64,000 bases of DNA from Runella rosea (GTDB lineage: Bacteria > Bacteroidota > Bacteroidia > Cytophagales > Spirosomataceae), in the NCBI RefSeq assembly GCF_003325355.1, contig NZ_CP030850.1, forward strand, positions 2,976,001-3,040,000. Direction: 5' to 3'. Shown one piece after another: positions 1 through 64,000 of the stretch; position 1 is the first letter of the stretch; every line of letters starts with the position of its first letter. The position numbers and the translations under genes were made by a program. The notes below the pieces were generated by a model. That model saw only the letters and a program-made list of their open reading frames with translations, was not told where the DNA came from and ran no database searches.

Positions 1-1
1 A

Positions 2-928
2 TTTTTTACCGCACCCACGGCGTTTCGCGCCATCCGGAAAGAAGACCCACAAGCCGAGTTTCTCCAAAAATACGACCTTGACTGCCTACAACAGCTCTTC
101 GTAGCCGGAGAGCGCTGTGACCCTTCTACCCTCAAATGGCTGCAGGAAATAACCAACAAACCCATCATTGATCATTGGTGGCAAACAGAGTCTGGCTGGC
201 CCATGATCGCTAACATGACTGGCGTGGAGCTCTTGCCCGTCAAACCTGGCTCCGCTACCAAGCCCGTTAGTGGATTTGATGTGCAGATTCTGGACGAAGA
301 CGGGCAGCCGTTGGGAGCCAACCAAGAAGGATATGTTTGCCTCAAACTCCCCTTGCCTCCGGGCTGCCTCCCCACGCTCTGGAACGACGATGCCCGCTTT
401 CAGGAATCGTATCTTTCCAAATTTCCGGGTTATTATTTCTCGGGCGACGGCGGCTACAAAGACGACGACGGCTACGTGTACATCATGGGCCGCGTAGACG
501 ATGTCATCAACGTAGCGGGGCACCGCCTTTCTACGGGTGAAATGGAGGAATTTGTGGCTTCGCACCCTGCGGTGGCGGAATGTGCCGTGGTAGGGATTCA
601 GGACGAAATGCGCGGACAACGCCCCGTTGCTTTCGTGGTGCTGAAAGATGGAATGGCCATCGATGAGCCGACGATTGAAACGCAGTTGGTGACGTTGATT
701 CGGGAACAAATCGGAGCCGTGGCGTACTTCAAAAGCGCAATAATTGTAAAACGTTTGCCCAAAACTCGTTCGGGAAAAATCCTGCGAAAAGTGATGCGCC
801 AAATTGCCGATGGCGAATCTTACAACATTCCTTCTACAATTGACGACCCCGCCATCTTAGGAGAAATTGCCGAAAAATTGCAGAACCGAAAAATTGGCAA
901 AGGATTCGGGGAATTTGCAGTCACCTGA
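2..928 (+). CDS. prpE: Propionate-CoA ligase (propionyl-CoA synthetase), 5' end outside window
   Basis: Cytoplasmic acyl-CoA synthetase of the ANL superfamily, activating a short-chain acid (probably propionate) to its acyl-CoA through an acyl-adenylate. The frame is open from base 2, so only the last 308 residues are present and the start lies upstream. Visible are FTAPTAFRAIRKEDP, LFVAGERCDP, the motif HWWQTESGWPM, the hinge stretch YVYIMGRVDDVINVAGHRLS and the C-terminal KTRSGKILRK with the catalytic, acetylatable lysine. SGW rather than the TGG of acetyl-CoA synthetase, and FVAGERC, are the pattern I associate with PrpE. It lies 142 bases before acs on the same strand, a tandem of related enzymes. 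Propionate rather than another short acid is inference. Confidence 0.85.
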   Translation, partial: FFTAPTAFRAIRKEDPQAEFLQKYDLDCLQQLFVAGERCDPSTLKWLQEITNKPIIDHWWQTESGWPMIANMTGVELLPVKPGSATKPVSGFDVQILDEDGQPLGANQEGYVCLKLPLPPGCLPTLWNDDARFQESYLSKFPGYYFSGDGGYKDDDGYVYIMGRVDDVINVAGHRLSTGEMEEFVASHPAVAECAVVGIQDEMRGQRPVAFVVLKDGMAIDEPTIETQLVTLIREQIGAVAYFKSAIIVKRLPKTRSGKILRKVMRQIADGESYNIPSTIDDPAILGEIAEKLQNRKIGKGFGEFAVT

Positions 929-1070
929 TTTTCATCACTTTCTATACCTTTTTAGCAATTTTAGGACAGCGATTTCACTCAAACGGGAAAATGTTTTATT
1001 ATTTTTAGACCCGCATTCATCAACAACCTTCCTAACCACGTTAACTTTTACCAAAACACATTCAGATATC

Positions 1071-2960
1071 ATGCGTATCCGTACATTTGAAGAGTACCAA
1101 ACCGCCTATCAGCACAGTGTAGAAGACCCCGAAGGATTCTGGGCCGAAATAGCTCAGGAATTCAAATGGCATAAGCCATGGAAAAAAGTGCTCGAATGGA
1201 ATTTTAGCACACCCGACATCAAGTGGTTTGTAGGCGGAAAAACAAACATCACCGAAAACGCCCTCGACCGTCATTTGCGTGAACTAGGCAATCATCCAGC
1301 CATCATTTGGGAACCCAATGACCCCTCCGAACCCAGCGTAACGCTCACTTACAAAATGCTGCACGACCAAGTGTGTCGTTTTGCCAACGTGCTCAAGCGC
1401 AACGGCGTTGTTAAAGGCGACCGCGTGTGTATTTACCTGCCAATGGTGCCCGAAGCGGCTATCGCCATCTTGGCCTGTGCGCGCATTGGTGCCGTTCACT
1501 CGGTGGTATTCGGTGGATTTTCGGCCCAGTCCTTGACCGACCGCATCATTGATTCTAACTGTAAGGTTATTGTAACCTCCGACGGTGCAGCGCGTGGCAA
1601 TAAAAATATCCCCATGAAAGATACCGTTGACGACGCCTTGATTGCGTGTCCTTCGGTTCAAAAAGTAATCGTATTGACCCATACCCGCACGCCCATTTCG
1701 ATGATCAAAGGCCGTGATGTATGGTGGGAAAGCGAAATGAAGCAAGTCACATCGGACTGCCGGCCAGAAGTGATGGATTCAGAAGACCCCTTGTTTATTC
1801 TTTATACTTCAGGCTCCACAGGCAAGCCCAAGGGCGTTGTGCACACCACGGGCGGCTACATGGTTTACTCTGCTTATACGTTCCAAAATGTATTCCAATA
1901 CGAAAAAGACCAAGTATTTTTCTGTACCGCCGACGTTGGCTGGATCACGGGCCACAGCTACATCGTTTACGGCCCGCTGCTGAGTGGAGCCACTTCTCTG
2001 ATGTTTGAAGGCATCCCGACCTATCCCGATGCTGGACGTTTTTGGGATATTGTTGACCGGCACAAAGTAGACATTCTTTATACCGCCCCCACGGCCATTC
2101 GGTCGTTGATGGGCTTCGGCCTGAAATACGTGGAAGGCAAAGACCTCAGCTCGCTCAAAGTGCTGGGCTCGGTGGGTGAACCCATCAACGAAGAAGCATG
2201 GAACTGGTACAACGAACACATTGGTAAAGGCAAATGCCCGATTGTCGACACATGGTGGCAAACCGAAACGGGCGGCATTCTGATTTCGCCCATCGCAGGT
2301 GTGACCAAAACCAAACCTACTTACGCTACCCTGCCACTGCCAGGTGTACAACCGATATTGGTCGATGAAAGCGGCAAAGAAATAGAAGGAAACGGCGTGA
2401 GCGGAAACCTTTGTATCAAGTATCCGTGGCCGTCTATCATACGCACCACTTGGGGTGATCACGAGCGCTGTCGTCAGACATACTTCTCGACCTATCCAAA
2501 CCTATACTTTACGGGCGACGGCTGCCTCCGCGACGAAGACGGCTACTACCGCATCACGGGTCGCGTGGATGATGTGCTCAACGTATCGGGGCACCGCATC
2601 GGAACCGCCGAAGTAGAAAACGCCATCAACATGCACGCCGACGTCATCGAAAGTGCCGTGGTGGGCTATCCGCACGACATCAAAGGGCAGGGTATCTATG
2701 CGTTTGTCATTTGCGAAAATACCCTCGACGACGAAGACCTTTCTCGCCGAGATATTTTAGCGACCGTGACACGCATCATTGGGCCCATTGCCAAACCCGA
2801 TAAAATCCAGTTTGTCAGAGGATTACCCAAAACGCGCTCGGGGAAAATCATGCGCCGGATTCTGCGTAAAATCGCCGAAGGAGATACTGGAAACCTAGGT
2901 GACACGACCACGCTTCTGGACCCCACGGTGGTAGATGATATTAAAGCAGGCGCGATGTAA
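1071..2960 (+). CDS. acs: Acetyl-coenzyme A synthetase
   Basis: Makes acetyl-CoA from acetate, ATP and CoA in the cytoplasm. The protein has 629 residues, slightly short of the usual 640-650. Motifs in order: the AMP-binding loop YTSGSTGKPKG near residue 244, the acetate-pocket motif DTWWQTETGG near 400, the hinge GRVDDVLNVSGHRI near 500, and KTRSGKIMRR near 590 holding the lysine that is acetylated in known Acs enzymes. The reading frame is open upstream to 867, but those codons do not resemble the family. I chose the ATG at 1071 because MRIRTFEEYQTAYQHSVEDP is the usual N-terminus and an A-rich leader precedes it. A hairpin terminator follows. Confidence 0.95.
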   Translation: MRIRTFEEYQTAYQHSVEDPEGFWAEIAQEFKWHKPWKKVLEWNFSTPDIKWFVGGKTNITENALDRHLRELGNHPAIIWEPNDPSEPSVTLTYKMLHDQVCRFANVLKRNGVVKGDRVCIYLPMVPEAAIAILACARIGAVHSVVFGGFSAQSLTDRIIDSNCKVIVTSDGAARGNKNIPMKDTVDDALIACPSVQKVIVLTHTRTPISMIKGRDVWWESEMKQVTSDCRPEVMDSEDPLFILYTSGSTGKPKGVVHTTGGYMVYSAYTFQNVFQYEKDQVFFCTADVGWITGHSYIVYGPLLSGATSLMFEGIPTYPDAGRFWDIVDRHKVDILYTAPTAIRSLMGFGLKYVEGKDLSSLKVLGSVGEPINEEAWNWYNEHIGKGKCPIVDTWWQTETGGILISPIAGVTKTKPTYATLPLPGVQPILVDESGKEIEGNGVSGNLCIKYPWPSIIRTTWGDHERCRQTYFSTYPNLYFTGDGCLRDEDGYYRITGRVDDVLNVSGHRIGTAEVENAINMHADVIESAVVGYPHDIKGQGIYAFVICENTLDDEDLSRRDILATVTRIIGPIAKPDKIQFVRGLPKTRSGKIMRRILRKIAEGDTGNLGDTTTLLDPTVVDDIKAGAM

Positions 2961-2986
2961 TTAAGTTTATCTGCTATTTTTTCAAG

Positions 2987-3015
2987 AAGGCTGTCTCATA
3001 AGGGGCAGCCTTTTT
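2987..3015 (+). terminator. Rho-independent terminator after acs
   Basis: AAGGCTG pairs with CAGCCTT, and wobble pairs extend the stem towards the loop. TTTTTC follows. It lies 27 bases after the acs stop and ends at the stop codon of the convergent DUF1003 gene. Confidence 0.75.
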
Positions 3016-3515
3016 CATTTTTTCGTCTCCAGTTTATGAATCACATAGTCTAGTTTTTCGTGCAAAAGTCGAATTTCCAACTCAGCACGGAGGTTAATCT
3101 CGTAATCGCTTTTGGCGCGTGCGCGGTCCTTTTGCTCCTGACGATTTTGACTCATCATGATGACTGGGGCCTGCAATGCAGCCAAACAAGATAGAAGCAA
3201 GTTGAGTAAAATGAACGGGTAAGGATCAAAACCTTTGTTGAGCAACAACCACACATTGACGCTTATCCAGACGGCGATAAAAAGTCCAAACGAGATGATA
3301 AACGTCCAACTGCCGCCAAATTCCGCTATTTTATCTGCTATCCGTTCGCCAAATGTGGTTTTTTGTCGGGTATCATCAAGCGAATTGTCCACCAAAATAC
3401 GGCTGATACTCATGGAAACCAATATTTTCATCTCTTCATCCGACAATCTCCCCAAGTCTTTTTGGAGAAGGGTTTCGAGGTGTTTTATTTTTTGATTATT
3501 TAAACTTGTTTCCAT
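3015..3515 (-). CDS. DUF1003 membrane protein
   Basis: Small integral membrane protein of 166 residues. It has an N-terminal soluble helical part, two predicted membrane helices (WTFIISFGLFIAVWISVNVW, and YPFILLNLLLSCLAALQAPV) and a charged C-terminal helix. The stretch QAPVIMMSQNRQEQKDR right after the second helix is the hallmark of the DUF1003 family, whose function is not known. The frame is open to 3560, but the ATG at 3515 gives METSLNNQKIKHLE and leaves a 39-base divergent promoter region shared with the aldo/keto reductase. It converges on acs, with a terminator between. Confidence 0.85.
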   Translation of the reverse strand: METSLNNQKIKHLETLLQKDLGRLSDEEMKILVSMSISRILVDNSLDDTRQKTTFGERIADKIAEFGGSWTFIISFGLFIAVWISVNVWLLLNKGFDPYPFILLNLLLSCLAALQAPVIMMSQNRQEQKDRARAKSDYEINLRAELEIRLLHEKLDYVIHKLETKK

Positions 3516-3554
3516 TTTTATTGGTTTTGAATAATATACAAACGCCGAAAAGCA

Positions 3555-4544
3555 ATGCAAAAACGCCCTCTAGGAAACAGTACGATTTCGCTCTCGGCCA
3601 TCGGCTTAGGCTGCATGGGAATGTCTGAGTTTTACGGTGCTACCGACGATACCGAATCCCTCAAGACCCTCCATACGGCCATCGACGAAGGTATAAATTT
3701 TCTGGACACTGCCGACGCCTACGGGCCATTTAAAAACGAAGAACTCGTTGGAAAAGTGGTGCGCCAACGCCGCGATGAAGTAGTCCTAGCCACCAAATTT
3801 GGCATCATACGCGACCCCAACGACCCCGCCAAGCGAGGTTTCAGCGGACGCCCCGAATACGTGCAGGCGAGTTGCGACGCCAGCCTGAAGCGTCTGGGTA
3901 TTGATACCATTGACTTATATTATCTACACCGTTGGGACCAAATTACGCCCATTGAAGAAACGGTGGGTGCAATGAGCGAGCTTGTAAAAGCGGGAAAAGT
4001 ACGGTACTTAGGGCTCTCGGAGGTTTCGGCACAAACCATCAAACGCGCCCATGCGGTACATCCCATCTCGGCCGTTCAGTCAGAATACTCTCTTTGGAGC
4101 CGCGATATTGAAGAGTCCGTCATTCCTGCCTGCAACGAACTGGGCATTACTTTGGTTGCTTATAGTCCACTGGGGCGAGGTTTTTTAACGGGACAGTTTC
4201 AAAAATTTGAAGATTTATCTCCCGATGATTTTCGACGGAATTCGCCACGATTTATGGGCGAAAATTTTGCCAAAAACCTCGCCATTGTTGATTTACTCAA
4301 ACGCTGGGCCGAAGAGCGCGGCATTACTCCTTCACAGTTAGCGCTGGCATGGGTACTGGCCCAGGGAGAAAATATTGTACCTATTCCTGGCACCAAACGG
4401 GTTTCTTACCTAAAAGAAAATCTAGGGGCACTCACCATTACACTTTCCAAGGAAGAATTGGCCGAACTCGAACGCATCAGCCCCAAAGAAGCGGTAGCAG
4501 GCCTGCGTTACCCAGAGGCAATGATGAAAGTGCTGACGGTATAG
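3555..4544 (+). CDS. Aldo/keto reductase
   Basis: NAD(P)H-dependent oxidoreductase with a TIM-barrel fold, acting in the cytoplasm on aldehydes or ketones; the substrate cannot be told from sequence. The 329 residues are full length for the group of bacterial AKRs that begin with [19 protein letters not shown]. The catalytic tetrad is visible: D51 and Y56 in [10 protein letters not shown]81 in ATKFG and H125 in YYLHRWD. The C-terminal cofactor region ([17 protein letters not shown]) is intact. It is transcribed divergently from the DUF1003 gene and stands alone. Confidence 0.92.
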
Positions 4545-4676
4545 AGTATAGTTATGTCTAAGTAGTCTATTTCTCAAAATTATACCAAAATAGTGCTCAA
4601 CATAGCTAAGTTTATTTTTTGAGTAAAATTCTATACATCTATCAACATTCGCCATTTTTTTCTTTTTATATAGCAC

Positions 4677-4712
4677 AAAATCAGAAAATAACTTTCAAAT
4701 TTTCTGATTTTT
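4677..4712 (+). terminator. AT-rich hairpin, probable terminator of the aldo/keto reductase unit
   Basis: A perfect 13-bp inverted repeat (AAAATCAGAAAAT / ATTTTCTGATTTT) with a 9-base loop, followed by more T. It lies about 130 bases after the reductase stop. The stem is A/T rich and so weak for its length. Confidence 0.5.
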
Positions 4713-4829
4713 AATTTTCCCATTTAATTTTTAAAACCAATAGCTATTCAAACAAAATAGCGACTAATTGTGGATAATATATAATTTTATCAAGAAAAAT
4801 ACTCAATTAAGTATATTTTTAAAAAATTA

Positions 4830-4862
4830 TTTGTAGATACATTAAATTTTGCATTAGCTTTG
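4830..4862 (+). promoter_or_regulatory. Bacteroidetes-type promoter in the 4.5-5.15 kb gap
   Basis: TTTG at 4830-4833, 21 bases, then TAGCTTTG at 4855-4862, matching the Bacteroidetes consensus TTTG / TAnnTTTG. Transcription would start near 4869. No gene of ordinary size follows for about 280 bases. The rest of the 4545-5151 gap is very AT-rich and I saw no other gene in it. Confidence 0.4.
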
Positions 4863-4868
4863 AGCATT

Positions 4869-4980
4869 CAATGAAAAACAAAGTGAATTTTATTTGTTTT
4901 GTTCAAATTTGAAACACATTTCATCAACCTTCAAATAGTGACTACCCCCTTTTTGTGTAAAAGCGAAAAGGGGGTTTTTT
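4869..4980 (+). ncRNA. Candidate small RNA or leader transcript
   Basis: Bounded by the promoter-like element at 4830-4862 and the terminator at 4944-4980, giving a transcript of about 110 bases. It begins with a 13-codon ORF (4871-4912, MKNKVNFICFVQI) that would be almost leaderless. Either a stand-alone small RNA or an attenuated leader of the CPBP protease gene at 5152 would fit. It resembles no RNA family I know. Confidence 0.25.
4944..4980 (+). terminator. Strong rho-independent terminator in an intergenic gap
   Basis: CCCCCTTTT pairs with AAAAGGGGG around a loop of about a dozen bases, followed by six T. It is 400 bases beyond the nearest upstream plus-strand stop codon, so it is unlikely to serve the aldo/keto reductase. 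Confidence 0.75.
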
Positions 4981-5151
4981 GATGCTCAACAACCCTATAG
5001 ATTGGGGCTACTTTGCCGATTGGAGTAGCTTAATAGCCCGAAAACTGCATCCGACAAGCTATTTTTCTTATTCCAATAGGTGTAATTCTCTCACTGATAT
5101 CAATTAGTGAAGAAAATGTGCTTATTTCGGCTTTCATAAGACCTTTACCCT

Positions 5152-6024
5152 ATGCAAATCAACCCCTTCATTCATGCCGCTCGGCAGGGGCGTAACGAAT
5201 TTGGCGTGTACGTCGCTGTGTTTATCTTAGTATTTATCGCCAACCTCCTTGGCTCAATTCCGGGCGCTTGGGCCATGGTCACGTGGAAAGATGACCCTCA
5301 AGCATTACCCGTTTATCTTATTACATCCCTGATGCTATTGGGCTTTGTGGCCTCGCTCGTGGTGCTTTGGCTGTGTGTAAAACACCTTCACAAACGCAAT
5401 CCACTTACCATGATTACACCTACTGGGGTTGTCAATTGGCCTCGCGTACTAAGGTCAGCAGCACTTTGGATGGTGTGCTCAGCGCTAGTAGAAACCGCTA
5501 CGTACTTGCTGTTTCCTGACAAATACCAGTTTTCGCTCAATTTGAAGGATTTTTTACCCTCGTTGGTCGTGGCCATTGTCTTGCTTCCGCTTCAAACTTC
5601 TTTTGAAGAGCTTTTTTTCAGAGGGTATCTTTTGCAGGGAATTGGCTCGTGGAACCTTTGGGCGGGAATTATTATTACATCCACGGTTTTTGGGCTTGCC
5701 CACAGTTTCAACGACGAGATTGAGGCCGTAGGCTCGTTGGGCCTCGCGATGGTCTATTACATCGGCGTAGGTTTATTTTTTGCGTTATTGGGCGTCATCG
5801 ACAAATCACTTGAACTGCCACTAGGCATTCACTTGGCCAACAATTTGTACGCTTTTTTGTTGGTAGGCTACCCGAGCAGCTCGGTGCCTAGCTCCACCGT
5901 TTGGATGACTACCGAGCTAAATTTTCCGCTCATGGTTACCCAATGGGTGGTGGTGATGGCACTTTATTTATTGCTCGCCAAAAAAGTCGTGGGGCTTCAG
6001 TTGACTGCCAAGCCTACCAGTTAA
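5152..6024 (+). CDS. CPBP family intramembrane glutamic/metallo-protease (CAAX-protease-like, Abi)
   Basis: Polytopic membrane protein of 290 residues with about eight hydrophobic segments. The three family motifs are present: EELFFR (E152, E153, R157), FGLAHSFND (H184), and GIHLANN (H227, N230). These residues form the intramembrane active site in Rce1-type enzymes. Bacterial members have varied or unknown substrates, some linked to bacteriocin immunity. The start is the ATG at 5152. The last 11 bases overlap the end of the convergent DUF6268 gene. The unusual leader at 4.86-5.04 kb may control it. Confidence 0.88.
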   Translation: MQINPFIHAARQGRNEFGVYVAVFILVFIANLLGSIPGAWAMVTWKDDPQALPVYLITSLMLLGFVASLVVLWLCVKHLHKRNPLTMITPTGVVNWPRVLRSAALWMVCSALVETATYLLFPDKYQFSLNLKDFLPSLVVAIVLLPLQTSFEELFFRGYLLQGIGSWNLWAGIIITSTVFGLAHSFNDEIEAVGSLGLAMVYYIGVGLFFALLGVIDKSLELPLGIHLANNLYAFLLVGYPSSSVPSSTVWMTTELNFPLMVTQWVVVMALYLLLAKKVVGLQLTAKPTS

Positions 6025-6997
6025 TGCCGCTGTCTCCTCCTAAACCCAATTTCTTGGTAAATTGATTAGACATTTTTGATTTACTGGTAATGTAACGTAC
6101 GCTTGCCCCAATAAAGGGCGCAATGTTGGGTTTTTGGGTAATCAAATTTTCGTGGGCAGAGTTAAAAGTGCGCAGCTGGCGAAATGTTCCTAATCCCGCT
6201 TCCAACGACACGTTGAACACGGTGAACAAATGCGCATTGGCCGCCACCGAGAGCTTAACGTGCTGATAATTGCTGCGACGAAACATTTTTTCAGCATTCA
6301 TGACCTGCTGAAAACCTCCGCTATATCCGTCAAAGGCACCAATCATATCAATGTTGAACCATTCGTTGAAGCGGCGGTTGACATCCAACCGAAAAGGCAA
6401 TAAAGCCGATACACGCCACTGTTTGCCGAGGCGTTTGTTGAGACCAAAAACAGGAATCAAGCGAAATTTTTGGTTATAAATAACGGCCGTTCCGTAGGCA
6501 ATCTGGGTATGTATCCCTAAAATCCGCATTCTCGCCGCTCCTCCCCAGAAAAAAGGCTGCGGCGTAAAAAACGTTTCATTGGACTCCGTCACGCCCAGTC
6601 CTCCGCCATAAATCCAGAGTCGGTCGCGCAGGCTAGCTTGAAGCATAAGCACCCCCACCGATGCTGTTTTGTAACCGTTATCGGGGGTAATGATGCCGTT
6701 TTGGGTAGGTTTGAGTTGAGATACATTGGCCAGCATCAGAAAATGGCGCGCGCGCAAATCAAACTTTTTACGCAAGCTGAAAGACACATCTACCTCGCTT
6801 CGCAAAGGAATAATGCCGTTAAACGACGTCCGCGAAAGGCCATAACGCTGATTATTGCCCATGTTGGCTTCGGGCATATAGTCGGCACGAAGGGTGGCAT
6901 TGGGGTAAAAAAGCCGACTCAGCGCAAAATGCTGAGCCGAAATAGAAGTGGAAATAAGCAGCGTAGCAGACAGTAAAAAGCAGGCGCGAAAAAACAT
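6014..6997 (-). CDS. DUF6268-like outer membrane beta-barrel protein
   Basis: 327 residues with a Sec signal peptide (MFFRACFLLSATLLISTSISAQ). The rest alternates polar and hydrophobic residues, as in an outer-membrane barrel: repeated short strands with aromatic girdles, such as LRARHFLMLANVSQL, WRVSALLPFRLDVN and IAPFIGASVRYITS. I match it from memory to DUF6268, a Bacteroidetes outer-membrane family of unknown function. It is convergent with and overlaps the CPBP gene by 11 bases, and is divergent from the SDR gene by 90 bases. It appears to be a single-gene unit. Confidence 0.7.
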   Translation of the reverse strand: MFFRACFLLSATLLISTSISAQHFALSRLFYPNATLRADYMPEANMGNNQRYGLSRTSFNGIIPLRSEVDVSFSLRKKFDLRARHFLMLANVSQLKPTQNGIITPDNGYKTASVGVLMLQASLRDRLWIYGGGLGVTESNETFFTPQPFFWGGAARMRILGIHTQIAYGTAVIYNQKFRLIPVFGLNKRLGKQWRVSALLPFRLDVNRRFNEWFNIDMIGAFDGYSGGFQQVMNAEKMFRRSNYQHVKLSVAANAHLFTVFNVSLEAGLGTFRQLRTFNSAHENLITQKPNIAPFIGASVRYITSKSKMSNQFTKKLGLGGDSGINW

Positions 6998-7087
6998 AAT
7001 GTCGTGTATTTGGTGGAATTAACGCGTAAAAATGGGCAATATTGCGGAAGAAATACAATCATCTTTTCATTCTGAATTTAGTTTTTA

Positions 7088-7897
7088 ATGAACCTAACCG
7101 ATAAAATAGTTTGGATAACGGGCGCATCGTCGGGTATTGGCGAAGCATTAGCCCATGAATTTGCCAAACAAGGCACAAAATTGGTGCTCTCTGCCCGCCG
7201 ACTGGACGAATTGGAGCGCGTCAAAAAAAGCTTGAATCTTCCCGACACTTCCGTGTTGACGTTACCGATTGATATGCTCAAATCCGAAGAATTTGGAGCA
7301 AAAACACAAACTGTTCTTCAGCATTTCGGAAGAATAGATGTATTGGTCCCCAACGCTGGCATCAGCCAACGGGAAAAATTTCTGGACATTGCGCCCACCG
7401 ATTTTCAAAAATTGATGGATACCAATTTCACCAGCGTTGTTCTCCTTACCCGCGAAGTACTTCCGCACATGGTTGCCCAAAAATCGGGGGGCATTTTGGT
7501 CACGAGCAGCGTGAGCGGCAAAATCGGCACCTCTTTCCGAACATTTTATTGCGCTTCCAAACACGCCATACAGGGTTTTTTTGATTCGTTGCGGGGAGAA
7601 GTTTGGCGCGATGGCATCGTGATAACGGTGGCTTGCCCTGGTTATATCAAAACCAATATTTCGCTCAATGCCATTGGTAAAGACGGGAAGCCGTTTGGTA
7701 AAATGGATCAAAATCAAGCCAAAGGAATTCCAGCAGATGTGTGCGCCAGCAAAATGGTCAATGCACTCAAAGCAGGAAAACACGAGATTATCATTGCGGG
7801 CTTTAAGGAAACGCTCGGCACTTATCTCAAGCGCTTTGCTCCCCGCCTGTTGTGGCAATTGACCAAAAATTACAGCATCAAAGCCGTTGAGCAATAA
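7088..7897 (+). CDS. Short-chain dehydrogenase/reductase
   Basis: Cytoplasmic NAD(P)-dependent oxidoreductase with a Rossmann fold, 269 residues. It shows the cofactor loop TGASSGIG (11-18), NAG (89-91), a catalytic serine near 140 (VTSSVSGKIG) and the pair Y154/K158 in YCASK. SARR after the second strand suggests a preference for NADP(H). The C-terminal extension (TLGTYLKRFAPRLLWQL) is like the DhrB/DHRS7-type reductases, which sit on membranes and act on lipids or ketones. The substrate is unknown. It stands alone between divergent and convergent neighbours. Confidence 0.9.
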   Translation: MNLTDKIVWITGASSGIGEALAHEFAKQGTKLVLSARRLDELERVKKSLNLPDTSVLTLPIDMLKSEEFGAKTQTVLQHFGRIDVLVPNAGISQREKFLDIAPTDFQKLMDTNFTSVVLLTREVLPHMVAQKSGGILVTSSVSGKIGTSFRTFYCASKHAIQGFFDSLRGEVWRDGIVITVACPGYIKTNISLNAIGKDGKPFGKMDQNQAKGIPADVCASKMVNALKAGKHEIIIAGFKETLGTYLKRFAPRLLWQLTKNYSIKAVEQ

Positions 7898-7950
7898 CTG
7901 TTTTTGGTCTTTTTTGAGAGAAAACCAGTTTCGAGTTTTGGGGGAGAAAT

Positions 7951-8004
7951 CTCACCGTTTTGAGAAACCGCTCGCACGTAAAGGCGGTTTATCAAAACGG
8001 CGAG
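7951..8004. repeat. Long imperfect inverted repeat between convergent genes
   Basis: Two 21-base arms (7951-7971 and 7984-8004) pair at 19 of 21 positions around a 12-base loop. No T run follows on either strand. It may act as a bidirectional terminator or transcript-end stabiliser between the SDR gene and the glycosyltransferase operon. Confidence 0.6.
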
Positions 8005-8027
8005 AGCAGGCACTTAGCCTGTACTTA

Positions 8028-9275
8028 CTATCTAGGCATTTCTGTTAGCTTTTGATAAAGAGATAAGTACGAATTTGCCACTACTCCAAAACTATTCCGC
8101 TGTCTGATAACCCGCAGATTATTTGTTATTAACTGCTCGTAATCAGCCTCCTCCAATACAAATCGTATCCCATTGGCTAAGTCTTCGGAAGAATACAATT
8201 GGGCCACATAGCCCGTTTTTTGATGCTCGATTTGTTCGGAAATTCCTCCCGAATCAAAACCCACCACGGGCGTACCGCAGGCCATAGCTTCGATGACGGT
8301 GTTGGGGTAATTATCTTCCAACGAAGGAACTACCATCACATCGACCGCCTGATACACCTTGACTACTTCATGCGCGGGCAAGCTTCCCAATGATCTTACT
8401 TCCAGCCCCATATCCGAGAGCGCATCCGGATCGGTTTTGCCAAAAACGACAATGCCCCAGTCGGCACGTCGGTCTTTTAATAACTGAGTTGCTTCTTTGA
8501 AGTAGGCAAAACCCTTGCGTGGATCTTGGGTATTAACACCCGCAAAAAGAATCCATTTTTTGGCGGGATTTAGATCGATGGCTGGTTTGGAGGCAGCAGG
8601 TTTGAACACCGACGTATCAATGGGATTGGGAATAGCGAGCGAAATCAAGTGTTTGGTCAGCGCGGCACGCGTGCCCAATTCTGCCAGCCATCGGCTGGGC
8701 GAAACGAGCGTCAGCGGAGCATTTAAAAATAGCTTTTTCTTTTGCTCAAACACCTGAGATGACAAATCCATGGCACTGGGCTTTCGCAAATAGGGACAAA
8801 ATCCGCAATGCGTAAGAAAACGGTCGCATTCACGACTGTAATGACAACCACCCGTAAAGGTCGACATATCGTGCATTGTCCAGACCACAGGCTTGCCGAG
8901 CGCAAACAGTTTTTCTAATGAATCCAATGACAAAAACCCGAAATTAATCCAATGCAAATGAATCACATCAGCGTTGCGCACAAGCGGATGGGTAGATACG
9001 TCGGTGCCGGCCCACAACGGCGAAAAATGAAAGCGAACGCTTTTGTCTTTTTCATGAAACAAAAAATAGGCACGCTCCGCCGCAAAACGTGCAAAGGCCA
9101 ATTTCTTTTCAATAAAACCAGACGCAAACCCCTGCACACCATCTTCCTCGCGTTCTGTTTGTTGAACCAATACCGACGATTCCACGCCAATCCCGCGCAA
9201 GGCATGGTGTAGACGAAGCGCCGCAATCGCGGCTCCTCCAAAAGTATGATAGGTACTCAGATGAACGACTTTCAA
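8028..9275 (-). CDS. Glycosyltransferase, GT4 family
   Basis: 415 residues with the GT-B fold: an N-terminal acceptor domain (VVHLSTYHTFGGAAIAALRLH) and a C-terminal donor domain ending in the GT4 signature VVPSLEDNYPNTVIEAMACG, which holds the EX7E nucleotide-sugar motif. A cysteine-rich insert (CHYSRECDRFLTHCGFCPYL, about residues 150-170) is characteristic of a WcaI-like subgroup acting in polysaccharide assembly. The only suitable start is a TTG at 9275, five bases after the stop of the upstream glycosyltransferase, so the two are probably translated from one mRNA. Donor and acceptor are unknown. Confidence 0.88.
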   Translation of the reverse strand: MKVVHLSTYHTFGGAAIAALRLHHALRGIGVESSVLVQQTEREEDGVQGFASGFIEKKLAFARFAAERAYFLFHEKDKSVRFHFSPLWAGTDVSTHPLVRNADVIHLHWINFGFLSLDSLEKLFALGKPVVWTMHDMSTFTGGCHYSRECDRFLTHCGFCPYLRKPSAMDLSSQVFEQKKKLFLNAPLTLVSPSRWLAELGTRAALTKHLISLAIPNPIDTSVFKPAASKPAIDLNPAKKWILFAGVNTQDPRKGFAYFKEATQLLKDRRADWGIVVFGKTDPDALSDMGLEVRSLGSLPAHEVVKVYQAVDVMVVPSLEDNYPNTVIEAMACGTPVVGFDSGGISEQIEHQKTGYVAQLYSSEDLANGIRFVLEEADYEQLITNNLRVIRQRNSFGVVANSYLSLYQKLTEMPR

Positions 9276-9280
9276 GAGCT

Positions 9281-10522
9281 TTATTTTGTCAAGGTCTGAC
9301 CGATAGGAAAATTTTTATTCGCTACAAAATCAAATACTTTTTTATACCCTTCGATGGCAGTATGAATATTTATTTCATCCGTAATAATGCCAAAAGAGCG
9401 TTTCCCAAACGTTTTGACCTTTTCAGGATCAGTCAATAATCTATCCAGCACCCTCACCAAATCAGCCTCGTTGCCGTTTTCAAAATAATACCCATTGTAA
9501 TCTTCTCTGACCAGACGCTTCTCTGTGCCGTCGGCAACCGAGCATACAATAGGCTTTGCAAAACACATTGCGTCATTAATAGAAAGTCCGCCCATTCCTC
9601 CCAATACATAGACTGCTGATTCGGAGAGGTATTGACCTAAATCAACCGCATTATACACCCCGCCCACAAAACGCACAGATTGAAGCAGTCCCATTTTTTG
9701 GGCCTGTGCTTTAAGAGGCTCTAATTCTGGCCCAAAACCCACCACCACAAGTTCAATATTAGGATAAGAGGGACGGAGTTGCTGAACAGCATTAATGATC
9801 AAATCAACACGTTTCCACTTGACCAAACGCCCTACGTGAATCAAACGATGTGGATTAGGAGGCAGGATGGCAGGACGATTTTTGACCGTTTCAAAAGCCG
9901 CCAAAAGCTCGTCCGTGTCGGGGGAATTAGAAATGACAAAAATTTTGTTGTCGGGTACGCCATAGCTCCCGATGATTTCACGGGCTTCATCTATGTAGTT
10001 TATGTGCGCGTCGGCTAGCGGCAAATTGATTCTCCGTATCAAGGAGGCTATCCAAAACAAAACGAACCCTTTCCACGTTTTTTTTGCACTACTGAAGTTT
10101 TCATTTAAGAACTTATCTGAAAAATAAAACTCTTTGACATGCCCCCAAATAGCGTAATTGAAAGGGATATCACGGGCAATGAGCTTTGTACCTAACTTTC
10201 GTAATTTTCTATAAAACAGCGGATTGAGTGTAAGGTAAAGAAAATAGGGCCAAGTTGTAAACACAACAATATCTGGACGAAACTCCTCTAGAGCTGGCAA
10301 TAAATTCCGGTAAAAAGCTTTACCATACCATGTCTTATATTCTTCCAATTCAAGGATGCGAAAAAGCGCGTTGTCTGTTTCTTCTTTTACCGCTGCGCCC
10401 GTAGCTTTTCCTTTCTGGGCAGGTTTTACCATTAAGATTTCATAATCGGTGGCGATGACTAACTTATTCAATAGAAGTTTGAAATAGTGAGGCAACGCAG
10501 GCATTACAAAACAAATACGCAT
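9281..10522 (-). CDS. Glycosyltransferase, GT4 family
   Basis: 413 residues, GT-B fold. The N-terminal part is MRICFVMPALPHYFKLLLNKL, with a hydrophobic stretch around residues 150-165 that may bring it to the membrane. The donor-binding half begins HRLIHVGRLVKWKRVDLIINAV and has VVVGFGPELEPLKAQA and YVLGGMGGLSINDAMCFAKP, a divergent EX7E region in which the first glutamate is not evident. It is the first gene of a two-gene operon with the next GT4 enzyme, five bases apart. It is probably part of cell-surface polysaccharide synthesis; the sugar is not known. Confidence 0.82.
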   Translation of the reverse strand: MRICFVMPALPHYFKLLLNKLVIATDYEILMVKPAQKGKATGAAVKEETDNALFRILELEEYKTWYGKAFYRNLLPALEEFRPDIVVFTTWPYFLYLTLNPLFYRKLRKLGTKLIARDIPFNYAIWGHVKEFYFSDKFLNENFSSAKKTWKGFVLFWIASLIRRINLPLADAHINYIDEAREIIGSYGVPDNKIFVISNSPDTDELLAAFETVKNRPAILPPNPHRLIHVGRLVKWKRVDLIINAVQQLRPSYPNIELVVVGFGPELEPLKAQAQKMGLLQSVRFVGGVYNAVDLGQYLSESAVYVLGGMGGLSINDAMCFAKPIVCSVADGTEKRLVREDYNGYYFENGNEADLVRVLDRLLTDPEKVKTFGKRSFGIITDEINIHTAIEGYKKVFDFVANKNFPIGQTLTK

Positions 10523-10642
10523 TTGCTACGAATTAAAGAGGGAAGTACATTACACGAACAAAAATAGGTAATCATTCTATATCTTTCTTCAACTATTCAA
10601 CAATCCACAGAAGTCCACATAGTAATTCAGTAAAACCTATTG

Positions 10643-10690
10643 GCCTACGACCAATTCATCAACATTGAATTGGTCGTAGGCTGTTTATTT
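10643..10690. terminator. Perfect 16-bp hairpin between two divergent genes
   Basis: GCCTACGACCAATTCA (10643-10658) pairs exactly with TGAATTGGTCGTAGGC (10666-10681) around a 7-base loop, and TGTTTATTT follows on the plus strand. It has terminator form, yet both flanking genes are transcribed away from it, so what it terminates is not clear. Confidence 0.55.
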
Positions 10691-10772
10691 AATATTGATT
10701 TTGAAGTAATATTGAACAACATTTTAGAAATAAAGTTATGAAAATGCGACCTTTGGCAAAAACTGCTCATCC

Positions 10773-11267
10773 ATGCTTATTTCTCTTATCGTAGCAGCGG
10801 CCCAAAATGGCGTTATCGGGCGTGATAATCAGCTTATCTGGCATTTGCCCGATGATTTGAAACAATTCAAACGACTCACCACTGGTCACCCCATCATCAT
10901 GGGGCGTAAAACATTTGACTCCATCGGAAAGCCCTTACCCAACCGAACATCTATCGTCATTACGCGAAATCAAGATTGGCAATTTGAAGGCGTAATTGTT
11001 GTCAATTCAGTCAACGAAGCCATTGAAGCCGCGCGCCAAACGGCCACCACCGAAGCCTTCGTCATCGGCGGGGCAGAAGTATACAAAATGGCATTGCCTG
11101 TAGCCGACAAAATCTATCTGACGGAAGTAAAAGCGGAGTTTGAAGGAGATGCCTATTTCTCTCTTCCCAATAAAGAAGATTGGCAGGAAGTCAGCAGGGT
11201 AATTCATGCAACCGACGAAAAACACACCATCGCCTTTGATTTTGTTGAGTTGATACGCCAAGGCTGA
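10773..11267 (+). CDS. folA: Dihydrofolate reductase
   Basis: Reduces dihydrofolate to tetrahydrofolate with NADPH. The 164 residues are a normal length. Family signatures: LIVAAAQNGVIGRDNQLIWHLPDDLKQFK (with the active-site acidic residue after LP), GHPIIMGRKTFDSIGKPLPNR, and the NADPH-binding AFVIGGAEVYKMALP. The start is the ATG at 10773. A peptidase gene follows on the same strand, 144 bases on, and may be cotranscribed. Confidence 0.96.
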   Translation: MLISLIVAAAQNGVIGRDNQLIWHLPDDLKQFKRLTTGHPIIMGRKTFDSIGKPLPNRTSIVITRNQDWQFEGVIVVNSVNEAIEAARQTATTEAFVIGGAEVYKMALPVADKIYLTEVKAEFEGDAYFSLPNKEDWQEVSRVIHATDEKHTIAFDFVELIRQG

Positions 11268-11411
11268 TAGTTAGAGTCCGTGAAGGCAGTAGTGTCTAAA
11301 CCGCCAGACATATGCAAGAAACGAGCCCCGTACCTGAGCAAGCTTCTTGCTAAAGTCAAGTATATTTTTGATTTTGCAAGACACTTTCATAACCGAGCGA
11401 TACCCTTCCTG

Positions 11412-12869
11412 ATGAAAAACGCACTCCGAGTGATTGCCATTGGCCTTGTTTTACTGATTGGCGTGTTGTTATTCAACACCTTCCGTATTTCATCTAAACA
11501 AATGGCTGGCATTGCTCCCGCACCAGCACTGACCATCAGCGATTCCGCCCTGACGCACTTATCCGATGCCGTTAAAATTCGTACCGTTTCGTACGAAGAT
11601 TTGTCGCTGATAGATAGTACGCAGTTTGAAAAATTCATTGGTTTTATAGAGCAGGCCTATCCCCTCACCCACGCGCGCCTCAAACGCGAACGAATCAACA
11701 GTTACGCTTTATTGTTTGAGTGGAAAGGAAAGAATCCTACCCTTAAACCCGCCCTGCTGATGGGCCACTACGATGTAGTTCCCGTAGTACAAGGCACCGA
11801 AAAAATGTGGAAACACCAACCCTTTGCGGGAGAAATTGTCGATGGTTTTATATACGGTCGCGGTACGTTGGACGACAAAGTAACAGTCATCGGGGTTTTG
11901 GAGGCAATCGAATATTTATTAAAACAAAACTACCAACCCGAGCGCTCCTTTTACTTGGCCTTCGGCCACGACGAAGAGGTTTCGGGGCGCTATGGGGCGC
12001 GTCAAATAGCGGCCCTACTCGAAACCAGAAAGGTACAGTTAGAATACGTTATGGATGAAGGCGGAACCATCAAAACCGATGGTGTTTCGGGCATTACCAC
12101 TCCTATTGCGCTCATTGGCATCGCCGAAAAAGGCTACACGACCCTCCAATTAACCTCGGTAGGCGATGGGGGCCATTCGTCCATGCCACCGCCCCAAACC
12201 AGCATCGGTATGATGGCCGAAGCGATTGACAAACTTCAGAAAAATCCATTTCCTGCACGTTTAGAAGGCGCGGCCAGTTATTTACAGGATTACCTCGCCC
12301 CCGAAATGCCCTTCGGCACCAAACTAGCCATGGCAAACCGTTGGCTACTCAAGCCCGTGATTGTCAATATGCTTACTAAAACCAACGCTGGCAACGCCAT
12401 GGTCCGTACCAGTATTGCCCCAACCGTAATTCACGCAGGTGTAAAAGACAACGTACTTCCTGTAGAGGTCATTGCCAAAATAAACTTCCGAATTCTGCCA
12501 GGTGACTCTGTAAAAGGTGTAGCCGAATATGTCAAAAAAACCATTGGTAACGAGCGCATTACAATTGAAACGCTCAAACAGTTTGACTCTGAACCCTCCC
12601 CCGTTTCTGATACCGCTACCCTTGGATTTCGGGCGTTGCACCGAACCATCAAAAGTTGTTTTCCAGATGTGATTGTAGCTCCCTATCTGGTGGTAGGTGC
12701 TACGGATGCGCGTTTTTACCGCAACGTGTGCTCAAACATCTACCGTTTTATGCCCGTTCGCATGAACGAAGAAGACCTTAAACGTCCGCACGGCACCAAC
12801 GAGCGCATCAGTGTAACTGATTTCAAAAATGTAGTAAAGTTTTATGTTGAATTGGTAAAAGGGAGTTAA
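11412..12869 (+). CDS. M20 family zinc peptidase (carboxypeptidase S-like)
   Basis: 485 residues with an N-terminal membrane anchor (VIAIGLVLLIGVLLFNTF), so it is probably exported and membrane-attached. Zinc-site motifs: MGHYDVVP (H119, D121), GRGTLDDK (D154), the catalytic pair in GHDEEVSG (E188/E189), VMDEGG (about 215) and the C-terminal RPHGTNE histidine. The middle part is the M20 dimerisation domain. The family cleaves peptides or N-acyl amino acids, and CPS1-like members have this anchor. The frame continues upstream to a GTG at 11280, but the ATG at 11412 places the hydrophobic anchor at the N-terminus as expected. Confidence 0.88.
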   Translation: MKNALRVIAIGLVLLIGVLLFNTFRISSKQMAGIAPAPALTISDSALTHLSDAVKIRTVSYEDLSLIDSTQFEKFIGFIEQAYPLTHARLKRERINSYALLFEWKGKNPTLKPALLMGHYDVVPVVQGTEKMWKHQPFAGEIVDGFIYGRGTLDDKVTVIGVLEAIEYLLKQNYQPERSFYLAFGHDEEVSGRYGARQIAALLETRKVQLEYVMDEGGTIKTDGVSGITTPIALIGIAEKGYTTLQLTSVGDGGHSSMPPPQTSIGMMAEAIDKLQKNPFPARLEGAASYLQDYLAPEMPFGTKLAMANRWLLKPVIVNMLTKTNAGNAMVRTSIAPTVIHAGVKDNVLPVEVIAKINFRILPGDSVKGVAEYVKKTIGNERITIETLKQFDSEPSPVSDTATLGFRALHRTIKSCFPDVIVAPYLVVGATDARFYRNVCSNIYRFMPVRMNEEDLKRPHGTNERISVTDFKNVVKFYVELVKGS

Positions 12870-13086
12870 AAACACGTTGAAATATTCCCAAAAACGGCTA
12901 TTTATTTTTCAAATTCTCACTTTTTAGGGCCTAATGTAGTAAGATAAAATTCAGTTGTTTCCTGATTTATTTCTATATTCTAAGCATCTTTTAATGTCAA
13001 CTTGGCCCATATAACTCACTTTTTTGGTAATTTTAAACTTAATTTACACGTAATATTGCCTCAATGTTAAATCAACGCAATTCGAT

Positions 13087-13094
13087 TACTTTTG
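13087..13094 (+). promoter_or_regulatory. -7 promoter element before the ECF sigma gene
   Basis: TACTTTTG matches the Bacteroidetes -7 consensus TAnnTTTG and would start transcription near 13101, 16 bases before the ATG. I found no well-spaced -33 TTTG, so the call rests on one element. The preceding 12870-13086 gap is AT-rich with nothing else recognisable. Confidence 0.35.
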
Positions 13095-13116
13095 CGGTAT
13101 AAATCCTTTGATTGAA

Positions 13117-13734
13117 ATGATTTCAAAATCGTTGCCAAGTTTTGATGAAGCCTTCGCTTGGGATTGCTTTAGAGGAGGAGACAAAAAGGCCTTTGCCGAA
13201 ATCTACGAACGGTTTGTGAAAGTACTTTATAACTATGCCTACAAACTGACCCACGACCCGCAAATCTCTCAAGATGCAGTGCAAGAGCTTTTTGTGGAAA
13301 TATGGGACACGCGCGAGCGGTTGAGTGCCACCACTTCGATTCGATTTTATCTGTATCGGGCGCTGCGGCGCAAGATTCATCGGTCTTACCAAACCGAGTG
13401 GCGTACCGATCTGAATTCTTTGCAGGACCATGAGATTCCTGATACGCTACTGTGGCCTTCTATCGAAGAAATGACTATTACGGAAGAGACGTTTGATGCC
13501 AATGTAAAGTGGTTAAAATCTCAGCTTGAACAGCTCTCGGCCCGGGAATACGAAGCACTCCAACTACGCTTTTATGATGGGTTGGAATATGATCAAATCG
13601 CGGAAATACTGCAAATCAACGACCAATCGGCCCGAAATTTAATCACCCGGGCCATTCAGCGTTTGCGCCGAAACCTCCCCGATTCATTGCTTCACGTGCT
13701 GCTGTATTACGTTTTCCAATTTTCTGTTAAATAA
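13117..13734 (+). CDS. RNA polymerase sigma factor, ECF subfamily (FecI-like)
   Basis: 205 residues with the two ECF regions: region 2 (FAEIYERFVKVLYNYAYKLT, DAVQELFVEIWDTRERL, FYLYRALRRKIH) binding core polymerase and the -10 element, and region 4 (LSAREYEALQLRFYDGLEYDQIAEIL, then the helix-turn-helix SARNLITRAIQRLRR) binding -35. The ATG at 13117 is preferred over a TTG at 13108. Immediately downstream are a FecR anti-sigma gene and a SusC with an STN domain. In known systems this set forms a relay in which the loaded outer-membrane transporter releases the sigma factor to transcribe its own uptake genes. Confidence 0.93.
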   Translation: MISKSLPSFDEAFAWDCFRGGDKKAFAEIYERFVKVLYNYAYKLTHDPQISQDAVQELFVEIWDTRERLSATTSIRFYLYRALRRKIHRSYQTEWRTDLNSLQDHEIPDTLLWPSIEEMTITEETFDANVKWLKSQLEQLSAREYEALQLRFYDGLEYDQIAEILQINDQSARNLITRAIQRLRRNLPDSLLHVLLYYVFQFSVK

Positions 13735-13837
13735 TTTCAAAAAAAATTCAGAAAAAGTGAGTTACCGATAAAGTTTCCTGCTTTTTCTTCATGAGGGGTA
13801 AACGTTTACTGTTTACACGCCATTCGATTTATTATTT

Positions 13838-14899
13838 ATGAAGCCCCTTTCCGAATTTTCTGCGCGTGATTTTGCCGAACATCCGGACTTCAGAAATTGG
13901 GTACAAGCCCCAACGCCGGAGTCGGATACTTTTTGGGAAAATTATCGCCAGACTTATCCACACCAACAACCCCATATACTGAGGGCCCAAGCTTTGGTTA
14001 AAGCCATCGCCGAAAGCCCTCAGTTTTTTCCTTCCGATTCCCAACTTTCCGAGATGTGGCAGTTTGTAGAAGCTCACACATCGGAGAAAACTCCCACACC
14101 AGTCGTTCGTTCATTGAGAGGATGGTGGGCTGCCGCCGCAGCCGTCATTTTGGTCATGGCCGCGGGATGGATTTGGTGGCAGCAACGTCAACAGCCTATT
14201 TCGTACGATACCATCGTTGCCACCGCAACCAAGCAATTAGAAGAACGAATCAACACCCAAAATCAGATCCAACACCTTCGCCTTCCCGACGGAAGTTCGG
14301 TACAGTTGGCACCCAAAAGTCGTCTGAGTTTTGCGAAAAAATTCGAAAACCTACGCGAAGTATACCTAGATGGAGAAGCTTACTTTGAAGTAAAACGTGA
14401 CCCCGAACATCCTTTTCTGGTATACGCCGCCGAAACTGTGACCCAAGTAGTAGGTACGAGTTTTACCGTGCAGGCCTTTGTGGGGAAACCCAACGTAAAC
14501 GTGTCGGTCCGGGAAGGCAAGGTAGCGGTCTCGTCGCGAAAAAATCTATCTAACGACCTTAAAAACACGGTTTTACTTGCAGCCAACCAACAGGCAACGT
14601 TTGTCAGAAACGGGGAAATTTTGGTAAAATCGCTGGTAGAAAACCCCGCTAAAATCACCACCAATCAGCAAGAATTGGTTTACACTGACCGTTCAGCGGT
14701 GAATGTATTGCGTGACTTAGAGCAACAATACGGGGTAGAATTGGTATACGATGAAGAAGTGTTGAAAAAATGCTTTGTTACAATAAGTTTTTCTGACGAA
14801 GTATTTTATGAGCGTCTGCGTTTACTCTGCCGTACCATCGGTGCCGAGTACGAAACCATTGAGGCCCAGATTGTCATTAAATCCAACGGATGCCAATAA
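13838..14899 (+). CDS. FecR family anti-sigma factor
   Basis: Inner-membrane regulator of 353 residues. The cytoplasmic N-terminal part (1-95) binds the sigma factor, one membrane helix (about 97-114, WWAAAAAVILVMAAGWIWW) follows, and the periplasmic part has the FecR domain (LPDGSSVQLAPKSRLSF, VYLDGEAYFEV, FLVYAAETVTQVVGTSFTV) and a C-terminal DUF4974/STN-like domain (RSAVNVLRDLEQQYGVELVYDE). It should receive the signal from the STN domain of the SusC encoded next and control the sigma factor encoded 104 bases upstream. Confidence 0.93.
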   Translation: MKPLSEFSARDFAEHPDFRNWVQAPTPESDTFWENYRQTYPHQQPHILRAQALVKAIAESPQFFPSDSQLSEMWQFVEAHTSEKTPTPVVRSLRGWWAAAAAVILVMAAGWIWWQQRQQPISYDTIVATATKQLEERINTQNQIQHLRLPDGSSVQLAPKSRLSFAKKFENLREVYLDGEAYFEVKRDPEHPFLVYAAETVTQVVGTSFTVQAFVGKPNVNVSVREGKVAVSSRKNLSNDLKNTVLLAANQQATFVRNGEILVKSLVENPAKITTNQQELVYTDRSAVNVLRDLEQQYGVELVYDEEVLKKCFVTISFSDEVFYERLRLLCRTIGAEYETIEAQIVIKSNGCQ

Positions 14900-14964
14900 C
14901 CTTGCATTCAGTTGCGTTTTATTGAATAGATTTTTATATCCACTCCTCTTTTTAAAAGCAAAAT

Positions 14965-14991
14965 GGCCGGTGAAGGACCAGTTCACCGACC
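14965..14991. repeat. Hairpin between fecR and susC
   Basis: GGCCGGTGAA and TTCACCGACC pair at 9 of 10 positions around a 7-base loop. It lies just before the terminator at 15002, making two stacked structures in the leader before susC. Confidence 0.4.
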
Positions 14992-15001
14992 AAAAATAGA
15001 T

Positions 15002-15044
15002 AAGCCCTCAACCGTGTGCAATACGGTTGAAGCAGGGCTTTTTT
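15002..15044 (+). terminator. Terminator between fecR and susC
   Basis: Two-part stem: outer AAGCCCT / AGGGCTT and inner ACCGT / ACGGT, followed by a run of six T. It separates the sigma/anti-sigma pair from susC and implies either a separate susC promoter or regulated read-through. Confidence 0.8.
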
Positions 15045-15114
15045 GTCGTGTCCGCGTTTTCCACATCGAACAAAACAAACAAAAATATGAATTTTTTTTC
15101 CAACTAATCATTGG

Positions 15115-18100
15115 TTGTACGTAGCCTTGAAAATTACTACTGCCCAACTCGTTTTCGTACTGCTGTTGCTGAGCGTTGTCTACCCCCGACGAGCCGCAGC
15201 CCAGGATGTACTCAACCAACGGTTCTCGTTAAAGGTTGAGAACCAATCCTTGCGCCAAGTGCTCAATAAAATCGAGAAACAGGCAAAAGTTCGTTTTTCG
15301 TACCGCTCCGAAATACTTAAAAAAGTACCAGTGGTCAACCTAACGGTGAAAGACGAAAAGTTGGAAAATGTGTTTGAACAACTTTTTTCGCCCCTCCAAA
15401 TCAACTATGAGATTGTGAGTCGAAAACAAATTGTACTCACCAAAAAACCGCAAAGAATCACGGTTTCACCCTTAGAACTTCCTAAACGCACCAAAAGCAC
15501 GTCCATAGAAACCCTCATCTCTGGAACGGTCAAAGGGGAAAACGGCGAAGGGCTACCTGGCGTAAATATTTTGGTCAAAGGAACGGTCAAAGGGACTTCC
15601 ACCGACATTAACGGCCACTTTACCCTCTCCGCTCCTGTTCCACAAACAGTTTTGGTATTAAGTTACGTTGGCTACCTCCGTCGGGAAATAATGGTGGGGA
15701 ATCGAACCACCCTCGAAATTATCATGGATTCTGATTCCAAATTACTTTCAGAAGTAATAGTCGTAGGCTACGGAACCCAAAAGAAAGCACATTTAACCGG
15801 TGCTGTTGACCAAGTGACAAGCGAAGTACTCGAAAACCGTTCATTGCCCAACCTGACCCAAGGTTTACAGGGTGTAATTCCCAATTTAAACCTCCGCATG
15901 GCCGACGGCAAACCCATTCAATCCCCTTTGTATAATATTCGCGGCACTACTTCCATTGGGCAGGGAGGAAACGCCCTGATATTAATTGACGGCGTAGAGG
16001 GCGATCCTAGCCGCCTCAATCCCAACGATGTAGCCAGCGTAACGGTCTTAAAAGATGCGGCGTCGGCGGCTATCTACGGCGCACGAGGGGCATTTGGGGT
16101 GGTACTGATTACCACCAAAAGTCCCCAAAAAGACAAAACTGTGATTACTTATTCGCTCAACCATTCCATCAAAAGCCCCACCACGCTTCCTAAATTCGTG
16201 ACCAATGGCTACGAGTTTGCAAAGATGTTTAATGAGAGCTGGACGGCTTGGAATGATTATTCACAGACCCCGCAAAACGTAAATAAAACACTTCGCTTCT
16301 CTCCCGCCTACCTGACCGAATTCGAACGCAGGAACAATGACCCCACCCTGCCCAAAACGGACATTGACCCCGCCACGGGCGAGTACGTCTACTACGAAAA
16401 TACCGACTGGTACAAAGAGTTATACAAAGAAAATAACAGTGCCACGGAGCACAACCTTTCGGTGTCGGGTAGCAGTGGCAAAGCGGATTTTTACGTAACA
16501 GGTCGTTATTATACGCAAAGCGGCCTATTTCGTTACAATTCCGACGACTACCGCCTCATGAGCGTACGGGCCAAAGGATCGGTTCAGCCGTTTCCGTGGT
16601 TGAAAGTGACCAATAACGCCGATTTTTCTTCCATGAAATACCATAATCCGCTCAACGTAGGTGAAGGCGGAGGTATCTGGCGCAACATTGCCGACGAAGG
16701 CCACATGATGGCACCAATGTTTAATCCTGACGGAACCCTTTCTTATTCGGCGGCGTATACGGTAGGGGATTTTTGGTACGGCAAAAACGGCATTGACATG
16801 GACAAACGCGTGTTTAGAAACACTACCGATTTTACCAGCCAATTTTTCAATGACCAATTCAGAATAAAAGGGAACTTTACGTTTCAGAATACCGACGATA
16901 ACGAATACCGCCGTCGGGTGCCTGTACCCTATAGCCGCAAACCTGGCGTGGTTGAATACGTAGGCACGGGAACCAACGATTTGCAGAATATTTACCGTGA
17001 AACGCTCTACACCGCAACCAACCTATACGCAGAGTACGAGCCTAAAATCAGTCAAAATCATTACTTAAAAGCATTGGTGGGGTATAACTACGAATTGTCA
17101 ACTTTTCGCCGCCTCGAAACCTTACGTAATGGGCTGATTTACGAAGATGCAAACGACATTAACCTTGCCTTGGGGCAGTCGGTCAGTACGAGCGGCGGCT
17201 GGGAAAAATGGGCAGTTGTGGGTGGTTTTTACCGGTTAAATTATTCATTTAAAGACAAATACTTGTTGGAACTCAACGGCCGCTACGATGGCTCGTCCAA
17301 ATTTCCATCAAATGAGCGGTACGCCTTCTTCCCCTCTGTTTCGGCGGGTTGGCGCCTATCCAACGAATCTTTCTGGAAAATTTTACCCAAATTTATCAGC
17401 GACCTTAAAATCAGAGGCTCCTACGGCTCGCTCGGCAACGGAAGCATTGGCTCTTATGCGTTTCAGGAGCAATTTTCCATTTCGCAATCCAACCGAATTT
17501 TAAACGGAGTCCGTCCCCAAAAAACGGGGCAACCAAGCGTCATTCCCGATGGCCTCACTTGGGAAACTTCGACCACACAGGATATAGGAATCGACTTAGG
17601 CATGTTTAGCAATCGCCTAATTCTGAACGCCGATGCCTACATTCGCAAAACGACCAATATGTTTACGGTGGGAATGACACTACCCGCGGTTTTCGGGACC
17701 GATATTCCCAAAGGGAACTACGCCGACCTCACTACCAAAGGCTGGGAGGGAGTTTTGTCGTGGCGAGATAAATTCCAAACAGGTGGTAAGCCTTTCGACT
17801 ACGAAGTACGCCTTACAATGGCTGATTATACTTCTACCATCGACAAATTCAACAATCCCAACAAGAAACTTAGTGACTACTATGCGGGACAAACCATCGG
17901 TGAAATTTGGGGTTATACTACCGACGGGTACTTTACTTCCCTCGGCGACGTGGAAAACTCCGCCAAACAAACCTTGTTTAAGGCCTCTAACACGGGACAA
18001 TGGCTACCTGGTGACATAAAATTCAGAGATTTGAACGGCGATGGCCAGATTGACAACGGTGATAATACTGTGGCAAGCCCAGGCGACCGCAGCATCATCG

Positions 18101-18654
18101 GCAATTCGACGCCTCGTTATACCTACGGAATCATCCTCAGTGCCAACTGGAATAACTTCTTTTTTTCGACTTTCTTTCAAGGTGTTGGGCAACAGGATTG
18201 GTGGCCTGGTCCCGAAGCTGCCATTTTTTGGGGACAATACAATCGTCCGTACAATAAGTTGCCCGAATGGCATACGGGGAATATTTGGTCGCCCGAAAAC
18301 CCCAATGCCTACTTGCCGCGTTACCGGGGGTACGTAACGCAAAACAGCGCAGGGGAGTTGTATCAGGCCCAAACTAAATACCTTCAGAACGCGGCCTATC
18401 TCCGGATGAAAAATCTTCAGATTGGCTATAATTTACCCCGCGTGCTCACTAAAAAGTTGGGAATGAGCACGGCCAAACTTTTTGTTTCGGGCGAGAATCT
18501 CGCAACATGGTCACCACTCTACAAACTCACCCGCGATTTGGACGTAGAAAACCTCGGTCAGTCCGACAATGTGGTCACCAATGGAAACAGCGGCAACGGA
18601 TACAACTATCCGATTTTGAAAAGCATTACTGTCGGCCTGTCGGCGACATTCTAG
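15115..18654 (+). CDS. SusC/RagA TonB-dependent transporter with STN signalling domain (FecA-type)
   Basis: Outer-membrane TonB-dependent importer of about 1,180 residues. In order: signal peptide (KITTAQLVFVLLLLSVVYPRRAAAQ), STN domain (about 35-90, VENQSLRQVLNKIEKQAKVRF), carboxypeptidase-regulatory-like domain (ISGTVKGENGEGLPGVNILVKG, about 135-215), plug domain with VIVVGYGTQKKAHLTGAV and SusC signature ASVTVLKDAASAAIYGARGA, then a 22-strand barrel ending LKSITVGLSATF. The STN domain should signal to FecR. No ATG exists in the first 190 codons; the open frame begins with TTG at 15115. An ATG at 15087 would give MNFFPTNHWLYVALK, a typical start for this group, if the T run at 15092-15099 were one base shorter. 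Substrate unknown; the neighbouring phosphatase is a hint. Confidence 0.93.
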   Translation: MYVALKITTAQLVFVLLLLSVVYPRRAAAQDVLNQRFSLKVENQSLRQVLNKIEKQAKVRFSYRSEILKKVPVVNLTVKDEKLENVFEQLFSPLQINYEIVSRKQIVLTKKPQRITVSPLELPKRTKSTSIETLISGTVKGENGEGLPGVNILVKGTVKGTSTDINGHFTLSAPVPQTVLVLSYVGYLRREIMVGNRTTLEIIMDSDSKLLSEVIVVGYGTQKKAHLTGAVDQVTSEVLENRSLPNLTQGLQGVIPNLNLRMADGKPIQSPLYNIRGTTSIGQGGNALILIDGVEGDPSRLNPNDVASVTVLKDAASAAIYGARGAFGVVLITTKSPQKDKTVITYSLNHSIKSPTTLPKFVTNGYEFAKMFNESWTAWNDYSQTPQNVNKTLRFSPAYLTEFERRNNDPTLPKTDIDPATGEYVYYENTDWYKELYKENNSATEHNLSVSGSSGKADFYVTGRYYTQSGLFRYNSDDYRLMSVRAKGSVQPFPWLKVTNNADFSSMKYHNPLNVGEGGGIWRNIADEGHMMAPMFNPDGTLSYSAAYTVGDFWYGKNGIDMDKRVFRNTTDFTSQFFNDQFRIKGNFTFQNTDDNEYRRRVPVPYSRKPGVVEYVGTGTNDLQNIYRETLYTATNLYAEYEPKISQNHYLKALVGYNYELSTFRRLETLRNGLIYEDANDINLALGQSVSTSGGWEKWAVVGGFYRLNYSFKDKYLLELNGRYDGSSKFPSNERYAFFPSVSAGWRLSNESFWKILPKFISDLKIRGSYGSLGNGSIGSYAFQEQFSISQSNRILNGVRPQKTGQPSVIPDGLTWETSTTQDIGIDLGMFSNRLILNADAYIRKTTNMFTVGMTLPAVFGTDIPKGNYADLTTKGWEGVLSWRDKFQTGGKPFDYEVRLTMADYTSTIDKFNNPNKKLSDYYAGQTIGEIWGYTTDGYFTSLGDVENSAKQTLFKASNTGQWLPGDIKFRDLNGDGQIDNGDNTVASPGDRSIIGNSTPRYTYGIILSANWNNFFFSTFFQGVGQQDWWPGPEAAIFWGQYNRPYNKLPEWHTGNIWSPENPNAYLPRYRGYVTQNSAGELYQAQTKYLQNAAYLRMKNLQIGYNLPRVLTKKLGMSTAKLFVSGENLATWSPLYKLTRDLDVENLGQSDNVVTNGNSGNGYNYPILKSITVGLSATF

Positions 18655-18675
18655 ACTAAAATCAGCCTTGCACAA

Positions 18676-20448
18676 ATGAAAACATATACGATAGGATTTT
18701 TATTGGCACTGTTTTGCCTCGTTGGTTGCAACGAATTGGATCAGGTACCTGAGTCAACAGCCACCAAAGATGCCGTTTTTGGCAGTGAGAAAGGACTAGA
18801 ATTATACACAGCTTCCTTTTATGATAACTTGCCCAGTGCCAGCGAAATTCACAAAGGAGACGCCATGGCCGATTACAGCGTGCGCACCCAAGTTCCCGAT
18901 TTTCTGCGCGAAGGAGCCTATGGCCCACGCCAAAGTACAGGTTGGTCGTGGACGGCATTGCGCAACATCAACTACTTCATTGCCAACAACACTAACCCTT
19001 CCATCCCAGCCGACGTGCGTAAACATTACAACGGAATTGCGCGCTTTTTCAGAGCGTGGTTCTACTACGACAAAGTGGTACGTTTTGGCGATGTTCCTTG
19101 GATTAATAAACCACTGGATGTCTCGGATGGAGGTTTGTTTAGTGGCCGCGCCCCCCGCACTATGGTCATGGATTCGGTATTGGCAGACTTAAACTACGCC
19201 TGCGAAAATATCCGCACCACCAACGACAACACCCGCAGCGTGATTACCAAATACGTGGTGTATGGTTTTAAATCACGCGTGTGCCTCTTTGAAGGAACTT
19301 TCAGAAAGTACCAAACTTCCTACACCCTGATGGATACCTCCGAAAAATGGCTCACCGAAGCTGCCAATGCCGCCGATAAAGTAATGAAAGAGGGCGGTTT
19401 CAGCCTCAACGAAGCAGATGGTTCCGAAAAATCCTACCGCCAATTATTTACGAGCAAAACCCCCGTTACGTCCGAAATCATGCTCGCAACAGTAGTAGAC
19501 CCCGCCCTTGGCATCTTCAACGATGCTAACTGGTGGTGGACCAGCGCGACCTACGGGGCGCGGGTGAGTTTGAGTCGTACCTTCGTAAATACCTACCTGA
19601 ATATAGACGGAACACCTTTTACCCGCCGTGCAGGGCACGAAGTCCTCCCGTTTATGGAAGAGGTAAAAGGGCGGGATAAACGCCTACAACAAACCATTCG
19701 GATGGGAAATTATACGCGCGTCAACGGCGGAAGTGTAGAGCCTGCCCCGCCCGTATTTTCGTACACGTACACCGGGTACATGCCCATCAAATGGTCATTG
19801 GATGATACCTATTTTGATGGCGGAAACCGCAACGATAACTCCATCTGCCTGATGCGTTACGCCGAAATACTGCTCAACTATGCCGAAGCAAAAGCAGAGC
19901 TAAAGAACCTAACTGATACAGATTGGGCAAAAACCGTAGGCGCACTACGCAAAAGAGCAGGTATAACGGGCGGTGTTAGCGCCAAACCAATCGCCGCTGA
20001 CGCATATCTTCAGACCCATTATTTCCCAGAAATTACGGATGCTACTCTACTCGAAGTACGGCGCGAACGAGGTATTGAGTTGGTATTTGAGGGCTTCCGG
20101 TTCCATGATATTATCCGCTGGAAACGCGGCGAATTGATGGAACAAATCTGGAACGGTTTCTACGTGCCCGCCCTTGACAAACCCTTGGATTTAAACGAAG
20201 ACGGAAAAAATGACGTAGTTTTTTATAAAGTAAGGCCTACTACTCAATTGGCGGGGGTGACGTATATCAATGTGGCAGAGACAATAAACGGCGTAGCCAA
20301 CCCCCAGCGCTTAAAAAACGACACCTACGGAGAACTCACTTGGCTGACCAATATTCCTCGAAAATGGAATGAAAAATATTATCTTTATCCCATTCCGGAA
20401 GCGGATAGACTGTTAAATCCAGCCTTGGGACAAAATCCAGGTTGGTAA
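18676..20448 (+). CDS. SusD/RagB family lipoprotein
   Basis: Surface-exposed nutrient-binding partner of the upstream SusC, 590 residues. The lipobox is LCLVGCNE with the lipidated cysteine at 18. It shows the SusD N-terminal TPR-like region (RNINYFIANN, NGIARFFRAWFYYDKVVRFGDVPW), the C-terminal region with CLMRYAEILLNYAEAKAEL and RRERGIELVFEGFRFHDIIRWKRGE, and a final NPGW. It starts 21 bases after susC and is surely cotranscribed with it. A stretch LDLNEDGKNDVV near 510 looks like a calcium-binding loop. Confidence 0.95.
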   Translation: MKTYTIGFLLALFCLVGCNELDQVPESTATKDAVFGSEKGLELYTASFYDNLPSASEIHKGDAMADYSVRTQVPDFLREGAYGPRQSTGWSWTALRNINYFIANNTNPSIPADVRKHYNGIARFFRAWFYYDKVVRFGDVPWINKPLDVSDGGLFSGRAPRTMVMDSVLADLNYACENIRTTNDNTRSVITKYVVYGFKSRVCLFEGTFRKYQTSYTLMDTSEKWLTEAANAADKVMKEGGFSLNEADGSEKSYRQLFTSKTPVTSEIMLATVVDPALGIFNDANWWWTSATYGARVSLSRTFVNTYLNIDGTPFTRRAGHEVLPFMEEVKGRDKRLQQTIRMGNYTRVNGGSVEPAPPVFSYTYTGYMPIKWSLDDTYFDGGNRNDNSICLMRYAEILLNYAEAKAELKNLTDTDWAKTVGALRKRAGITGGVSAKPIAADAYLQTHYFPEITDATLLEVRRERGIELVFEGFRFHDIIRWKRGELMEQIWNGFYVPALDKPLDLNEDGKNDVVFYKVRPTTQLAGVTYINVAETINGVANPQRLKNDTYGELTWLTNIPRKWNEKYYLYPIPEADRLLNPALGQNPGW

Positions 20449-20481
20449 TCCACTCAATTTCAAACCTCTATTCTTTCACAA

Positions 20482-21324
20482 ATGAACAAAAGTCTGTTTT
20501 TAGGGGTGCTATTCGCACTCTTGGTCCAAAACGTTTATTCACAAAAAAACACCCCGATTGTGGTGGCCACGTACAATGTGCGGTATAACACACCCAACGA
20601 CGGCGTCAATGCCTGGCCTAACCGCAAAGAAGAAGTAAAAGCACTGATTCGCTACCACGAATTTGATATTTTTGGCACGCAAGAAGGCTTGCGTGGGCAG
20701 TTGGACGACATTGCTGAATTGCAAGAATTTACGTTTTTTGGCGCTGGTCGCGATGATGGCCAAAAGGCGGGCGAACATTCGGCCATTTTCTACAAAAAAG
20801 ACCGTTTTAAAGTCTTACAATCGGGCAATTTCTGGCTAAGCCAAACCCCTGACAAACCTTCCAAAGGATGGGATGCTACCTGCTGCAATCGTATTTGTTC
20901 GTGGGTAAAATTCAAAGATGCCACAACGAAGAAGGAGTTTTACTTTTTCAGCGTGCACTTTGACCACCAAGGCGTAGAAGCCCGCCGCCAGTCGGGGAAA
21001 TTGATGGTGCAGAAAATCAAAGAAATTGCCAAAGATGCTCCTACGATTTGCGTCGGAGATTTTAATTCCACGCCCGAAACCGAGCAAATTATCGAAATGC
21101 AAACGCTGCTTAGCGATGCAAAAAAGGTTTCGGCCATGGCTCCTTATGGCCCCGAAGGCACATTTAACTCCTTCAAGTTTGACGCACCGATGAAAAATCG
21201 AATTGATTACATCTTTGCAAGTAAGCAAATATCTGTCTTGAAATACGGCGTCCTGACAGACGCAAAAGAGCAACGCTACCCTTCTGACCATCAGCCCGTT
21301 GTGGCAAAGGTCGTGATTAACTAA
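20482..21324 (+). CDS. Secreted endonuclease/exonuclease/phosphatase-fold enzyme
   Basis: 280 residues with a signal peptide (MNKSLFLGVLFALLVQNVYSQ). All catalytic landmarks of the EEP metallo-phosphodiesterase fold are present: ATYNVRYN, GTQEGLRGQ, FSVHFDHQG, CVGDFNSTPE and the terminal SDHQPVVAKV. Members act on phosphodiester or phosphate-ester substrates such as nucleic acids, inositol phosphates and sphingomyelin, and secreted Bacteroidetes members are mostly uncharacterised. It starts 33 bases after susD, as the last gene of the sigma/FecR/SusCD unit, so it may release what the SusCD pair imports. Confidence 0.9.
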   Translation: MNKSLFLGVLFALLVQNVYSQKNTPIVVATYNVRYNTPNDGVNAWPNRKEEVKALIRYHEFDIFGTQEGLRGQLDDIAELQEFTFFGAGRDDGQKAGEHSAIFYKKDRFKVLQSGNFWLSQTPDKPSKGWDATCCNRICSWVKFKDATTKKEFYFFSVHFDHQGVEARRQSGKLMVQKIKEIAKDAPTICVGDFNSTPETEQIIEMQTLLSDAKKVSAMAPYGPEGTFNSFKFDAPMKNRIDYIFASKQISVLKYGVLTDAKEQRYPSDHQPVVAKVVIN

Positions 21325-21339
21325 GAATCTTTTTTTGAT

Positions 21340-21377
21340 AAAAATGCCCCCTATAGAAACCACTAGGGGGCATTTTT
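21340..21377. terminator. Bidirectional terminator
   Basis: A perfect 14-bp stem (AAAAATGCCCCCTA / TAGGGGGCATTTTT) with a 10-base loop, with A and T tracts on both sides. It ends both the SusCD/phosphatase unit and the converging ABC transporter unit. Confidence 0.88.
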
Positions 21378-21398
21378 ATGATTTCTACTGAGGCATTA

Positions 21399-23168
21399 TT
21401 ACCCCTGTATTTTCTCCTGATGTTTCCATAAATCCTGAAAAATAGCACTGTTTTGGCGGAGGTGTTCAAACGTTCCTTGGTCGGCGATTCGACCATTTTG
21501 AAGAATATACACGTAGTCAAATTTGGTCAAAAGATGCAGGCGATGAAGCGTGGATAGAACCGCCTTACCACTAAATTCTTCAAACAAACGGTCATAAATC
21601 TGCACCTCCGTTTTGGGGTCAACACTGCTCGTTGGCTCATCCAAAAGCACAATGTCACTGCTTCGAGCGGCCAATACGCCCCGCGCTAAAGCCAAACGCT
21701 GTTTTTGTCCACCCGATAAATTCACCCCTTTTTCTTGAATGTTTGATTGCAGTCCGTTGGGTAATTGCGCAATCACTTCCGAAAAATGCGCCGTGGCGCA
21801 AACCGTCATGATGTCGGTTTCCTCAAATGGCAACCCAAGCGTAATGTTGTATTCAATCGTATTTTCAAATATTTCAGGTTCTTGCGGAAAGAGTGTTACG
21901 GTATCGTTAATTGTTTCCAGTCCCGTAAAATCTTTCCCATCGATGTTGACTTTCAGCCCGCTTTCTGCTTGATACAAACCGCGCAACAGCGCCAACAATG
22001 TACTCTTGCCGCTTCCGCTTTCACCAATAAACGCCACCCGCTGTCCGCGCTTAATGCTCAACGAAAGATCATGCAAACTGTGGGCTTTGTGCTCGGCATC
22101 GTAAAGTTCTTGGTGCGAAAAGTTCAGGTGTTGAATCTGAATCGTTTGCCAAGCCGTCGGCAGAATTTCATCTGACTCGGCACGGTGCTGTTGGGAATAA
22201 GCCTCTCCAATGGCGCGGGCTGTTTGTACGTCGGTATTGTACCGAATGATTTCGGTATACTGCCAAGCCACATCCTGAAACACACTCGTAAACTGATTGA
22301 CATACCCTAGCAACGTTACCAGCCCTCCGACCAAAAATACCGCATTGGGTACATAATTCTCATAAACGTAGCCAATGGCGACCACCACGTAGATAATTCC
22401 AATCAGCACACTAGCAACAAACCATTTCCACTCATTGATAACCACCGTACGACGAAAAGGTGGGAAAATCTCGGCTACTTTACCCATCAAACTGTTTTGC
22501 ATTCGTTTTTCGAGCCGAAGTGTAATCACCGTAACGATATTGGAAAGACTGTCAAAAAGCGTGGAAGAAACGACGTGTTCTTTCTCGTTTGTTTCGTCGA
22601 GTGCTTTGATAAACGGTTTATCAAATTTGAAAATAATCCAGACCGTCAATACGCCAATCAACACGCCAATGCCCCCATAAAAAGGAGAAAAATAGAGGAT
22701 GGCTCCAAACGAAAAAATAAACTTAGCAAAGGCATGAAAAAACATAAAGCCATTTTGAAAGAAATCTTTCAACGCTTCGTAAGCTTTTCGGATGCGGTTG
22801 ATGGTAGCACCGCTGTGGTGGTCTTGATGCCAACGCACGGGCAGATGCAGGGCCTGATGGTAGAGTTCATCCAAAAAATTGCGACTGAGGTTGAAGGCCA
22901 ATTCACGCTCCATCACGCGGGCAGGGCCGTGAAAAGCCCATTCCAACAGCATCAAAAACAAATATCCACCGGCATACATCCACACGTGGTCAATCACGCC
23001 CGTACCTTCTTTTTGAATGGCTTCAATAAACCACCCATAAAGCAGCGGATTGAGGGCATACACGATATTTGCCAAAACAAACAACCCATACACAAGCAAA
23101 TAACGCCCTTTTTGCTGGCGGGCATACCGCCAGGCAATACGAAGCAAGGAAATGTAGGGGTTTTGCAT
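21399..23168 (-). CDS. ABC transporter, fused membrane and ATPase domains
   Basis: 589 residues: an exporter-type six-helix membrane domain (about 1-310, starting YISLLRIAWRYARQQKGRYLLVYG) fused to an ATPase domain with Walker A GESGSGKSTLL, Q-loop LFPQEPEIF, signature LSGGQKQRLALARG and Walker B DIVLLDEPTSSVDP, then the H-loop STLHRLHLL. This is a half-transporter that would dimerise in the inner membrane; the cargo is unknown. I used the ATG at 23168; a TTG nine bases upstream is possible. It follows aroA by 18 bases, so the two are probably cotranscribed. Confidence 0.92.
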   Translation of the reverse strand: MQNPYISLLRIAWRYARQQKGRYLLVYGLFVLANIVYALNPLLYGWFIEAIQKEGTGVIDHVWMYAGGYLFLMLLEWAFHGPARVMERELAFNLSRNFLDELYHQALHLPVRWHQDHHSGATINRIRKAYEALKDFFQNGFMFFHAFAKFIFSFGAILYFSPFYGGIGVLIGVLTVWIIFKFDKPFIKALDETNEKEHVVSSTLFDSLSNIVTVITLRLEKRMQNSLMGKVAEIFPPFRRTVVINEWKWFVASVLIGIIYVVVAIGYVYENYVPNAVFLVGGLVTLLGYVNQFTSVFQDVAWQYTEIIRYNTDVQTARAIGEAYSQQHRAESDEILPTAWQTIQIQHLNFSHQELYDAEHKAHSLHDLSLSIKRGQRVAFIGESGSGKSTLLALLRGLYQAESGLKVNIDGKDFTGLETINDTVTLFPQEPEIFENTIEYNITLGLPFEETDIMTVCATAHFSEVIAQLPNGLQSNIQEKGVNLSGGQKQRLALARGVLAARSSDIVLLDEPTSSVDPKTEVQIYDRLFEEFSGKAVLSTLHRLHLLTKFDYVYILQNGRIADQGTFEHLRQNSAIFQDLWKHQEKIQG

Positions 23169-23186
23169 GGGTTGCAATAATCAGCC

Positions 23187-24422
23187 TTAGGCGATTGTTG
23201 TCACTTTTTTCAAATCATCCCAAAAACTCGGATACGATTTAGCCACCACGTGCGGTTCGGAGATTTCGATGGGAAAGACCATGCCCACGGGCGCAAAAGC
23301 CATGGCCATGCGGTGGTCATCGTAAGTCTCAATAATGGGTGTTGAAGAAGGAGTATCAGGCATTTCTGCTTTTCTTCTAACGATGTATTTCGTATTTTGC
23401 TCCAATTCAACCAACTCACCACCAATTTTGGGCAATTCTGCCTGAAGCGCCCCTACGCGGTCTGTTTCCTTGATTTTCAGGCTTTCAATGCCCGTCATTG
23501 TTACCTCAATTCCCGCCACTGCGGCACAGGCCGCAACGGTTTGGGCCAAATCTGGACAATCGGTAAAATCCCACGCAAAAGCTTTTTCAGCAGGAATCTT
23601 AGTCAGTAAAACACCGTGCTTGGTAAAAACACTTTTTACGCCCATGTGCTCCATAATTTTCACAATGGCGCTGTCGCCCTGCAAGGAGTTTTCTTTAAGA
23701 CCTAATAATTCTATCTCCGCATCTTTGGCCAATGCCACCAAACTATACCAATAACTCGCCCCCGACCAGTCGGATTCAATGGCATAGTGCGTAGGGGTGT
23801 AGTGTTGGGCAGGTACACGGATGGTTTTGGCTGCCCAGTTGGCTTCGTGGGTCACGCCAAAGGCCCGCATTTGTTGGAGTGTCATTTCAATATAAGGCCG
23901 CGAACCAATTTCTCCCGTCAATTCAAGCGTAATGCCGTCGGGTAACATGGGTCCAATCATCAACAAAGCTGAAATGTACTGACTGCTTACATCCCCCCGA
24001 ATCGTCAGGTGATTTTGGCCCGAATATTGAAAACCGTTAAGCTCGGTAGGTGGATATCCTTCGTTTTGTTTGTAGGTAATATTTGCCCCCAAAATGCGCA
24101 ATGCATCCACTAATATTCCAATCGGGCGCTCACACATACGTGGCGTTCCCGTCATGGTTTTGTGTTGATTCGTAACGGCAAAATACGCCGTCAAAAAACG
24201 CATAGTCGTACCCGCATCCAGCACGTCGGCCACTACATCCGACGATTGTAAAAGGCGCATCATGGTTTGGGTATCACGAGCGGAAGAAATATTCTCCAAT
24301 TGGCCTTTAAACTGCGTCAGCGCATTAATGATTAATGCCCGGTTGCTTTCACTTTTAGAAGAAGCCAGTCGGATTTCGGTACGAATGGGTTGAGTAGGTG
24401 GGTTAACAATAACAGAGTTCAT
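23187..24422 (-). CDS. aroA: 3-phosphoshikimate 1-carboxyvinyltransferase (EPSP synthase)
   Basis: Sixth step of the shikimate pathway, joining shikimate-3-phosphate and phosphoenolpyruvate. The 411 residues are near the short end of the family. Motifs: LASSKSESNRALIINAL (substrate-binding serine and arginine), DAGTTMRFLTAYFA, RPIGILVDAL, the central DWSGASYWY, and the C-terminal KIKETDRV and YDDHRMAMAFA. The N-terminal PEP-loop sequence GTPRMCERPIG corresponds to GxxxLxxRPIG. The frame extends to 24497, but the ATG at 24422 gives MNSVIVNPPTQPI, the expected beginning. Confidence 0.94.
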   Translation of the reverse strand: MNSVIVNPPTQPIRTEIRLASSKSESNRALIINALTQFKGQLENISSARDTQTMMRLLQSSDVVADVLDAGTTMRFLTAYFAVTNQHKTMTGTPRMCERPIGILVDALRILGANITYKQNEGYPPTELNGFQYSGQNHLTIRGDVSSQYISALLMIGPMLPDGITLELTGEIGSRPYIEMTLQQMRAFGVTHEANWAAKTIRVPAQHYTPTHYAIESDWSGASYWYSLVALAKDAEIELLGLKENSLQGDSAIVKIMEHMGVKSVFTKHGVLLTKIPAEKAFAWDFTDCPDLAQTVAACAAVAGIEVTMTGIESLKIKETDRVGALQAELPKIGGELVELEQNTKYIVRRKAEMPDTPSSTPIIETYDDHRMAMAFAPVGMVFPIEISEPHVVAKSYPSFWDDLKKVTTIA

Positions 24423-24593
24423 GAAAGTAAGAAACGTTGGACGAAAGACATTGGACCGAAATAAGTAGCATACTTTATTGTCAAAAACCCAAGGCATTTC
24501 GTCGATTAATATAATAATTTTACAAAGTTAAGGCCATTTTTTTGCTTTTCAACATAAAAAAATACAATTTGCAGCTTGATTTATTCATAGCTT

Positions 24594-25529
24594 ATGAATG
24601 ATATTTCGGTTATTATTCTGACGCATAACGAAGAAAAACACATTGAAAGATGTATTCAAAGTTTGCTGCACTTTACGGATAAAATCTTCATCGTAGATTC
24701 TGGCTCAACGGATCGTACCGTAGCCATCGCCGAATCGTTAGGGGCAAATGTAATGTATAACCCTTGGGTTACGTATGCGGTTCAATTCAATTTTGGTATC
24801 AACCACACGCCTTTTAAGACCGATTGGCTGATGCGCATGGACGCCGACGAGTACGTTACCCCTGAGCTGGGCCAAGAGATAAAAGAATCGCTTGCCGCTT
24901 TGAACAACGACACAACAGGTATCTATGTGAAACGCCGGGTCATGTTTATGAACCAATGGATAAAACGCGGCGGTTACTATCCGATTTGGCTTTTGAGGCT
25001 TTGGCGAAAAGACAAAGGAATCTGTGAAGAACTTTGGATGGATGAGCACATTAAACTTTCAGAAGGCACCACTGTCCAATTCAAAAATGACATTGTTGAT
25101 CATAATCTCAACAACTTGACGTGGTGGACGCAGAAGCACAATAATTATGCCATTCGTGAAGTAATTGATTTATTGGATATAAAATACAATTTTACGGAAG
25201 CCAATCGCGTTATACCTAAACTTTTAGGAACGCAAGATCAACGTAAGCGTTTCCTTAAGCTGAAATACGCTTCTTTACCCCTTTTCACACGTCCTTTTGC
25301 CTATTTTTTGTATCGTTATTTTGTAAAGTTAGGTTTCCTTGACGGCAAAAAAGGCCTGATTTGGCACTTCTTACAAGGGCTTTGGTATCGCTTTTTGGTA
25401 GATGCCAAAATATATGAAGTATATCATCGAGTTGGGAAAGACAAACAAGACATCATCGAATTTTTCCGAAATGAATACGGAAAAGACTTATCAGCGGTGC
25501 AAAACCGACCTGTCGAAATACGACAATAG
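24594..25529 (+). CDS. Glycosyltransferase, GT2 family (WaaE/KdtX-like)
   Basis: 311 residues with a GT-A fold: SVIILTHNEEKHIERCIQSL, the nucleotide-binding VDSGSTDRT, and the metal-binding DAD at 83-85 in LMRMDADEYVTP. The long C-terminal part has membrane-near aromatic segments (PLFTRPFAYFLYRYFVKLGFLDGKKGLIWHFLQG), typical of the lipopolysaccharide-core beta-glucosyltransferase group. It is the first gene of an exopolysaccharide cluster running to 28208, and its last 59 bases overlap the acetyltransferase gene. Confidence 0.9.
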   Translation: MNDISVIILTHNEEKHIERCIQSLLHFTDKIFIVDSGSTDRTVAIAESLGANVMYNPWVTYAVQFNFGINHTPFKTDWLMRMDADEYVTPELGQEIKESLAALNNDTTGIYVKRRVMFMNQWIKRGGYYPIWLLRLWRKDKGICEELWMDEHIKLSEGTTVQFKNDIVDHNLNNLTWWTQKHNNYAIREVIDLLDIKYNFTEANRVIPKLLGTQDQRKRFLKLKYASLPLFTRPFAYFLYRYFVKLGFLDGKKGLIWHFLQGLWYRFLVDAKIYEVYHRVGKDKQDIIEFFRNEYGKDLSAVQNRPVEIRQ

Positions 25530-26046
25530 TTGGTACAAGCAGCCTCCTTTCGTAAAAAATGTGCTTTGGTTTATCACAAACGCCATTTTTTTGAATTCGT
25601 ATTTGCTCGTACCAGTTTCGTTAAAACGCCTCATTTTGAGAGCTTTTGGCGCAAAAATAGGCACCGGAGTCATGATTAAACCAAAAGTAAATATCAAATA
25701 TCCGTGGTTACTTAGTGTAGGCAACTACGTCTGGATAGGAGAAGAGGTTTGGATTGATAATCTAACGGCAGTATCGCTGGGCGACAATGTATGTTTATCG
25801 CAGGGCGCCATGCTTCTCACGGGAAATCATGACTATACCCGCAGTACTTTTGATTTAAGCGTTGGTAAAATCGTCATTGAAGACGGGGTTTGGATTGGTG
25901 CCAAAGCGATGGTGTGTCCCAATGTAGTTTGCCATTCACACGCTGTATTGGCCGTAAATTCGGTTGCAGTCAAAGATTTGGAAGCCTACGGTGTCTATCA
26001 GGGCAACCCAGCACAATGGATTCGAGAACGAAAAATAACTGAATAA
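25471..26046 (+). CDS. WcaF-like polysaccharide O-acetyltransferase
   Basis: 191-residue left-handed beta-helix acetyltransferase that moves acetyl from acetyl-CoA onto a sugar of the exopolysaccharide. Hexapeptide-repeat rungs run from GAKIGTGVMIKPKVNI to the end (WIGEEVWIDN, VSLGDNVCLSQGAMLLTGNHD, VIEDGVWIGAKAMVCPNV). The catalytic histidine of this family is in LLTGNHDYT. The ATG at 25471 gives MNTEKTYQRCKTDLSKYDNSWY, the usual WcaF beginning, and lies 59 bases inside the upstream glycosyltransferase gene in another frame, so translation is probably coupled. Confidence 0.9.
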   Translation: MNTEKTYQRCKTDLSKYDNSWYKQPPFVKNVLWFITNAIFLNSYLLVPVSLKRLILRAFGAKIGTGVMIKPKVNIKYPWLLSVGNYVWIGEEVWIDNLTAVSLGDNVCLSQGAMLLTGNHDYTRSTFDLSVGKIVIEDGVWIGAKAMVCPNVVCHSHAVLAVNSVAVKDLEAYGVYQGNPAQWIRERKITE

Positions 26047-26127
26047 TTACAGCATACACAACGAATATAGCTTCTCCATCCAAAGTGATGAATTAAAAGG
26101 AAGGAGAACGGTTAACATTTTGAAACT

Positions 26128-26892
26128 TTGAAAGTAAGCATTATAACGGTCGTCTTTAACGGAGAAAAAACCATACGAAGTTGTATTGATTCGGTGCTCA
26201 AACAATCTTATAGTGACATCGAATACATCATAATCGACGGAAAATCAACCGATACGACACCTGAAATTGTTAAAAGTTACGGCACGAAAATTGCTGTATT
26301 CTTATCCGAAAAAGATGCTGGAATTTATGATGCCATGAATAAAGGCATCGCTCTAGCAACCGGCGAGGTAATCGGTATCTTAAATGCCGACGACTTTTAT
26401 CATGACTCTTTTGTCATTGAGCATATTGTTGACAGGCTGAAAGAAACAAACGCAGAGGCAATCTACGGCGATTTGATTTATGTAGATGCCCATGACACAG
26501 GCCGAGTAACGCGCTACTGGAAATCTGGCAACTACCAAAAGAGTAATTTTTTGTTCGGATGGATGCCGCCTCATCCAACGTTTTTCCTTCGAAGTTCGTC
26601 CTATAAGAAATTCGGGACGTATCGTTTGGACCTTGGAAGCGCGGCTGATTACGAGCTCATGCTGAGGATGATGTACAAACACGGAATAAGTGTGACCTAC
26701 CAACCTCAAATCACAACCGTGATGCGAACAGGTGGCGTCAGTAACAAGTCGCTTGATAATCGTTTAAAAGCAAATACAAGCGACCGGATGGCATGGACCC
26801 TCAACGGAATTAAGCCTTATTGGTTTACGCTGTGGTTAAAACCCCTCCGAAAAGTTTTACAGTTTGTTTACAAGCCAAAATATACCGAATAA
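26128..26892 (+). CDS. Glycosyltransferase, GT2 family (WcaA-like)
   Basis: 254 residues with a GT-A fold: KVSIITVVFNGEKTIRSCIDSVLKQSY, IDGKSTDTT, and the DD metal site (88-89) in GILNADDF. The middle (GWMPPHPTFFLRSS, DLGSAADYELMLRMM) matches polymer-forming transferases of colanic-acid type clusters. The start must be the TTG at 26128: an in-frame TAA lies five codons upstream and no ATG or GTG lies between. It sits between the WcaF-like and the WecA-like genes in the same orientation. Confidence 0.88.
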   Translation: MKVSIITVVFNGEKTIRSCIDSVLKQSYSDIEYIIIDGKSTDTTPEIVKSYGTKIAVFLSEKDAGIYDAMNKGIALATGEVIGILNADDFYHDSFVIEHIVDRLKETNAEAIYGDLIYVDAHDTGRVTRYWKSGNYQKSNFLFGWMPPHPTFFLRSSSYKKFGTYRLDLGSAADYELMLRMMYKHGISVTYQPQITTVMRTGGVSNKSLDNRLKANTSDRMAWTLNGIKPYWFTLWLKPLRKVLQFVYKPKYTE

Positions 26893-26993
26893 TAAATTGC
26901 TCCCTATTTTCGTCGTTGATTTTTGTTCGGTAATCTTATTTTTATAATTTTTGCTTTCAAGTTATGAAGGCGAAGTAAGCTGAAATTGAATTT

Positions 26994-28208
26994 ATGAATG
27001 CAGATATACTTATAGATGTACTCCGAACACAGTACCAAAATATACTTCAACACGAAGTGTACCAATGTCTTATATCTTTTTTGATTGCCTGTGCCGTATC
27101 CGTTACATCTATCCCTGTTATCATTAATATCAGCGGTTTATTGGAGCTTAAAAAGAAGCCCAATTTCCGGAGCGCTCACCAGCAAGAAACCCCCGAATTT
27201 GGCGGGATAGCCATCTACGCCTCCCTGCTGATTGCCCACTTTCTTTGGCCACATACCAATGAAAACACCGATTCTTACCTGACAAGTTTGGCCGTTGTAG
27301 GGCTCACGATTCTGTTCTTTCTGGGTCTAAAAGACGACATTTTGGTGCTCGACCCCAACAAAAAACTATTGCTTCAGGTATTAGCCGTTTCAACGCTTAT
27401 TCTTTTGGGCGGACTGAAAGTAGATAATTTCTTTGGAATTTTCGGCATTCATCAGATTCCTGACTTAATCAGCATTCCTTTCACAATATTTATATTCATT
27501 GCCCTCATCAACGCCATTAATCTCATTGACGGGGTCGATGGCTTGGCTGGCGGGATTGCTTTTATTGCGGGCTTGAGTTTCGGGACGTGGTTTTTGCTTA
27601 ACCACCATTTTTCAATGGCCTGTATGGCGTTTTCGATGTCGGGGGCTTTGCTGGGCTTTCTCCGGTTCAATTTTTCCAAAACCAGCAAGATTTTTATGGG
27701 TGATACTGGCTCACTTATTATCGGTTTTTTGTTGGCTTTTTTTGCCGTAAAATTCATCCGGCTCAACGTCACCTATATCCACGACAGCAGCGCATTTTTC
27801 AACGCTCCTATTTTGGCGGTTGTGCTTCTGATTGTTCCGATATTTGATACACTGCGGGTATTTCTGGTACGTATACTTAACCGACGTTCCCCGTTTAAGG
27901 CCGACCGCAATCACATGCACCACGTTTTATTGGACAATGGGCTGAACCATTTTCAAACTTCCATCACGCTTTGGAGCATGACCATTGTCAACGTGATTGG
28001 TTATTTTTTGACTTTTAAGTATATTACCAATACCCAAGCTTTCTTTGTACTAGTAGGTCTTTTCTTTTTATACCTGCTTATCGGGTATGTATTGAAAATG
28101 CGAGCGGTAAAAATGAAGAGGCAGGTATCGTGGGCCGATGTATGGAAACCACAGGATTTACGCAGTCAGCGTTACTCATGGGCAAAGCGATTCATTAAAG
28201 GATTATAA
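26994..28208 (+). CDS. WecA/MraY-type undecaprenyl-phosphate sugar-1-phosphate transferase
   Basis: Inner-membrane enzyme of 404 residues with about ten membrane helices. It transfers a sugar-1-phosphate, commonly GlcNAc-1-phosphate, to undecaprenyl phosphate and so starts polysaccharide repeat synthesis. Motifs: TPEFGGIAIY, the magnesium pair in GLKDD (114-115), NAINLIDGVDGLAGG (173-187), KIFMGDTGSL, and the histidine loop FKADRNHMHHVLL. It closes the exopolysaccharide cluster. The sugar cannot be told from the sequence. Confidence 0.93.
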   Translation: MNADILIDVLRTQYQNILQHEVYQCLISFLIACAVSVTSIPVIINISGLLELKKKPNFRSAHQQETPEFGGIAIYASLLIAHFLWPHTNENTDSYLTSLAVVGLTILFFLGLKDDILVLDPNKKLLLQVLAVSTLILLGGLKVDNFFGIFGIHQIPDLISIPFTIFIFIALINAINLIDGVDGLAGGIAFIAGLSFGTWFLLNHHFSMACMAFSMSGALLGFLRFNFSKTSKIFMGDTGSLIIGFLLAFFAVKFIRLNVTYIHDSSAFFNAPILAVVLLIVPIFDTLRVFLVRILNRRSPFKADRNHMHHVLLDNGLNHFQTSITLWSMTIVNVIGYFLTFKYITNTQAFFVLVGLFFLYLLIGYVLKMRAVKMKRQVSWADVWKPQDLRSQRYSWAKRFIKGL

Positions 28209-28240
28209 AAAAAAGAGAGGCCGTAAGCCTCTCTTTTTTT
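28208..28240. terminator. Bidirectional terminator
   Basis: GAGAGGC (28215-28221) pairs with GCCTCTC (28227-28233) around CGTAA; flanking A7 and T8 runs extend the stem and serve both strands. It starts inside the stop codon of the WecA-like gene and ends at the stop of the DUF502 gene. Confidence 0.9.
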
Positions 28241-28833
28241 TATTTGATAGATACCCCGCCCGATATAATCATCTTCATCACATCAGCACTTGAGAGGCCT
28301 TCCAATACTTGAATATGCTCCGCCGAAACAATAAATAGTTCTCCAGAAAAAGCATACGAATGGGGGCAGTAAACTGCCATATAGCCTTCCAATTGTAAAT
28401 TGGACAAGTCTGTTTGGGTAATAAAACCCAATTTTTTAAGATTTGACTGTTGATTAACTGTTACCAGAACAGGTTGATTAAATTTCCGTTTATCCCCTAC
28501 AAAAGCTGTGATGAGGTCTTTAAAGGAGTAATAGATAAGACTCACCAACGGCATCTGCTTCAAAATACTTTGGCCAAAAGCAAAAAATGACTGCGGTACA
28601 AAACGCGAGAAAATAAATCCCAAAAAAACGATGCTTGAAAGGATAATCAACAGCCCCAAACCAGGTAAGTAAAGGGTTTGCTTGTCGCTTGTGTCAATAT
28701 AAATGGGTAGAATGCTATCTAAATACCCAATCCCTTCTTTGATAATTACGAAGGTAAAATAAGTCGGCGCTACTAATATAAGCCCACGGCCAAAGTAGGC
28801 CAGAATACGTTTAACGATACGATTTTGTAGCAT
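28240..28833 (-). CDS. DUF502 family membrane protein
   Basis: 197 residues with two membrane helices (GRGLILVAPTYFTFVIIKEGIGYL and LYLPGLGLLIILSSIVFLGFIF) and a soluble C-terminal domain with the family stretches PLVSLIYYSFKDLITAFVGDK, GFITQ and MAVYCPHSYAFSGELFIV. DUF502 proteins are widespread, and plant homologues have been linked to membrane traffic, but the bacterial function is unknown. It is a single gene, divergent from the unrecognised gene at 29129 and sharing a terminator with the exopolysaccharide cluster. Confidence 0.88.
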   Translation of the reverse strand: MLQNRIVKRILAYFGRGLILVAPTYFTFVIIKEGIGYLDSILPIYIDTSDKQTLYLPGLGLLIILSSIVFLGFIFSRFVPQSFFAFGQSILKQMPLVSLIYYSFKDLITAFVGDKRKFNQPVLVTVNQQSNLKKLGFITQTDLSNLQLEGYMAVYCPHSYAFSGELFIVSAEHIQVLEGLSSADVMKMIISGGVSIK

Positions 28834-29042
28834 TTTACGGCATAATAATAGTTTTACATTTGCCCGATTCTTGTAACTGCATCAACAAATCGGCAAGGCA
28901 TTTGTTCTTGTCAACTGTGAATGTTTTAGGTAAGTTCCTTTTCTCAAATGCCAGTAATCCTCTAATCGGGTCAAAAAATGGATAAAACTCTAAAAAAAAG
29001 AAAAAGATATTTCTTTATAATTACCCGATTTAATGAGATGTT

Positions 29043-29050
29043 TACGTTTG
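29043..29050 (+). promoter_or_regulatory. -7 promoter element before the gene at 29129
   Basis: TACGTTTG matches TAnnTTTG and would start transcription near 29057, leaving a leader of about 70 bases. A separated inverted repeat (AATCGGGT at 28964-28971, ACCCGATT at 29023-29030) lies just upstream and could be an operator. No clear -33 element. Confidence 0.35.
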
Positions 29051-29128
29051 AATACTACCCCTTCTAATTTACTTGTCTTCCGGTAAACGCGACCAGTTGT
29101 ATGGTGTCATTCTAATTTAATTACCCAT

Positions 29129-30445
29129 ATGCCGCGTACCAAAAATAAAATGCATTCTCCCTACTACATGGGAGCAATGGCTAAGTATTGCGATTTGGCC
29201 ATTGGTGGTCATCCTTCTGCCCGGCCTACTGGGGAGGAACAGGCTGCTTGGTTTGCCAAGCACCTTCGTAAAAAAGGTGAGCAAGGGGCCGATTGGGAAG
29301 TGCCTGGTGTAGAAAGCCTGAAAAAGGTTTACTGTAAAATGCGCCGCTCCCCGTGGAGTTGTAGCTTCGACGAATCGACGCTCAATAAAGTATGCGGTAT
29401 GATTGGAAAGGACGTTGAGTTTGCTGATTTCGAAACGTATGAGGACTTCAAAAAATGGATGGGTGAGCCGCCAAACGGGGACGAAAATTGGTTGGCAATC
29501 ATTGCCCGCGAACGCATCCAACAGCTTTTTGAGGAGACTGAAAAACAAAAATTGTTGATACGAAATGCCGAAAACACGGCCCGTTCGCTCACGTTTGATA
29601 TTGAAAAGATTGAGCAATACTTTGCGGTTGGGAACCTCTCGGCGCTGGAAGCGAATAAGTACGCTAAGTTTCAAAAAAAGCAACTGGAGCAACTGGAAAA
29701 ACTTGCGGATTTTGCCATTCAGGAGATTGCTACCGAGTCGTTTATAAAAGCCTTTAACACGGTATTTGTGTACGACAATAATAAAATTATAACTATCACC
29801 CTTACCGCAAAACTTTGGAACTTTGCGTGGAAAATAGACCAACATCTAAAAGGATTGGTAAAGCCCAGCCCAGAAATGCTCCGCTATATGCTGGACCTCA
29901 AATGCAATTTGATGAAAACAGCGGGGGCAATGGACAAGAACGAAATAGCCCAACAGCTTAACCGCGAATTTTTGGAACTGATTGACGAAACCGCTCCCCG
30001 CAACACGTTTGATTTATCCCCTTTGATTTTGTATCATTTGGGCAATTGCTTCATCAATCCGCACTTTTACCACTTAAACCCAGCGTACCACCCCAACGTT
30101 GATGAGTTGATTTCCCAGAAATCGCACTCGCCGTTGTATTATTATCTGCTCGGTATTATTCAATATTACAGAGGTCGTCAATTTTATGCGGCGGCGGTTC
30201 AAAACCTCCATCATGCACTTGAGCATTGGAGCAAAACTGAGCTGAATAAAAGCGTAGAAGCAGGCCACGCATACTATTTGCTGAGCAAAATACAACAGGA
30301 AATGGGGTACTTTGGTGAATCAATCTCGCTTTCCGAAAAGGCAAACGTTATTTTATGCAACGTTGCCGAAATGGATACTTTTATTGAAAATCACTCCGTT
30401 TCCGCAAAAAAGAATGCGCACAATATAGAAAAAGAGCACCGTTGA
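29129..30445 (+). CDS. Uncharacterised multidomain protein with possible N-terminal DNA-binding-like domain and TPR-like C-terminus
   Basis: 438 residues that I do not recognise as a named family. No signal peptide or membrane helix is seen, so it is probably cytoplasmic. Residues about 60-115 (DESTLNKVCGMIGKD, then DFETYEDFKKWM) recall the winged or HTH-like module of many Bacteroidetes regulators, where a TL..LxxYLGYxSWxDF pattern recurs; this is a weak match by eye. Residues about 125-205 are strongly helical and charged, probably a coiled coil. The middle (ESFIKAFNTVFVYDNNKIIT) looks like a small alpha/beta unit. Residues about 300-415 (LYYYLLGIIQYYRGRQFYAA, AGHAYYLLSKIQQEMGYFGE) look like TPR-type helical repeats. 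It is monocistronic. A sensor or adaptor role is only a guess. Confidence 0.6.
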   Translation: MPRTKNKMHSPYYMGAMAKYCDLAIGGHPSARPTGEEQAAWFAKHLRKKGEQGADWEVPGVESLKKVYCKMRRSPWSCSFDESTLNKVCGMIGKDVEFADFETYEDFKKWMGEPPNGDENWLAIIARERIQQLFEETEKQKLLIRNAENTARSLTFDIEKIEQYFAVGNLSALEANKYAKFQKKQLEQLEKLADFAIQEIATESFIKAFNTVFVYDNNKIITITLTAKLWNFAWKIDQHLKGLVKPSPEMLRYMLDLKCNLMKTAGAMDKNEIAQQLNREFLELIDETAPRNTFDLSPLILYHLGNCFINPHFYHLNPAYHPNVDELISQKSHSPLYYYLLGIIQYYRGRQFYAAAVQNLHHALEHWSKTELNKSVEAGHAYYLLSKIQQEMGYFGESISLSEKANVILCNVAEMDTFIENHSVSAKKNAHNIEKEHR

Positions 30446-30463
30446 GGTATCAACAGTGCTCTT
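30432..30463 (-). terminator. Hairpin overlapping the end of the 29129 gene, terminator form on the minus strand
   Basis: AAGAGCAC / GTGCTCTT with an inner GTTGA / TCAAC pairing. On the minus strand the stem is followed by TTTTTC, so it can end transcripts coming from the small ORF at 30501-30590. Its plus-strand first half lies in the last codons of the upstream gene. Confidence 0.55.
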
Positions 30464-30471
30464 CAGAAACC

Positions 30472-30513
30472 AAAAAGCATAACAATGGCAACGCCTCAAC
30501 TTATGCTTTTTTT
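30472..30513. terminator. Bidirectional terminator
   Basis: AAAAAGCATAA (30472-30482) pairs with TTATGCTTTTT (30501-30511), with seven T on the plus strand and five on the minus strand. The loop is long (18 bases). It overlaps the stop codon of the small minus-strand ORF. Confidence 0.65.
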
Positions 30514-30590
30514 GCTTGCAGTTTTTTAACGGTGTATACCGCTGCACCTACTGCCAATGCCACCGACAAGAGTTTGACTACTTTTTTCAC
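30501..30590 (-). CDS. Candidate 29-residue small hydrophobic protein
   Basis: GTG-started ORF of 29 codons. The peptide has a KK N-terminus, one hydrophobic segment (LLSVALAVGAAVYTV) and a basic tail (KKLQAKKA), the form of a single-pass small membrane protein. An in-frame stop lies six codons before the GTG, so the frame is closed. Two hairpin terminators on the minus strand follow directly, which supports a real transcription unit. I see no obvious promoter. The function is unknown, and the remaining gap to 30809 holds nothing else I recognise. Confidence 0.45.
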   Translation of the reverse strand: MKKVVKLLSVALAVGAAVYTVKKLQAKKA

Positions 30591-30809
30591 GGCTTTATGG
30601 ATGATTTAGAAATGAGTAAAATAAATATTAAATGCTGATTTAGAACTTTATATCAGGGTACAAGTCAAAGTATTGTACCTATCAATAAGACACCTAAAAG
30701 AGGCAAAAGGTTTATTGGTTTTGCAATAAAATTACAGCAACAAAAGTGCCAATTTTTAAGTACGAGTTATAGCGTAGAAATACGTGTTTTACGACCGTTT
30801 GATAATTTT

Positions 30810-31820
30810 TCACAATCTTTTCCCTAATTCTTCCAACTGTTGGTCCGTAAAATCCATGTGTGTCACAAACCGCACCAAATGTTTGCCAAACGTAACGGCC
30901 CGAATCCCTTTTTGCGCCAATTGCGCCACGTAATCAACGGCAAGGATAGTTTCGGGCAAACGAAAGATGACAATGTTGGTATCAATCGGAAAAATCTCCT
31001 CTACTTCAGGAAGTTGTTGAAGCATCTGCCCAATAGCTTGGGCCCGGATATGGTCTTCGCGCAGACGCTCTACGTGGTGATCAAGGGCATAAATACCAGC
31101 CGCGGCCAAATAACCCGCCTGTCGCCAGCCGCCCCCCATTACTTTTCGGAATCGTCGCGCTTGTTTTACAAAATCCTTCGTACCCAACAACAACGACCCA
31201 ACTGGGCACCCCAGCCCTTTGGAAAGACAAATACTGATACTATCAAACACACGGCCGTACTCCACGGGGGACTCGCCCGTTTCGACCAAAGCGTTGAATA
31301 GTCTAGCGCCGTCAAGATGTAAGCCCAGACCATGCTCGTTGCAAACCAGGCGAATGTCCTGAATATCCGACAAATTATAATAGCATCCGCCGCCTTTATT
31401 CATCGTATTTTCGAGCGAAACGAGCCTCGATACAGCCGCATGAACATCATCGGGATTATTGACGGCATCTCGTACCTGCTGCGCGTTGATACGACCACGG
31501 TCGCCTTCCAATAACTTAACCGAACTGAACGAATTCAGCGCTATGCCTCCTCCTTCGTACAGGTAAATGTGAGAGTTTTTGTCACAAATTATTTCACTAC
31601 CCGGACGCGTATGCACTCGAATCGCCAGTTGATTAGTCATGGTTCCCGAAGCACAAAACAAGGCCGATTCCATTCCAAACAATCGGGCGGCTTTTTCTTC
31701 CAACGCATTAACTGTCGGGTCGTCGCCAAAAACATCGTCGCCAACAGAAGCGGAAAACATGGCTTCAAGCATGGGCTGAGTAGGTTTAGTCAAGGTATCA
31801 GAACGAAGGTCGATGGACAT
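30810..31820 (-). CDS. ltaE: Low-specificity L-threonine aldolase
   Basis: PLP enzyme of 336 residues splitting L-threonine or allo-threonine to glycine and acetaldehyde. Signatures: IDLRSDTLTKPTQPMLEAM, VGDDVFGDDPTVNALEEKAA, the PLP-stacking region SGTMTNQLAI, LHLDGARLFNA with the PLP-pyridine aspartate D170, and the Schiff-base lysine K201 in ISICLSKGLGCPVGS. All are intact. It lies behind the RDD gene on the same strand with a strong terminator between, so it probably has its own promoter. Confidence 0.94.
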   Translation of the reverse strand: MSIDLRSDTLTKPTQPMLEAMFSASVGDDVFGDDPTVNALEEKAARLFGMESALFCASGTMTNQLAIRVHTRPGSEIICDKNSHIYLYEGGGIALNSFSSVKLLEGDRGRINAQQVRDAVNNPDDVHAAVSRLVSLENTMNKGGGCYYNLSDIQDIRLVCNEHGLGLHLDGARLFNALVETGESPVEYGRVFDSISICLSKGLGCPVGSLLLGTKDFVKQARRFRKVMGGGWRQAGYLAAAGIYALDHHVERLREDHIRAQAIGQMLQQLPEVEEIFPIDTNIVIFRLPETILAVDYVAQLAQKGIRAVTFGKHLVRFVTHMDFTDQQLEELGKRL

Positions 31821-31861
31821 TATGGGGGGATTGGTTGGTTTAAAAATTTGAGCGATGCAAA

Positions 31862-31897
31862 AATAACAAAAGGCGGAAAAGTCCGCCTTTTGTTATT
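31862..31897 (-). terminator. Terminator after the RDD gene
   Basis: AATAACAAAAGGCGGA and TCCGCCTTTTGTTATT form a perfect 16-bp stem with a 4-base loop. It is 18 bases after the RDD stop in the minus direction; the structure is symmetric enough to work on both strands. Confidence 0.85.
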
Positions 31898-31915
31898 GGA
31901 ATAAACTGAAAACAT

Positions 31916-32425
31916 TCAGCTTTTCAACACCAATGTGTTTGCAATCATATCGTGCAAGGCCTGTTTTTTGGCAGTAAACGCCGCCATGATGTACCCAATC
32001 AGCATAATCATCCCCGAAACAATGCGCCCGACAAAACGGATTATTGCCGTGGTTGGGGTAATACGATTTCCGTTGAGATCCGTTACTTTGAGTCCCATCG
32101 CTATTTTACCCAGAGTAGCCTGCTTTTCTGACGACTCCATTAGCACAAAATAAACGCCACTGATGCCCCAGCTTACGAGCTGAATCATCAAGCCCGCTCC
32201 CATCATTGCCGAAAAAATGCCCATCGCTTCGCCAGGCTCCATTGTTTCGAGCGAATCCGTCTCAATCTTGGACGCTACCCCCAGACCCAAGGAGATCATA
32301 ATCGGTACAATAATGAATGATTGAGCAACTCCAATGATGATTCCATCGATAATCAAGGCAACAAGCCGGCGACCAAAACTCGCATAGTTGGTAGGCTCTC
32401 CCACCTGAGTAATTACATTTTCCAT
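31916..32425 (-). CDS. RDD family membrane protein
   Basis: 169 residues, with the family's early arginine and aspartates in FGRRLVALIIDGIIIGV, a second helix pair around LMIQLVSWGISGVYFVLMES, and the RDD-typical ATLGKIAMGLKVTDLNG followed by ALHDMIANTLVL. It has three to four membrane helices. RDD proteins are small inner-membrane proteins; some have been linked to sodium/proton exchange, but most are uncharacterised. It is a single-gene unit. Upstream, 32426-32979 is a 554-base gap with direct repeats and no gene that I can see. Confidence 0.88.
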   Translation of the reverse strand: MENVITQVGEPTNYASFGRRLVALIIDGIIIGVAQSFIIVPIMISLGLGVASKIETDSLETMEPGEAMGIFSAMMGAGLMIQLVSWGISGVYFVLMESSEKQATLGKIAMGLKVTDLNGNRITPTTAIIRFVGRIVSGMIMLIGYIMAAFTAKKQALHDMIANTLVLKS

Positions 32426-32728
32426 GTTAAAAAGGTTAAAAGGTTTCGAACAAATAGGTTATACAAACCTATGATTTTCAGGCAAAAAACCAAACATTTT
32501 ACCCCATTCTTTCCCTGATATATTCAAGTTTTTTTTTCTTCTTAATATCAAAAAAGCTGGCTACATCTACTTGGCAATTTTCGTCAGAACCTACTTCATG
32601 TGCTTTACTTTTGGAAAATACCTTTCGTCCTTTTTAAACACTTTCAAAAACCCTCCCAGCCACTTCCATTTTTAATTGCCTCGCCCTTCCGTTGCAGCAC
32701 TTATTCAATCAAACCCCACGAAATTAGC

Positions 32729-32786
32729 CATTTTGTCACTATAAAATAATCTAAAATTGACATATTGAGACATTTTGTCACTTATA
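32729..32786. repeat. Direct repeats CATTTTGTCACT in the RDD-hsp20 gap
   Basis: CATTTTGTCACTATA at 32729-32743 recurs as CATTTTGTCACTTATA at 32771-32786, 42 bases apart (about four helical turns). A TGACA at 32758-32762 makes an inverted pair with the second TGTCA. It may be a regulator site in the otherwise gene-free 32426-32979 gap. Confidence 0.4.
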
Positions 32787-32905
32787 TTAAATCTTCAAAA
32801 AGTTAAATAAAAAAAGCCAATCATTTGAATATCAAATATTTGAGCAAAAGTAGATTATGAAAGTCAATTATTTTTTAGATCGGTGGTACAAAAGTTGAAG
32901 ATATA

Positions 32906-32940
32906 GAACCGTCGCATCGGCGAACCGTCGCATCGGCGAA
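32906..32940. repeat. Tandem 16-bp repeat before hsp20
   Basis: GAACCGTCGCATCGGC occurs twice head to tail (32906-32921 and 32922-32937), followed by GAA. It is GC-rich in an AT-rich leader, 40 bases before the hsp20 ATG. Regulatory site or recent slippage duplication. Confidence 0.8.
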
Positions 32941-32979
32941 TTGAATCAGAAAACTTAAAACACTAAAAAAATAACAATC

Positions 32980-33411
32980 ATGGCAACTTTAGTAAAAACA
33001 AACGGCAATTTTCCCAACTTATTCGGAAGTGTATTTGGCAAAGACCTCAATGACATTTTTGCCCCTGCAACCTTGAGCAACTACGGCGTACCAGCCGTTA
33101 ATATCGTAGAACACGACGGTGGTTTTCGACTAGAAGTAGCCGCTCCTGGACTCAAAAAAGAAGATTTTAAAATCAACTTAGAAAACAACGTGTTGACGAT
33201 TTCGGCCCAACAAGAGCAGAAAAACGAAGAAAGTACTGAGAAATACACCCGCAAAGAATTTAGCTACACAAGCTTCCGCCGGGCTTTTACCTTGCCTAAC
33301 ACCATCAACGGTGAGCAAATCAACGCCGCTTACACCGACGGAATATTGAAAATCGAACTTCCTAAGAAAGACGAAGCTAAAAAAACGCCCCGTATCATCG
33401 AAATCGGCTAA
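32980..33411 (+). CDS. Small heat shock protein, Hsp20/alpha-crystallin family
   Basis: ATP-independent holdase chaperone of 143 residues. The alpha-crystallin domain spans about 38-133: PAVNIVEHDGGFRLEVAAPGLKKEDFKINLENNVLTIS, then FRRAFTLPNTINGEQINAAYTDGILKIELPK with the conserved G-I-L-x-I-x-L-P. A short C-terminal tail carries the I-x-I-type motif (RIIEIG) that links oligomers. The ATG at 32980 follows an A-rich leader. It has its own transcription unit with a terminator behind it; stress control is likely from the family but not shown by a recognised operator. Confidence 0.95.
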   Translation: MATLVKTNGNFPNLFGSVFGKDLNDIFAPATLSNYGVPAVNIVEHDGGFRLEVAAPGLKKEDFKINLENNVLTISAQQEQKNEESTEKYTRKEFSYTSFRRAFTLPNTINGEQINAAYTDGILKIELPKKDEAKKTPRIIEIG

Positions 33412-33430
33412 TCCAGAAGAATAAATGACA

Positions 33431-33469
33431 AAAGCCCCGCTCCTCATGCAAGAAGCGGGGCTTTTATTT
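33431..33469. terminator. Bidirectional terminator between hsp20 and proB
   Basis: AAAGCCCCGCT pairs with AGCGGGGCTTT, with T runs on both strands. It lies between the converging hsp20 and proB genes. Confidence 0.9.
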
Positions 33470-33509
33470 TTAGAGTGGTGATGGTTTTGAGAAACCATCA
33501 CCACCGCAC

Positions 33510-34541
33510 TTAAAGCAACACAATGTCATTCGCATTGGCTACTTCAAAGTTTTGGGTTTTGAGGTTTTGAGCAATCGAGCTTGAAGATTCTTTTGCTTTG
33601 GCCACCGCCACCGACGTACCTTCTTCATCCACAATCTCAACCGCTTCGCCCGCTTCGAAATCCCCTTCTACTTCCGTGATTCCGACCGCTAAAAGGCTTT
33701 TTCGGTTTTGGAGGGCCAACGCCGCCCCCGCGTCGATTAGGATACGCCCCGCCACCAAACTACCGCTTCCGAGCCAGCGATTGCGGGCCGAAAGCACGCT
33801 TTCCTGAGAAACAAACACGGTTCCAGTTTCTTCTCGCAATGCCCTTAAAATACCATCTGATTCGTTCATCCCGAAGATAATAGTCCGAATGCCCATGCGC
33901 ATCGCGAGTTTGGCGAAGGTAAGTTTGGAGGTCATCCCACCCAAACCTACGCTAGATTTATCCGTTCTGACGTACTTAAAAACATCATTTACCTGCGAAA
34001 CTCTAGGGATAACTTTACCAGTATTGTCCAACAATCCACCCACTGATGTACACAACATCAACGTGTCGGCGCCGAAACCTACCGCAATGAGCGTTGCTAG
34101 TTCGTCATTATCAGAAAACTTTAATTCGCGGCTGCTAACCACGTCGTTTTCGTTAACAATTGGGATAATGCCGTTGTCCCACAACTCCTGAAAGGTTTCT
34201 TTCATTTGTAAAAACTGGTCACGGTTGGCAAAATGCCCTCGCTCACACAGGCTCTGGGCCACAGGAATCTCATACGGGGCAAAAAACTGCGCGTATTTGT
34301 TGAGTAAGAGCAAGTTACCAATGGCCGCTGCCGCTTTTCGCTGGGCTATTTCGCCCGCGTAATTACGGATATACTGCTTTCCCGCCGCCACCGCCCCCGA
34401 CGAAACAATGACCAGATGATACTCTGCGTACAACTGCGCCACCTGCCGGGCAATCTCCACCATCACCAATTGATTCAGCTCGCCGTTGGCTTTGGTAATG
34501 GCCGCACTTCCAAATTTTATAACTAAGATGGGTTTTGACAT
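33510..34541 (-). CDS. proB: Glutamate 5-kinase
   Basis: First enzyme of proline synthesis, phosphorylating glutamate. 343 residues. The amino-acid-kinase domain shows KPILVIKFGSAAIT, VIVSSGAVAAGKQ, PIVNENDVVSSRELKFSDNDELATLIA and GLGGMTSKLTFAKLAMRMG. A C-terminal PUA-type domain follows (RILIDAGAALALQNRKSLLAVGITEVEGDFEAGEAVEIVDEEG). The ATG at 34541 matches the usual N-terminus; the longer open frame to 34598 adds unlike residues. The usual partner gene proA is not next to it in this window. Confidence 0.94.
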   Translation of the reverse strand: MSKPILVIKFGSAAITKANGELNQLVMVEIARQVAQLYAEYHLVIVSSGAVAAGKQYIRNYAGEIAQRKAAAAIGNLLLLNKYAQFFAPYEIPVAQSLCERGHFANRDQFLQMKETFQELWDNGIIPIVNENDVVSSRELKFSDNDELATLIAVGFGADTLMLCTSVGGLLDNTGKVIPRVSQVNDVFKYVRTDKSSVGLGGMTSKLTFAKLAMRMGIRTIIFGMNESDGILRALREETGTVFVSQESVLSARNRWLGSGSLVAGRILIDAGAALALQNRKSLLAVGITEVEGDFEAGEAVEIVDEEGTSVAVAKAKESSSSIAQNLKTQNFEVANANDIVLL

Positions 34542-34653
34542 GAATCGTAATCTTTGCGGCAAAGTTACGAACCAGAAAGGGTTACCCAAATTTAGCATTC
34601 AGGAATCGCAAAACCATTTGCGAAAAACGACACAGTGAATCCTCACATTACAC

Positions 34654-34682
34654 AAAAAGCGAGCGACTTTCGCCGCTCGCTT
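34654..34682 (-). terminator. Terminator after the second SusC/SusD pair
   Basis: AAGCGAGCG pairs with CGCTCGCTT, and the minus strand continues with a T run (TTTTTG). It is 28 bases after the SusD stop. Confidence 0.85.
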
Positions 34683-34709
34683 CTGTACTGAATTCATCAA
34701 GAAAAATCT

Positions 34710-36122
34710 CTATTTATCAAACCACTGCGGCGTATCCAACGTCAATCCAGAAGGCGTATTAGGATTGGAATTGACCTCTTCGCTGCGGTAAAGCAGGCGG
34801 CGTATCAACCCCGCTACAGGTGCCCCCGTTGGAGTAGTCATGGCAGGTACTTCCTGTCCAATGGTTCCCGAACGACGGTGCTGCACCCAGCCTTCAATCG
34901 GCCGCATAAACAAGTCTAAGTATTGCTGTTGCGCCAAAACTGTTTTGTAATTGGTGGCCGTCAGGGCAGGCAAAGCCGCTACGTAGGCATCCGTTTGGGC
35001 CGCAGTGACTCCCAGTGCCAACATTGATTCGCGCACCCCAGCCCGCATCTTGGTGGTAGCTGCCTCAAAGCCTCCGGGGGCAAATCCTCGGGCAATGGCT
35101 TCGGCTTCAAACAACAATTGTTCTGAATACGAAAACGATACTTCTGGCAAATCGGGTTTCAGCAAGTTCATATTAACCAAGGCAGATTTGGTGGTGTACA
35201 CTTCAACTGGCCCAAGTGCAATAAACTCATTGGGAGCCGCATCCGTACCAGGCTGATAAAAATAAGGAATCCGTGGATCTTTGAGCGACACCAGCAAGTC
35301 ATAAACGGGCTTCGAGCAATACCAATCCGATTGTACGCCACCCCGGAAAATAGCCGTAAACGAAAATCGTGGGTTCTGACGACCAGGCTGATTAAAGTAC
35401 TTATACAACATGGCATCGGCGTTGGAAGAAATCATATTTCCCCCCGCAACCAACTGACCAATGGCCGCCCCTTTGGTAGGGTCAGAATCCACCATTGAAA
35501 ACAAAATTCTCATTTTCAATGAGTTGGCAAATTTACGCCATTTAGCCATGTCACCACCATAATACAAGTCATTGGGAGCAATAATACCTTTTGCGTTCAA
35601 GTCAATCAGCCCGATGGCTTCGTCGAGTAGGGCAATAGTGCCGTTCAACACATCCTGTTGTTTGTCAAATTTAGGAAAGTCTACTTTGCCATTTGCAGCT
35701 TCCGTAAACGGAATATCCCCCCACAATAAAGAGGTTTGCGCGTACGCAAACGCCATCAAAATTTTACACTGAGCCACCGCATTTTTATTGACAGGTTGGG
35801 TGTTTTGGGCAATCTCAATCGCCACATTCAGGTTTTTCAGAACATCGGTGTACGTCCGTCCCCAAGCGCTGCGGATACGGGTCTGGTCATACTGCGACTG
35901 AGAAAGGCCCCAACGGCCACCAGAAGCCCACATCTGGTTCATCAGGGCGATGGGCCAAGTGAGTTCGGCCACGCGCAAAAGCGAAAATTGGGTAGAAGCT
36001 CCCGAAAACAATAACGCAGGGTCAACCGATGTAGAACGGTTGGGGTCAACGTTGATGTTGCTGTCTTTGAAACAAGCCGTTGTGGAAATGGCCAGCAATG
36101 CGGCTAAAATCAGCTTTTTCAT
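34710..36122 (-). CDS. SusD/RagB-like nutrient-binding lipoprotein (SusD_2 type)
   Basis: 470 residues with a lipobox (AISTTACFKDSN, cysteine at 17). NVDPNRSTSVDPALLFSGAS, LTWPIALMNQMWASGG and the C-terminal QQYLDLFMRPIEGWVQHRRSG are typical of the SusD_2 (PF12771-like) branch. Members of this branch more often bind peptides or small nutrients than large glycans, which is inference. It is paired with the SusC gene 33 bases upstream and is the last gene of the unit. Confidence 0.92.
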   Translation of the reverse strand: MKKLILAALLAISTTACFKDSNINVDPNRSTSVDPALLFSGASTQFSLLRVAELTWPIALMNQMWASGGRWGLSQSQYDQTRIRSAWGRTYTDVLKNLNVAIEIAQNTQPVNKNAVAQCKILMAFAYAQTSLLWGDIPFTEAANGKVDFPKFDKQQDVLNGTIALLDEAIGLIDLNAKGIIAPNDLYYGGDMAKWRKFANSLKMRILFSMVDSDPTKGAAIGQLVAGGNMISSNADAMLYKYFNQPGRQNPRFSFTAIFRGGVQSDWYCSKPVYDLLVSLKDPRIPYFYQPGTDAAPNEFIALGPVEVYTTKSALVNMNLLKPDLPEVSFSYSEQLLFEAEAIARGFAPGGFEAATTKMRAGVRESMLALGVTAAQTDAYVAALPALTATNYKTVLAQQQYLDLFMRPIEGWVQHRRSGTIGQEVPAMTTPTGAPVAGLIRRLLYRSEEVNSNPNTPSGLTLDTPQWFDK

Positions 36123-36155
36123 GTTGGTTATAGTTGATATAAGTGAATATTTTTA

Positions 36156-39100
36156 TTAAAAAGTAAATCGTAAGTTACCACCTACGGTGCGACTGCTCGG
36201 GATACTCCCCCGCTCTAGTCCTTCACCGATGAGGCCCGTTCCCAATACGTTGGCTTCGGGGTCAATGTGTGGCACTTTCGAACTGATAATCCAAAGGTTA
36301 CGTCCCTCTACACCTAACGCAATACTGCCGAAAGGTGTTTTGCTAATCCACGATTTAGGCAAATTATACGCAATGCGTACCTCGCGCAACTTAGTATAAG
36401 AACCATCAAAAATGTTATTTTCTGGACTAACCGAATTGTCCAATTGGCTCCAATATTGTTGAATGCTCGCCACTGGTTTATCGTTCGGACGGAAGGTGCC
36501 GTCGGCGTTACGAATTACACCCGGATCAATAAAAGGAGTCCGGTTGTCGATGGCCGTTTCGGCAGCTAAGCCACTGCCGCGCACAATACTTACCGTTTGT
36601 GAGTTGATTACACCGCCCTTGCGCACATCCACCAGAAAGTTAAAATCAATGCCTTTGTAAGAGAACGAGTTGTTAATACCCAACGTCCAATCGGGATAAA
36701 TGGAGCCAAATACCTTACGTGGGCCAGGCGTCCTTAAGCCCGTTGTGGGGTTGATGATGATATTTCCCTGCGGGTCACGCAACCAGCCTACGCCCTGAAT
36801 ACTGAACGTTTCGCCAGGACGCGCCACCACAAAGATCCCAAATCCGTCGCCCGAAGTGGTGATAAATTCGGTCAACCCAGGGGCCAGAGATTCCACGCGG
36901 TTGATGTTTCGGTTGAAGTTAAAGGCTGCATCCCAACGAAAACCTGAACGAGTTTTGAACGGCGTAACGGTTAGCATCGCTTCGAGACCTCTGTTGGAAA
37001 TTTCACCTACGTTCAAACGTCTGGCCGAGTAACCCGTCGTTTGGGGAATAGCAATGGAGATGATTTGGTCGTAGTTGAGGGTTTTATAATACGTCATGTC
37101 CAAGCCCAAACGTCCGCCAAAAAACTTCAACTCCGCACCGAATTCATACGAAGTTTGCTGCTGCGGTTTGAGATTCGTGGGCGGCAAAATATTGGTTGCT
37201 CCAAAAGCTGATGCCCCGCCGATAGGATACAAAATATTGAATGTGTAAATATCACTAGCCTGCGTTAATGGATTGTAGGTAAATGATAATTGGTAGGGGT
37301 CTTCGTCCGAACCTACGTTGGCGTAGTTGGCGCGAAGTTTGGCATAACTCAAAATATCATTTTTAACAATCCCTAAATTTGGAAACGCTTCAGTCAACAC
37401 AAAAGACACGCTGGCCGATGGATAAAAATAGGAGTTATTATTAACAGGAAGCGTTGAAGACCAGTCATTTCTACCCGTTACATTGAGAAACAAATAGTTT
37501 TTGTAATCAAAGCTAAAGTCACCATATACGCCAAAAATGTCGCGCCGACTGAAGAAGTTGGACGGCACGTTGGATTGGGCGTTGGCAAACGTATAAAGTT
37601 GGTCAATATTTAAACCTTCCGACAATAAACGCGAACGGCGAATAGTACGTTGGTTAAACTGGTGTCCAACGATGCCTTTGAAGGTCCAGTTGGTATTGAT
37701 TTTGCGTGAAATAGTTCCTAAAATGTCCGTTTGGAGTTCGCGTTCAAAAATATCGTTGGTTTCAAACTGTCCGTTTAGGCGTCCGCGTGTTCCTTTGCGC
37801 GTTACAGCGCGGCGGTTTTCGGTAAAGAAGTCCGTGCCCACACGCCCTGTTACGTTAAACCACGGCGTTACATCATAGCTGAGGCTGGTTCCCCCATAAA
37901 CACGATCTACTGTATTGGAAAAACGATTGAACGCTGTCACAAAATAGGGATTGTTCTGAACACCATTAAGGTCAATAGAACGCGCCAAATCGCCCGTCCA
38001 ACCTACAGGAACTGCCTGCGTCGATGGTGCGAAAAGATTATCTCTCAATTCGTTAATATCTACCGTCACTGGCAATCCCGCCAAAATTGTAGCGATGATA
38101 TTGGTCGTATTTGAGCCCTGCTGCGGACGTCCGTCGCTGGTGGTGCGCACGTAGTTTACCCACGCGCGGGAAGTCAGTTTATCGGTGATTTTTTTGCCTG
38201 CATTGATGGCAAATGTATTGCGGTTCAGTTCAGAACCTGGCACCGTACCTGTTTGACGTAAGTTAGTGTAACCGATGCGATAATCTCCCTGATCGGTAGC
38301 ACCGTCTAGCGAAACGCTGTTAATCATGGTGTGACCCGTCACAAAGAAATTTTTCCAGTTTTGCGGATACGCCTGCAAGCCCTGCACCGTTTCGCCTTTG
38401 TAATCTTTGACAGGTCCTGTTACGCTGGAAATCTTTGGTCCCCAGCCATTTCCTGACTGAGGATTGTACACTCCCAAATTTCCCTGTGCGTACTCTGTTT
38501 GGAGTTCAGGAACGCGTAAAACATTGTCGGTGCGATAAGACGAGTTGACCGTCACGTTCATTTTTTTTGCTCCTTGCTTACCGCGTTTGGTCGTAATCAC
38601 AATCACGCCATTGCGGGCCCGAGAGCCATACAAAGCCGACGCCGCCGCTCCTTTCAGCACGTTCATGGTTTCAATGTCGTCGGGATTCAAATCTCCCGCC
38701 CGGTTACCTACGTCTACCCCACCCGTCACCACGTCGGTTTCGGAGTTGTTAAAAGAAGAGTTTGAAATTGGGATTCCGTCCACCACAAATAGAGGCTCAC
38801 TGGAGCTTGAAATGGAGTTGGCACCGCGAATCATGACGCGGCTAGAACCACCCACCGTACCCGATTGCTGCGAAATACGCACCCCAGCAATCCGGCCCGC
38901 CATCGAATTGAGCACATTCGGGTCACGCGCTTTGACGAGCTCAGCGCCCCCGATGGTCGAAACAGCATAGCCTAGTTCTTTTTTCTCACGAACAATCGCA
39001 TTGGCCGTTACAACGACTTCGTTCAAATTGACCAAATCAGCCTCCAATTGAATATTTATTGTAGACTGGTTTCCAATTGTAACATCCGCCGTTTTGTAGC

Positions 39101-39323
39101 CGATAAACGAAAACACCAACGTACCCGATTTGTCGGGAACGCTGATTTGGTAGGTGCCGTCGGCCTTGGTTGCCGTCCCTACATTGGTTCCTTTGATTAA
39201 AACATTGACGCCAGGAACGCCTTCATTTTCGGGCGAGGTAACTTTCCCCGAAATCGTTTTGGTCTGCGCTCGTCCGAGCATAGACATGCCTAACAACATT
39301 AACAGAAGTAGCCTTCTTTTCAT
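36156..39323 (-). CDS. SusC/RagA TonB-linked outer membrane transporter
   Basis: 1,055 residues. Signal peptide (MKRRLLLLMLLGMSMLGRAQ), carboxypeptidase-regulatory-like domain (KTISGKVTSPENEGVPGVNVLIKG, about 22-105), plug domain (VNLNEVVVTANAIVREKKELGYAVS, DIETMNVLKGAAASALYGSRARNG) and a 22-strand barrel ending TVGGNLRFTF. It has no STN domain, so it does not signal to a FecR as the first SusC here does. It forms an operon with the SusD_2 gene. A terminator lies 48 bases upstream, so its promoter should be in that short space or transcription reads through. Confidence 0.95.
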   Translation of the reverse strand: MKRRLLLLMLLGMSMLGRAQTKTISGKVTSPENEGVPGVNVLIKGTNVGTATKADGTYQISVPDKSGTLVFSFIGYKTADVTIGNQSTINIQLEADLVNLNEVVVTANAIVREKKELGYAVSTIGGAELVKARDPNVLNSMAGRIAGVRISQQSGTVGGSSRVMIRGANSISSSSEPLFVVDGIPISNSSFNNSETDVVTGGVDVGNRAGDLNPDDIETMNVLKGAAASALYGSRARNGVIVITTKRGKQGAKKMNVTVNSSYRTDNVLRVPELQTEYAQGNLGVYNPQSGNGWGPKISSVTGPVKDYKGETVQGLQAYPQNWKNFFVTGHTMINSVSLDGATDQGDYRIGYTNLRQTGTVPGSELNRNTFAINAGKKITDKLTSRAWVNYVRTTSDGRPQQGSNTTNIIATILAGLPVTVDINELRDNLFAPSTQAVPVGWTGDLARSIDLNGVQNNPYFVTAFNRFSNTVDRVYGGTSLSYDVTPWFNVTGRVGTDFFTENRRAVTRKGTRGRLNGQFETNDIFERELQTDILGTISRKINTNWTFKGIVGHQFNQRTIRRSRLLSEGLNIDQLYTFANAQSNVPSNFFSRRDIFGVYGDFSFDYKNYLFLNVTGRNDWSSTLPVNNNSYFYPSASVSFVLTEAFPNLGIVKNDILSYAKLRANYANVGSDEDPYQLSFTYNPLTQASDIYTFNILYPIGGASAFGATNILPPTNLKPQQQTSYEFGAELKFFGGRLGLDMTYYKTLNYDQIISIAIPQTTGYSARRLNVGEISNRGLEAMLTVTPFKTRSGFRWDAAFNFNRNINRVESLAPGLTEFITTSGDGFGIFVVARPGETFSIQGVGWLRDPQGNIIINPTTGLRTPGPRKVFGSIYPDWTLGINNSFSYKGIDFNFLVDVRKGGVINSQTVSIVRGSGLAAETAIDNRTPFIDPGVIRNADGTFRPNDKPVASIQQYWSQLDNSVSPENNIFDGSYTKLREVRIAYNLPKSWISKTPFGSIALGVEGRNLWIISSKVPHIDPEANVLGTGLIGEGLERGSIPSSRTVGGNLRFTF

Positions 39324-39371
39324 GAGGAGATTTGGTTTTTACGGTGTACAGAAAATGGGTAATCGACAAAA

Positions 39372-39402
39372 AAGGGTTCTTTTGGCTGAATAAAGAACCC
39401 TT
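39372..39402 (-). terminator. Terminator after the cyclophilin gene
   Basis: AAGGGTTCTTT and AAAGAACCCTT pair around a 9-base loop; the minus strand continues TTTTTTG. It begins 6 bases after the cyclophilin stop and separates it from susC. Confidence 0.85.
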
Positions 39403-39407
39403 CTAGG

Positions 39408-40010
39408 CTATTTTACACGTCGTACAGCGGTTATTACGACGGGATTCTTCAGCAATTGCATGGGATTAGAGAAGGCGTTAGTCGGTCCAGGTTGACCCGT
39501 TTCCCCTTTCTGAATTTTGCGTACCACCTTCATGCCTTTCACTACCTTTCCAAAAGCAGCAAATCCCTGACCGTCGGGGTTTCGCTTACCTCCAAAGTCT
39601 AGTTCAGGCTGGGCATTGATACAAATAAAAAATTCGGAAGCGCCGCTTTCGGGCTTCCCGCGCGCCATCGAAATGGTACCATCCACGTGCAGAATACCCG
39701 TTTTGTTGGTTGTTTCCTGCGGAATGGGCGGCAGCATTTTAGTAGAATCACTTTGAAGCCCTCCTTGGATTACTTCAATTTTGACGGGGCTTGTGGACTG
39801 GTTGTCCATACGTACGACGCGGTAAAATTTACCTCCATCATAGCGTTTTTCATCCACATAACGAAGAAAATTGGCCACCGTAATCGGGGCTTTATCGGCG
39901 TAAAGTTCAACGATAATCTTACCCATTGAGGTTTCAATTTGAACCTTCTGGGCAAAAGTCAACGAAAACGAGCCGAGAATAAGGGCGAAAATAAATAGAG
40001 GTTTCTTCAC
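39408..40010 (-). CDS. Exported cyclophilin-type peptidyl-prolyl isomerase
   Basis: 200 residues with a signal peptide (KKPLFIFALILGSFSLTFAQ) and a cyclophilin domain of the bacterial PpiA type: VQIETSMGKIIVELYADKAPITVANFLRYVDEKRYDGGKFYRVV, IQGGLQSD, and SMARGKPESGASEFFICINAQPELD. FF.CI holds the substrate pocket; the catalytic arginine is in FYRVV. It probably assists folding in the periplasm. The open frame reaches a TTG at 40043, but the GTG at 40010 directly begins a normal signal peptide. It lies between two sugar-uptake blocks and need not belong to them. Confidence 0.9.
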   Translation of the reverse strand: MKKPLFIFALILGSFSLTFAQKVQIETSMGKIIVELYADKAPITVANFLRYVDEKRYDGGKFYRVVRMDNQSTSPVKIEVIQGGLQSDSTKMLPPIPQETTNKTGILHVDGTISMARGKPESGASEFFICINAQPELDFGGKRNPDGQGFAAFGKVVKGMKVVRKIQKGETGQPGPTNAFSNPMQLLKNPVVITAVRRVK

Positions 40011-40141
40011 AAAGGAGGTTATTTTGGCTGAATGGGAGACCAATATAAATGTTATATCCCATTAAGTCAAGCGCTTGCTGTTAAACCTCTAAAAATTTAA
40101 AGTTGTTTATGAAATTATGCAAAAAAATTAAAAATACATGC

Positions 40142-42511
40142 CTAATAACAACGCACCTCCATCAACGCCGCTGGAACATTGGCCGAAGGATGCTCTACTT
40201 CGATGGTAAGCGATTGGGTTAAGATGGCACGTTCTAATACAATCGTCCGTTGGCTTTGATGATTATTTTTAACTTCGGCAATTACTTCATTTTTATCATT
40301 CAAAATCCGCACATTTTTTACACAAAATGGCATTTCATTTTCAGGATGCGACATCAGAACGGTTTCCATCGGGTGGTCAAAATCCGTATCGAAATGCAGA
40401 ATTATTTCCGATATACGCTGTTTATCAGGCCATTCTAAAAACAAAGACGGGCTTGTATCCTTATAATCCGCTACCCAGGCATTGGGTTTGTTGGTTGGAC
40501 GTTGGAGACCGTTACGAATATTTTCGGCCTGAAATGACAACAAAGCTGACTCAAACTTTAAGGCTAGGTTTTTCCCCGCAGGGCGTCGTTGCGGACACCA
40601 AAACTCAAACGTGTCCACCCCAATATCTTCAATAGGTTCTTGTTTGCCGTAGTTAGAAACGGCTTTATTAACCAAATTAAACACAGATAACAACCCCGTA
40701 ATGCGCTGTTCGGAATACTGTAATTTTACTTTTTCGTTTTTTTGAATGGTCAAAAAAGCATAGCTTAAACTTTCTAAGTCTTGAAAGCCTTCAACCCTTT
40801 CATCATGACATGCTTTCAATGCATCAGCCATGTTAAATTCTAAATGCACACAATTACGGCCTTTTTCCAACGGAATCAGGCGTTTTTCAAGGATAATATC
40901 CGGCGTATGGTTGGCCGCTTTGCTCGAAATTCTGAGTTCTACATCCAAATCGGTAGGTTCATCGGCGTAAGGATGGAGAATGGTTTTAAATATAACGTCG
41001 GCGAGGACTGGGCGTCTGCCGTTTAAAACCTCGCCGACGTTGGCTACCGGCAGCATCTGTGCGACCGAAAGCTCCAACCGCTGTGGCTCGCCAGCGGGCA
41101 ATAGTTCTTCCAAAGCCAACTCACTGCTTGCCGAAATCGTGGCTTTTTGAACTAAATCTTGGGCATCCTGCAAACGCAAATTGGGAATATGCTGCCCCGT
41201 TTTAAGCAATTCCTGCTGTAGAGATGCAATATACCGCTTCTCCGAAAGCTGACGAGGCAAGAGGCCTTTTTCAATGCACACTTTCGCGGCCATGCCCACG
41301 GCCTGTCCACCGTGCGCACTCGTGGCCATGACCCGTGAAGAACCAAACGCCACGTGACTGGCCGAAATAATACGCCCCGCAATGAACAGGTTATTGATAT
41401 TTTTGGAATAAAAACACCGGTAAGGAATTCCGTACAAGCCTTTGCTGTGCCATTGATTACAGCTAGATTGACCAATTTCCGAAAAAACACCATCTGACGG
41501 ATGCAGATCAATGGACCAACCACCAAAGGCAACGTCATCATAATGAGCGCGTTGTTCTACGATATCCTGCTGAATCAGCATGTAATCTCCTTCAAAACGA
41601 CGACTTTCGCGCTTGCCAGGAATATGCCCGACCCACTCCAACGTAAGGTTGGCGGCTTCGGGAAAATTGCCCGAATTTTTGATGTAATTCCACACTCCGT
41701 AGACTACTTTCCACAATTCCCACTTGATGGTTTCGGTCTCGTGAACGGTATCCAAACGCCCGCCGTACTCAATCCACCACAACTTGCAGCCAAACTCCTG
41801 TGTATTGAACGAGCGAAATTTGGGTACTTTTTGGGTAACATCATGCGCAAAACTTGGTGGTACAAAAGTGATGGGTTTACCTGCATCTTTAGAATAGAAA
41901 TAGAGGCTGTGTCCCAGCAATTCACCGTATTCCTTAGAAGGCGCAAATTTCTCCCCAAATTCCTCCTTCGACTCCGCACCCATGCGGAAAGCCGCACCCG
42001 ACAAAAAGCCAAGAATGCCATCACCTGAAGCATCGCAAAAAAGTGGCGCTACAAGCTCGTATTGCGTTGAATTTTGAGAACAAAAAGCGTACACTTTTGA
42101 AATAGTATCGGGCGAAGATTTATCCAAATCATAAACCGAGGTGTTGAGCAACAGCGTAATATTTGGCTCACTAACCACTTTTTCGAGCAAAATAGTATCA
42201 AATATCAGCGGGTTGCTGTCGGGATTGCGGTACATGTTTTCGACCAGCAATTCGTCAATAACCCCTCCTTCACGTGCCCAGCGGTTGTTGTTGCCCATGT
42301 GTGAGGTAGCGCCCAAGACCCACAATCGCACTTCACTCGATGAGTTACCTCCCAATACAGGACGGTCGGTAACGAGTACTGCTTTTATGCCTGCTCGGGC
42401 CGCCGTAATGGCTCCGCACAATCCCGCCAAGCCTCCTCCTACCACGACCAAATCAGCGGTCAATGTGACACTTTTAGGCAATCTTTTGCCTGTTGCTTCT
42501 GCTTTAATCAT
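40142..42511 (-). CDS. FAD-dependent oxidoreductase with C-terminal beta-sandwich domains, no signal peptide
   Basis: 789 residues. The FAD-binding GGGLAGLCGAITAARAG lies near residue 25, followed by DRPVLGGNSSSEVRLWVLGA, the CDASGDGILGFLSGAAFRMG region and KNINNLFIAGRIISASHVAFGSSRVMATSAHGGQAVG, all marks of the FAD_oxidored (PF12831-type) family. Residues from about 440 on form linkers and discoidin-like beta-sandwiches ending ALMEVRCY. No signal peptide is seen, unlike the paralogue at 52881. I used the ATG at 42511; an in-frame TTG lies at 42526. A 48-bp palindromic repeat lies in frame at residues about 491-506. In such loci the substrate is thought to be a sugar or uronate; unproven. Confidence 0.85.
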   Translation of the reverse strand: MIKAEATGKRLPKSVTLTADLVVVGGGLAGLCGAITAARAGIKAVLVTDRPVLGGNSSSEVRLWVLGATSHMGNNNRWAREGGVIDELLVENMYRNPDSNPLIFDTILLEKVVSEPNITLLLNTSVYDLDKSSPDTISKVYAFCSQNSTQYELVAPLFCDASGDGILGFLSGAAFRMGAESKEEFGEKFAPSKEYGELLGHSLYFYSKDAGKPITFVPPSFAHDVTQKVPKFRSFNTQEFGCKLWWIEYGGRLDTVHETETIKWELWKVVYGVWNYIKNSGNFPEAANLTLEWVGHIPGKRESRRFEGDYMLIQQDIVEQRAHYDDVAFGGWSIDLHPSDGVFSEIGQSSCNQWHSKGLYGIPYRCFYSKNINNLFIAGRIISASHVAFGSSRVMATSAHGGQAVGMAAKVCIEKGLLPRQLSEKRYIASLQQELLKTGQHIPNLRLQDAQDLVQKATISASSELALEELLPAGEPQRLELSVAQMLPVANVGEVLNGRRPVLADVIFKTILHPYADEPTDLDVELRISSKAANHTPDIILEKRLIPLEKGRNCVHLEFNMADALKACHDERVEGFQDLESLSYAFLTIQKNEKVKLQYSEQRITGLLSVFNLVNKAVSNYGKQEPIEDIGVDTFEFWCPQRRPAGKNLALKFESALLSFQAENIRNGLQRPTNKPNAWVADYKDTSPSLFLEWPDKQRISEIILHFDTDFDHPMETVLMSHPENEMPFCVKNVRILNDKNEVIAEVKNNHQSQRTIVLERAILTQSLTIEVEHPSANVPAALMEVRCY
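40994..41041. repeat. 48-bp palindromic element inside the FAD oxidoreductase gene (copy A)
   Basis: Perfect 13-bp arms AACGTCGGCGAGG / CCTCGCCGACGTT around a 22-base centre. A near-identical 47-bp copy is at 55868-55914. Here the length is a multiple of three and is translated as NVGEVLNGRRPVLADV. Confidence 0.9.
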
Positions 42512-42559
42512 CCCTATTTCTTTCAAAAATTCGTATTAATCGTGTCGTTTATGCTGTTT

Positions 42560-42652
42560 AGACTTTCCAAGTCTTGCTGATTTGCGTTTTTAACGCGAAT
42601 CCTCGGAATGTGCGTTTAAAACGCACTGCTCAAAAGTTCGCATTGAAAATGC
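42560..42652. repeat. Array of four small palindromes between the GH2 and FAD oxidoreductase genes
   Basis: Within 93 bases: AGACTTTCCAAGTCT (42560-42574), GCGTTTTTAACGC (42584-42596), GTGCGTTTAAAACGCAC (42610-42626) and GCATTGAAAATGC (42640-42652). It looks like a repetitive extragenic element, but I see no second copy in this window. Confidence 0.65.
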
Positions 42653-42662
42653 AAACCAACTT

Positions 42663-44672
42663 TTATTTCAATTCAAACGTTTCGGTAATCACCGAAAAGC
42701 CCGTGGGCTTCATCACTTCCAGTGTTACGTTTTTCTCAAATCCGCGCACCGGAACTTTCACTTCCATGCTTTGACCAGGCTGTAAATCAGGAATTACCAT
42801 GGTTTTCTCATTGGTTTTGAGCACGTATTTTTTAATGGCATACGCAGGGAAGTCATTCCGGGCTTTTACCCGAATCACCAATTGATGTTGCCCCTGTCCA
42901 CCTGCTTGATAGCTTACTTTTTCAAGCGTAACGGGCGACATTTCACGACGATGTGCGGCATACAAGGGTCTTTGAGTACGCTCCGGTCCTACCAAGCCCC
43001 ACGGACGATAGCCATTGGGATTTGTTCCTACATGCCGACTTTGATAATCATTATACGACCACCACGAAGCTCCAACGATGTAAGGCCGCTTTCTAATTTC
43101 CGTCATTACACTCTCTAAATGAGCCACTTGACCTGCTTCACCCGTCGCATTGTCGGCGCGGGTTCCCCACTCACTGATCAAAATGGGCTTATCGGGATAC
43201 AGGGCATGAATATGGTCAAAGGCTTTGGCGTGATTTCCGTAGGTATTGGTCGAGACAAAATCGCAGTATTGCGTCGCTTCGTCCTCGGGTTTTGCAGGCA
43301 AGATATTGAGGCGCATAGAAGCAAAGGTGTACAAACGTGTCGGGTCAAGGCTACGTCCATACATCATCATATCTTTGGTCCAACGCTGCCCCGACGGGGT
43401 TTCCGACAAATATTCATTGCCCACGCTGTAAGCGATGACACTCGGGTGATTCCAGTCGCGCTCCATCATTTCCCGAAATTGCTGCTGAAATTTGCGGCGA
43501 ATGGTGTCATTATCCATTTGGGTCGGCGTAAGTTGCCAATTACCAGGCTCAGTAATGATGAGCATTCCGTAGCGGTCGGCCAAATCGTAAAAGGTTTCAC
43601 TCGGGGTATAATGCGTCAAACGGTGAAATTCCATGCCAGCTTCTTTCATCAGTTTGAAATCTTTTTCGACCAACCAATCCGGTTCCAGTGAACCTAAGCC
43701 CGGATAATCAACAACACGGTTTCCTCCCGCCAGTCGTATGGGTTGACCGTTAAGCAACAATTGCGCATTCTGCACTTCCATTTTACGAATGCCGAAATTG
43801 GTCGAAAGCGTATCGCCATTGATGGCCGCCTGAAGTTGGTACAAGGTTGGCTCGTCGAGATTCCATAATTTTACTTCGGACGATTTCAACGAAGTTTCTG
43901 CTTCCAAAACCGCCGTTTGTCCGGCTGCAACAGAGGGCGAAGTTGTTTTCCAAACCAATTTTAACGGTTGATTTTCCAAGGAAACGACGGTCGTCAATTT
44001 GGGCGTAACGACCTGTTTGGACGCATTCCGCACGCGGGCTTTGAGGCGCACATTGGCCGTTCCTTTAGCCAAATCAGGCGTAGCTTCCACTTTCAGATTT
44101 TCCAAATAGACTTCCGATTCTGTGGTCAAATACACGGGACGAATCAGTCCTCCGTAATTGATCCAACCCGGAAACGGGTCATTGGCATTACCGTTGTCTT
44201 TCGCGCCGGGAATGGAGCCCGTTTGCCACGTATCGTTATTAATGGAAATGGCCAAAACGTTATCACCCGATTTCAGGAAGTCGGTGATATCAAAATGGAA
44301 CGGGGTGTAGCCGCCTTCGTGCGTACCTACTTTTTGGTTGTTGAGCCAAACATCCGAGGTGTAATACGCGGCGTCAAAATGCAAAATAACACGTTTTCCC
44401 GCCTGAGGCTGCCACGAAAATGGCTTTCGATACCACACCGTTCCTGTATAAAATTGATAGCGCGGGTCTACCGAAAAGCAATGCGGAACAGTTACTTTAT
44501 CCCAACCGTTTGCATTGTAACTATCTTTAAACCAACCCTTTGCTACACCTACCTCGCGGGTATCCATGGCAAACGACCACTGTCCGTGCAACGGTATGGC
44601 GTCGGGTTGACGAAGGGTGTATTGCCCAAAAGCAGTAATAGAGACAAGAAAGAATAAAGCACTTAATTTCAT
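42663..44672 (-). CDS. Secreted glycoside hydrolase family 2 enzyme
   Basis: 669 residues with a signal peptide (MKLSALFFLVSITAFGQ). The GH2 layout is complete: a sugar-binding beta-sandwich (about 25-180; WDKVTVPHCF, WLNNQKVGTHEGGYTPFHFDIT), an immunoglobulin-like domain (about 185-290), and a TIM barrel with RLTHYTPSETFYDLADRYGMLIITE, the acid/base glutamate near 417 in SVGNEYLSE and the nucleophile near 499 in ILISEWGTRAD. A short C-terminal domain follows. GH2 includes beta-galactosidases, beta-glucuronidases and beta-mannosidases; the sequence does not let me choose. It lies between the symporter and the FAD oxidoreductase in the same orientation. Confidence 0.93.
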   Translation of the reverse strand: MKLSALFFLVSITAFGQYTLRQPDAIPLHGQWSFAMDTREVGVAKGWFKDSYNANGWDKVTVPHCFSVDPRYQFYTGTVWYRKPFSWQPQAGKRVILHFDAAYYTSDVWLNNQKVGTHEGGYTPFHFDITDFLKSGDNVLAISINNDTWQTGSIPGAKDNGNANDPFPGWINYGGLIRPVYLTTESEVYLENLKVEATPDLAKGTANVRLKARVRNASKQVVTPKLTTVVSLENQPLKLVWKTTSPSVAAGQTAVLEAETSLKSSEVKLWNLDEPTLYQLQAAINGDTLSTNFGIRKMEVQNAQLLLNGQPIRLAGGNRVVDYPGLGSLEPDWLVEKDFKLMKEAGMEFHRLTHYTPSETFYDLADRYGMLIITEPGNWQLTPTQMDNDTIRRKFQQQFREMMERDWNHPSVIAYSVGNEYLSETPSGQRWTKDMMMYGRSLDPTRLYTFASMRLNILPAKPEDEATQYCDFVSTNTYGNHAKAFDHIHALYPDKPILISEWGTRADNATGEAGQVAHLESVMTEIRKRPYIVGASWWSYNDYQSRHVGTNPNGYRPWGLVGPERTQRPLYAAHRREMSPVTLEKVSYQAGGQGQHQLVIRVKARNDFPAYAIKKYVLKTNEKTMVIPDLQPGQSMEVKVPVRGFEKNVTLEVMKPTGFSVITETFELK

Positions 44673-44691
44673 ACAGGTTATTTAATTGATT

Positions 44692-44919
44692 GTCAGGGCT
44701 AAAGCCCTTATTCAGTTTAGCTTTGCTTCATTTGCCCCACGCTAAAGCGATGGGATTAAAGGAGGTTGTGCTCATTACGACATACCTCCAACTGATTTTA
44801 CCCACTATGATAGCCTCACGCTAAAATGCTGGGGTTAAGGGAGACTACTCTCCTTACAACCACGTCCTTTAGGGCGTGGACAACGCCGGGGAATCTATTC
44901 AAAGGGCTTTAGCCCTGAC
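44692..44919. mobile_element. MITE-like element with 18-bp terminal inverted repeats
   Basis: GTCAGGGCTAAAGCCCTT at 44692-44709 is the exact reverse complement of 44902-44919. Each end is itself nearly palindromic. Inside are two diverged copies of a unit beginning CACGCTAAA (one near 44740, one near 44818) and a hairpin CCACGTCCTTTAGGGCGTGG. No ORF. It fills the space between the GH2 and symporter genes and is probably a non-autonomous repeat. Confidence 0.6.
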
Positions 44920-44935
44920 TGATTTCTTTTCTCCT

Positions 44936-46645
44936 TCAAACATTCACAGTCGGTTCCCCTTTCGGAAGCTGAATCTTCCGGGCAGCATACCACGGAATGA
45001 GGGCGCCAAAAAGAATCACGACCGCAATTCCTGCTGTTACAATTCCTCCCGATGTGGCAAATGCACTCAATCCCAACAACATGGCCGCCACAAAAACCAG
45101 CGCCCCCGCAATGACCCGCATTCCGAAACGATTTTGGCGTTTGATTTCAATGGCTTCCTCTTCTCCTTCCGCCAATTTGGCGGCTTTGCGCGTGGCTTTG
45201 ATAGCTAAGTATTGTTCATATTCTTCAGAAATCAGGCCTTTGGAACGGGCATATAATTCATACGCAAGCAACAACACCAAAGGTAAGCCAATGCCGATAA
45301 TGGTTTCCAAAGCCCGGCTCAATTTGAAATCCAACAGCCAAGGTGACAGCACTTTAAAGAACAGATTGACCGTTAATCCGATAACAGTTATCCAAAAAGT
45401 GGTTTTTCCATTAATTCTTTTGGAGAACAGCGCCCAGAGCGGCGGTGCTAACAACGGCCCACCTGAAATGGCCGAAATACTCAACACCACCTCCACAATT
45501 CCGCCCGCCGCAGGTACGAGTAAGGCAATGACGATCATCCCCAACCCGAAACCCCAAGACGAGAGGCGAGCTATTTTAATCAATTGTTTATCAGAGGCTT
45601 TTGGATTAATAAATCCTTTGTAAATATCATTGGTAAACACCGCAGAAACCACATTCAGCGTGGTATTCGCACTGGCAGAGGTGGAGAAATACATGCCCGT
45701 GAGCATCAGTCCCAACAAACCCGGCGGCAATACGGCTTTGCAAATCAGCAGATACGCATTTTCGGTATCTAAACCGACTAAACTAGGATTGAGCGCGCGG
45801 TAAATCATGGGCGGCAGCATCCAAATCATGGGGCTGACGAGGTACAGAGCGGCAAAAAGAAAGGCCACTTTCCGAGCTGATTTTGGGCTATCGACGCTGG
45901 TATAACGTTGCACAAAGGTCCAGTTGCCCCCAATGTAGGCAATGTGATACAGCACAAAAGCCATTACAAAACCCAAGGTGTATTCTCCATGCAGTAAGTT
46001 AAAAAAATCGTCAGGAACGGATTGCGTAAATAGCTCAAAACCACCAACTTTATCCAATGAAAGTGGTAACAGAATAAACACTGCCGCCGTCAGAATGACG
46101 AACTGAAGAATATCGGTGACCATCACCGCCCACAGCCCACCCACAGCGGTATAGGCAATCATAAAAAGTCCCAATACAATCGTGGATTCGACCAATGGAA
46201 AACCCAATGAAATGCTAACCAGTTTGGCGACAGGATACAATACCGAGCCTTTGATAAAAACCGACACTAAGGTAAAAATACCAATGTAGGTTTTCTGAAC
46301 GCGTTCGCCGAGACGTTCTCGAATAAATTCTGCCGCCGTCAGGTTGCCCGTAGCCCGCCAACGCGGCGCCAAAAATAGGCCCGTCACAATGGCTCCGAGA
46401 CACATTGTCCACTGAATGGTGACCGCTACCCAACCGTGTTTGTACGCAATAGAGCCCCAGGCCACGAAGGTACCGGCCGAGAAAAAAGACATAAAAAGCG
46501 ACAATCCGCCAATGAACCAGGGCACCGCCTCGCCTCCCGCAAAGAAGGATTTGAGGTTGCGGCCCGTTCGGGCAAACAGCATCCCGATGGCCAGCACAAA
46601 GGCCGAGAAGATGAAGATGACGGCGGTATCAATGGTTGAGTTCAA
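44936..46645 (-). CDS. Sodium:solute symporter family protein
   Basis: Inner-membrane transporter of 569 residues with about 14 predicted helices, using a sodium gradient for uptake, probably of a sugar or sugar acid released by the nearby enzymes. SSS features: early RNLKSFFAGGEAVPWFIGGLSLFMSFFSAGTFV, the central AYTAVGGLWAVMVTDILQFVI (the family motif), GGNWTFVQRYTSVDSPKSARK and GMYFSTSASANTTLNVVSAVFTND with a sodium-site serine/threonine cluster. A charged loop (YLAIKATRKAAKLAEGEEEA) precedes the last helices. The start is a TTG at 46645; I see no in-frame ATG near it. Confidence 0.9.
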   Translation of the reverse strand: MNSTIDTAVIFIFSAFVLAIGMLFARTGRNLKSFFAGGEAVPWFIGGLSLFMSFFSAGTFVAWGSIAYKHGWVAVTIQWTMCLGAIVTGLFLAPRWRATGNLTAAEFIRERLGERVQKTYIGIFTLVSVFIKGSVLYPVAKLVSISLGFPLVESTIVLGLFMIAYTAVGGLWAVMVTDILQFVILTAAVFILLPLSLDKVGGFELFTQSVPDDFFNLLHGEYTLGFVMAFVLYHIAYIGGNWTFVQRYTSVDSPKSARKVAFLFAALYLVSPMIWMLPPMIYRALNPSLVGLDTENAYLLICKAVLPPGLLGLMLTGMYFSTSASANTTLNVVSAVFTNDIYKGFINPKASDKQLIKIARLSSWGFGLGMIVIALLVPAAGGIVEVVLSISAISGGPLLAPPLWALFSKRINGKTTFWITVIGLTVNLFFKVLSPWLLDFKLSRALETIIGIGLPLVLLLAYELYARSKGLISEEYEQYLAIKATRKAAKLAEGEEEAIEIKRQNRFGMRVIAGALVFVAAMLLGLSAFATSGGIVTAGIAVVILFGALIPWYAARKIQLPKGEPTVNV

Positions 46646-46680
46646 AATTTGTTAGTTTTGTGGCTTAAAAAATTAGTATT

Positions 46681-47121
46681 GTGAATTATCCGAGTTATGT
46701 ATTTTATTCAAATCAAAATTCTACAGAATTCTTCTTTGAAAGTATTGGTTCAAAAGGGGTTATAAATAAAGTCATTGCTTTTCAAGAAACATCTTTCGCC
46801 GGTATTTATAATCTTGCTTTAGGCGATATCAATCCTTTAACTAATGAAGTTGATGACACCGTGGTAACAGACAATGGTGATACAGAAAAGATTTTAGCTA
46901 CAACTTTTCAAATTGTGAACCATTATTTTTCTTTATTTCCTCATCATCAAATTTATTTTTCAGGTAATTCACCGGCTCGAAATCGGCTTTATAGAATTGC
47001 AATCAACCATAGTTTTTATGCGCTTGATTCTATTTTTGAATTGTTTGGTGTTATGAATAATGAATTAGAGCCTTTTGTTTCAACCCGTCCATATCAAGCT
47101 TTCTTGATTAGAAAAAAATAA
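46681..47121 (+). CDS. DUF6934-like protein
   Basis: 146 residues, GTG start at 46681. The pattern (SNQNSTEFFFESIGSKGVINKVIAFQ, then YNLALGDIN, DNGDTEKILATT, GNSPARNRLYRIAINH, and a final PYQAFLIRKK) matches, from memory, the DUF6934 family of Bacteroidetes, whose function is unknown. No signal peptide or membrane helix. TAGTTTTG at 46653-46660 is a good -7 element just upstream. The gene is clearly more AT-rich than its neighbours and is on the opposite strand to the whole sugar region, suggesting a later arrival. A small ORF follows 31 bases on. Confidence 0.75.
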   Translation: MNYPSYVFYSNQNSTEFFFESIGSKGVINKVIAFQETSFAGIYNLALGDINPLTNEVDDTVVTDNGDTEKILATTFQIVNHYFSLFPHHQIYFSGNSPARNRLYRIAINHSFYALDSIFELFGVMNNELEPFVSTRPYQAFLIRKK

Positions 47122-47152
47122 TTCTTTAACTTTATTTTCAAATTCTCTCTTT

Positions 47153-47299
47153 ATGAAAGTCAAGACCACTCAAAAAATTGAAAAAAGAACGTTGCCCGCT
47201 CTCAAATCAAAAGATGGAAAACTTCCATTTTCTGATAAGCTGGCAAAGGCTAACGAAATCTTGGCTAAAACGGACTTATCTATCTTGAAGCGAAAATAA
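47153..47299 (+). CDS. Small basic protein downstream of DUF6934, 48 residues
   Basis: ATG-started ORF of 48 codons, 31 bases after the DUF6934 gene and in the same AT-rich patch. It is lysine-rich and has a predicted helix (PFSDKLAKANEILAKTD) ending SILKRK. The pairing of a mid-sized soluble protein with a tiny partner recalls toxin-antitoxin or adaptor pairs, but I know of no proof. It is followed at 47336 by the end of a convergent gene with no clear terminator. Confidence 0.6.
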   Translation: MKVKTTQKIEKRTLPALKSKDGKLPFSDKLAKANEILAKTDLSILKRK

Positions 47300-47335
47300 A
47301 TCTGTTCGCTCCTTCCTCTTTTTAATCATCCTATT

Positions 47336-49843
47336 TCATTTCTCAATCGTCATTACTTCAAAACCAATGGCCGGAAGTTGCTTCTTCATTGACTTCCCTT
47401 TCACAGTCACCTGAAAATCAGTAGCCTGCGCACGATTGTTCAGCAATACAACAAAGAGTTTATCCTTCTTTTCCGATTCCGCCAAAATGTAATCAATCGT
47501 GGGGTTATCCACTATTACTAAGTTCTCACCCACGATAAGATTGGCCTTTTCTCCGTTGATCATCCCGGCGGCAAAACCGTAGCTTTGGTGCGGTCCCACT
47601 TTGGGCGTCACAAATCCGCGCGGAAACTTCACCTGCCCATTAGAACGCAATTCGGCTTCGGCCATCAGGTAGTCGGTAAGCCAACCGATCTGCCACCACG
47701 CATGGTGCGGATACGGCCCGGCTCCGCGATTCATGGCGTTCCAATAGTAAGAAGCTACGCTCGTTTTGGCATCCACAAAGGCATCACGTCCCCACGCCAC
47801 CGAACGCGCCATATCGGCAAAAATGGGTTCTTTCGTCAACTGATGCATCCGAATAAACAGCCCCGCATGACTCGCCAATTGAATGGGGCCATGGGTATTT
47901 GAAGAACCAAAAATTCCTCCGTGTTCAAAACTTAACCCTGCTTGCGAAATCTCCCAATCTTCGCGTTGTGTACCGTTGACTGTTTTGAGGCTTCGGTTTG
48001 GAATGGGATGCGTATAAATGGAAGCGGTATAAACCTTGGCGGCCGTAATGGCAGCGTTTTTGTACTTTGAATCGTTGGTCAAATCATACAAATCCAGCAA
48101 CGCCTGCGCCGACTGCGCCGTGGCAAAATCGGGTGCGTAACGGGCGTCACCGCAGACACCCAGAAAACCGCCCGTTTCCACGGCATTTTTCACAAACCAA
48201 TCGGCTCCTTTTCGGGCGGCAGCCAAGTATTTCGGGTCTTTGAGAATACGATAAGCGACCAGCAAACCGTAAAACGTTGGACGCACGTCCTGAATATCTT
48301 TGAAGGCTTCCTGCTCGGTTTTTCGGTCGTAGGCTACGGCCCAGCTTCCGTTGGCTTTTTGGTTTTTCTGCAACCATTCCGCTCCTGCCTGCAAACGCTC
48401 TTTGAGGGGCTGATTGTTGGGATCAAAGAGCAAAATATTGCCAATGTCCAGCATCGTGTAATAAGTTACCGCAATGGGTTCCACGACCTCACCCCACTCT
48501 TCGGTAAAGCGTTTTGATTTGGCCAAATAATATTGTCCCGCCAGTGCGCCTTTGAAGAAACCCTCGTCGGAAATTTGCTGCGTAAACTTGAAATTCAGCG
48601 CGTAAGGCAATACATTTTTTATCAACAAACTGTCGTTGGTAGCCTTAGCCAGCATCCACATCGCGCCGTAGTCGGAGTTTTTCATGGCGTCTTTGTTGGA
48701 ACCCACCACGCCGCCCAGATACGACTGCGCCCCTATTTTCAATCCTTTGTACTCTTCAATATTCCAAAGCGATGTTTTGGGGTCGGTCAGGTAATGGTGC
48801 ATTTTTTGGATACGGTCGGTCAGCGATTGCTTGCTTTGACGCAGGCTGAGGGCTTCTTTGAGTTGATAAATATTGTACGCGGCGTGGTTGATGGCCTTGA
48901 ACCAATCGCCGTCAATTAAGCTGTAACGAAATGAGTAAGTGACTGTCTCACCCGCTTTCAGCTCGGATTTAGGCTCCCCCAATACGGGATAATACAACGT
49001 GGGCGAAAGTTGTGATTTTCGGTTTTTGTGCGATAAACCGATGTTCCAATTTTGGTGCGTGTTTTGGCCTTTTTCCCACGGGTCGCGGCAGAGCGCGGGG
49101 TCAGGAATAACTGAAATCGTTATACCATTTTTAGTAGAAACCAACGGACTCAACGTGCTCGCTGAACGCTCCCGATACACCGCAGGCAGGGCAGGAACGC
49201 CATGTCCGTAGGCGTAAGCCAACGCAAAATTCGGTTGTATAAAATTCCCCTGAAAATAGCCCGGCACCGACGCCCAAGCCATATCTGTTTCATTGACAGA
49301 GGCAATGGTCGGCGTAGCCAACGAAAAGTAGCCTGCGGCTTTAGAAGTCAGGGTTTGTTTAACAATAATATCGGTTGGGAATTTCGGATCAAAACTCCAT
49401 TCGGTCGTTAGGTTGGCAGCTTCCGTTTCGTGCTCGAAGGTTAAGTTATTACCTGACGTTTGTTTTGCTTTTTTCGCAAAAAAATGAAAGGCTTTTCCAG
49501 CAGTATTCAACGAAACGGGACTGATGCTTTCAGCCCACCATTTGGTTTGATAGTGGTATTTAGGGCCAGGAAATTCTTCGCCCGTAATGCTTTTAACGAT
49601 CTGTTCGGGTTTGTCCGAGGGCTTCTCGGCGGCATAAAGCAAAGTATTTTCACCCGACGGCGTTTTTAGGTTCGTCCACGTTTGACCCTTTTTGACCGAC
49701 AGGGTCTTGAGTTGCCAACCTTGGGTGCTGTTTTCCCACCGCATTTTCACGGAAGAACTTTCCAACACCAAAGGCTTAGATGATTGACTGAAGGTATCAA
49801 TCCAAAAACCAAAAAAGAAAATGTATACAAACTTAAATTTCAT
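47336..49843 (-). CDS. Secreted six-hairpin glycosidase-like protein
   Basis: 835 residues with a signal peptide (MKFKFVYIFFFGFWIDTFSQ). The first about 330 residues are beta-rich (repeated strands, such as NLTTEWSFDPKFPTDIIVKQTLTS). Residues about 340-740 have paired helices recurring in an (alpha/alpha)6 toroid: RLQAGAEWLQKNQKANGSWAVAYD, YLAAARKGADWFVKNAVETGGFLG, QSAQALLDLYDLTNDSKYKNAAI, and PYPHHAWWQIGWLTDYLMAEAELRS. A small beta domain closes the protein. I cannot place it in a numbered family. The ATG at 49843 is chosen because it starts the signal peptide. It probably acts on an oligosaccharide outside the cytoplasm, by context. Confidence 0.75.
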   Translation of the reverse strand: MKFKFVYIFFFGFWIDTFSQSSKPLVLESSSVKMRWENSTQGWQLKTLSVKKGQTWTNLKTPSGENTLLYAAEKPSDKPEQIVKSITGEEFPGPKYHYQTKWWAESISPVSLNTAGKAFHFFAKKAKQTSGNNLTFEHETEAANLTTEWSFDPKFPTDIIVKQTLTSKAAGYFSLATPTIASVNETDMAWASVPGYFQGNFIQPNFALAYAYGHGVPALPAVYRERSASTLSPLVSTKNGITISVIPDPALCRDPWEKGQNTHQNWNIGLSHKNRKSQLSPTLYYPVLGEPKSELKAGETVTYSFRYSLIDGDWFKAINHAAYNIYQLKEALSLRQSKQSLTDRIQKMHHYLTDPKTSLWNIEEYKGLKIGAQSYLGGVVGSNKDAMKNSDYGAMWMLAKATNDSLLIKNVLPYALNFKFTQQISDEGFFKGALAGQYYLAKSKRFTEEWGEVVEPIAVTYYTMLDIGNILLFDPNNQPLKERLQAGAEWLQKNQKANGSWAVAYDRKTEQEAFKDIQDVRPTFYGLLVAYRILKDPKYLAAARKGADWFVKNAVETGGFLGVCGDARYAPDFATAQSAQALLDLYDLTNDSKYKNAAITAAKVYTASIYTHPIPNRSLKTVNGTQREDWEISQAGLSFEHGGIFGSSNTHGPIQLASHAGLFIRMHQLTKEPIFADMARSVAWGRDAFVDAKTSVASYYWNAMNRGAGPYPHHAWWQIGWLTDYLMAEAELRSNGQVKFPRGFVTPKVGPHQSYGFAAGMINGEKANLIVGENLVIVDNPTIDYILAESEKKDKLFVVLLNNRAQATDFQVTVKGKSMKKQLPAIGFEVMTIEK

Positions 49844-49894
49844 CTCTACAAATGTTTTGGCCTCCGCGCGGCGGACCGTTCCGGGGCTCATATA

Positions 49895-51802
49895 TTATCT
49901 TACAATTACTTCAGCTTTTTTAGTAAACCCCATCGTTCCATACGATACTTGCAGCGAACGGGAGGCCGCAGGAATAGTATAAGATGCCCGAAAAATTCCC
50001 GTATTTTCTCCAGTTTCAATCACTTCAATAGCACTGACTGATTTACTGTTAATTGACAATAAAACCTGTCCTTTCTCGGCCAGATTCCAGTCCATATTCA
50101 GGGCTGCTTTCAGTTCGAGGATAACAGTTTCTCCCGCTTTGGCTTGCTTGAGTTCTTTTCCATCCCGATTCAAAATTTTCACGTATTGACTGCCGAGTGT
50201 GGAAAAAGTCAGCGTGGCCTGCCAACCTCGGTTAGACACGCACCAACCTTCCGTGGCGTAGGCATCTTTTCCGATCAAATCCTGACTTTCATTTCCGCCA
50301 GTTGTTGCCGTTTTTGTTTTCTGAAAATCTTTGTCCAACGGCGAACCGTCGAGTGTGCCGCGCACTTTGCCCAACATTCCGTAACCGTTGGGATGCGCGG
50401 CAGGCCAACCGTGTTCAACACCTTCCCAATAGCCGCCGATGTCGAGGCGCTCTTTGCTTTTGTTACTCAAATGCGCTCCTACGGGATTGACTCCAAACAC
50501 AAAATCAACCTGCGCCCACCCCAAATCGCGCAATCGAGTGTCGTTTAATAGATGCGCCACGGCAAACATCGAACCACCCAACGCAGGCGCCCCGCCTAGT
50601 TCTTTGGTTTTGGGATGCGCCCATTCCGTTTCGCTGTGGACGCGGTATTTCCAAAAATTATTGGTCTTTTGGTGCATGTGCGTGGCCCAGGCACTCAATT
50701 TTTCTTTGGTTCCTTTGGGTGCGTGTTCGGGCGCAATCAACAAAAAATACGCCAATGCCTGCGGGGTAATGTGCTCGGCGTTCCGAATCCACCACATATG
50801 CCGGGGATTATTAAAATCCCAATTTTGTATAATATCAGTGGCGCTTTCCTGGGCCCATTTCAGGTATTGTTGGGGTTTACCGCTGGGTTCGTTCTTTTCG
50901 CACAAATACATGAACAAATTGCTGAACACCGACTGACCGTAAGCATTGCCCATTTCGTTAAATTCCTGAAAACCAGCATCTACCCATTTGTTGCTGTATG
51001 TCCAGTAGCGCACTACTTTATGACGGTCGTAGGCCATCCATTTTTCATTGCACACCTGACGGTATTTCAGGTATTTTTCGCGGGGTAAATAAGGTTTTAG
51101 GAAATCATGATAGGCCGCACATACCACCGAAAGTTGGTCTAATAAATTCCAATAATCGTACTGCATCCGTGGTTGTCCTTCGTAGCCCAATGAGCCGTGG
51201 CGAGTGCCCACGGGGCCTTGATAGGCAACGTGCGCGTAGGCAAATTCGGCATGCCAGAGAATAAGTTCTATCAAATCAGGCACATTTTTATCGCCAAAAT
51301 CGGTTTTCCAGCGGTCATACAGGGCAGGATTGGAGGCGTATTGCAGACATTCAAAAATGGTTTCCAAACCATACGCACCGCCATCCCGCGAAGGGCCGCC
51401 GCCGTAGACTTTGGGTAAATTGGCATTGATGGGGTCTTCGGAGCCTCGTACATCAATAAAGAATTGATAACCCAGCTTTGACGCTATCTTTTCCAGTAAA
51501 TGGTCGGCGATCCAAAACGGAACGGAAGTCCCGACACCCTCCACTTCTACCCGAAACTCATCTTTGGAAACGGGATTGAAGCGCGTAAACCAACCTTCCT
51601 GATTCAGTATTTCACCTTCAAATACGGCTTGATTAGTTGCAGTATTGATAATCTTAAATTTTGCCCCGTCTTTTGCCCCCACGCACACAAAGCGTTTGGA
51701 TTCGCCCAGATTATAGCCGGCCTGATTGACCAACACCGACACTTTTTCCTGTTGAGCGAATGACGTTATACAGCAAGTGAGTAAAATAAAAAATACGCGC
51801 AT
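49895..51802 (-). CDS. Secreted GH9-like protein (Ig-like N-terminus plus six-hairpin domain)
   Basis: 635 residues with a signal peptide (MRVFFILLTCCITSFAQ). The N-terminal domain (VSVLVNQAGYNLGESKRFVCVG) is the CelD_N-type Ig-like domain that precedes GH9 catalytic domains. The helical domain ends with WAQVDFVFGVNPVGAHLSN, which resembles the late GH9 motif LLGxNP. The GH9 catalytic DAGD motif is not evident: the nearest match, KWVDAGFQEF, lacks the second aspartate. A further beta domain (about 545-635) closes it. It is either a divergent hydrolase or a binding protein. The start at the ATG 51802 begins the signal peptide. Confidence 0.75.
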   Translation of the reverse strand: MRVFFILLTCCITSFAQQEKVSVLVNQAGYNLGESKRFVCVGAKDGAKFKIINTATNQAVFEGEILNQEGWFTRFNPVSKDEFRVEVEGVGTSVPFWIADHLLEKIASKLGYQFFIDVRGSEDPINANLPKVYGGGPSRDGGAYGLETIFECLQYASNPALYDRWKTDFGDKNVPDLIELILWHAEFAYAHVAYQGPVGTRHGSLGYEGQPRMQYDYWNLLDQLSVVCAAYHDFLKPYLPREKYLKYRQVCNEKWMAYDRHKVVRYWTYSNKWVDAGFQEFNEMGNAYGQSVFSNLFMYLCEKNEPSGKPQQYLKWAQESATDIIQNWDFNNPRHMWWIRNAEHITPQALAYFLLIAPEHAPKGTKEKLSAWATHMHQKTNNFWKYRVHSETEWAHPKTKELGGAPALGGSMFAVAHLLNDTRLRDLGWAQVDFVFGVNPVGAHLSNKSKERLDIGGYWEGVEHGWPAAHPNGYGMLGKVRGTLDGSPLDKDFQKTKTATTGGNESQDLIGKDAYATEGWCVSNRGWQATLTFSTLGSQYVKILNRDGKELKQAKAGETVILELKAALNMDWNLAEKGQVLLSINSKSVSAIEVIETGENTGIFRASYTIPAASRSLQVSYGTMGFTKKAEVIVR

Positions 51803-51843
51803 TGAGCTATTGTTTAGTGCGACCGGACCCACCGGCTGATTTC

Positions 51844-52833
51844 TTACAAATTCTTTATACCAGCCGTTGAGAATGTTTTCAACTGGCCGGCATCATCCGT
51901 ATAAAGGATATACACGTCCATATCTCTTCGGGTAACCATAAACTGTTTGACCGCTTCCAATCCCATGACAAAAAAAGCGGTATCGTAACCATCCGCGGTA
52001 ATGGCATCTTCTGCCAAAACAGTGACGCTGAGGATGGAACTCTGCTCCATTTCGCCCGTTTTTGGGTTGATAATGTGACTAAATACCTGACCGTTGACCT
52101 CGTACCGATTTCGGTAATTGCCTGCCGTGGTCATGGCTCGATTGTGCAGCTTGATTGTTGTTTGCAACCTGGCTGGATGCAGTGGGTTTTCGATGCCTAT
52201 GGTCCACGCTTGCCCGTCATTTTTCTGTCCTTTTGTCCGAACTTCTCCGCCAATTTCCACCATGTAGTTTTTGATTCCCTGCTTCTCCAAAACGCCCGCT
52301 ACTACATCTACACTGTAGCCCTGCGCAATGGAATTGAGGTCTAACCGAATGTTTGCCTTTTGTTTAACAACCGATATCGAATCAAAGGTTATATGCTGAA
52401 AACCAACGTACTGCAACAATGAATCCACATTCACAAACGTCCCTTTCGGCCGTTTTGCTGGCCCAAATCCATAGGCTTCCACCAACGGCAACACGGTTGG
52501 GTCAAACGCCCCTTTTGTATCTCGAAATACCTCTGCCGACTTTTTCAGCACAGTATAAAAGTGCGGCGACATGAACCGATGACTCATCGACCGATTAAAC
52601 TGTGAAATCTCGGAGTCGGGTCGATAGATTGACAGAGATTGGTCAATCTCTGCCAGCAAAGAATCAATTTGTTGTTGAAACGAACGCTTTTGCTCGTCAC
52701 GATATTTAATACGATACGTTGTTCCCTGCGCCTCTCCTGTCAGGCTCACCATTGACTCTCCCAAAGATACACTCCCCTGCCCCTGCCCAAAAGCAGGAAT
52801 GAAGGCAAGTAGAAGGAGGAACATCAGTTTCAT
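51844..52833 (-). CDS. apbE: FAD:protein FMN transferase
   Basis: 329 residues with a signal peptide (MKLMFLLLLAFIPAFGQG). It attaches FMN to a threonine of exported target proteins using FAD and magnesium. ApbE motifs are complete: MVSLTGEAQGTTYRIKY, DQSLSIYRPDSEISQFNR, GAFDPTVLPLVEAYGFGP, LDLNSIAQGYSVD, YMVEIGGEVRTKG, RAMTTAGNYRNRY, HIINPKTGE and AITADGYDTAFFVMG, with the metal-binding aspartate and threonine near the end. The ATG at 52833 is preferred over a TTG two codons upstream. It sits next to an exported FAD oxidoreductase and a protein with a possible flavinylation motif. Confidence 0.95.
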   Translation of the reverse strand: MKLMFLLLLAFIPAFGQGQGSVSLGESMVSLTGEAQGTTYRIKYRDEQKRSFQQQIDSLLAEIDQSLSIYRPDSEISQFNRSMSHRFMSPHFYTVLKKSAEVFRDTKGAFDPTVLPLVEAYGFGPAKRPKGTFVNVDSLLQYVGFQHITFDSISVVKQKANIRLDLNSIAQGYSVDVVAGVLEKQGIKNYMVEIGGEVRTKGQKNDGQAWTIGIENPLHPARLQTTIKLHNRAMTTAGNYRNRYEVNGQVFSHIINPKTGEMEQSSILSVTVLAEDAITADGYDTAFFVMGLEAVKQFMVTRRDMDVYILYTDDAGQLKTFSTAGIKNL

Positions 52834-52880
52834 GGGCAATGGTTAAAATTTAACGTTGAGCAAAGCAGTTTCTCTGCGTT

Positions 52881-54683
52881 TTAAGGTTTGCCGGGTGGTG
52901 TTTCGTCTTTAATGATTGCCATCAATTCGGGCAAGTATTCCTGATACACGCCGCGCGGAGAAGTGTTGTATTTTTTGGTCAGGTAAGCGGCAAAGCCCAC
53001 CACTTCTCCCATCATGCCGCAGGTGCGCATCACCCGCGTACTCCCAAAAGCAACGTGCGTGGTGCTGATGTTACGCCCGGCCATGAAGAGGTTGCTGATG
53101 TTTTTGGAGTACAGACAACGGTACGGAATGGTATAAGGAGCCACTTTGATATGCTTTGTGCCCGCAAAAAACTCCTGTCCTTCAAAATACTTTTTGTTGC
53201 GCTCGTCTGGAAAATGCAGGTCGATGGTCCAAGTCGCGGTTACGGTGCCGTCTGGATATTGTTTGCCTTCCTGAATGTCCATCTGGGTCAGCACGTGGTC
53301 GCCCATCAACCGGCGCGATTCACGCTTGCCGCCGATGTAAGCCACCCATGCCAGTTCGCGCTTGGCGTATTTGGCCGCTTTGTTCTTTTTCAAATAGGAC
53401 CAGTTGCCGTAAATGGCCCGTAGGTTGTGGTCGCGTATTTTTTCGGCGTCGGTAATGGTGTTAAAATTACCGAAACCCGTTTCCCATTGCCAGTCGGCTT
53501 TGGAGTCATCGATGTGGTATTCGTCGGAAAACTGTATCGCCCAAGGGGTTTCAGGAAACGAGGACACGGTATCACGCTCCAGCGAGGCCCAGAGGTTAGA
53601 GGTTCCTAAAGTAAAATTATCGGCTTTGTCGGCGGCCAACGATTCGCCGGTTTCGGCTTTGCTTTCGCGGCCCATTCTGAATTCCGCCCCTGCCAACTCG
53701 CCGATGGTGCCGTCGCCGGTGCAGTCAGAGAAAAACGTTCCCGTAAAGCGCGTTTCTTTATTGGTAGCAATGTCGCGACCAACAACCGCTACAATTTTAT
53801 CCCCGTTTTTTTCCACTTTGTACACGTGCGTATTCAAAAACAGCGAGATATTTCGTTCTCCTTTCACAATGGCCGTTTTTCGGGCGTCGCCGTATTCTTT
53901 GGCGTCCGGGTTTCCGTTGCCGGGGTCACCGTTATCCATTTCACGTACAATTCGGCCGAGTTTTGGGTAATGATTTTTGTCGACATCGCCCATCAAATGC
54001 ACTCGTATTTCGGAGCTGTTGTTTCCTCCCAATACTGGACGGTCCTGAATCAAAGCTACTTTTAAGCCCATGCGAGAAGCTGAGATGGCTGCGCAGGTTC
54101 CAGCAATACCACCGCCTATGACCACCAAATCAAAGTTATTGGCTTGGGTGGGCGCATCGGTCAGTTTCAGTTGCTGCTTACGAAAAGCCGTCATCGCGTC
54201 GAGTTTATCGGGCGGGATAAACGTAGGAGAATTTGTAAACAGAATCGCATCGCAGCGGCCATTGAAACCGGTCAAATCGTGCAATGCCACGCTCATTTGT
54301 TCGTTTTGGACCTCAATTTCACCGCCCGGATACCATTTCCACACGTCGGAGCCGCTTTCGCCGAACACTTGGTTGAGGGGTTTACCGTTCAGAACGACCT
54401 GAAATTTGCCCGGACCTTTCGGAAACGGTGCCCAATCTTTGGTGCGTACCCAAACTCGATATTTCCCTTTTTTGGGAAAGAGAATGGTCGTGGTGGCATC
54501 TTTTACCGGACGGCCCATACCATGCGCCATAAGGTACGACGAGCCCATGACCACAAACGATTGCTGGTCGATGACCCAGCCGCCTTTATCGGTGAAGGAT
54601 TCCGTTTCCAGAAAAACATGATCCTGTGCCGATAGCTTCAGCGATATAAACAGTAAGAGGAGCGTTCGGAATAGCGGTTGCAT
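52881..54683 (-). CDS. Secreted FAD-dependent oxidoreductase with N-terminal carbohydrate-binding-like domain
   Basis: 600 residues. Signal peptide (MQPLFRTLLLLFISLKLSAQ); residues about 22-150 form a beta-sandwich like carbohydrate-binding modules (ETESFTDKGGWVIDQQSF, GKYRVWVRTKDW, GKFQVVLNGKPL). Then comes the FAD domain: DLVVIGGGIAGTCAAISASRMG, DRPVLGGNNSSEIRVHLMGD, SDCTGDGTIGELAGAEFRMGRES, GGKRESRRLMGDHVLTQMD, and NLFMAGRNISTTHVAFGSTRVM. It is paralogous to the cytoplasmic enzyme at 40142. It starts one base after the stop of the upstream putative FMN carrier, so the two are translationally coupled. Its substrate is unknown; electrons could pass to the flavinylated partner. Confidence 0.88.
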   Translation of the reverse strand: MQPLFRTLLLLFISLKLSAQDHVFLETESFTDKGGWVIDQQSFVVMGSSYLMAHGMGRPVKDATTTILFPKKGKYRVWVRTKDWAPFPKGPGKFQVVLNGKPLNQVFGESGSDVWKWYPGGEIEVQNEQMSVALHDLTGFNGRCDAILFTNSPTFIPPDKLDAMTAFRKQQLKLTDAPTQANNFDLVVIGGGIAGTCAAISASRMGLKVALIQDRPVLGGNNSSEIRVHLMGDVDKNHYPKLGRIVREMDNGDPGNGNPDAKEYGDARKTAIVKGERNISLFLNTHVYKVEKNGDKIVAVVGRDIATNKETRFTGTFFSDCTGDGTIGELAGAEFRMGRESKAETGESLAADKADNFTLGTSNLWASLERDTVSSFPETPWAIQFSDEYHIDDSKADWQWETGFGNFNTITDAEKIRDHNLRAIYGNWSYLKKNKAAKYAKRELAWVAYIGGKRESRRLMGDHVLTQMDIQEGKQYPDGTVTATWTIDLHFPDERNKKYFEGQEFFAGTKHIKVAPYTIPYRCLYSKNISNLFMAGRNISTTHVAFGSTRVMRTCGMMGEVVGFAAYLTKKYNTSPRGVYQEYLPELMAIIKDETPPGKP

Positions 54684-54684
54684 A

Positions 54685-55845
54685 TTACTTATTGTTTGGG
54701 TGGAGTGTTTGTTTAAATTTTACTATTTTCTTTTGTACAGTTTGATTTTTGGGCTGGCGCGCTTCCAACACCCGATAAATTTCAGCAGCAAAGTTTTCAT
54801 TGGCTAGCTGATCGGCCAGAGTCAGCAGCGTTTGTTCCGACAGTTTTGGTTGAGTTGCCAATGCTTTCAGTAAAAGACTTCCTTGTTCCTGATTTGATTT
54901 GCCAATTTGTTGGGCCACCTGTTCTGCCATTGTATTGGTGAGCGGCAGCGTCGCCATCTTTTTCAGAATAACGAGCTGCAACGGATACCCTGCCGATTGG
55001 TAAGTTTCCCATAACCATTGCTGCCGGGCGTTGTCGGCAAAGAATGCCACATTGATTTTTTGCAGGGCAAAACGAGCGGTAAAGATGTTTCTTCCTCGAA
55101 TGACCTGCTGCATATCCGACTGAAAATCAAGGGCAACAATACCCTCCGTATTCATTACCCGTTCCATTGCCCAATACTGATAATGGTGATTGTTGTCAGT
55201 CAGGAATCGGTGCAAAAGAGCCTCGTTTTTAAAGGTTTCGGTTATCCGCTGCATCTCCGTCACTACCTTTCCGTGGGCGATGTGCCAGAGCGTATAGCAG
55301 GTGTATACTGCTCCGTCGATCACTTCATTTTTGACGGTTTTGAGCGTGGCCCCCGCCTTGGCATCGACAGAATCGGCCAAGTTTTCGGTGCCTTTCCCGA
55401 CCAGATCTTCCATCGAAACATCTTTCAAGAGCGAGTGAGTATTGGCCAGAATATCCTGTAATTTTTCGTAATCTTCAGGTTTAAACGGCTTGTGATCCAT
55501 GCGGGTCAACACGGCCCCTTTCGGAAAATCAAAACGGGTATAATTGCCCAACAAATCCCAGTAAAAGTTAATGTACACGGGTTTGCACTCTCCTGTCAAA
55601 CACACCGGTGTAAACAGGTTACTAAAATAATACAGCGGCTGCCCGCCCTCATCAAATGCCAGTTGCAGTGTGTATTCGGTGGTATCGTTGATGGTTACCG
55701 TGTATTCTTTCTTCTTCATTGGGGCCTGAGCAAAAACGGTGGTTGCTACCAATAGAAAAACACATAGAATACCGGCATTCCAGCAAGCTTTCTTCAAAAG
55801 CGCGCTGAACAAGAAGAGAAATTGTATGTGTTTAGGTTTCTGCAC
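54685..55845 (-). CDS. Exported protein with a possible FMN-attachment motif
   Basis: About 386 residues, family not recognised. A hydrophobic export signal (NAGILCVFLLVATTVFAQ) is followed by a beta-rich part with two cysteines (FTPVCLTGECKPVY). Near residue 161 (169 in the longest reading) is D-A-K-A-G-A-T-L-K-T, close to the Dxx[ST]GAT motif whose threonine ApbE flavinylates in NqrC/RnfG proteins; the residue before GAT is alanine, not Ser/Thr. The C-terminal half is helical and may form HEAT-like repeats (ATLPLTNTMAEQVAQQIGKS, EQTLLTLADQLANENFAAEI). I chose the GTG at 55845; a TTG at 55869 overlaps the palindromic element. It is coupled to the FAD oxidoreductase downstream, with apbE next. 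That it carries FMN is inference. Confidence 0.6.
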   Translation of the reverse strand: MQKPKHIQFLFLFSALLKKACWNAGILCVFLLVATTVFAQAPMKKKEYTVTINDTTEYTLQLAFDEGGQPLYYFSNLFTPVCLTGECKPVYINFYWDLLGNYTRFDFPKGAVLTRMDHKPFKPEDYEKLQDILANTHSLLKDVSMEDLVGKGTENLADSVDAKAGATLKTVKNEVIDGAVYTCYTLWHIAHGKVVTEMQRITETFKNEALLHRFLTDNNHHYQYWAMERVMNTEGIVALDFQSDMQQVIRGRNIFTARFALQKINVAFFADNARQQWLWETYQSAGYPLQLVILKKMATLPLTNTMAEQVAQQIGKSNQEQGSLLLKALATQPKLSEQTLLTLADQLANENFAAEIYRVLEARQPKNQTVQKKIVKFKQTLHPNNK

Positions 55846-55867
55846 GATTGCTTCCAAGCGGTTTGCC

Positions 55868-55914
55868 AACGTCGGCGAGGGCTGGGCGCCCCCGTTTAAA
55901 ACCTCGCCGACGTT
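55868..55914. repeat. 47-bp palindromic element between genes (copy B)
   Basis: The same 13-bp arms as copy A at 40994-41041 and a similar centre; the two differ by three substitutions and a single-base length change. It lies between the SusD and FMN-carrier genes, where it could act as an mRNA hairpin within the operon. Confidence 0.9.
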
Positions 55915-55929
55915 TTTCGACGATGTATT

Positions 55930-57417
55930 TTACTTCCAAGCAGGATTTTGTTCCAATTTAGGATTGGCGTTGATTTCGTCCAGCGGAATTGGAAAATACT
56001 TGTTCTTAGCCGTCGGTGTACGCACTGGATAGACGTTGTTGACGGCTTTAGGGATCACACTCATAAATTTGTCGGTTCGGGTCAAATCATACCAGCGATC
56101 GCCTTCGGCAAAAAACTCCCACGAACGTTCCTGCAACACCGCATCAATGAAGGCATCTTTGCTCAGGCCCGCTTTCAAATCAGGGAGACCTGCCCGTTTA
56201 CGAATCACATTTACAAATCCATACGCGGTGGCAGTGGCACCGTTCAGACGGGCTTCGGCTTCGGCCGCGATCAGGTACATATCCGGCAAGCGAAAAATGG
56301 GGATATTGGGAATCTGACCCACGATCGTATTAGGGTCTTGGTATTTTTTAATCAACACCCCCTGCGTGGTAACGGGCGTTATGCTTCGTTGAGGCACGGT
56401 TTTGCCGCTTCTGTCCACAAAAGTTGTGTCCAATAACTGACGTCTTTTATCCGCTGGATCAAAAGAATTAAAGAAGGTTTGGTAGGCAAACATCGACCCA
56501 AACGACGTCCGGGCATAGTCGGCACCAGCGTTGCCAGGAGGGCCGCAAAGGCCGGTCAATTGGTGCGTACGACCAGGCGAAATGGGAGCGACTTCAAAAG
56601 CCCACATGTTTTCGACCCGAGCCGCATCTTCTTTATCATAACGATACACATCGCGCACATCAGGCATAAGCGAATATTTACCCGAATTGATGACTTCCTG
56701 CGCTTTTTGCAGGGCTTTTTGCCAATCTTCATTGTACAAAGCCGCTTTGGCGTAGAGTGCATTCACTACTTCTTTGGAAGGCCGCCCTTTTTCAACAGCG
56801 GGGTATGAAAGCAAACCTGCCGCCGACGCCATATCCAAATCGCTATAAATTTGCTTATAAACATCCGCTTTGAGGCTTTTTCCAATCGTGGCTTCTACTT
56901 CTGAAGTACTTGGTTTTGTTTTAACAGGCACATCCCCAAAGTTTTTGGTGAGCGTCCAGTGATAAAACGCCCGCATAAAATACGCTTCTCCGATGATTTG
57001 CTTTTTGCGCGTTTCATCCATGATGGCAGCGGGTACTTTTTCAATAATCCAGTTCGCTTTTTCGATACCATCGTAGCTCGAAGCCCAGATTTGTTGGGGT
57101 GATTCGTTGGTGCGACCTGCCGTACGCTGCGTAGTATAATTGGCGTCGTATGCAAACAAGGTCAACGTATTGCGTCCCACCACCGCGCGCGGATAACACT
57201 GATCGGCGCTGAAATCCGACACGATCGTTAAAGCAGGACCGACCCCCATGTCACCAATGGGATCATAGACCGCCACAAGACCTTTTTCAGCATCTGCCGC
57301 CGTTTTATAAAAAGCCTCGGTATAAATAGACGAGTAAATGGTTTCTTCCAAATCACAACTTGTCGTGAGCACCAACAGGGCTGAGCACAAGCCAATGAGT
57401 TTATTATATCTTTTCAT
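55930..57417 (-). CDS. SusD/RagB family lipoprotein
   Basis: 495 residues, lipobox LVLTTSCDLE with the cysteine at 21. Typical SusD regions: NWIIEKVPA, IIGEAYFMRAFYHWTLTKNFGDVPVKT, FRLPDMYLIAAEAEARLNG, LQERSWEFFAEGDRWYDLTRTD and the ending LDEINANPKLEQNPAWK. It binds glycans at the cell surface and caps the SusC encoded 26 bases upstream. With the fucosidase and fucose permease before it, a fucose-containing oligosaccharide is the likely ligand by context. Confidence 0.95.
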   Translation of the reverse strand: MKRYNKLIGLCSALLVLTTSCDLEETIYSSIYTEAFYKTAADAEKGLVAVYDPIGDMGVGPALTIVSDFSADQCYPRAVVGRNTLTLFAYDANYTTQRTAGRTNESPQQIWASSYDGIEKANWIIEKVPAAIMDETRKKQIIGEAYFMRAFYHWTLTKNFGDVPVKTKPSTSEVEATIGKSLKADVYKQIYSDLDMASAAGLLSYPAVEKGRPSKEVVNALYAKAALYNEDWQKALQKAQEVINSGKYSLMPDVRDVYRYDKEDAARVENMWAFEVAPISPGRTHQLTGLCGPPGNAGADYARTSFGSMFAYQTFFNSFDPADKRRQLLDTTFVDRSGKTVPQRSITPVTTQGVLIKKYQDPNTIVGQIPNIPIFRLPDMYLIAAEAEARLNGATATAYGFVNVIRKRAGLPDLKAGLSKDAFIDAVLQERSWEFFAEGDRWYDLTRTDKFMSVIPKAVNNVYPVRTPTAKNKYFPIPLDEINANPKLEQNPAWK

Positions 57418-57443
57418 GTTAATTTTCTTTGAAGGGTTTTAGC

Positions 57444-60400
57444 TTAAAACGTTAACTGAATACCGCCCAAGAAGGACCGCGCCTGTGGATACACAAAGTT
57501 GTCTACCCCAATGACCGTATTTGAACCCGCAAAGGTGTTTACCTCAGGGTCGAATCCGCTGTAGTTGGTGACCGTAAACAGGTTGTTTCCTGAAACATAC
57601 ACGCGGATATTTTGCACGCCTTTGATGGCTGGAAGGGTATAGCCGAGGGTAATGTTTTTACAACGAACGTACGAGCCGTCTTCTACGTAATAGTTACTCA
57701 CCGGCAAGCGTCCACCCTGCGCCGCACTTACGTACTGGTTGCTTGGGTTGGTCGGTGTCCAACGGTTTACTACACCTTTCAACAAATTGCGTTGTCCCAG
57801 CGGATTTTCAAACGAAAGACGGCTCAGGTTGTAGATATCATTTCCTTGGGAACCCGAAAGGAAAGCACTCAAGTCGAAGCCTTTGTAAGAAACATTGGTC
57901 GAAAAGCCGAAGATAAAATTAGGATTCGGGTTGCCAGTAATGGTTTGGTCGGCCGACGTAATGGTTCCGTCCCCATTCAGGTCTTTGATTTTATGTCCCC
58001 CCAAACGACCATCATAACCTGGCAAAATGGTTTCTCCCGTTTGGTTGATTCCGTCAAAAATGTACGATTTAATCAAGCCCAAAGGCTCACCCACTTTTAG
58101 AATCGTATAGCTTGTAATGAAACGTTCCTGCGTAGTTCCTCCGTCCAAATCAAGCACTTTGTTGCGATTGCGGGTCAAATTAGCCGAAACAGTCCATTTC
58201 AACGGGCCGTCTAAAATACGTGCATTGGCCGCAAACTCGATTCCTTTATTTTCCAATGAGGCGTAGTTTCCAGTAATGCTGCCATAACCCGACGAAAGCG
58301 GTAATGTTTTGATATACAATAAGTCTTTAGTTATTTTATCATATACATCTACAATCAGACTAAAGCGATTATTGAGCAAACTCACGTCCAGACCAATATT
58401 GGTTTGGGTTGATTTTTCCCAACGCAAATCAGGGTTGGCAATGCCCGTAGGATTGATACCCGTTACGTAGGCATTATTGAAAACATAATCACTACCCGTA
58501 GCGGCTACTGTACTCAGGGACTGATACGGTGAAATACCACCCGCATTTCCCGTAATCCCGTAGCTTGCCCGCAATTTAAGGTCAGACAACCACGAAATAT
58601 TTTTCAAAAACGGCTCTTCGATCAAGCGCCATGCGGCTGAAACCGCAGGAAAAAAGCCGTATTTATTGTTAGCTCCAAAGCGGCTCGAACCGTCGACGCG
58701 CGCGGTCAAGTCCAAAAAATATTTGTCTTTGTAGCCGTAATTGACACGTCCCATGTACGAGTCCAAACGCTGTTTACTGCGACTGCTACTGACGGTGCGG
58801 TTAAGGGCCAATTGCACCGCTTCGTTTTGAGTAGCGTCGTTCGGGAAACCCGACGCGCTGATGGAGTTTGCATTGGAAAACTCTGCCTGTGAGGCAAATA
58901 CGCCCGTAAACTTCAGGCTATGCGTCTCAGCAATGGTTTGAGCATAGGTCAAAATACTTTCGTGCAATAAGCCCAAAAAGTTGGAATTTGATTTGGAACC
59001 CGAACCCGAATTGTCGTTCAAATCTCTGACACTGATGATAGAGCGCGGTGAATAACGGTCGGCAATATTGTTCTGTAGATCAGCGTTGAACGACGCACGG
59101 TAGGTCAGGCCTTTCAGAATAGTGGCTTCGCCATACAGATTTACCAAGGTACGCTTCAAGGCTGTTTGGTTGAGTACCGAAGCAATTCCCAACGGATTGG
59201 TTACCTCGCGGTACCGTCCGTCTTCCTGCTCACCAAAAGGAAACACGCTTCCATCAGCACGATAAGGTTGTAAATTCGGTGGTGCGCCGATAGCCGCGCC
59301 CAAAATACTGCCCGTCACGACATCAGCATCTCCCTGACTCGTTGAACCCGTTTGTACGCCAGAATTGACCGAATAGCTTCCCAAAATACTGGTTCCCACT
59401 TTTACGCGATTACTGATTTTGTGGTCCAGATTTAGACGATAAGAATAGCGTTTAAAGTTGGAATTGATAATGATACCATCTTGATTAAAATAGTTGGCCG
59501 ACATTGCCAATTGCGTTTTGTCGTTACCACCATTGATTGACAGTTGGTGGTTTTGAATCGGTGCCTGACGGAAAATAATGTTTTGCCAGTTGACACCTTC
59601 ACCCAACGACGCCGGGTCTTTGTAATAGCTGTTTTTAAACACTTCGTTTTCCAATTGCGCAAATTCGGCGGCGTTGAGCGTCGGCAGGGTTTTAGATACT
59701 TTTTGAGTTCCATAATAACTGTCAAACGTCACTCGCGTTCCGCCGCTGCGACCTCGTTTGGTCGTAATCAGCACTACACCATTGGCGGCCCTTGCCCCGT
59801 AAATAGCTGAAGCAGAGGCATCTTTCAATACTTCCACGCTTTCAATATCGTTGGGATTGATGGTCGAAAGCGGACTAACGTCGTTAATTCCGCCGCCATT
59901 GGAAATCTGAATTCCGTCTACGACATATAAAGGTTCTGATGCACCGTTGATGGAGTTCGTTCCCCGAATCCTGACGCTTACGTTTCCACCCGGGGCACCT
60001 GAGTTTTGGTTGATTTGAATCCCTGAAACCCTCGCCTGCAAGCCCTGCGCCACGTTGGCTACGGGCGTTTGCACCAAATCAGATGCTTTCACCGAGGCAA
60101 TCGACCCCGTTGTCTCAATTTTTCGCTGCGTACCATAACCTACCACCACGACCTCATTAAGTGCCTTGACATCGGCTTGGAGCGACACATCAATAACACT
60201 GCGGTTATTAACATCAATTTCTTGTTTTAAATACCCAATAAACGAGAAGACCAAGGTGGCTTTTGACGGCACACCGTTGAGTTGGTAGTTGCCATCACCA
60301 TCTGAAACCGCCCCCTTCTGTGTGCCTTTTACTGTGACATTAACGCCCGGTAGAGAGGCTCCAGCACCATCGGCGACTTTACCCCTTATGTTCAGATCTT

Positions 60401-60461
60401 GGGCATACGCATTGGTCATAAAACCAAACGCCAGTAGCCATATTCGTAATTTTCCCAGCAT
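57444..60461 (-). CDS. SusC/RagA TonB-linked outer membrane transporter
   Basis: 1,005 residues. Signal peptide (KLRIWLLAFGFMTNAYAQ), carboxypeptidase-regulatory-like domain (DLNIRGKVADGAGASLPGVNVTVKG, about 22-105), plug (VVVVGYGTQRKIETTGSIASV; IESVEVLKDASASAIYGARAANG) and the barrel ending ARSFLGGIQLTF. No STN domain. It heads the block susC-susD-FMN carrier-FAD oxidoreductase-apbE-GH9-like-six-hairpin, all minus strand. The fucosidase terminator at 60783 lies upstream, so it has its own promoter in the 60462-60780 gap. Confidence 0.96.
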   Translation of the reverse strand: MLGKLRIWLLAFGFMTNAYAQDLNIRGKVADGAGASLPGVNVTVKGTQKGAVSDGDGNYQLNGVPSKATLVFSFIGYLKQEIDVNNRSVIDVSLQADVKALNEVVVVGYGTQRKIETTGSIASVKASDLVQTPVANVAQGLQARVSGIQINQNSGAPGGNVSVRIRGTNSINGASEPLYVVDGIQISNGGGINDVSPLSTINPNDIESVEVLKDASASAIYGARAANGVVLITTKRGRSGGTRVTFDSYYGTQKVSKTLPTLNAAEFAQLENEVFKNSYYKDPASLGEGVNWQNIIFRQAPIQNHQLSINGGNDKTQLAMSANYFNQDGIIINSNFKRYSYRLNLDHKISNRVKVGTSILGSYSVNSGVQTGSTSQGDADVVTGSILGAAIGAPPNLQPYRADGSVFPFGEQEDGRYREVTNPLGIASVLNQTALKRTLVNLYGEATILKGLTYRASFNADLQNNIADRYSPRSIISVRDLNDNSGSGSKSNSNFLGLLHESILTYAQTIAETHSLKFTGVFASQAEFSNANSISASGFPNDATQNEAVQLALNRTVSSSRSKQRLDSYMGRVNYGYKDKYFLDLTARVDGSSRFGANNKYGFFPAVSAAWRLIEEPFLKNISWLSDLKLRASYGITGNAGGISPYQSLSTVAATGSDYVFNNAYVTGINPTGIANPDLRWEKSTQTNIGLDVSLLNNRFSLIVDVYDKITKDLLYIKTLPLSSGYGSITGNYASLENKGIEFAANARILDGPLKWTVSANLTRNRNKVLDLDGGTTQERFITSYTILKVGEPLGLIKSYIFDGINQTGETILPGYDGRLGGHKIKDLNGDGTITSADQTITGNPNPNFIFGFSTNVSYKGFDLSAFLSGSQGNDIYNLSRLSFENPLGQRNLLKGVVNRWTPTNPSNQYVSAAQGGRLPVSNYYVEDGSYVRCKNITLGYTLPAIKGVQNIRVYVSGNNLFTVTNYSGFDPEVNTFAGSNTVIGVDNFVYPQARSFLGGIQLTF

Positions 60462-60616
60462 TAGATTAGAGGTTTAAAATAAAAAATATACAATTTTTAT
60501 GGATTTGAAAATCTGCATTGAAAAAGCCTTTACAAATGCTTTCAACAGGATTTTGAGGGAAATTAGGGGCGGTTTTTAAATAATCAACAGAAAAAATTGA
60601 ATTTTACCTACAAAAA

Positions 60617-60650
60617 CTATCGGGAAGTTTCCCGAAACTGATAACGATAG
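60617..60650. promoter_or_regulatory. Candidate operator palindrome before susC
   Basis: TCGGGAA-GT-TTCCCGA (60620-60635) lies within an outer pair CTATCG / CGATAG (60617-60622 and 60645-60650). It sits about 160 bases upstream of the susC start, in the 408-base gap 60462-60869. The rest of that gap is AT-rich, apart from the terminator at 60783, and holds no gene I can see. Confidence 0.35.
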
Positions 60651-60782
60651 CAAGCATTATTTAAATAAGCAATTTTCTTTAGCAATTTCCTTTTTAAACT
60701 ATAGTTTATATATTGAAAACATACTGAAAATTACTATTACAGGAATAATACAATTATATAATTAACACACTATACAAAAAAA

Positions 60783-60819
60783 TCGCAGCGCTTTTACCAA
60801 CTTGGTAAAAGCGCTGCGA
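60783..60819 (-). terminator. Terminator after the GH29 fucosidase gene
   Basis: Two 18-base arms starting TCGCAGCGC and ending GCGCTGCGA are perfectly complementary with a single base between, and seven T follow on the minus strand. Confidence 0.92.
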
Positions 60820-60869
60820 AACGAATCAACAATTTGATCATTAACGGGCTTTACAGTATTTCTCCACGA

Positions 60870-62588
60870 TCAAAACAACTGAAACTCCCTAACTCCTGCA
60901 AAACCGTAGGAATCTAAAATCACCAAACGAAACTTTTGGGCTGTTACGGGGCTAATATCTTTGCTCCAATTGCCCATTTTTTCATCCTGCGCCAGCGTCA
61001 GCCATTGCCCTTCTTTTTCATACTGAATTTCAAAGCGTTTGATTTGAGATTTCTGATAAACCAATTCGCTCACTTTAAGCTGCTTAACGGTTTGTTTTGT
61101 ACCCAAATCTACTTCCAGCCAACCTTTGTTCTGAAATAAATTAAAAGCCGCTTCTGTCTGATAATGCACGTCTTTTCCATAATACGCCTCAAAATCTACG
61201 TCGGTACGCCGTCCCATTTTCCAAAAAGTAGCGGGGTTGTCGTCAACTGCGGCTGATGGATCGTGTAAAAACTGCCCCAACGCACTCGAAGCCGTCGCTT
61301 TTTTGCCGTAAGCCAATGAATTGGTGGTTGTAAAAGGGATAATTTGTCCCAACTGAGCAGCGGGTTTATCCAGCGTTAGCTCCACAATTGCCGCAATAGA
61401 ATCACGCCCGTTTTGGGGTACTTTTAAAGTAATATCCGCCTTACTTTGTGTAAATGAAATAGCGTTTCCATTCAAAAAAGAGGCTTTTTTAATATTGGCA
61501 GCCATGGGTGGCAGCTTGATTTCGTCGTCGGTTTGATTCAACAAATGCAAATACAGTGTATTGCCTCGGTACGAACTCACGTAGTTTTTTGAGGGAGTAT
61601 ACACTCCTCCTTTGGTTTGGTAAACTGCTTCTGCGTTTTTGTTCAGCCAATTGCCCATCTCTGTTGCCCGTGCTACAAAGTTGGGTGGAAAAACGCCCGA
61701 ACTGTCTGGACCGATGTTGAACAAAAGATTGCCGTTTCCACCTACGCAACGAAGCAATGTATGCAAAGATTCTTTCAAACTCCGGGGCGTATCGTTGAAT
61801 CGCCACGCCCACTGATGACCCATGTTGGTGCAGGTTTCCCAAGGCACTGCGCCATAACCCGCCACAAAACCTTCGGGCGTAGCATAGTCGGCATACTGCC
61901 CTACCCGTGCGTGCGATTCGTCGGGATTGAAGGGTTCGAGCCGATTGTTGATGATGATTTCGGGCTGCAAAGTGCGCGCCAAATCAAACACTCTTTTGGG
62001 GTGAATCGGGCTGGGTGCCCCTTCGTAATCTATCCATAACAAACTGATTTTGCCGTAGTTCGTCAACAATTCGCGCACCTGTTGCTCCACTCGATTGGCA
62101 AAAACATCATTCGTTTTGGGGTTGCGACAATCGGGGTCTTTCCAGTCGGCCACCGAAAAATACCAGCCGATGGGCATCCCCGCTTCGTGGGCAGCTTGGG
62201 CAAGTTCTTTACAAACATCCCGCCCAAAAGGGCTATTCATGATGTTGTAGGACGTGGTTTTGGTATCAAAGAGGCAAAATCCGTCGTGGTGTTTTGAAGT
62301 CAAAACCAAATACTTCATTCCTCCCGCTTTGGCCAACTTTACCCATTCTTTGGCGTTGAATTGCTTAGGATTAAATCTCAAATACAACGAATCGTACTTG
62401 CTTTTACCATAGCCATTGCGCGACCAACTGATTTCTTTCCCAATCAACGAAACAGGCCCCCAGTGGATAAACAAGCCCATTTTGGCATCTTGCCACCACT
62501 TTAAGCGCTGCTCTTTTGAAATGTTTTTTTGAGAATTACCCTGAAAAGCAATCAGGACAAACAACAGAATGATAGATAATTTTTTCAT
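60870..62588 (-). CDS. Secreted alpha-L-fucosidase, GH29, with C-terminal discoidin-like domain
   Basis: 572 residues with a signal peptide (MKKLSIILLFVLIAFQGNSQ). Catalytic barrel (about 25-340): WWQDAKMGLFIHWGPVSL, the HH pair in VLTSKHHDGFCLFD, GWYFSVADW, the nucleophile aspartate in ISLLWIDYEG, and GNGNLLFNIGPDSSG. After a small beta domain, the last about 140 residues (KKATASSALGQFLHDPSAAVDDNPATFWK to AGVREFQLF) form an F5/8 type C (discoidin) domain, common in GH29-B-type enzymes. It removes L-fucose from glycans outside the cytoplasm. The fucose permease gene lies 15 bases upstream, so free fucose can be imported. Confidence 0.94.
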   Translation of the reverse strand: MKKLSIILLFVLIAFQGNSQKNISKEQRLKWWQDAKMGLFIHWGPVSLIGKEISWSRNGYGKSKYDSLYLRFNPKQFNAKEWVKLAKAGGMKYLVLTSKHHDGFCLFDTKTTSYNIMNSPFGRDVCKELAQAAHEAGMPIGWYFSVADWKDPDCRNPKTNDVFANRVEQQVRELLTNYGKISLLWIDYEGAPSPIHPKRVFDLARTLQPEIIINNRLEPFNPDESHARVGQYADYATPEGFVAGYGAVPWETCTNMGHQWAWRFNDTPRSLKESLHTLLRCVGGNGNLLFNIGPDSSGVFPPNFVARATEMGNWLNKNAEAVYQTKGGVYTPSKNYVSSYRGNTLYLHLLNQTDDEIKLPPMAANIKKASFLNGNAISFTQSKADITLKVPQNGRDSIAAIVELTLDKPAAQLGQIIPFTTTNSLAYGKKATASSALGQFLHDPSAAVDDNPATFWKMGRRTDVDFEAYYGKDVHYQTEAAFNLFQNKGWLEVDLGTKQTVKQLKVSELVYQKSQIKRFEIQYEKEGQWLTLAQDEKMGNWSKDISPVTAQKFRLVILDSYGFAGVREFQLF

Positions 62589-62603
62589 TGAAATAGAGTT
62601 TAA

Positions 62604-63839
62604 CTACTTGATAACATGGCCTTTCTGGGCGTAATAAAAAATGTAAGCGTAACACAAAATGGGTAAAACAAAGGCAAAGCGAATGCTGTACATATCAGAA
62701 ACGAGCCCCATGAGCGGCGGGACAATGGCCCCACCTACAATGCTCATGATAATCAACGACGAACCCGTTTTGGTGTAAGCACCCAAATTTTTGATGCTCA
62801 ACGTAAACAAAATGGGGTACATCACCGAGGTACAAAGCCCCACGATTGAAAGAGAGACAATCGAAACATAGCCGGTACTCAAAATTGCCACTGTCACCAA
62901 CCCTATCGCCCCCAACGCACAGGCCATCAACATTTTGGAGGGGTTTACTTTTTGTAGAAAGTACGCCCCTGACAGCCGTCCGACCAAAACCAAAGCCATG
63001 AAAAGCGTGATAAAAAGAGCCGCTTTTTGCTCACTTAATTCATTTATTTCCAGGGATTTGGCATACCGGATTAAAAAACTGACGATCCCCACCTCTGCCC
63101 CTAAATAACAAAATACGCCCAGTGCTCCGAGAACAGTATGTTTAAATTTAAAAATGGCATTTAATCGAATATTCTGTTCACCTTCTTCTTGAATATCAGG
63201 TAGTTTAATAAAAAACAAAGCCACCCCCAGTATCACAAACAAGGCCCCCAAGCTCAGGTAAGGCATTTTGACCAATTGAGCTTCGGCATTGAGATAAGCC
63301 GACAATTGGCTTGGGTTGAACTGCTGAACGGTAGCTTCGGAAGTATCGGTGGCGTGAAGTAAAAACACCGCCCCAATGTAAGGGCCGAGGGTAGCACCCA
63401 TAGAGCCTACCGCCGCCGCCAAACTGAGCCGACTTGACGCTTTTTCGGGGTCCCCCAAAATGGAGAGGTAGGGCGTAGCCGTCACTTCCAGAAAAGTAAA
63501 GCCTGCGGCCATGATGAACAAAGCCGTCAAAAAAAGTGGATAAAAGCGCGTTTCGGCGGCTGGAAAAAATATAAATGCCCCCACCGCCGCCATTAAAAGT
63601 CCCGTAATCATGCCTGCCCGATAGCCAAAGCGACGAATGTATTGACCCACGGGCAAGGCCAACAAAAAATACCCGCCAAAAAAAGCCGACTGCACCAATG
63701 ATGACTGAAAATCCGTCAATTGACAGGCTCTTTTGAGGTGGGGAATGAGCACATCGTTGATATTTCGACTCAAATTCCAAATAAACATCAGGCTCATGAC
63801 GACCAAAAGCGGTATCAGAAATGGGTTGCGGTTTTTCAC
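62604..63839 (-). CDS. fucP: L-fucose:H+ symporter-like MFS permease
   Basis: Inner-membrane transporter of 411 residues with 12 predicted helices. The FucP-type N-terminus is clear (NRNPFLIPLLVVMSLMFIWNLSRNINDVLIPHLKRACQLTDFQSSLVQSAFFGGYFLLALPVG), as are FLEVTATPYLSILGDPEKASSRLSLA and the late GLCTSVMYPILFTLSIKNLGAYTKTGSSL. Uptake of fucose fits the adjacent fucosidase and mutarotase. I prefer the GTG at 63839, whose GTGA overlaps the stop of the mutarotase gene; a TTG at 63848 is an alternative. Confidence 0.9.
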   Translation of the reverse strand: MKNRNPFLIPLLVVMSLMFIWNLSRNINDVLIPHLKRACQLTDFQSSLVQSAFFGGYFLLALPVGQYIRRFGYRAGMITGLLMAAVGAFIFFPAAETRFYPLFLTALFIMAAGFTFLEVTATPYLSILGDPEKASSRLSLAAAVGSMGATLGPYIGAVFLLHATDTSEATVQQFNPSQLSAYLNAEAQLVKMPYLSLGALFVILGVALFFIKLPDIQEEGEQNIRLNAIFKFKHTVLGALGVFCYLGAEVGIVSFLIRYAKSLEINELSEQKAALFITLFMALVLVGRLSGAYFLQKVNPSKMLMACALGAIGLVTVAILSTGYVSIVSLSIVGLCTSVMYPILFTLSIKNLGAYTKTGSSLIIMSIVGGAIVPPLMGLVSDMYSIRFAFVLPILCYAYIFYYAQKGHVIK

Positions 63840-64000
63840 TTCAGACAATCATTTAACATAAAAACAGGTTTCATTTCAGCCCAGTGTTCGTGGGGTTTGG
63901 CTTCGGCCAATCGTTGTTGGAATCCCTCCATAAAAGCCGCCCATTCGGCTTGCAGAGGCATTTTACCAATGGCTTCAAAAGCCGTATTTAGGTCAATACC
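63836..64000 (-). CDS. L-fucose/L-rhamnose mutarotase (DUF718 type), 5' end outside window
   Basis: Only the last 54 residues are present, open to the window end. The sequence (KMPLQAEWAAFMEGFQQ, then HWAEMKPVFMLND) matches the C-terminus of RhaM/DUF718 sugar mutarotases, where W..FM and the terminal M..VFxL are conserved. These convert the alpha and beta anomers of L-rhamnose or L-fucose. The neighbours fucose permease and fucosidase favour L-fucose. The stop overlaps the permease start (GTGA). Confidence 0.75.
   Translation of the reverse strand, partial: GIDLNTAFEAIGKMPLQAEWAAFMEGFQQRLAEAKPHEHWAEMKPVFMLNDCLK

Follow-up and report, generated by a model that had tools for sequence, protein, structure and literature searches.

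FMNc, an exported protein encoded beside a SusC/SusD pair in Runella rosea, is very probably a substrate of the FMN transferase ApbE, judging from sequence comparison. It belongs to a Bacteroidota family that the alignments and a structural model define by two domains, a beta/alpha N-terminal one bearing an ApbE-type motif and a HEAT-like one at the C-terminus, and in the genomes compared its gene is locked to that of an exported FAD oxidoreductase (FADox) in SusC/SusD glycan loci. On balance, we think it probable that a dedicated ApbE loads FMN on FMNc, which would take electrons from FADox acting on a glycan-derived substrate.

The window is the whole stretch of 64,000 nucleotides analysed. 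Its three cassette genes all lie on the minus strand, at the places given in a preliminary description of this DNA. The ApbE FMN transferase (51844..52839 (-), probable start ATG 52833) matches the Pfam ApbE profile (PF02424, 1.9e-80, 270.7 bits) over positions 2-265 of 266, that is at full length, in agreement with its first annotation. FADox (52881..54683 (-), 600 aa) matches FAD_oxidored (PF12831, 1.8e-76, 258.5 bits) with residues 185-580 over profile positions 1-408 of 416. The candidate FMN carrier, FMNc (54685..55869 (-), 394 aa), has an uncertain start, either TTG 55869 or GTG 55845, the latter chosen in the preliminary description. Its stop codon is separated from the ATG of FADox by 1 bp and it falls in no known family (no Pfam match at E<=0.1; best NCBIfam E 0.13), both as previously described. 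The N-termini of all three proteins contain a hydrophobic signal-like stretch, identified by eye without a signal predictor. In scripted counts each ORF starts at the first ATG, GTG or TTG, so that N-termini and intergenic gaps are unsure.

The ApbE-type motif of FMNc is D-A-K-A-G-A-T (55345..55365 (-)), with the predicted FMN-bearing Thr175 at codon 55347-55345. We collected FMNc homologues from nine named genera and further genomes. The search yielded 85 ORFs, 67 of which, with the window protein, form alignment A1 (68 rows); those left out were taken as duplicate genomes based on matching places and identities. A 100-row alignment omits both rows of locus L122 (a copy of the L065 genome), although L122 is included in the set of 32 further loci, with 34 FMNc genes, discussed below. 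Two weak FMNc matches were also seen in plasmid records, one from Flammeovirga ("hypothetical protein") and one from Persicobacter (not annotated). Conservation of the GAT threonine, which had been proposed as a check, is nearly complete, beyond what chance would give: position 175 is Thr in 99 of the 100 rows and Ser in the remaining one (thus Thr/Ser in 100/100), and the leading Asp169 is kept in 99. Position 172 is Ala in 42 rows, Thr in 32 and Ser in 26. The strict pattern D-x-x-[ST]-G-A-[ST] is found in 47/100 rows, and another 42, including the window protein, differ only by Ala for Ser/Thr. The motif assigned earlier to the window protein is therefore right as to the Asp, the GAT and the acceptor Thr, but lacks the Ser/Thr of the published Dxx[ST]GAT (Ala172 here). 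The remaining 11 rows deviate otherwise; five of them have S-P-[TS], a variant that may not be flavinylated, and S-S-A-T variants also occur. Two cysteines, Cys90 and Cys95 (55585..55602 (-)), are invariant in 100/100 rows and are candidates for a disulfide or a redox role.

In the AlphaFold2 model of FMNc (mean pLDDT 86.7; below 50 for residues 165-171, part of the motif loop), a beta/alpha domain (residues 50-212, 55234..55722 (-)) contains the motif along with the helices that come next. It is followed by a HEAT/armadillo-like helical repeat domain (residues 213-394, 54688..55233 (-)), a probable docking surface. We examined whether FMNc belongs to FMN_bind (PF04205), the family of NqrC, RnfG and the FMN part of some fumarate-reductase-like enzymes. 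The window protein has no match to this model (gathering cut-off 22 bits). No member of A1 (68) or of A3, a more varied set of 35 members, exceeds the cut-off among the strongest 25 of 39 and 25 of 36 families, respectively. The best FMN_bind score listed for the family is 16.2 bits, located at the motif, and FMN_bind and HEAT_2 each give a sub-cut-off match in 3/35 A3 members. Comparison of the A1 N-domain profile with an NqrC alignment gave a probability of 0.75%, below that of a control, the C-domain against ApbE (0.88%). The A3 N-domain gave 18.9% (E 0.0012) over 13 columns, against 0.06 to 0.22% in five controls. Against PDB sequences, the A3 profile weakly matches the FMN4 domain of 8p2b at the motif (E 0.86, rank 11), with better scores for unrelated chains on the repeat part (best E 0.029). 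In whole-model fold searches FMN_bind is absent from the best 50 matches each; repeat proteins fill these lists, which thus do not argue against a shared fold. FMN_bind membership has no support from sequence, the profile likeness being confined to the motif. FMNc resembles FMN_bind proteins in being exported, in carrying a motif of the ApbE type, which the model shows with a helix after it, and in its pairing with a FAD enzyme, as some FMN_bind proteins serve such enzymes. It differs in having no Pfam match at threshold, a profile likeness that covers only a short segment around the motif, a fused HEAT-like domain and the invariant C90/C95.

The cassette ApbE gives the same full-length PF02424 match as other ApbEs but forms a clade of its own, and in 31 of the 53 orthologous loci it faces Ala in place of the motif Ser/Thr. 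A tree separates 36 cassette ApbEs from five NQR-linked ApbEs and from the other ApbEs of the window genome (support 100/99), and all placed members of the clade adjoin FMNc-family genes. The expectation of a constant apbE neighbourhood held in part: ApbE is the third gene in 35/53 orthologous loci, but is present at only 3 of the 32 hand-picked further loci (L122, L129 and L145), and a second tree, with 17 of the 36 cassette ApbEs, places the L145 protein outside the clade. In 7/7 Larkinella genomes without ApbE at the orthologous locus, an ApbE of the same clade directly follows a second FMNc gene. All 31 orthologous loci with A172 have a dedicated ApbE, and the 11 loci without one are all T172. 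The window genome encodes four apbE genes. A search of this genome for PF04205, DUF2271 and DUF3570 returned no FMN_bind match, a single DUF2271 within an ApbE fusion and a single DUF3570 next to an ApbE, leaving no other recognised substrate for the cassette ApbE. Co-occurrence of FMNc and ApbE at the genome level (42/42 genomes, covering 42 of the 53 loci) was dropped as evidence, given that apbE is detected in 198/200 genomes of the family; the proposed search for homologues in genomes without any apbE decides nothing for the same reason, and the ApbE clade that adjoins FMNc-family genes tells more.

FADox, whose constant neighbourhood the preliminary description proposed as a check, is the next gene in 53/53 orthologous loci, with a median gap of 1 bp. 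At the 32 divergent further loci, which were hand-picked from longer match lists and so are not a random sample, FADox directly adjoins 32 of the 34 FMNc genes (27 with FADox upstream, 5 with it only downstream), a gene order mostly flipped relative to the window. All 13 partners scanned at these loci (4 + 9) are PF12831 proteins, and we know of no substrate for this partner of FMNc. The FADox model (mean pLDDT 74.2) shows broad FAD/Rossmann fold matches, to many FAD enzymes about equally, so that the fold singles out no carrier-fed enzyme and counts against the carrier reading. Its N-terminal ~180 residues are modelled mainly as strands, including a strand-rich, possibly CBM35-like domain (54234..54626 (-), limits approximate). 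The Foldseek matches include 3zm8 (GH26-CBM35, E 4.3e-8), a whole-model match with an rmsd of 22.5, so the carbohydrate-binding-like nature of the N-domain is only likely. The PF12831 match upholds the earlier naming of a FAD oxidoreductase.

Upstream of FMNc are a SusD-like lipoprotein (55930..57417 (-)), immediately upstream in 37/53 orthologous loci, and a SusC-like TonB-dependent transporter (57444..60461 (-); Plug 1e-21, CarbopepD_reg_2 5.7e-20). On the other side of the cassette are a CelD_N-domain protein, a possible glycoside hydrolase (49895..51832 (-), 3.9e-7; 12/53 loci at the score cut), and an 851-aa exported protein of no family (47336..49891 (-); 36/53 loci). The latter is 64-81% identical to 12 aligned homologues and shows (alpha/alpha)-barrel-type matches only to GH88, GH76 and LanC-like proteins, all weak. 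These are followed by a sodium:solute symporter (SSF, 44936..46645 (-); 35/53 loci), a beta-glucuronidase/galactosidase-like GH2 glycosidase (42663..44672 (-); 16/53 loci within the stretch compared) and a second FAD_oxidored protein (40142..42526 (-), 794 aa, 4.5e-91), which is probably cytoplasmic as it is without an evident signal peptide. The SusC/SusD pair, with the SusD, GH2 and GH29 matches, agrees with the definition of a polysaccharide utilisation locus and with the glycan locus described previously. SusC/SusD genes are at most four genes away in 50/53 orthologous loci and occur somewhere in 23 of the 32 further loci. The suggested link to fucose is local to the window: its FucP exceeds the NCBIfam cut-off and its GH29 Pfam match is real, but both exceed the score cut in only 1/53 orthologous loci (8 kb on each side), and we rejected fucose as a general substrate. 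One locus, L049, carries a weaker GH29 match. The scan of window genes revealed no recognisable gene for membrane electron transfer, which also counts against the carrier reading.

In the mechanism that we favour, the data strongly suggest that, outside the cytoplasm, the dedicated ApbE transfers FMN from FAD onto Thr175 of FMNc. FMNc would then dock to FADox, probably through its HEAT-like repeats. FADox, perhaps held on the glycan by its strand-rich N-domain, would oxidise a hydroxyl group on a glycan or an oligosaccharide that the SusC/SusD system handles, and electrons would move from FAD to FMN and then to an acceptor whose gene lies elsewhere. More speculatively, the 851-aa protein, GH2 and the SSF symporter may then cleave or take up the oxidised sugar, whose conversion the second FAD_oxidored protein may complete. 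Weighing against this mechanism are also the Ala172 of the window motif, the 11 rows that deviate otherwise, the scarcity of ApbE at the further loci, the likeness to FMN_bind at the motif only and the poorly modelled motif loop.

The FAD/FMN pairs known from fumarate-reductase-like enzymes act as reductases, so the direction of electron flow might be reversed. FMNc would then be a donor, passing electrons from the membrane quinone pool to FADox. The enzyme would in turn reduce a sugar that is unsaturated or carries a keto group, or else a phenolic group released from the glycan, in the way that fumarate and urocanate reductases act on their substrates. The top fold matches of FADox include FrdA, urocanate reductase and flavocytochrome c3, tied with many other FAD enzymes, and Meheust et al. 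(PMC8238504) describe ApbE-made FMN as the electron feed of some FAD enzymes, fumarate-reductase-like ones. The location of FMNc in sugar-uptake loci with hydrolases and no recognised respiratory gene argues against this direction, as do the genera listed for its homologues, which we take to be mostly aerobes. Neither point is decisive, and we regard the reverse direction as unlikely.

Among the 32 further loci, 9 have no SusC/SusD match, and the neighbourhoods include some genes unrelated to glycans (for example CstA, a solute-binding protein and a carboxypeptidase); in the same survey (PMC8238504), ApbE clusters are often linked to iron assimilation. A flavinylated FMNc could thus serve flavin or iron handling or the disposal of reducing power, with the glycan locus linked only by co-regulation. 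The proximity of SusC/SusD in nearly all orthologous loci, and the presence, close to several of the further FMNc/FADox pairs, of genes for a sulfatase, GH43 or rhamnosidase, make this improbable. We give similarly little credence to a FMNc that is not flavinylated, in which the motif would be a structural loop resembling an ApbE site and the protein a chaperone or docking subunit of FADox. Such a role would accommodate the S-P-[TS] and S-S-A-T variants, the unproven homology to FMN_bind and the docking suggested by the repeats. It is at odds with the almost invariant Asp and Thr in 100 rows, with the FMNc-adjoining cassette ApbE clade and with the lack of another recognised substrate for this ApbE in the window genome. 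On comparison, FMNc is very probably an ApbE substrate, as first proposed.

Glucoside 3-dehydrogenase and similar periplasmic FAD-containing sugar dehydrogenases are members of a different FAD family and rely on cytochrome c as carrier. They have in common with our proposal the extracytoplasmic FAD-dependent oxidation of sugars and a separate electron carrier; FMNc/FADox is unlike them in its PF12831 enzyme and predicted covalent FMN. ApbE substrates outside FMN_bind are already described: Meheust et al. 2021 (PMC8238504) report apbE in genomes without a FMN_bind protein and name two further substrate domains, DUF2271, with a conserved [ST]GA[ST], and DUF3570, both of which they describe alongside PepSY-like and DsbD systems. 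FMNc is predicted to be likewise a substrate outside FMN_bind, but neither Pfam model matches it and its neighbours are FAD_oxidored and SusC/SusD. Our search of the open-access literature detected no paper joining ApbE with SusD and, among the matches listed, no fitting title on flavinylation, ApbE, polysaccharide utilization loci and Bacteroidetes.

If the proposal is right, FMNc would be a further non-FMN_bind substrate of ApbE beside DUF2271 and DUF3570 and, to our knowledge, the first linked to loci for polysaccharide uptake. The PF12831 oxidoreductases of such loci would also gain an electron partner, and hence a route to their assay, and the Ala at the motif together with a dedicated ApbE would constitute a natural test of ApbE target choice. 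These observations suggest that polysaccharide breakdown in some bacteria includes an added electron-transfer step. We tentatively raise the wider possibility that an as yet unnamed family of HEAT-repeat flavin carriers, each with its own exported FADox, gives many Bacteroidota glycan loci an extracytoplasmic oxidative electron-transfer arm, and that in one lineage a dedicated ApbE may have co-evolved with the changed motif (D-A-K-A-G-A-T).

The candidate exported FMN carrier (FMNc, 54685-55869, minus strand) and the exported FAD oxidoreductase (52881-54683, minus strand) are spaced by 1 bp, and FMNc is followed by the FAD oxidoreductase in all 53 orthologous loci from relatives; among named organisms, Runella species are the closest at this locus. 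We also considered 32 further loci, hand-picked among lower-identity FMNc matches (one, L122, repeats the Dyadobacter locus L065, and one of its two FMNc genes is an orthologue). They contain 34 FMNc genes, whose identity to the window protein is mostly 20-36%. An FAD enzyme homologue, recognised by profile, directly adjoins 32 of these 34 genes and lies at most three genes away from all of them, upstream of 27 and downstream only in 5. The PF12831 domain was present in all 13 FAD partners scanned at these loci. Since adjacency is kept though gene order is lost, the comparison suggests that the two form a physical or functional pair. In Dyadobacter (L049 and L065) two such pairs flank one ApbE, and another locus (L131) carries two pairs in tandem.

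The structural model of the FAD enzyme (mean pLDDT 74.2, weak stretches present) resembles FAD enzymes of many kinds in fold. By E-value, the top Foldseek matches are FrdA, urocanate reductase and MnmG; in the fold comparison by Z score, a Fix/Etf flavoprotein, geranylgeranyl reductase, flavocytochrome c3 and lipoamide dehydrogenase differ from each other by no more than about one Z unit. The Foldseek matches also include 3zm8 (GH26-CBM35), which presumably matches the strand-rich N-domain. Electron exchange between FMNc and the FAD enzyme is probable, and oxidation of a carbohydrate is slightly favoured over reduction.

Of the 100 rows in the FMNc alignment, 99 retain Asp169; residue 175 is Thr in all but one, which has Ser. 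Position 172 is Ala (42 rows), Thr (32) or Ser (26). The published ApbE motif, given as D-x-x-[ST]-G-A-[ST] (PMC12052999), is strictly matched in 47 rows; Ala172 is the sole departure in 42, and 11 have other departures. Judging from the alignment, the motif Ser/Thr was lost on the window's branch, and other branches carry DAVTGATSKT, DGYSGAT or DAVSGAT. According to PMC12052999, flavinylation is abolished when the acceptor Thr is replaced by Ala, is affected only slightly by an Asp-to-Ala change, and falls to about half with Gly-to-Ala or Ala-to-Val. FMNc very probably carries covalent FMN on Thr175. Five aligned rows have S-P-[TS], and these may have lost the modification, which argues against every member being flavinylated. 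Paralogues with S-P-T or S-P-S rather than G-A-T occur in other genomes of the window's genus (L136:6894-8054, L146:7176-8369, L147:7016-8167, L148:6897-8048 and L149:6807-7958) and offer natural test cases that lack the usual flavin site. They still adjoin a shorter FAD oxidoreductase homologue (453-471 aa) and SusC/SusD. In each of the 18 NqrC proteins extracted (loci L097-L114) the motif is SGGT (DAISGGTITS and similar), not SGAT.

The window's 7.16 Mb genome encodes four ApbE proteins: one fused to DUF2271, one just before DUF3570, the cassette ApbE (51844-52839, minus strand) and one at 919,896, apparently an orphan (L117:7459-8781), near which no recognised substrate was found. No FMN_bind match was found in this genome, and by elimination FMNc stands out as the obvious substrate for the ApbE of the cassette. 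Co-occurrence at the level of whole genomes is uninformative because 198 of 200 genomes of the family have ApbE.

In 35 of the 53 orthologous loci, ApbE comes third. These 35 and the window's own form one tree group (36 proteins, 100/99), apart from five NQR-linked ApbEs and the genome's other ApbEs. The remaining 18 loci comprise seven from Larkinella and 11 others. All seven Larkinella genomes have a cassette-clade ApbE directly after a second FMNc gene (motif D-A-V-S-S-A-T). For the other 11 loci, all 20 ApbE genes listed from their genomes fall outside the clade, and none of the 20 surrounding stretches contained an FMNc gene. A dedicated ApbE accompanies all 31 Ala172 loci (24 as third gene, seven beside the second FMNc) and also 11 loci with Thr or Ser172, whereas all 11 loci without one have Thr172 (Fisher p 9e-6, loci counted without correction for shared descent). 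We read the dedicated ApbE as possibly tolerating, or requiring, the altered motif. Two observations count against a simple picture: ApbE is present in just 3 of the 32 further loci, and the ApbE of one locus (L145) falls inside the cassette clade in a first tree and outside it in a second. Another ApbE clade (100/99), from Cyclobacterium and kin (L173, L174, L176-L178, L180, L182 and L183), has a constant setting, with an ORF of 244-257 aa on one side and a divergent one of 344-347 aa on the other.

The minus-strand gene order is FucP-type permease, GH29, SusC, SusD, FMNc, FAD oxidoreductase, ApbE, CelD_N protein, 851-aa protein (47336-49891), SSF symporter, GH2 and a second FAD_oxidored protein, with intergenic gaps of at most 60 bp from SusC through the 851-aa protein. 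SusD is directly upstream in 37 of the 53 orthologous loci, and SusC/SusD lie at most four genes away in 50. With the score cuts applied, and inside 8 kb per side, the 851-aa protein was found in 36 loci, SSF in 35, GH2 in 16, CelD_N in 12, and GH29 and FucP in one. SusC/SusD were found in 23 of the 32 further loci, where 20 scanned proteins (16 neighbours and four partners) included sulfatases, GH43, rhamnosidase, apiosidase-like and FecR proteins, as well as the non-glycan CstA, a solute-binding protein and a carboxypeptidase. A parallel operon type (L119-L121) reads SusC-SusD-FMNc-FAD oxidoreductase-851-aa protein-SSF-GH2; its motif is the canonical DATTGAT, its FAD enzyme is divergent, and it has no ApbE. 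The second FAD_oxidored protein (40142-42526, minus strand, 794 aa, without evident signal peptide) is one of five full-length genes of its kind in the genome, two of them in this locus. A homologue lies within the Cyclobacterium cassette operon, which suggests a cytoplasmic partner step.

Linkage, motif conservation, the ApbE clade and the glycan setting are features read from sequence. No paper mentioning both ApbE and SusD was found in the open-licence PMC literature, and Bacteroidetes, SusC and carbohydrate are words absent from the main text of the survey published in 2021 (PMC8238504). Non-FMN_bind substrates of ApbE are already a known kind, including DUF2271 and DUF3570 (described in PMC8238504) and Flavodoxin_4 and FMN_red (described in PMC11334425); FMNc would add a further variant.
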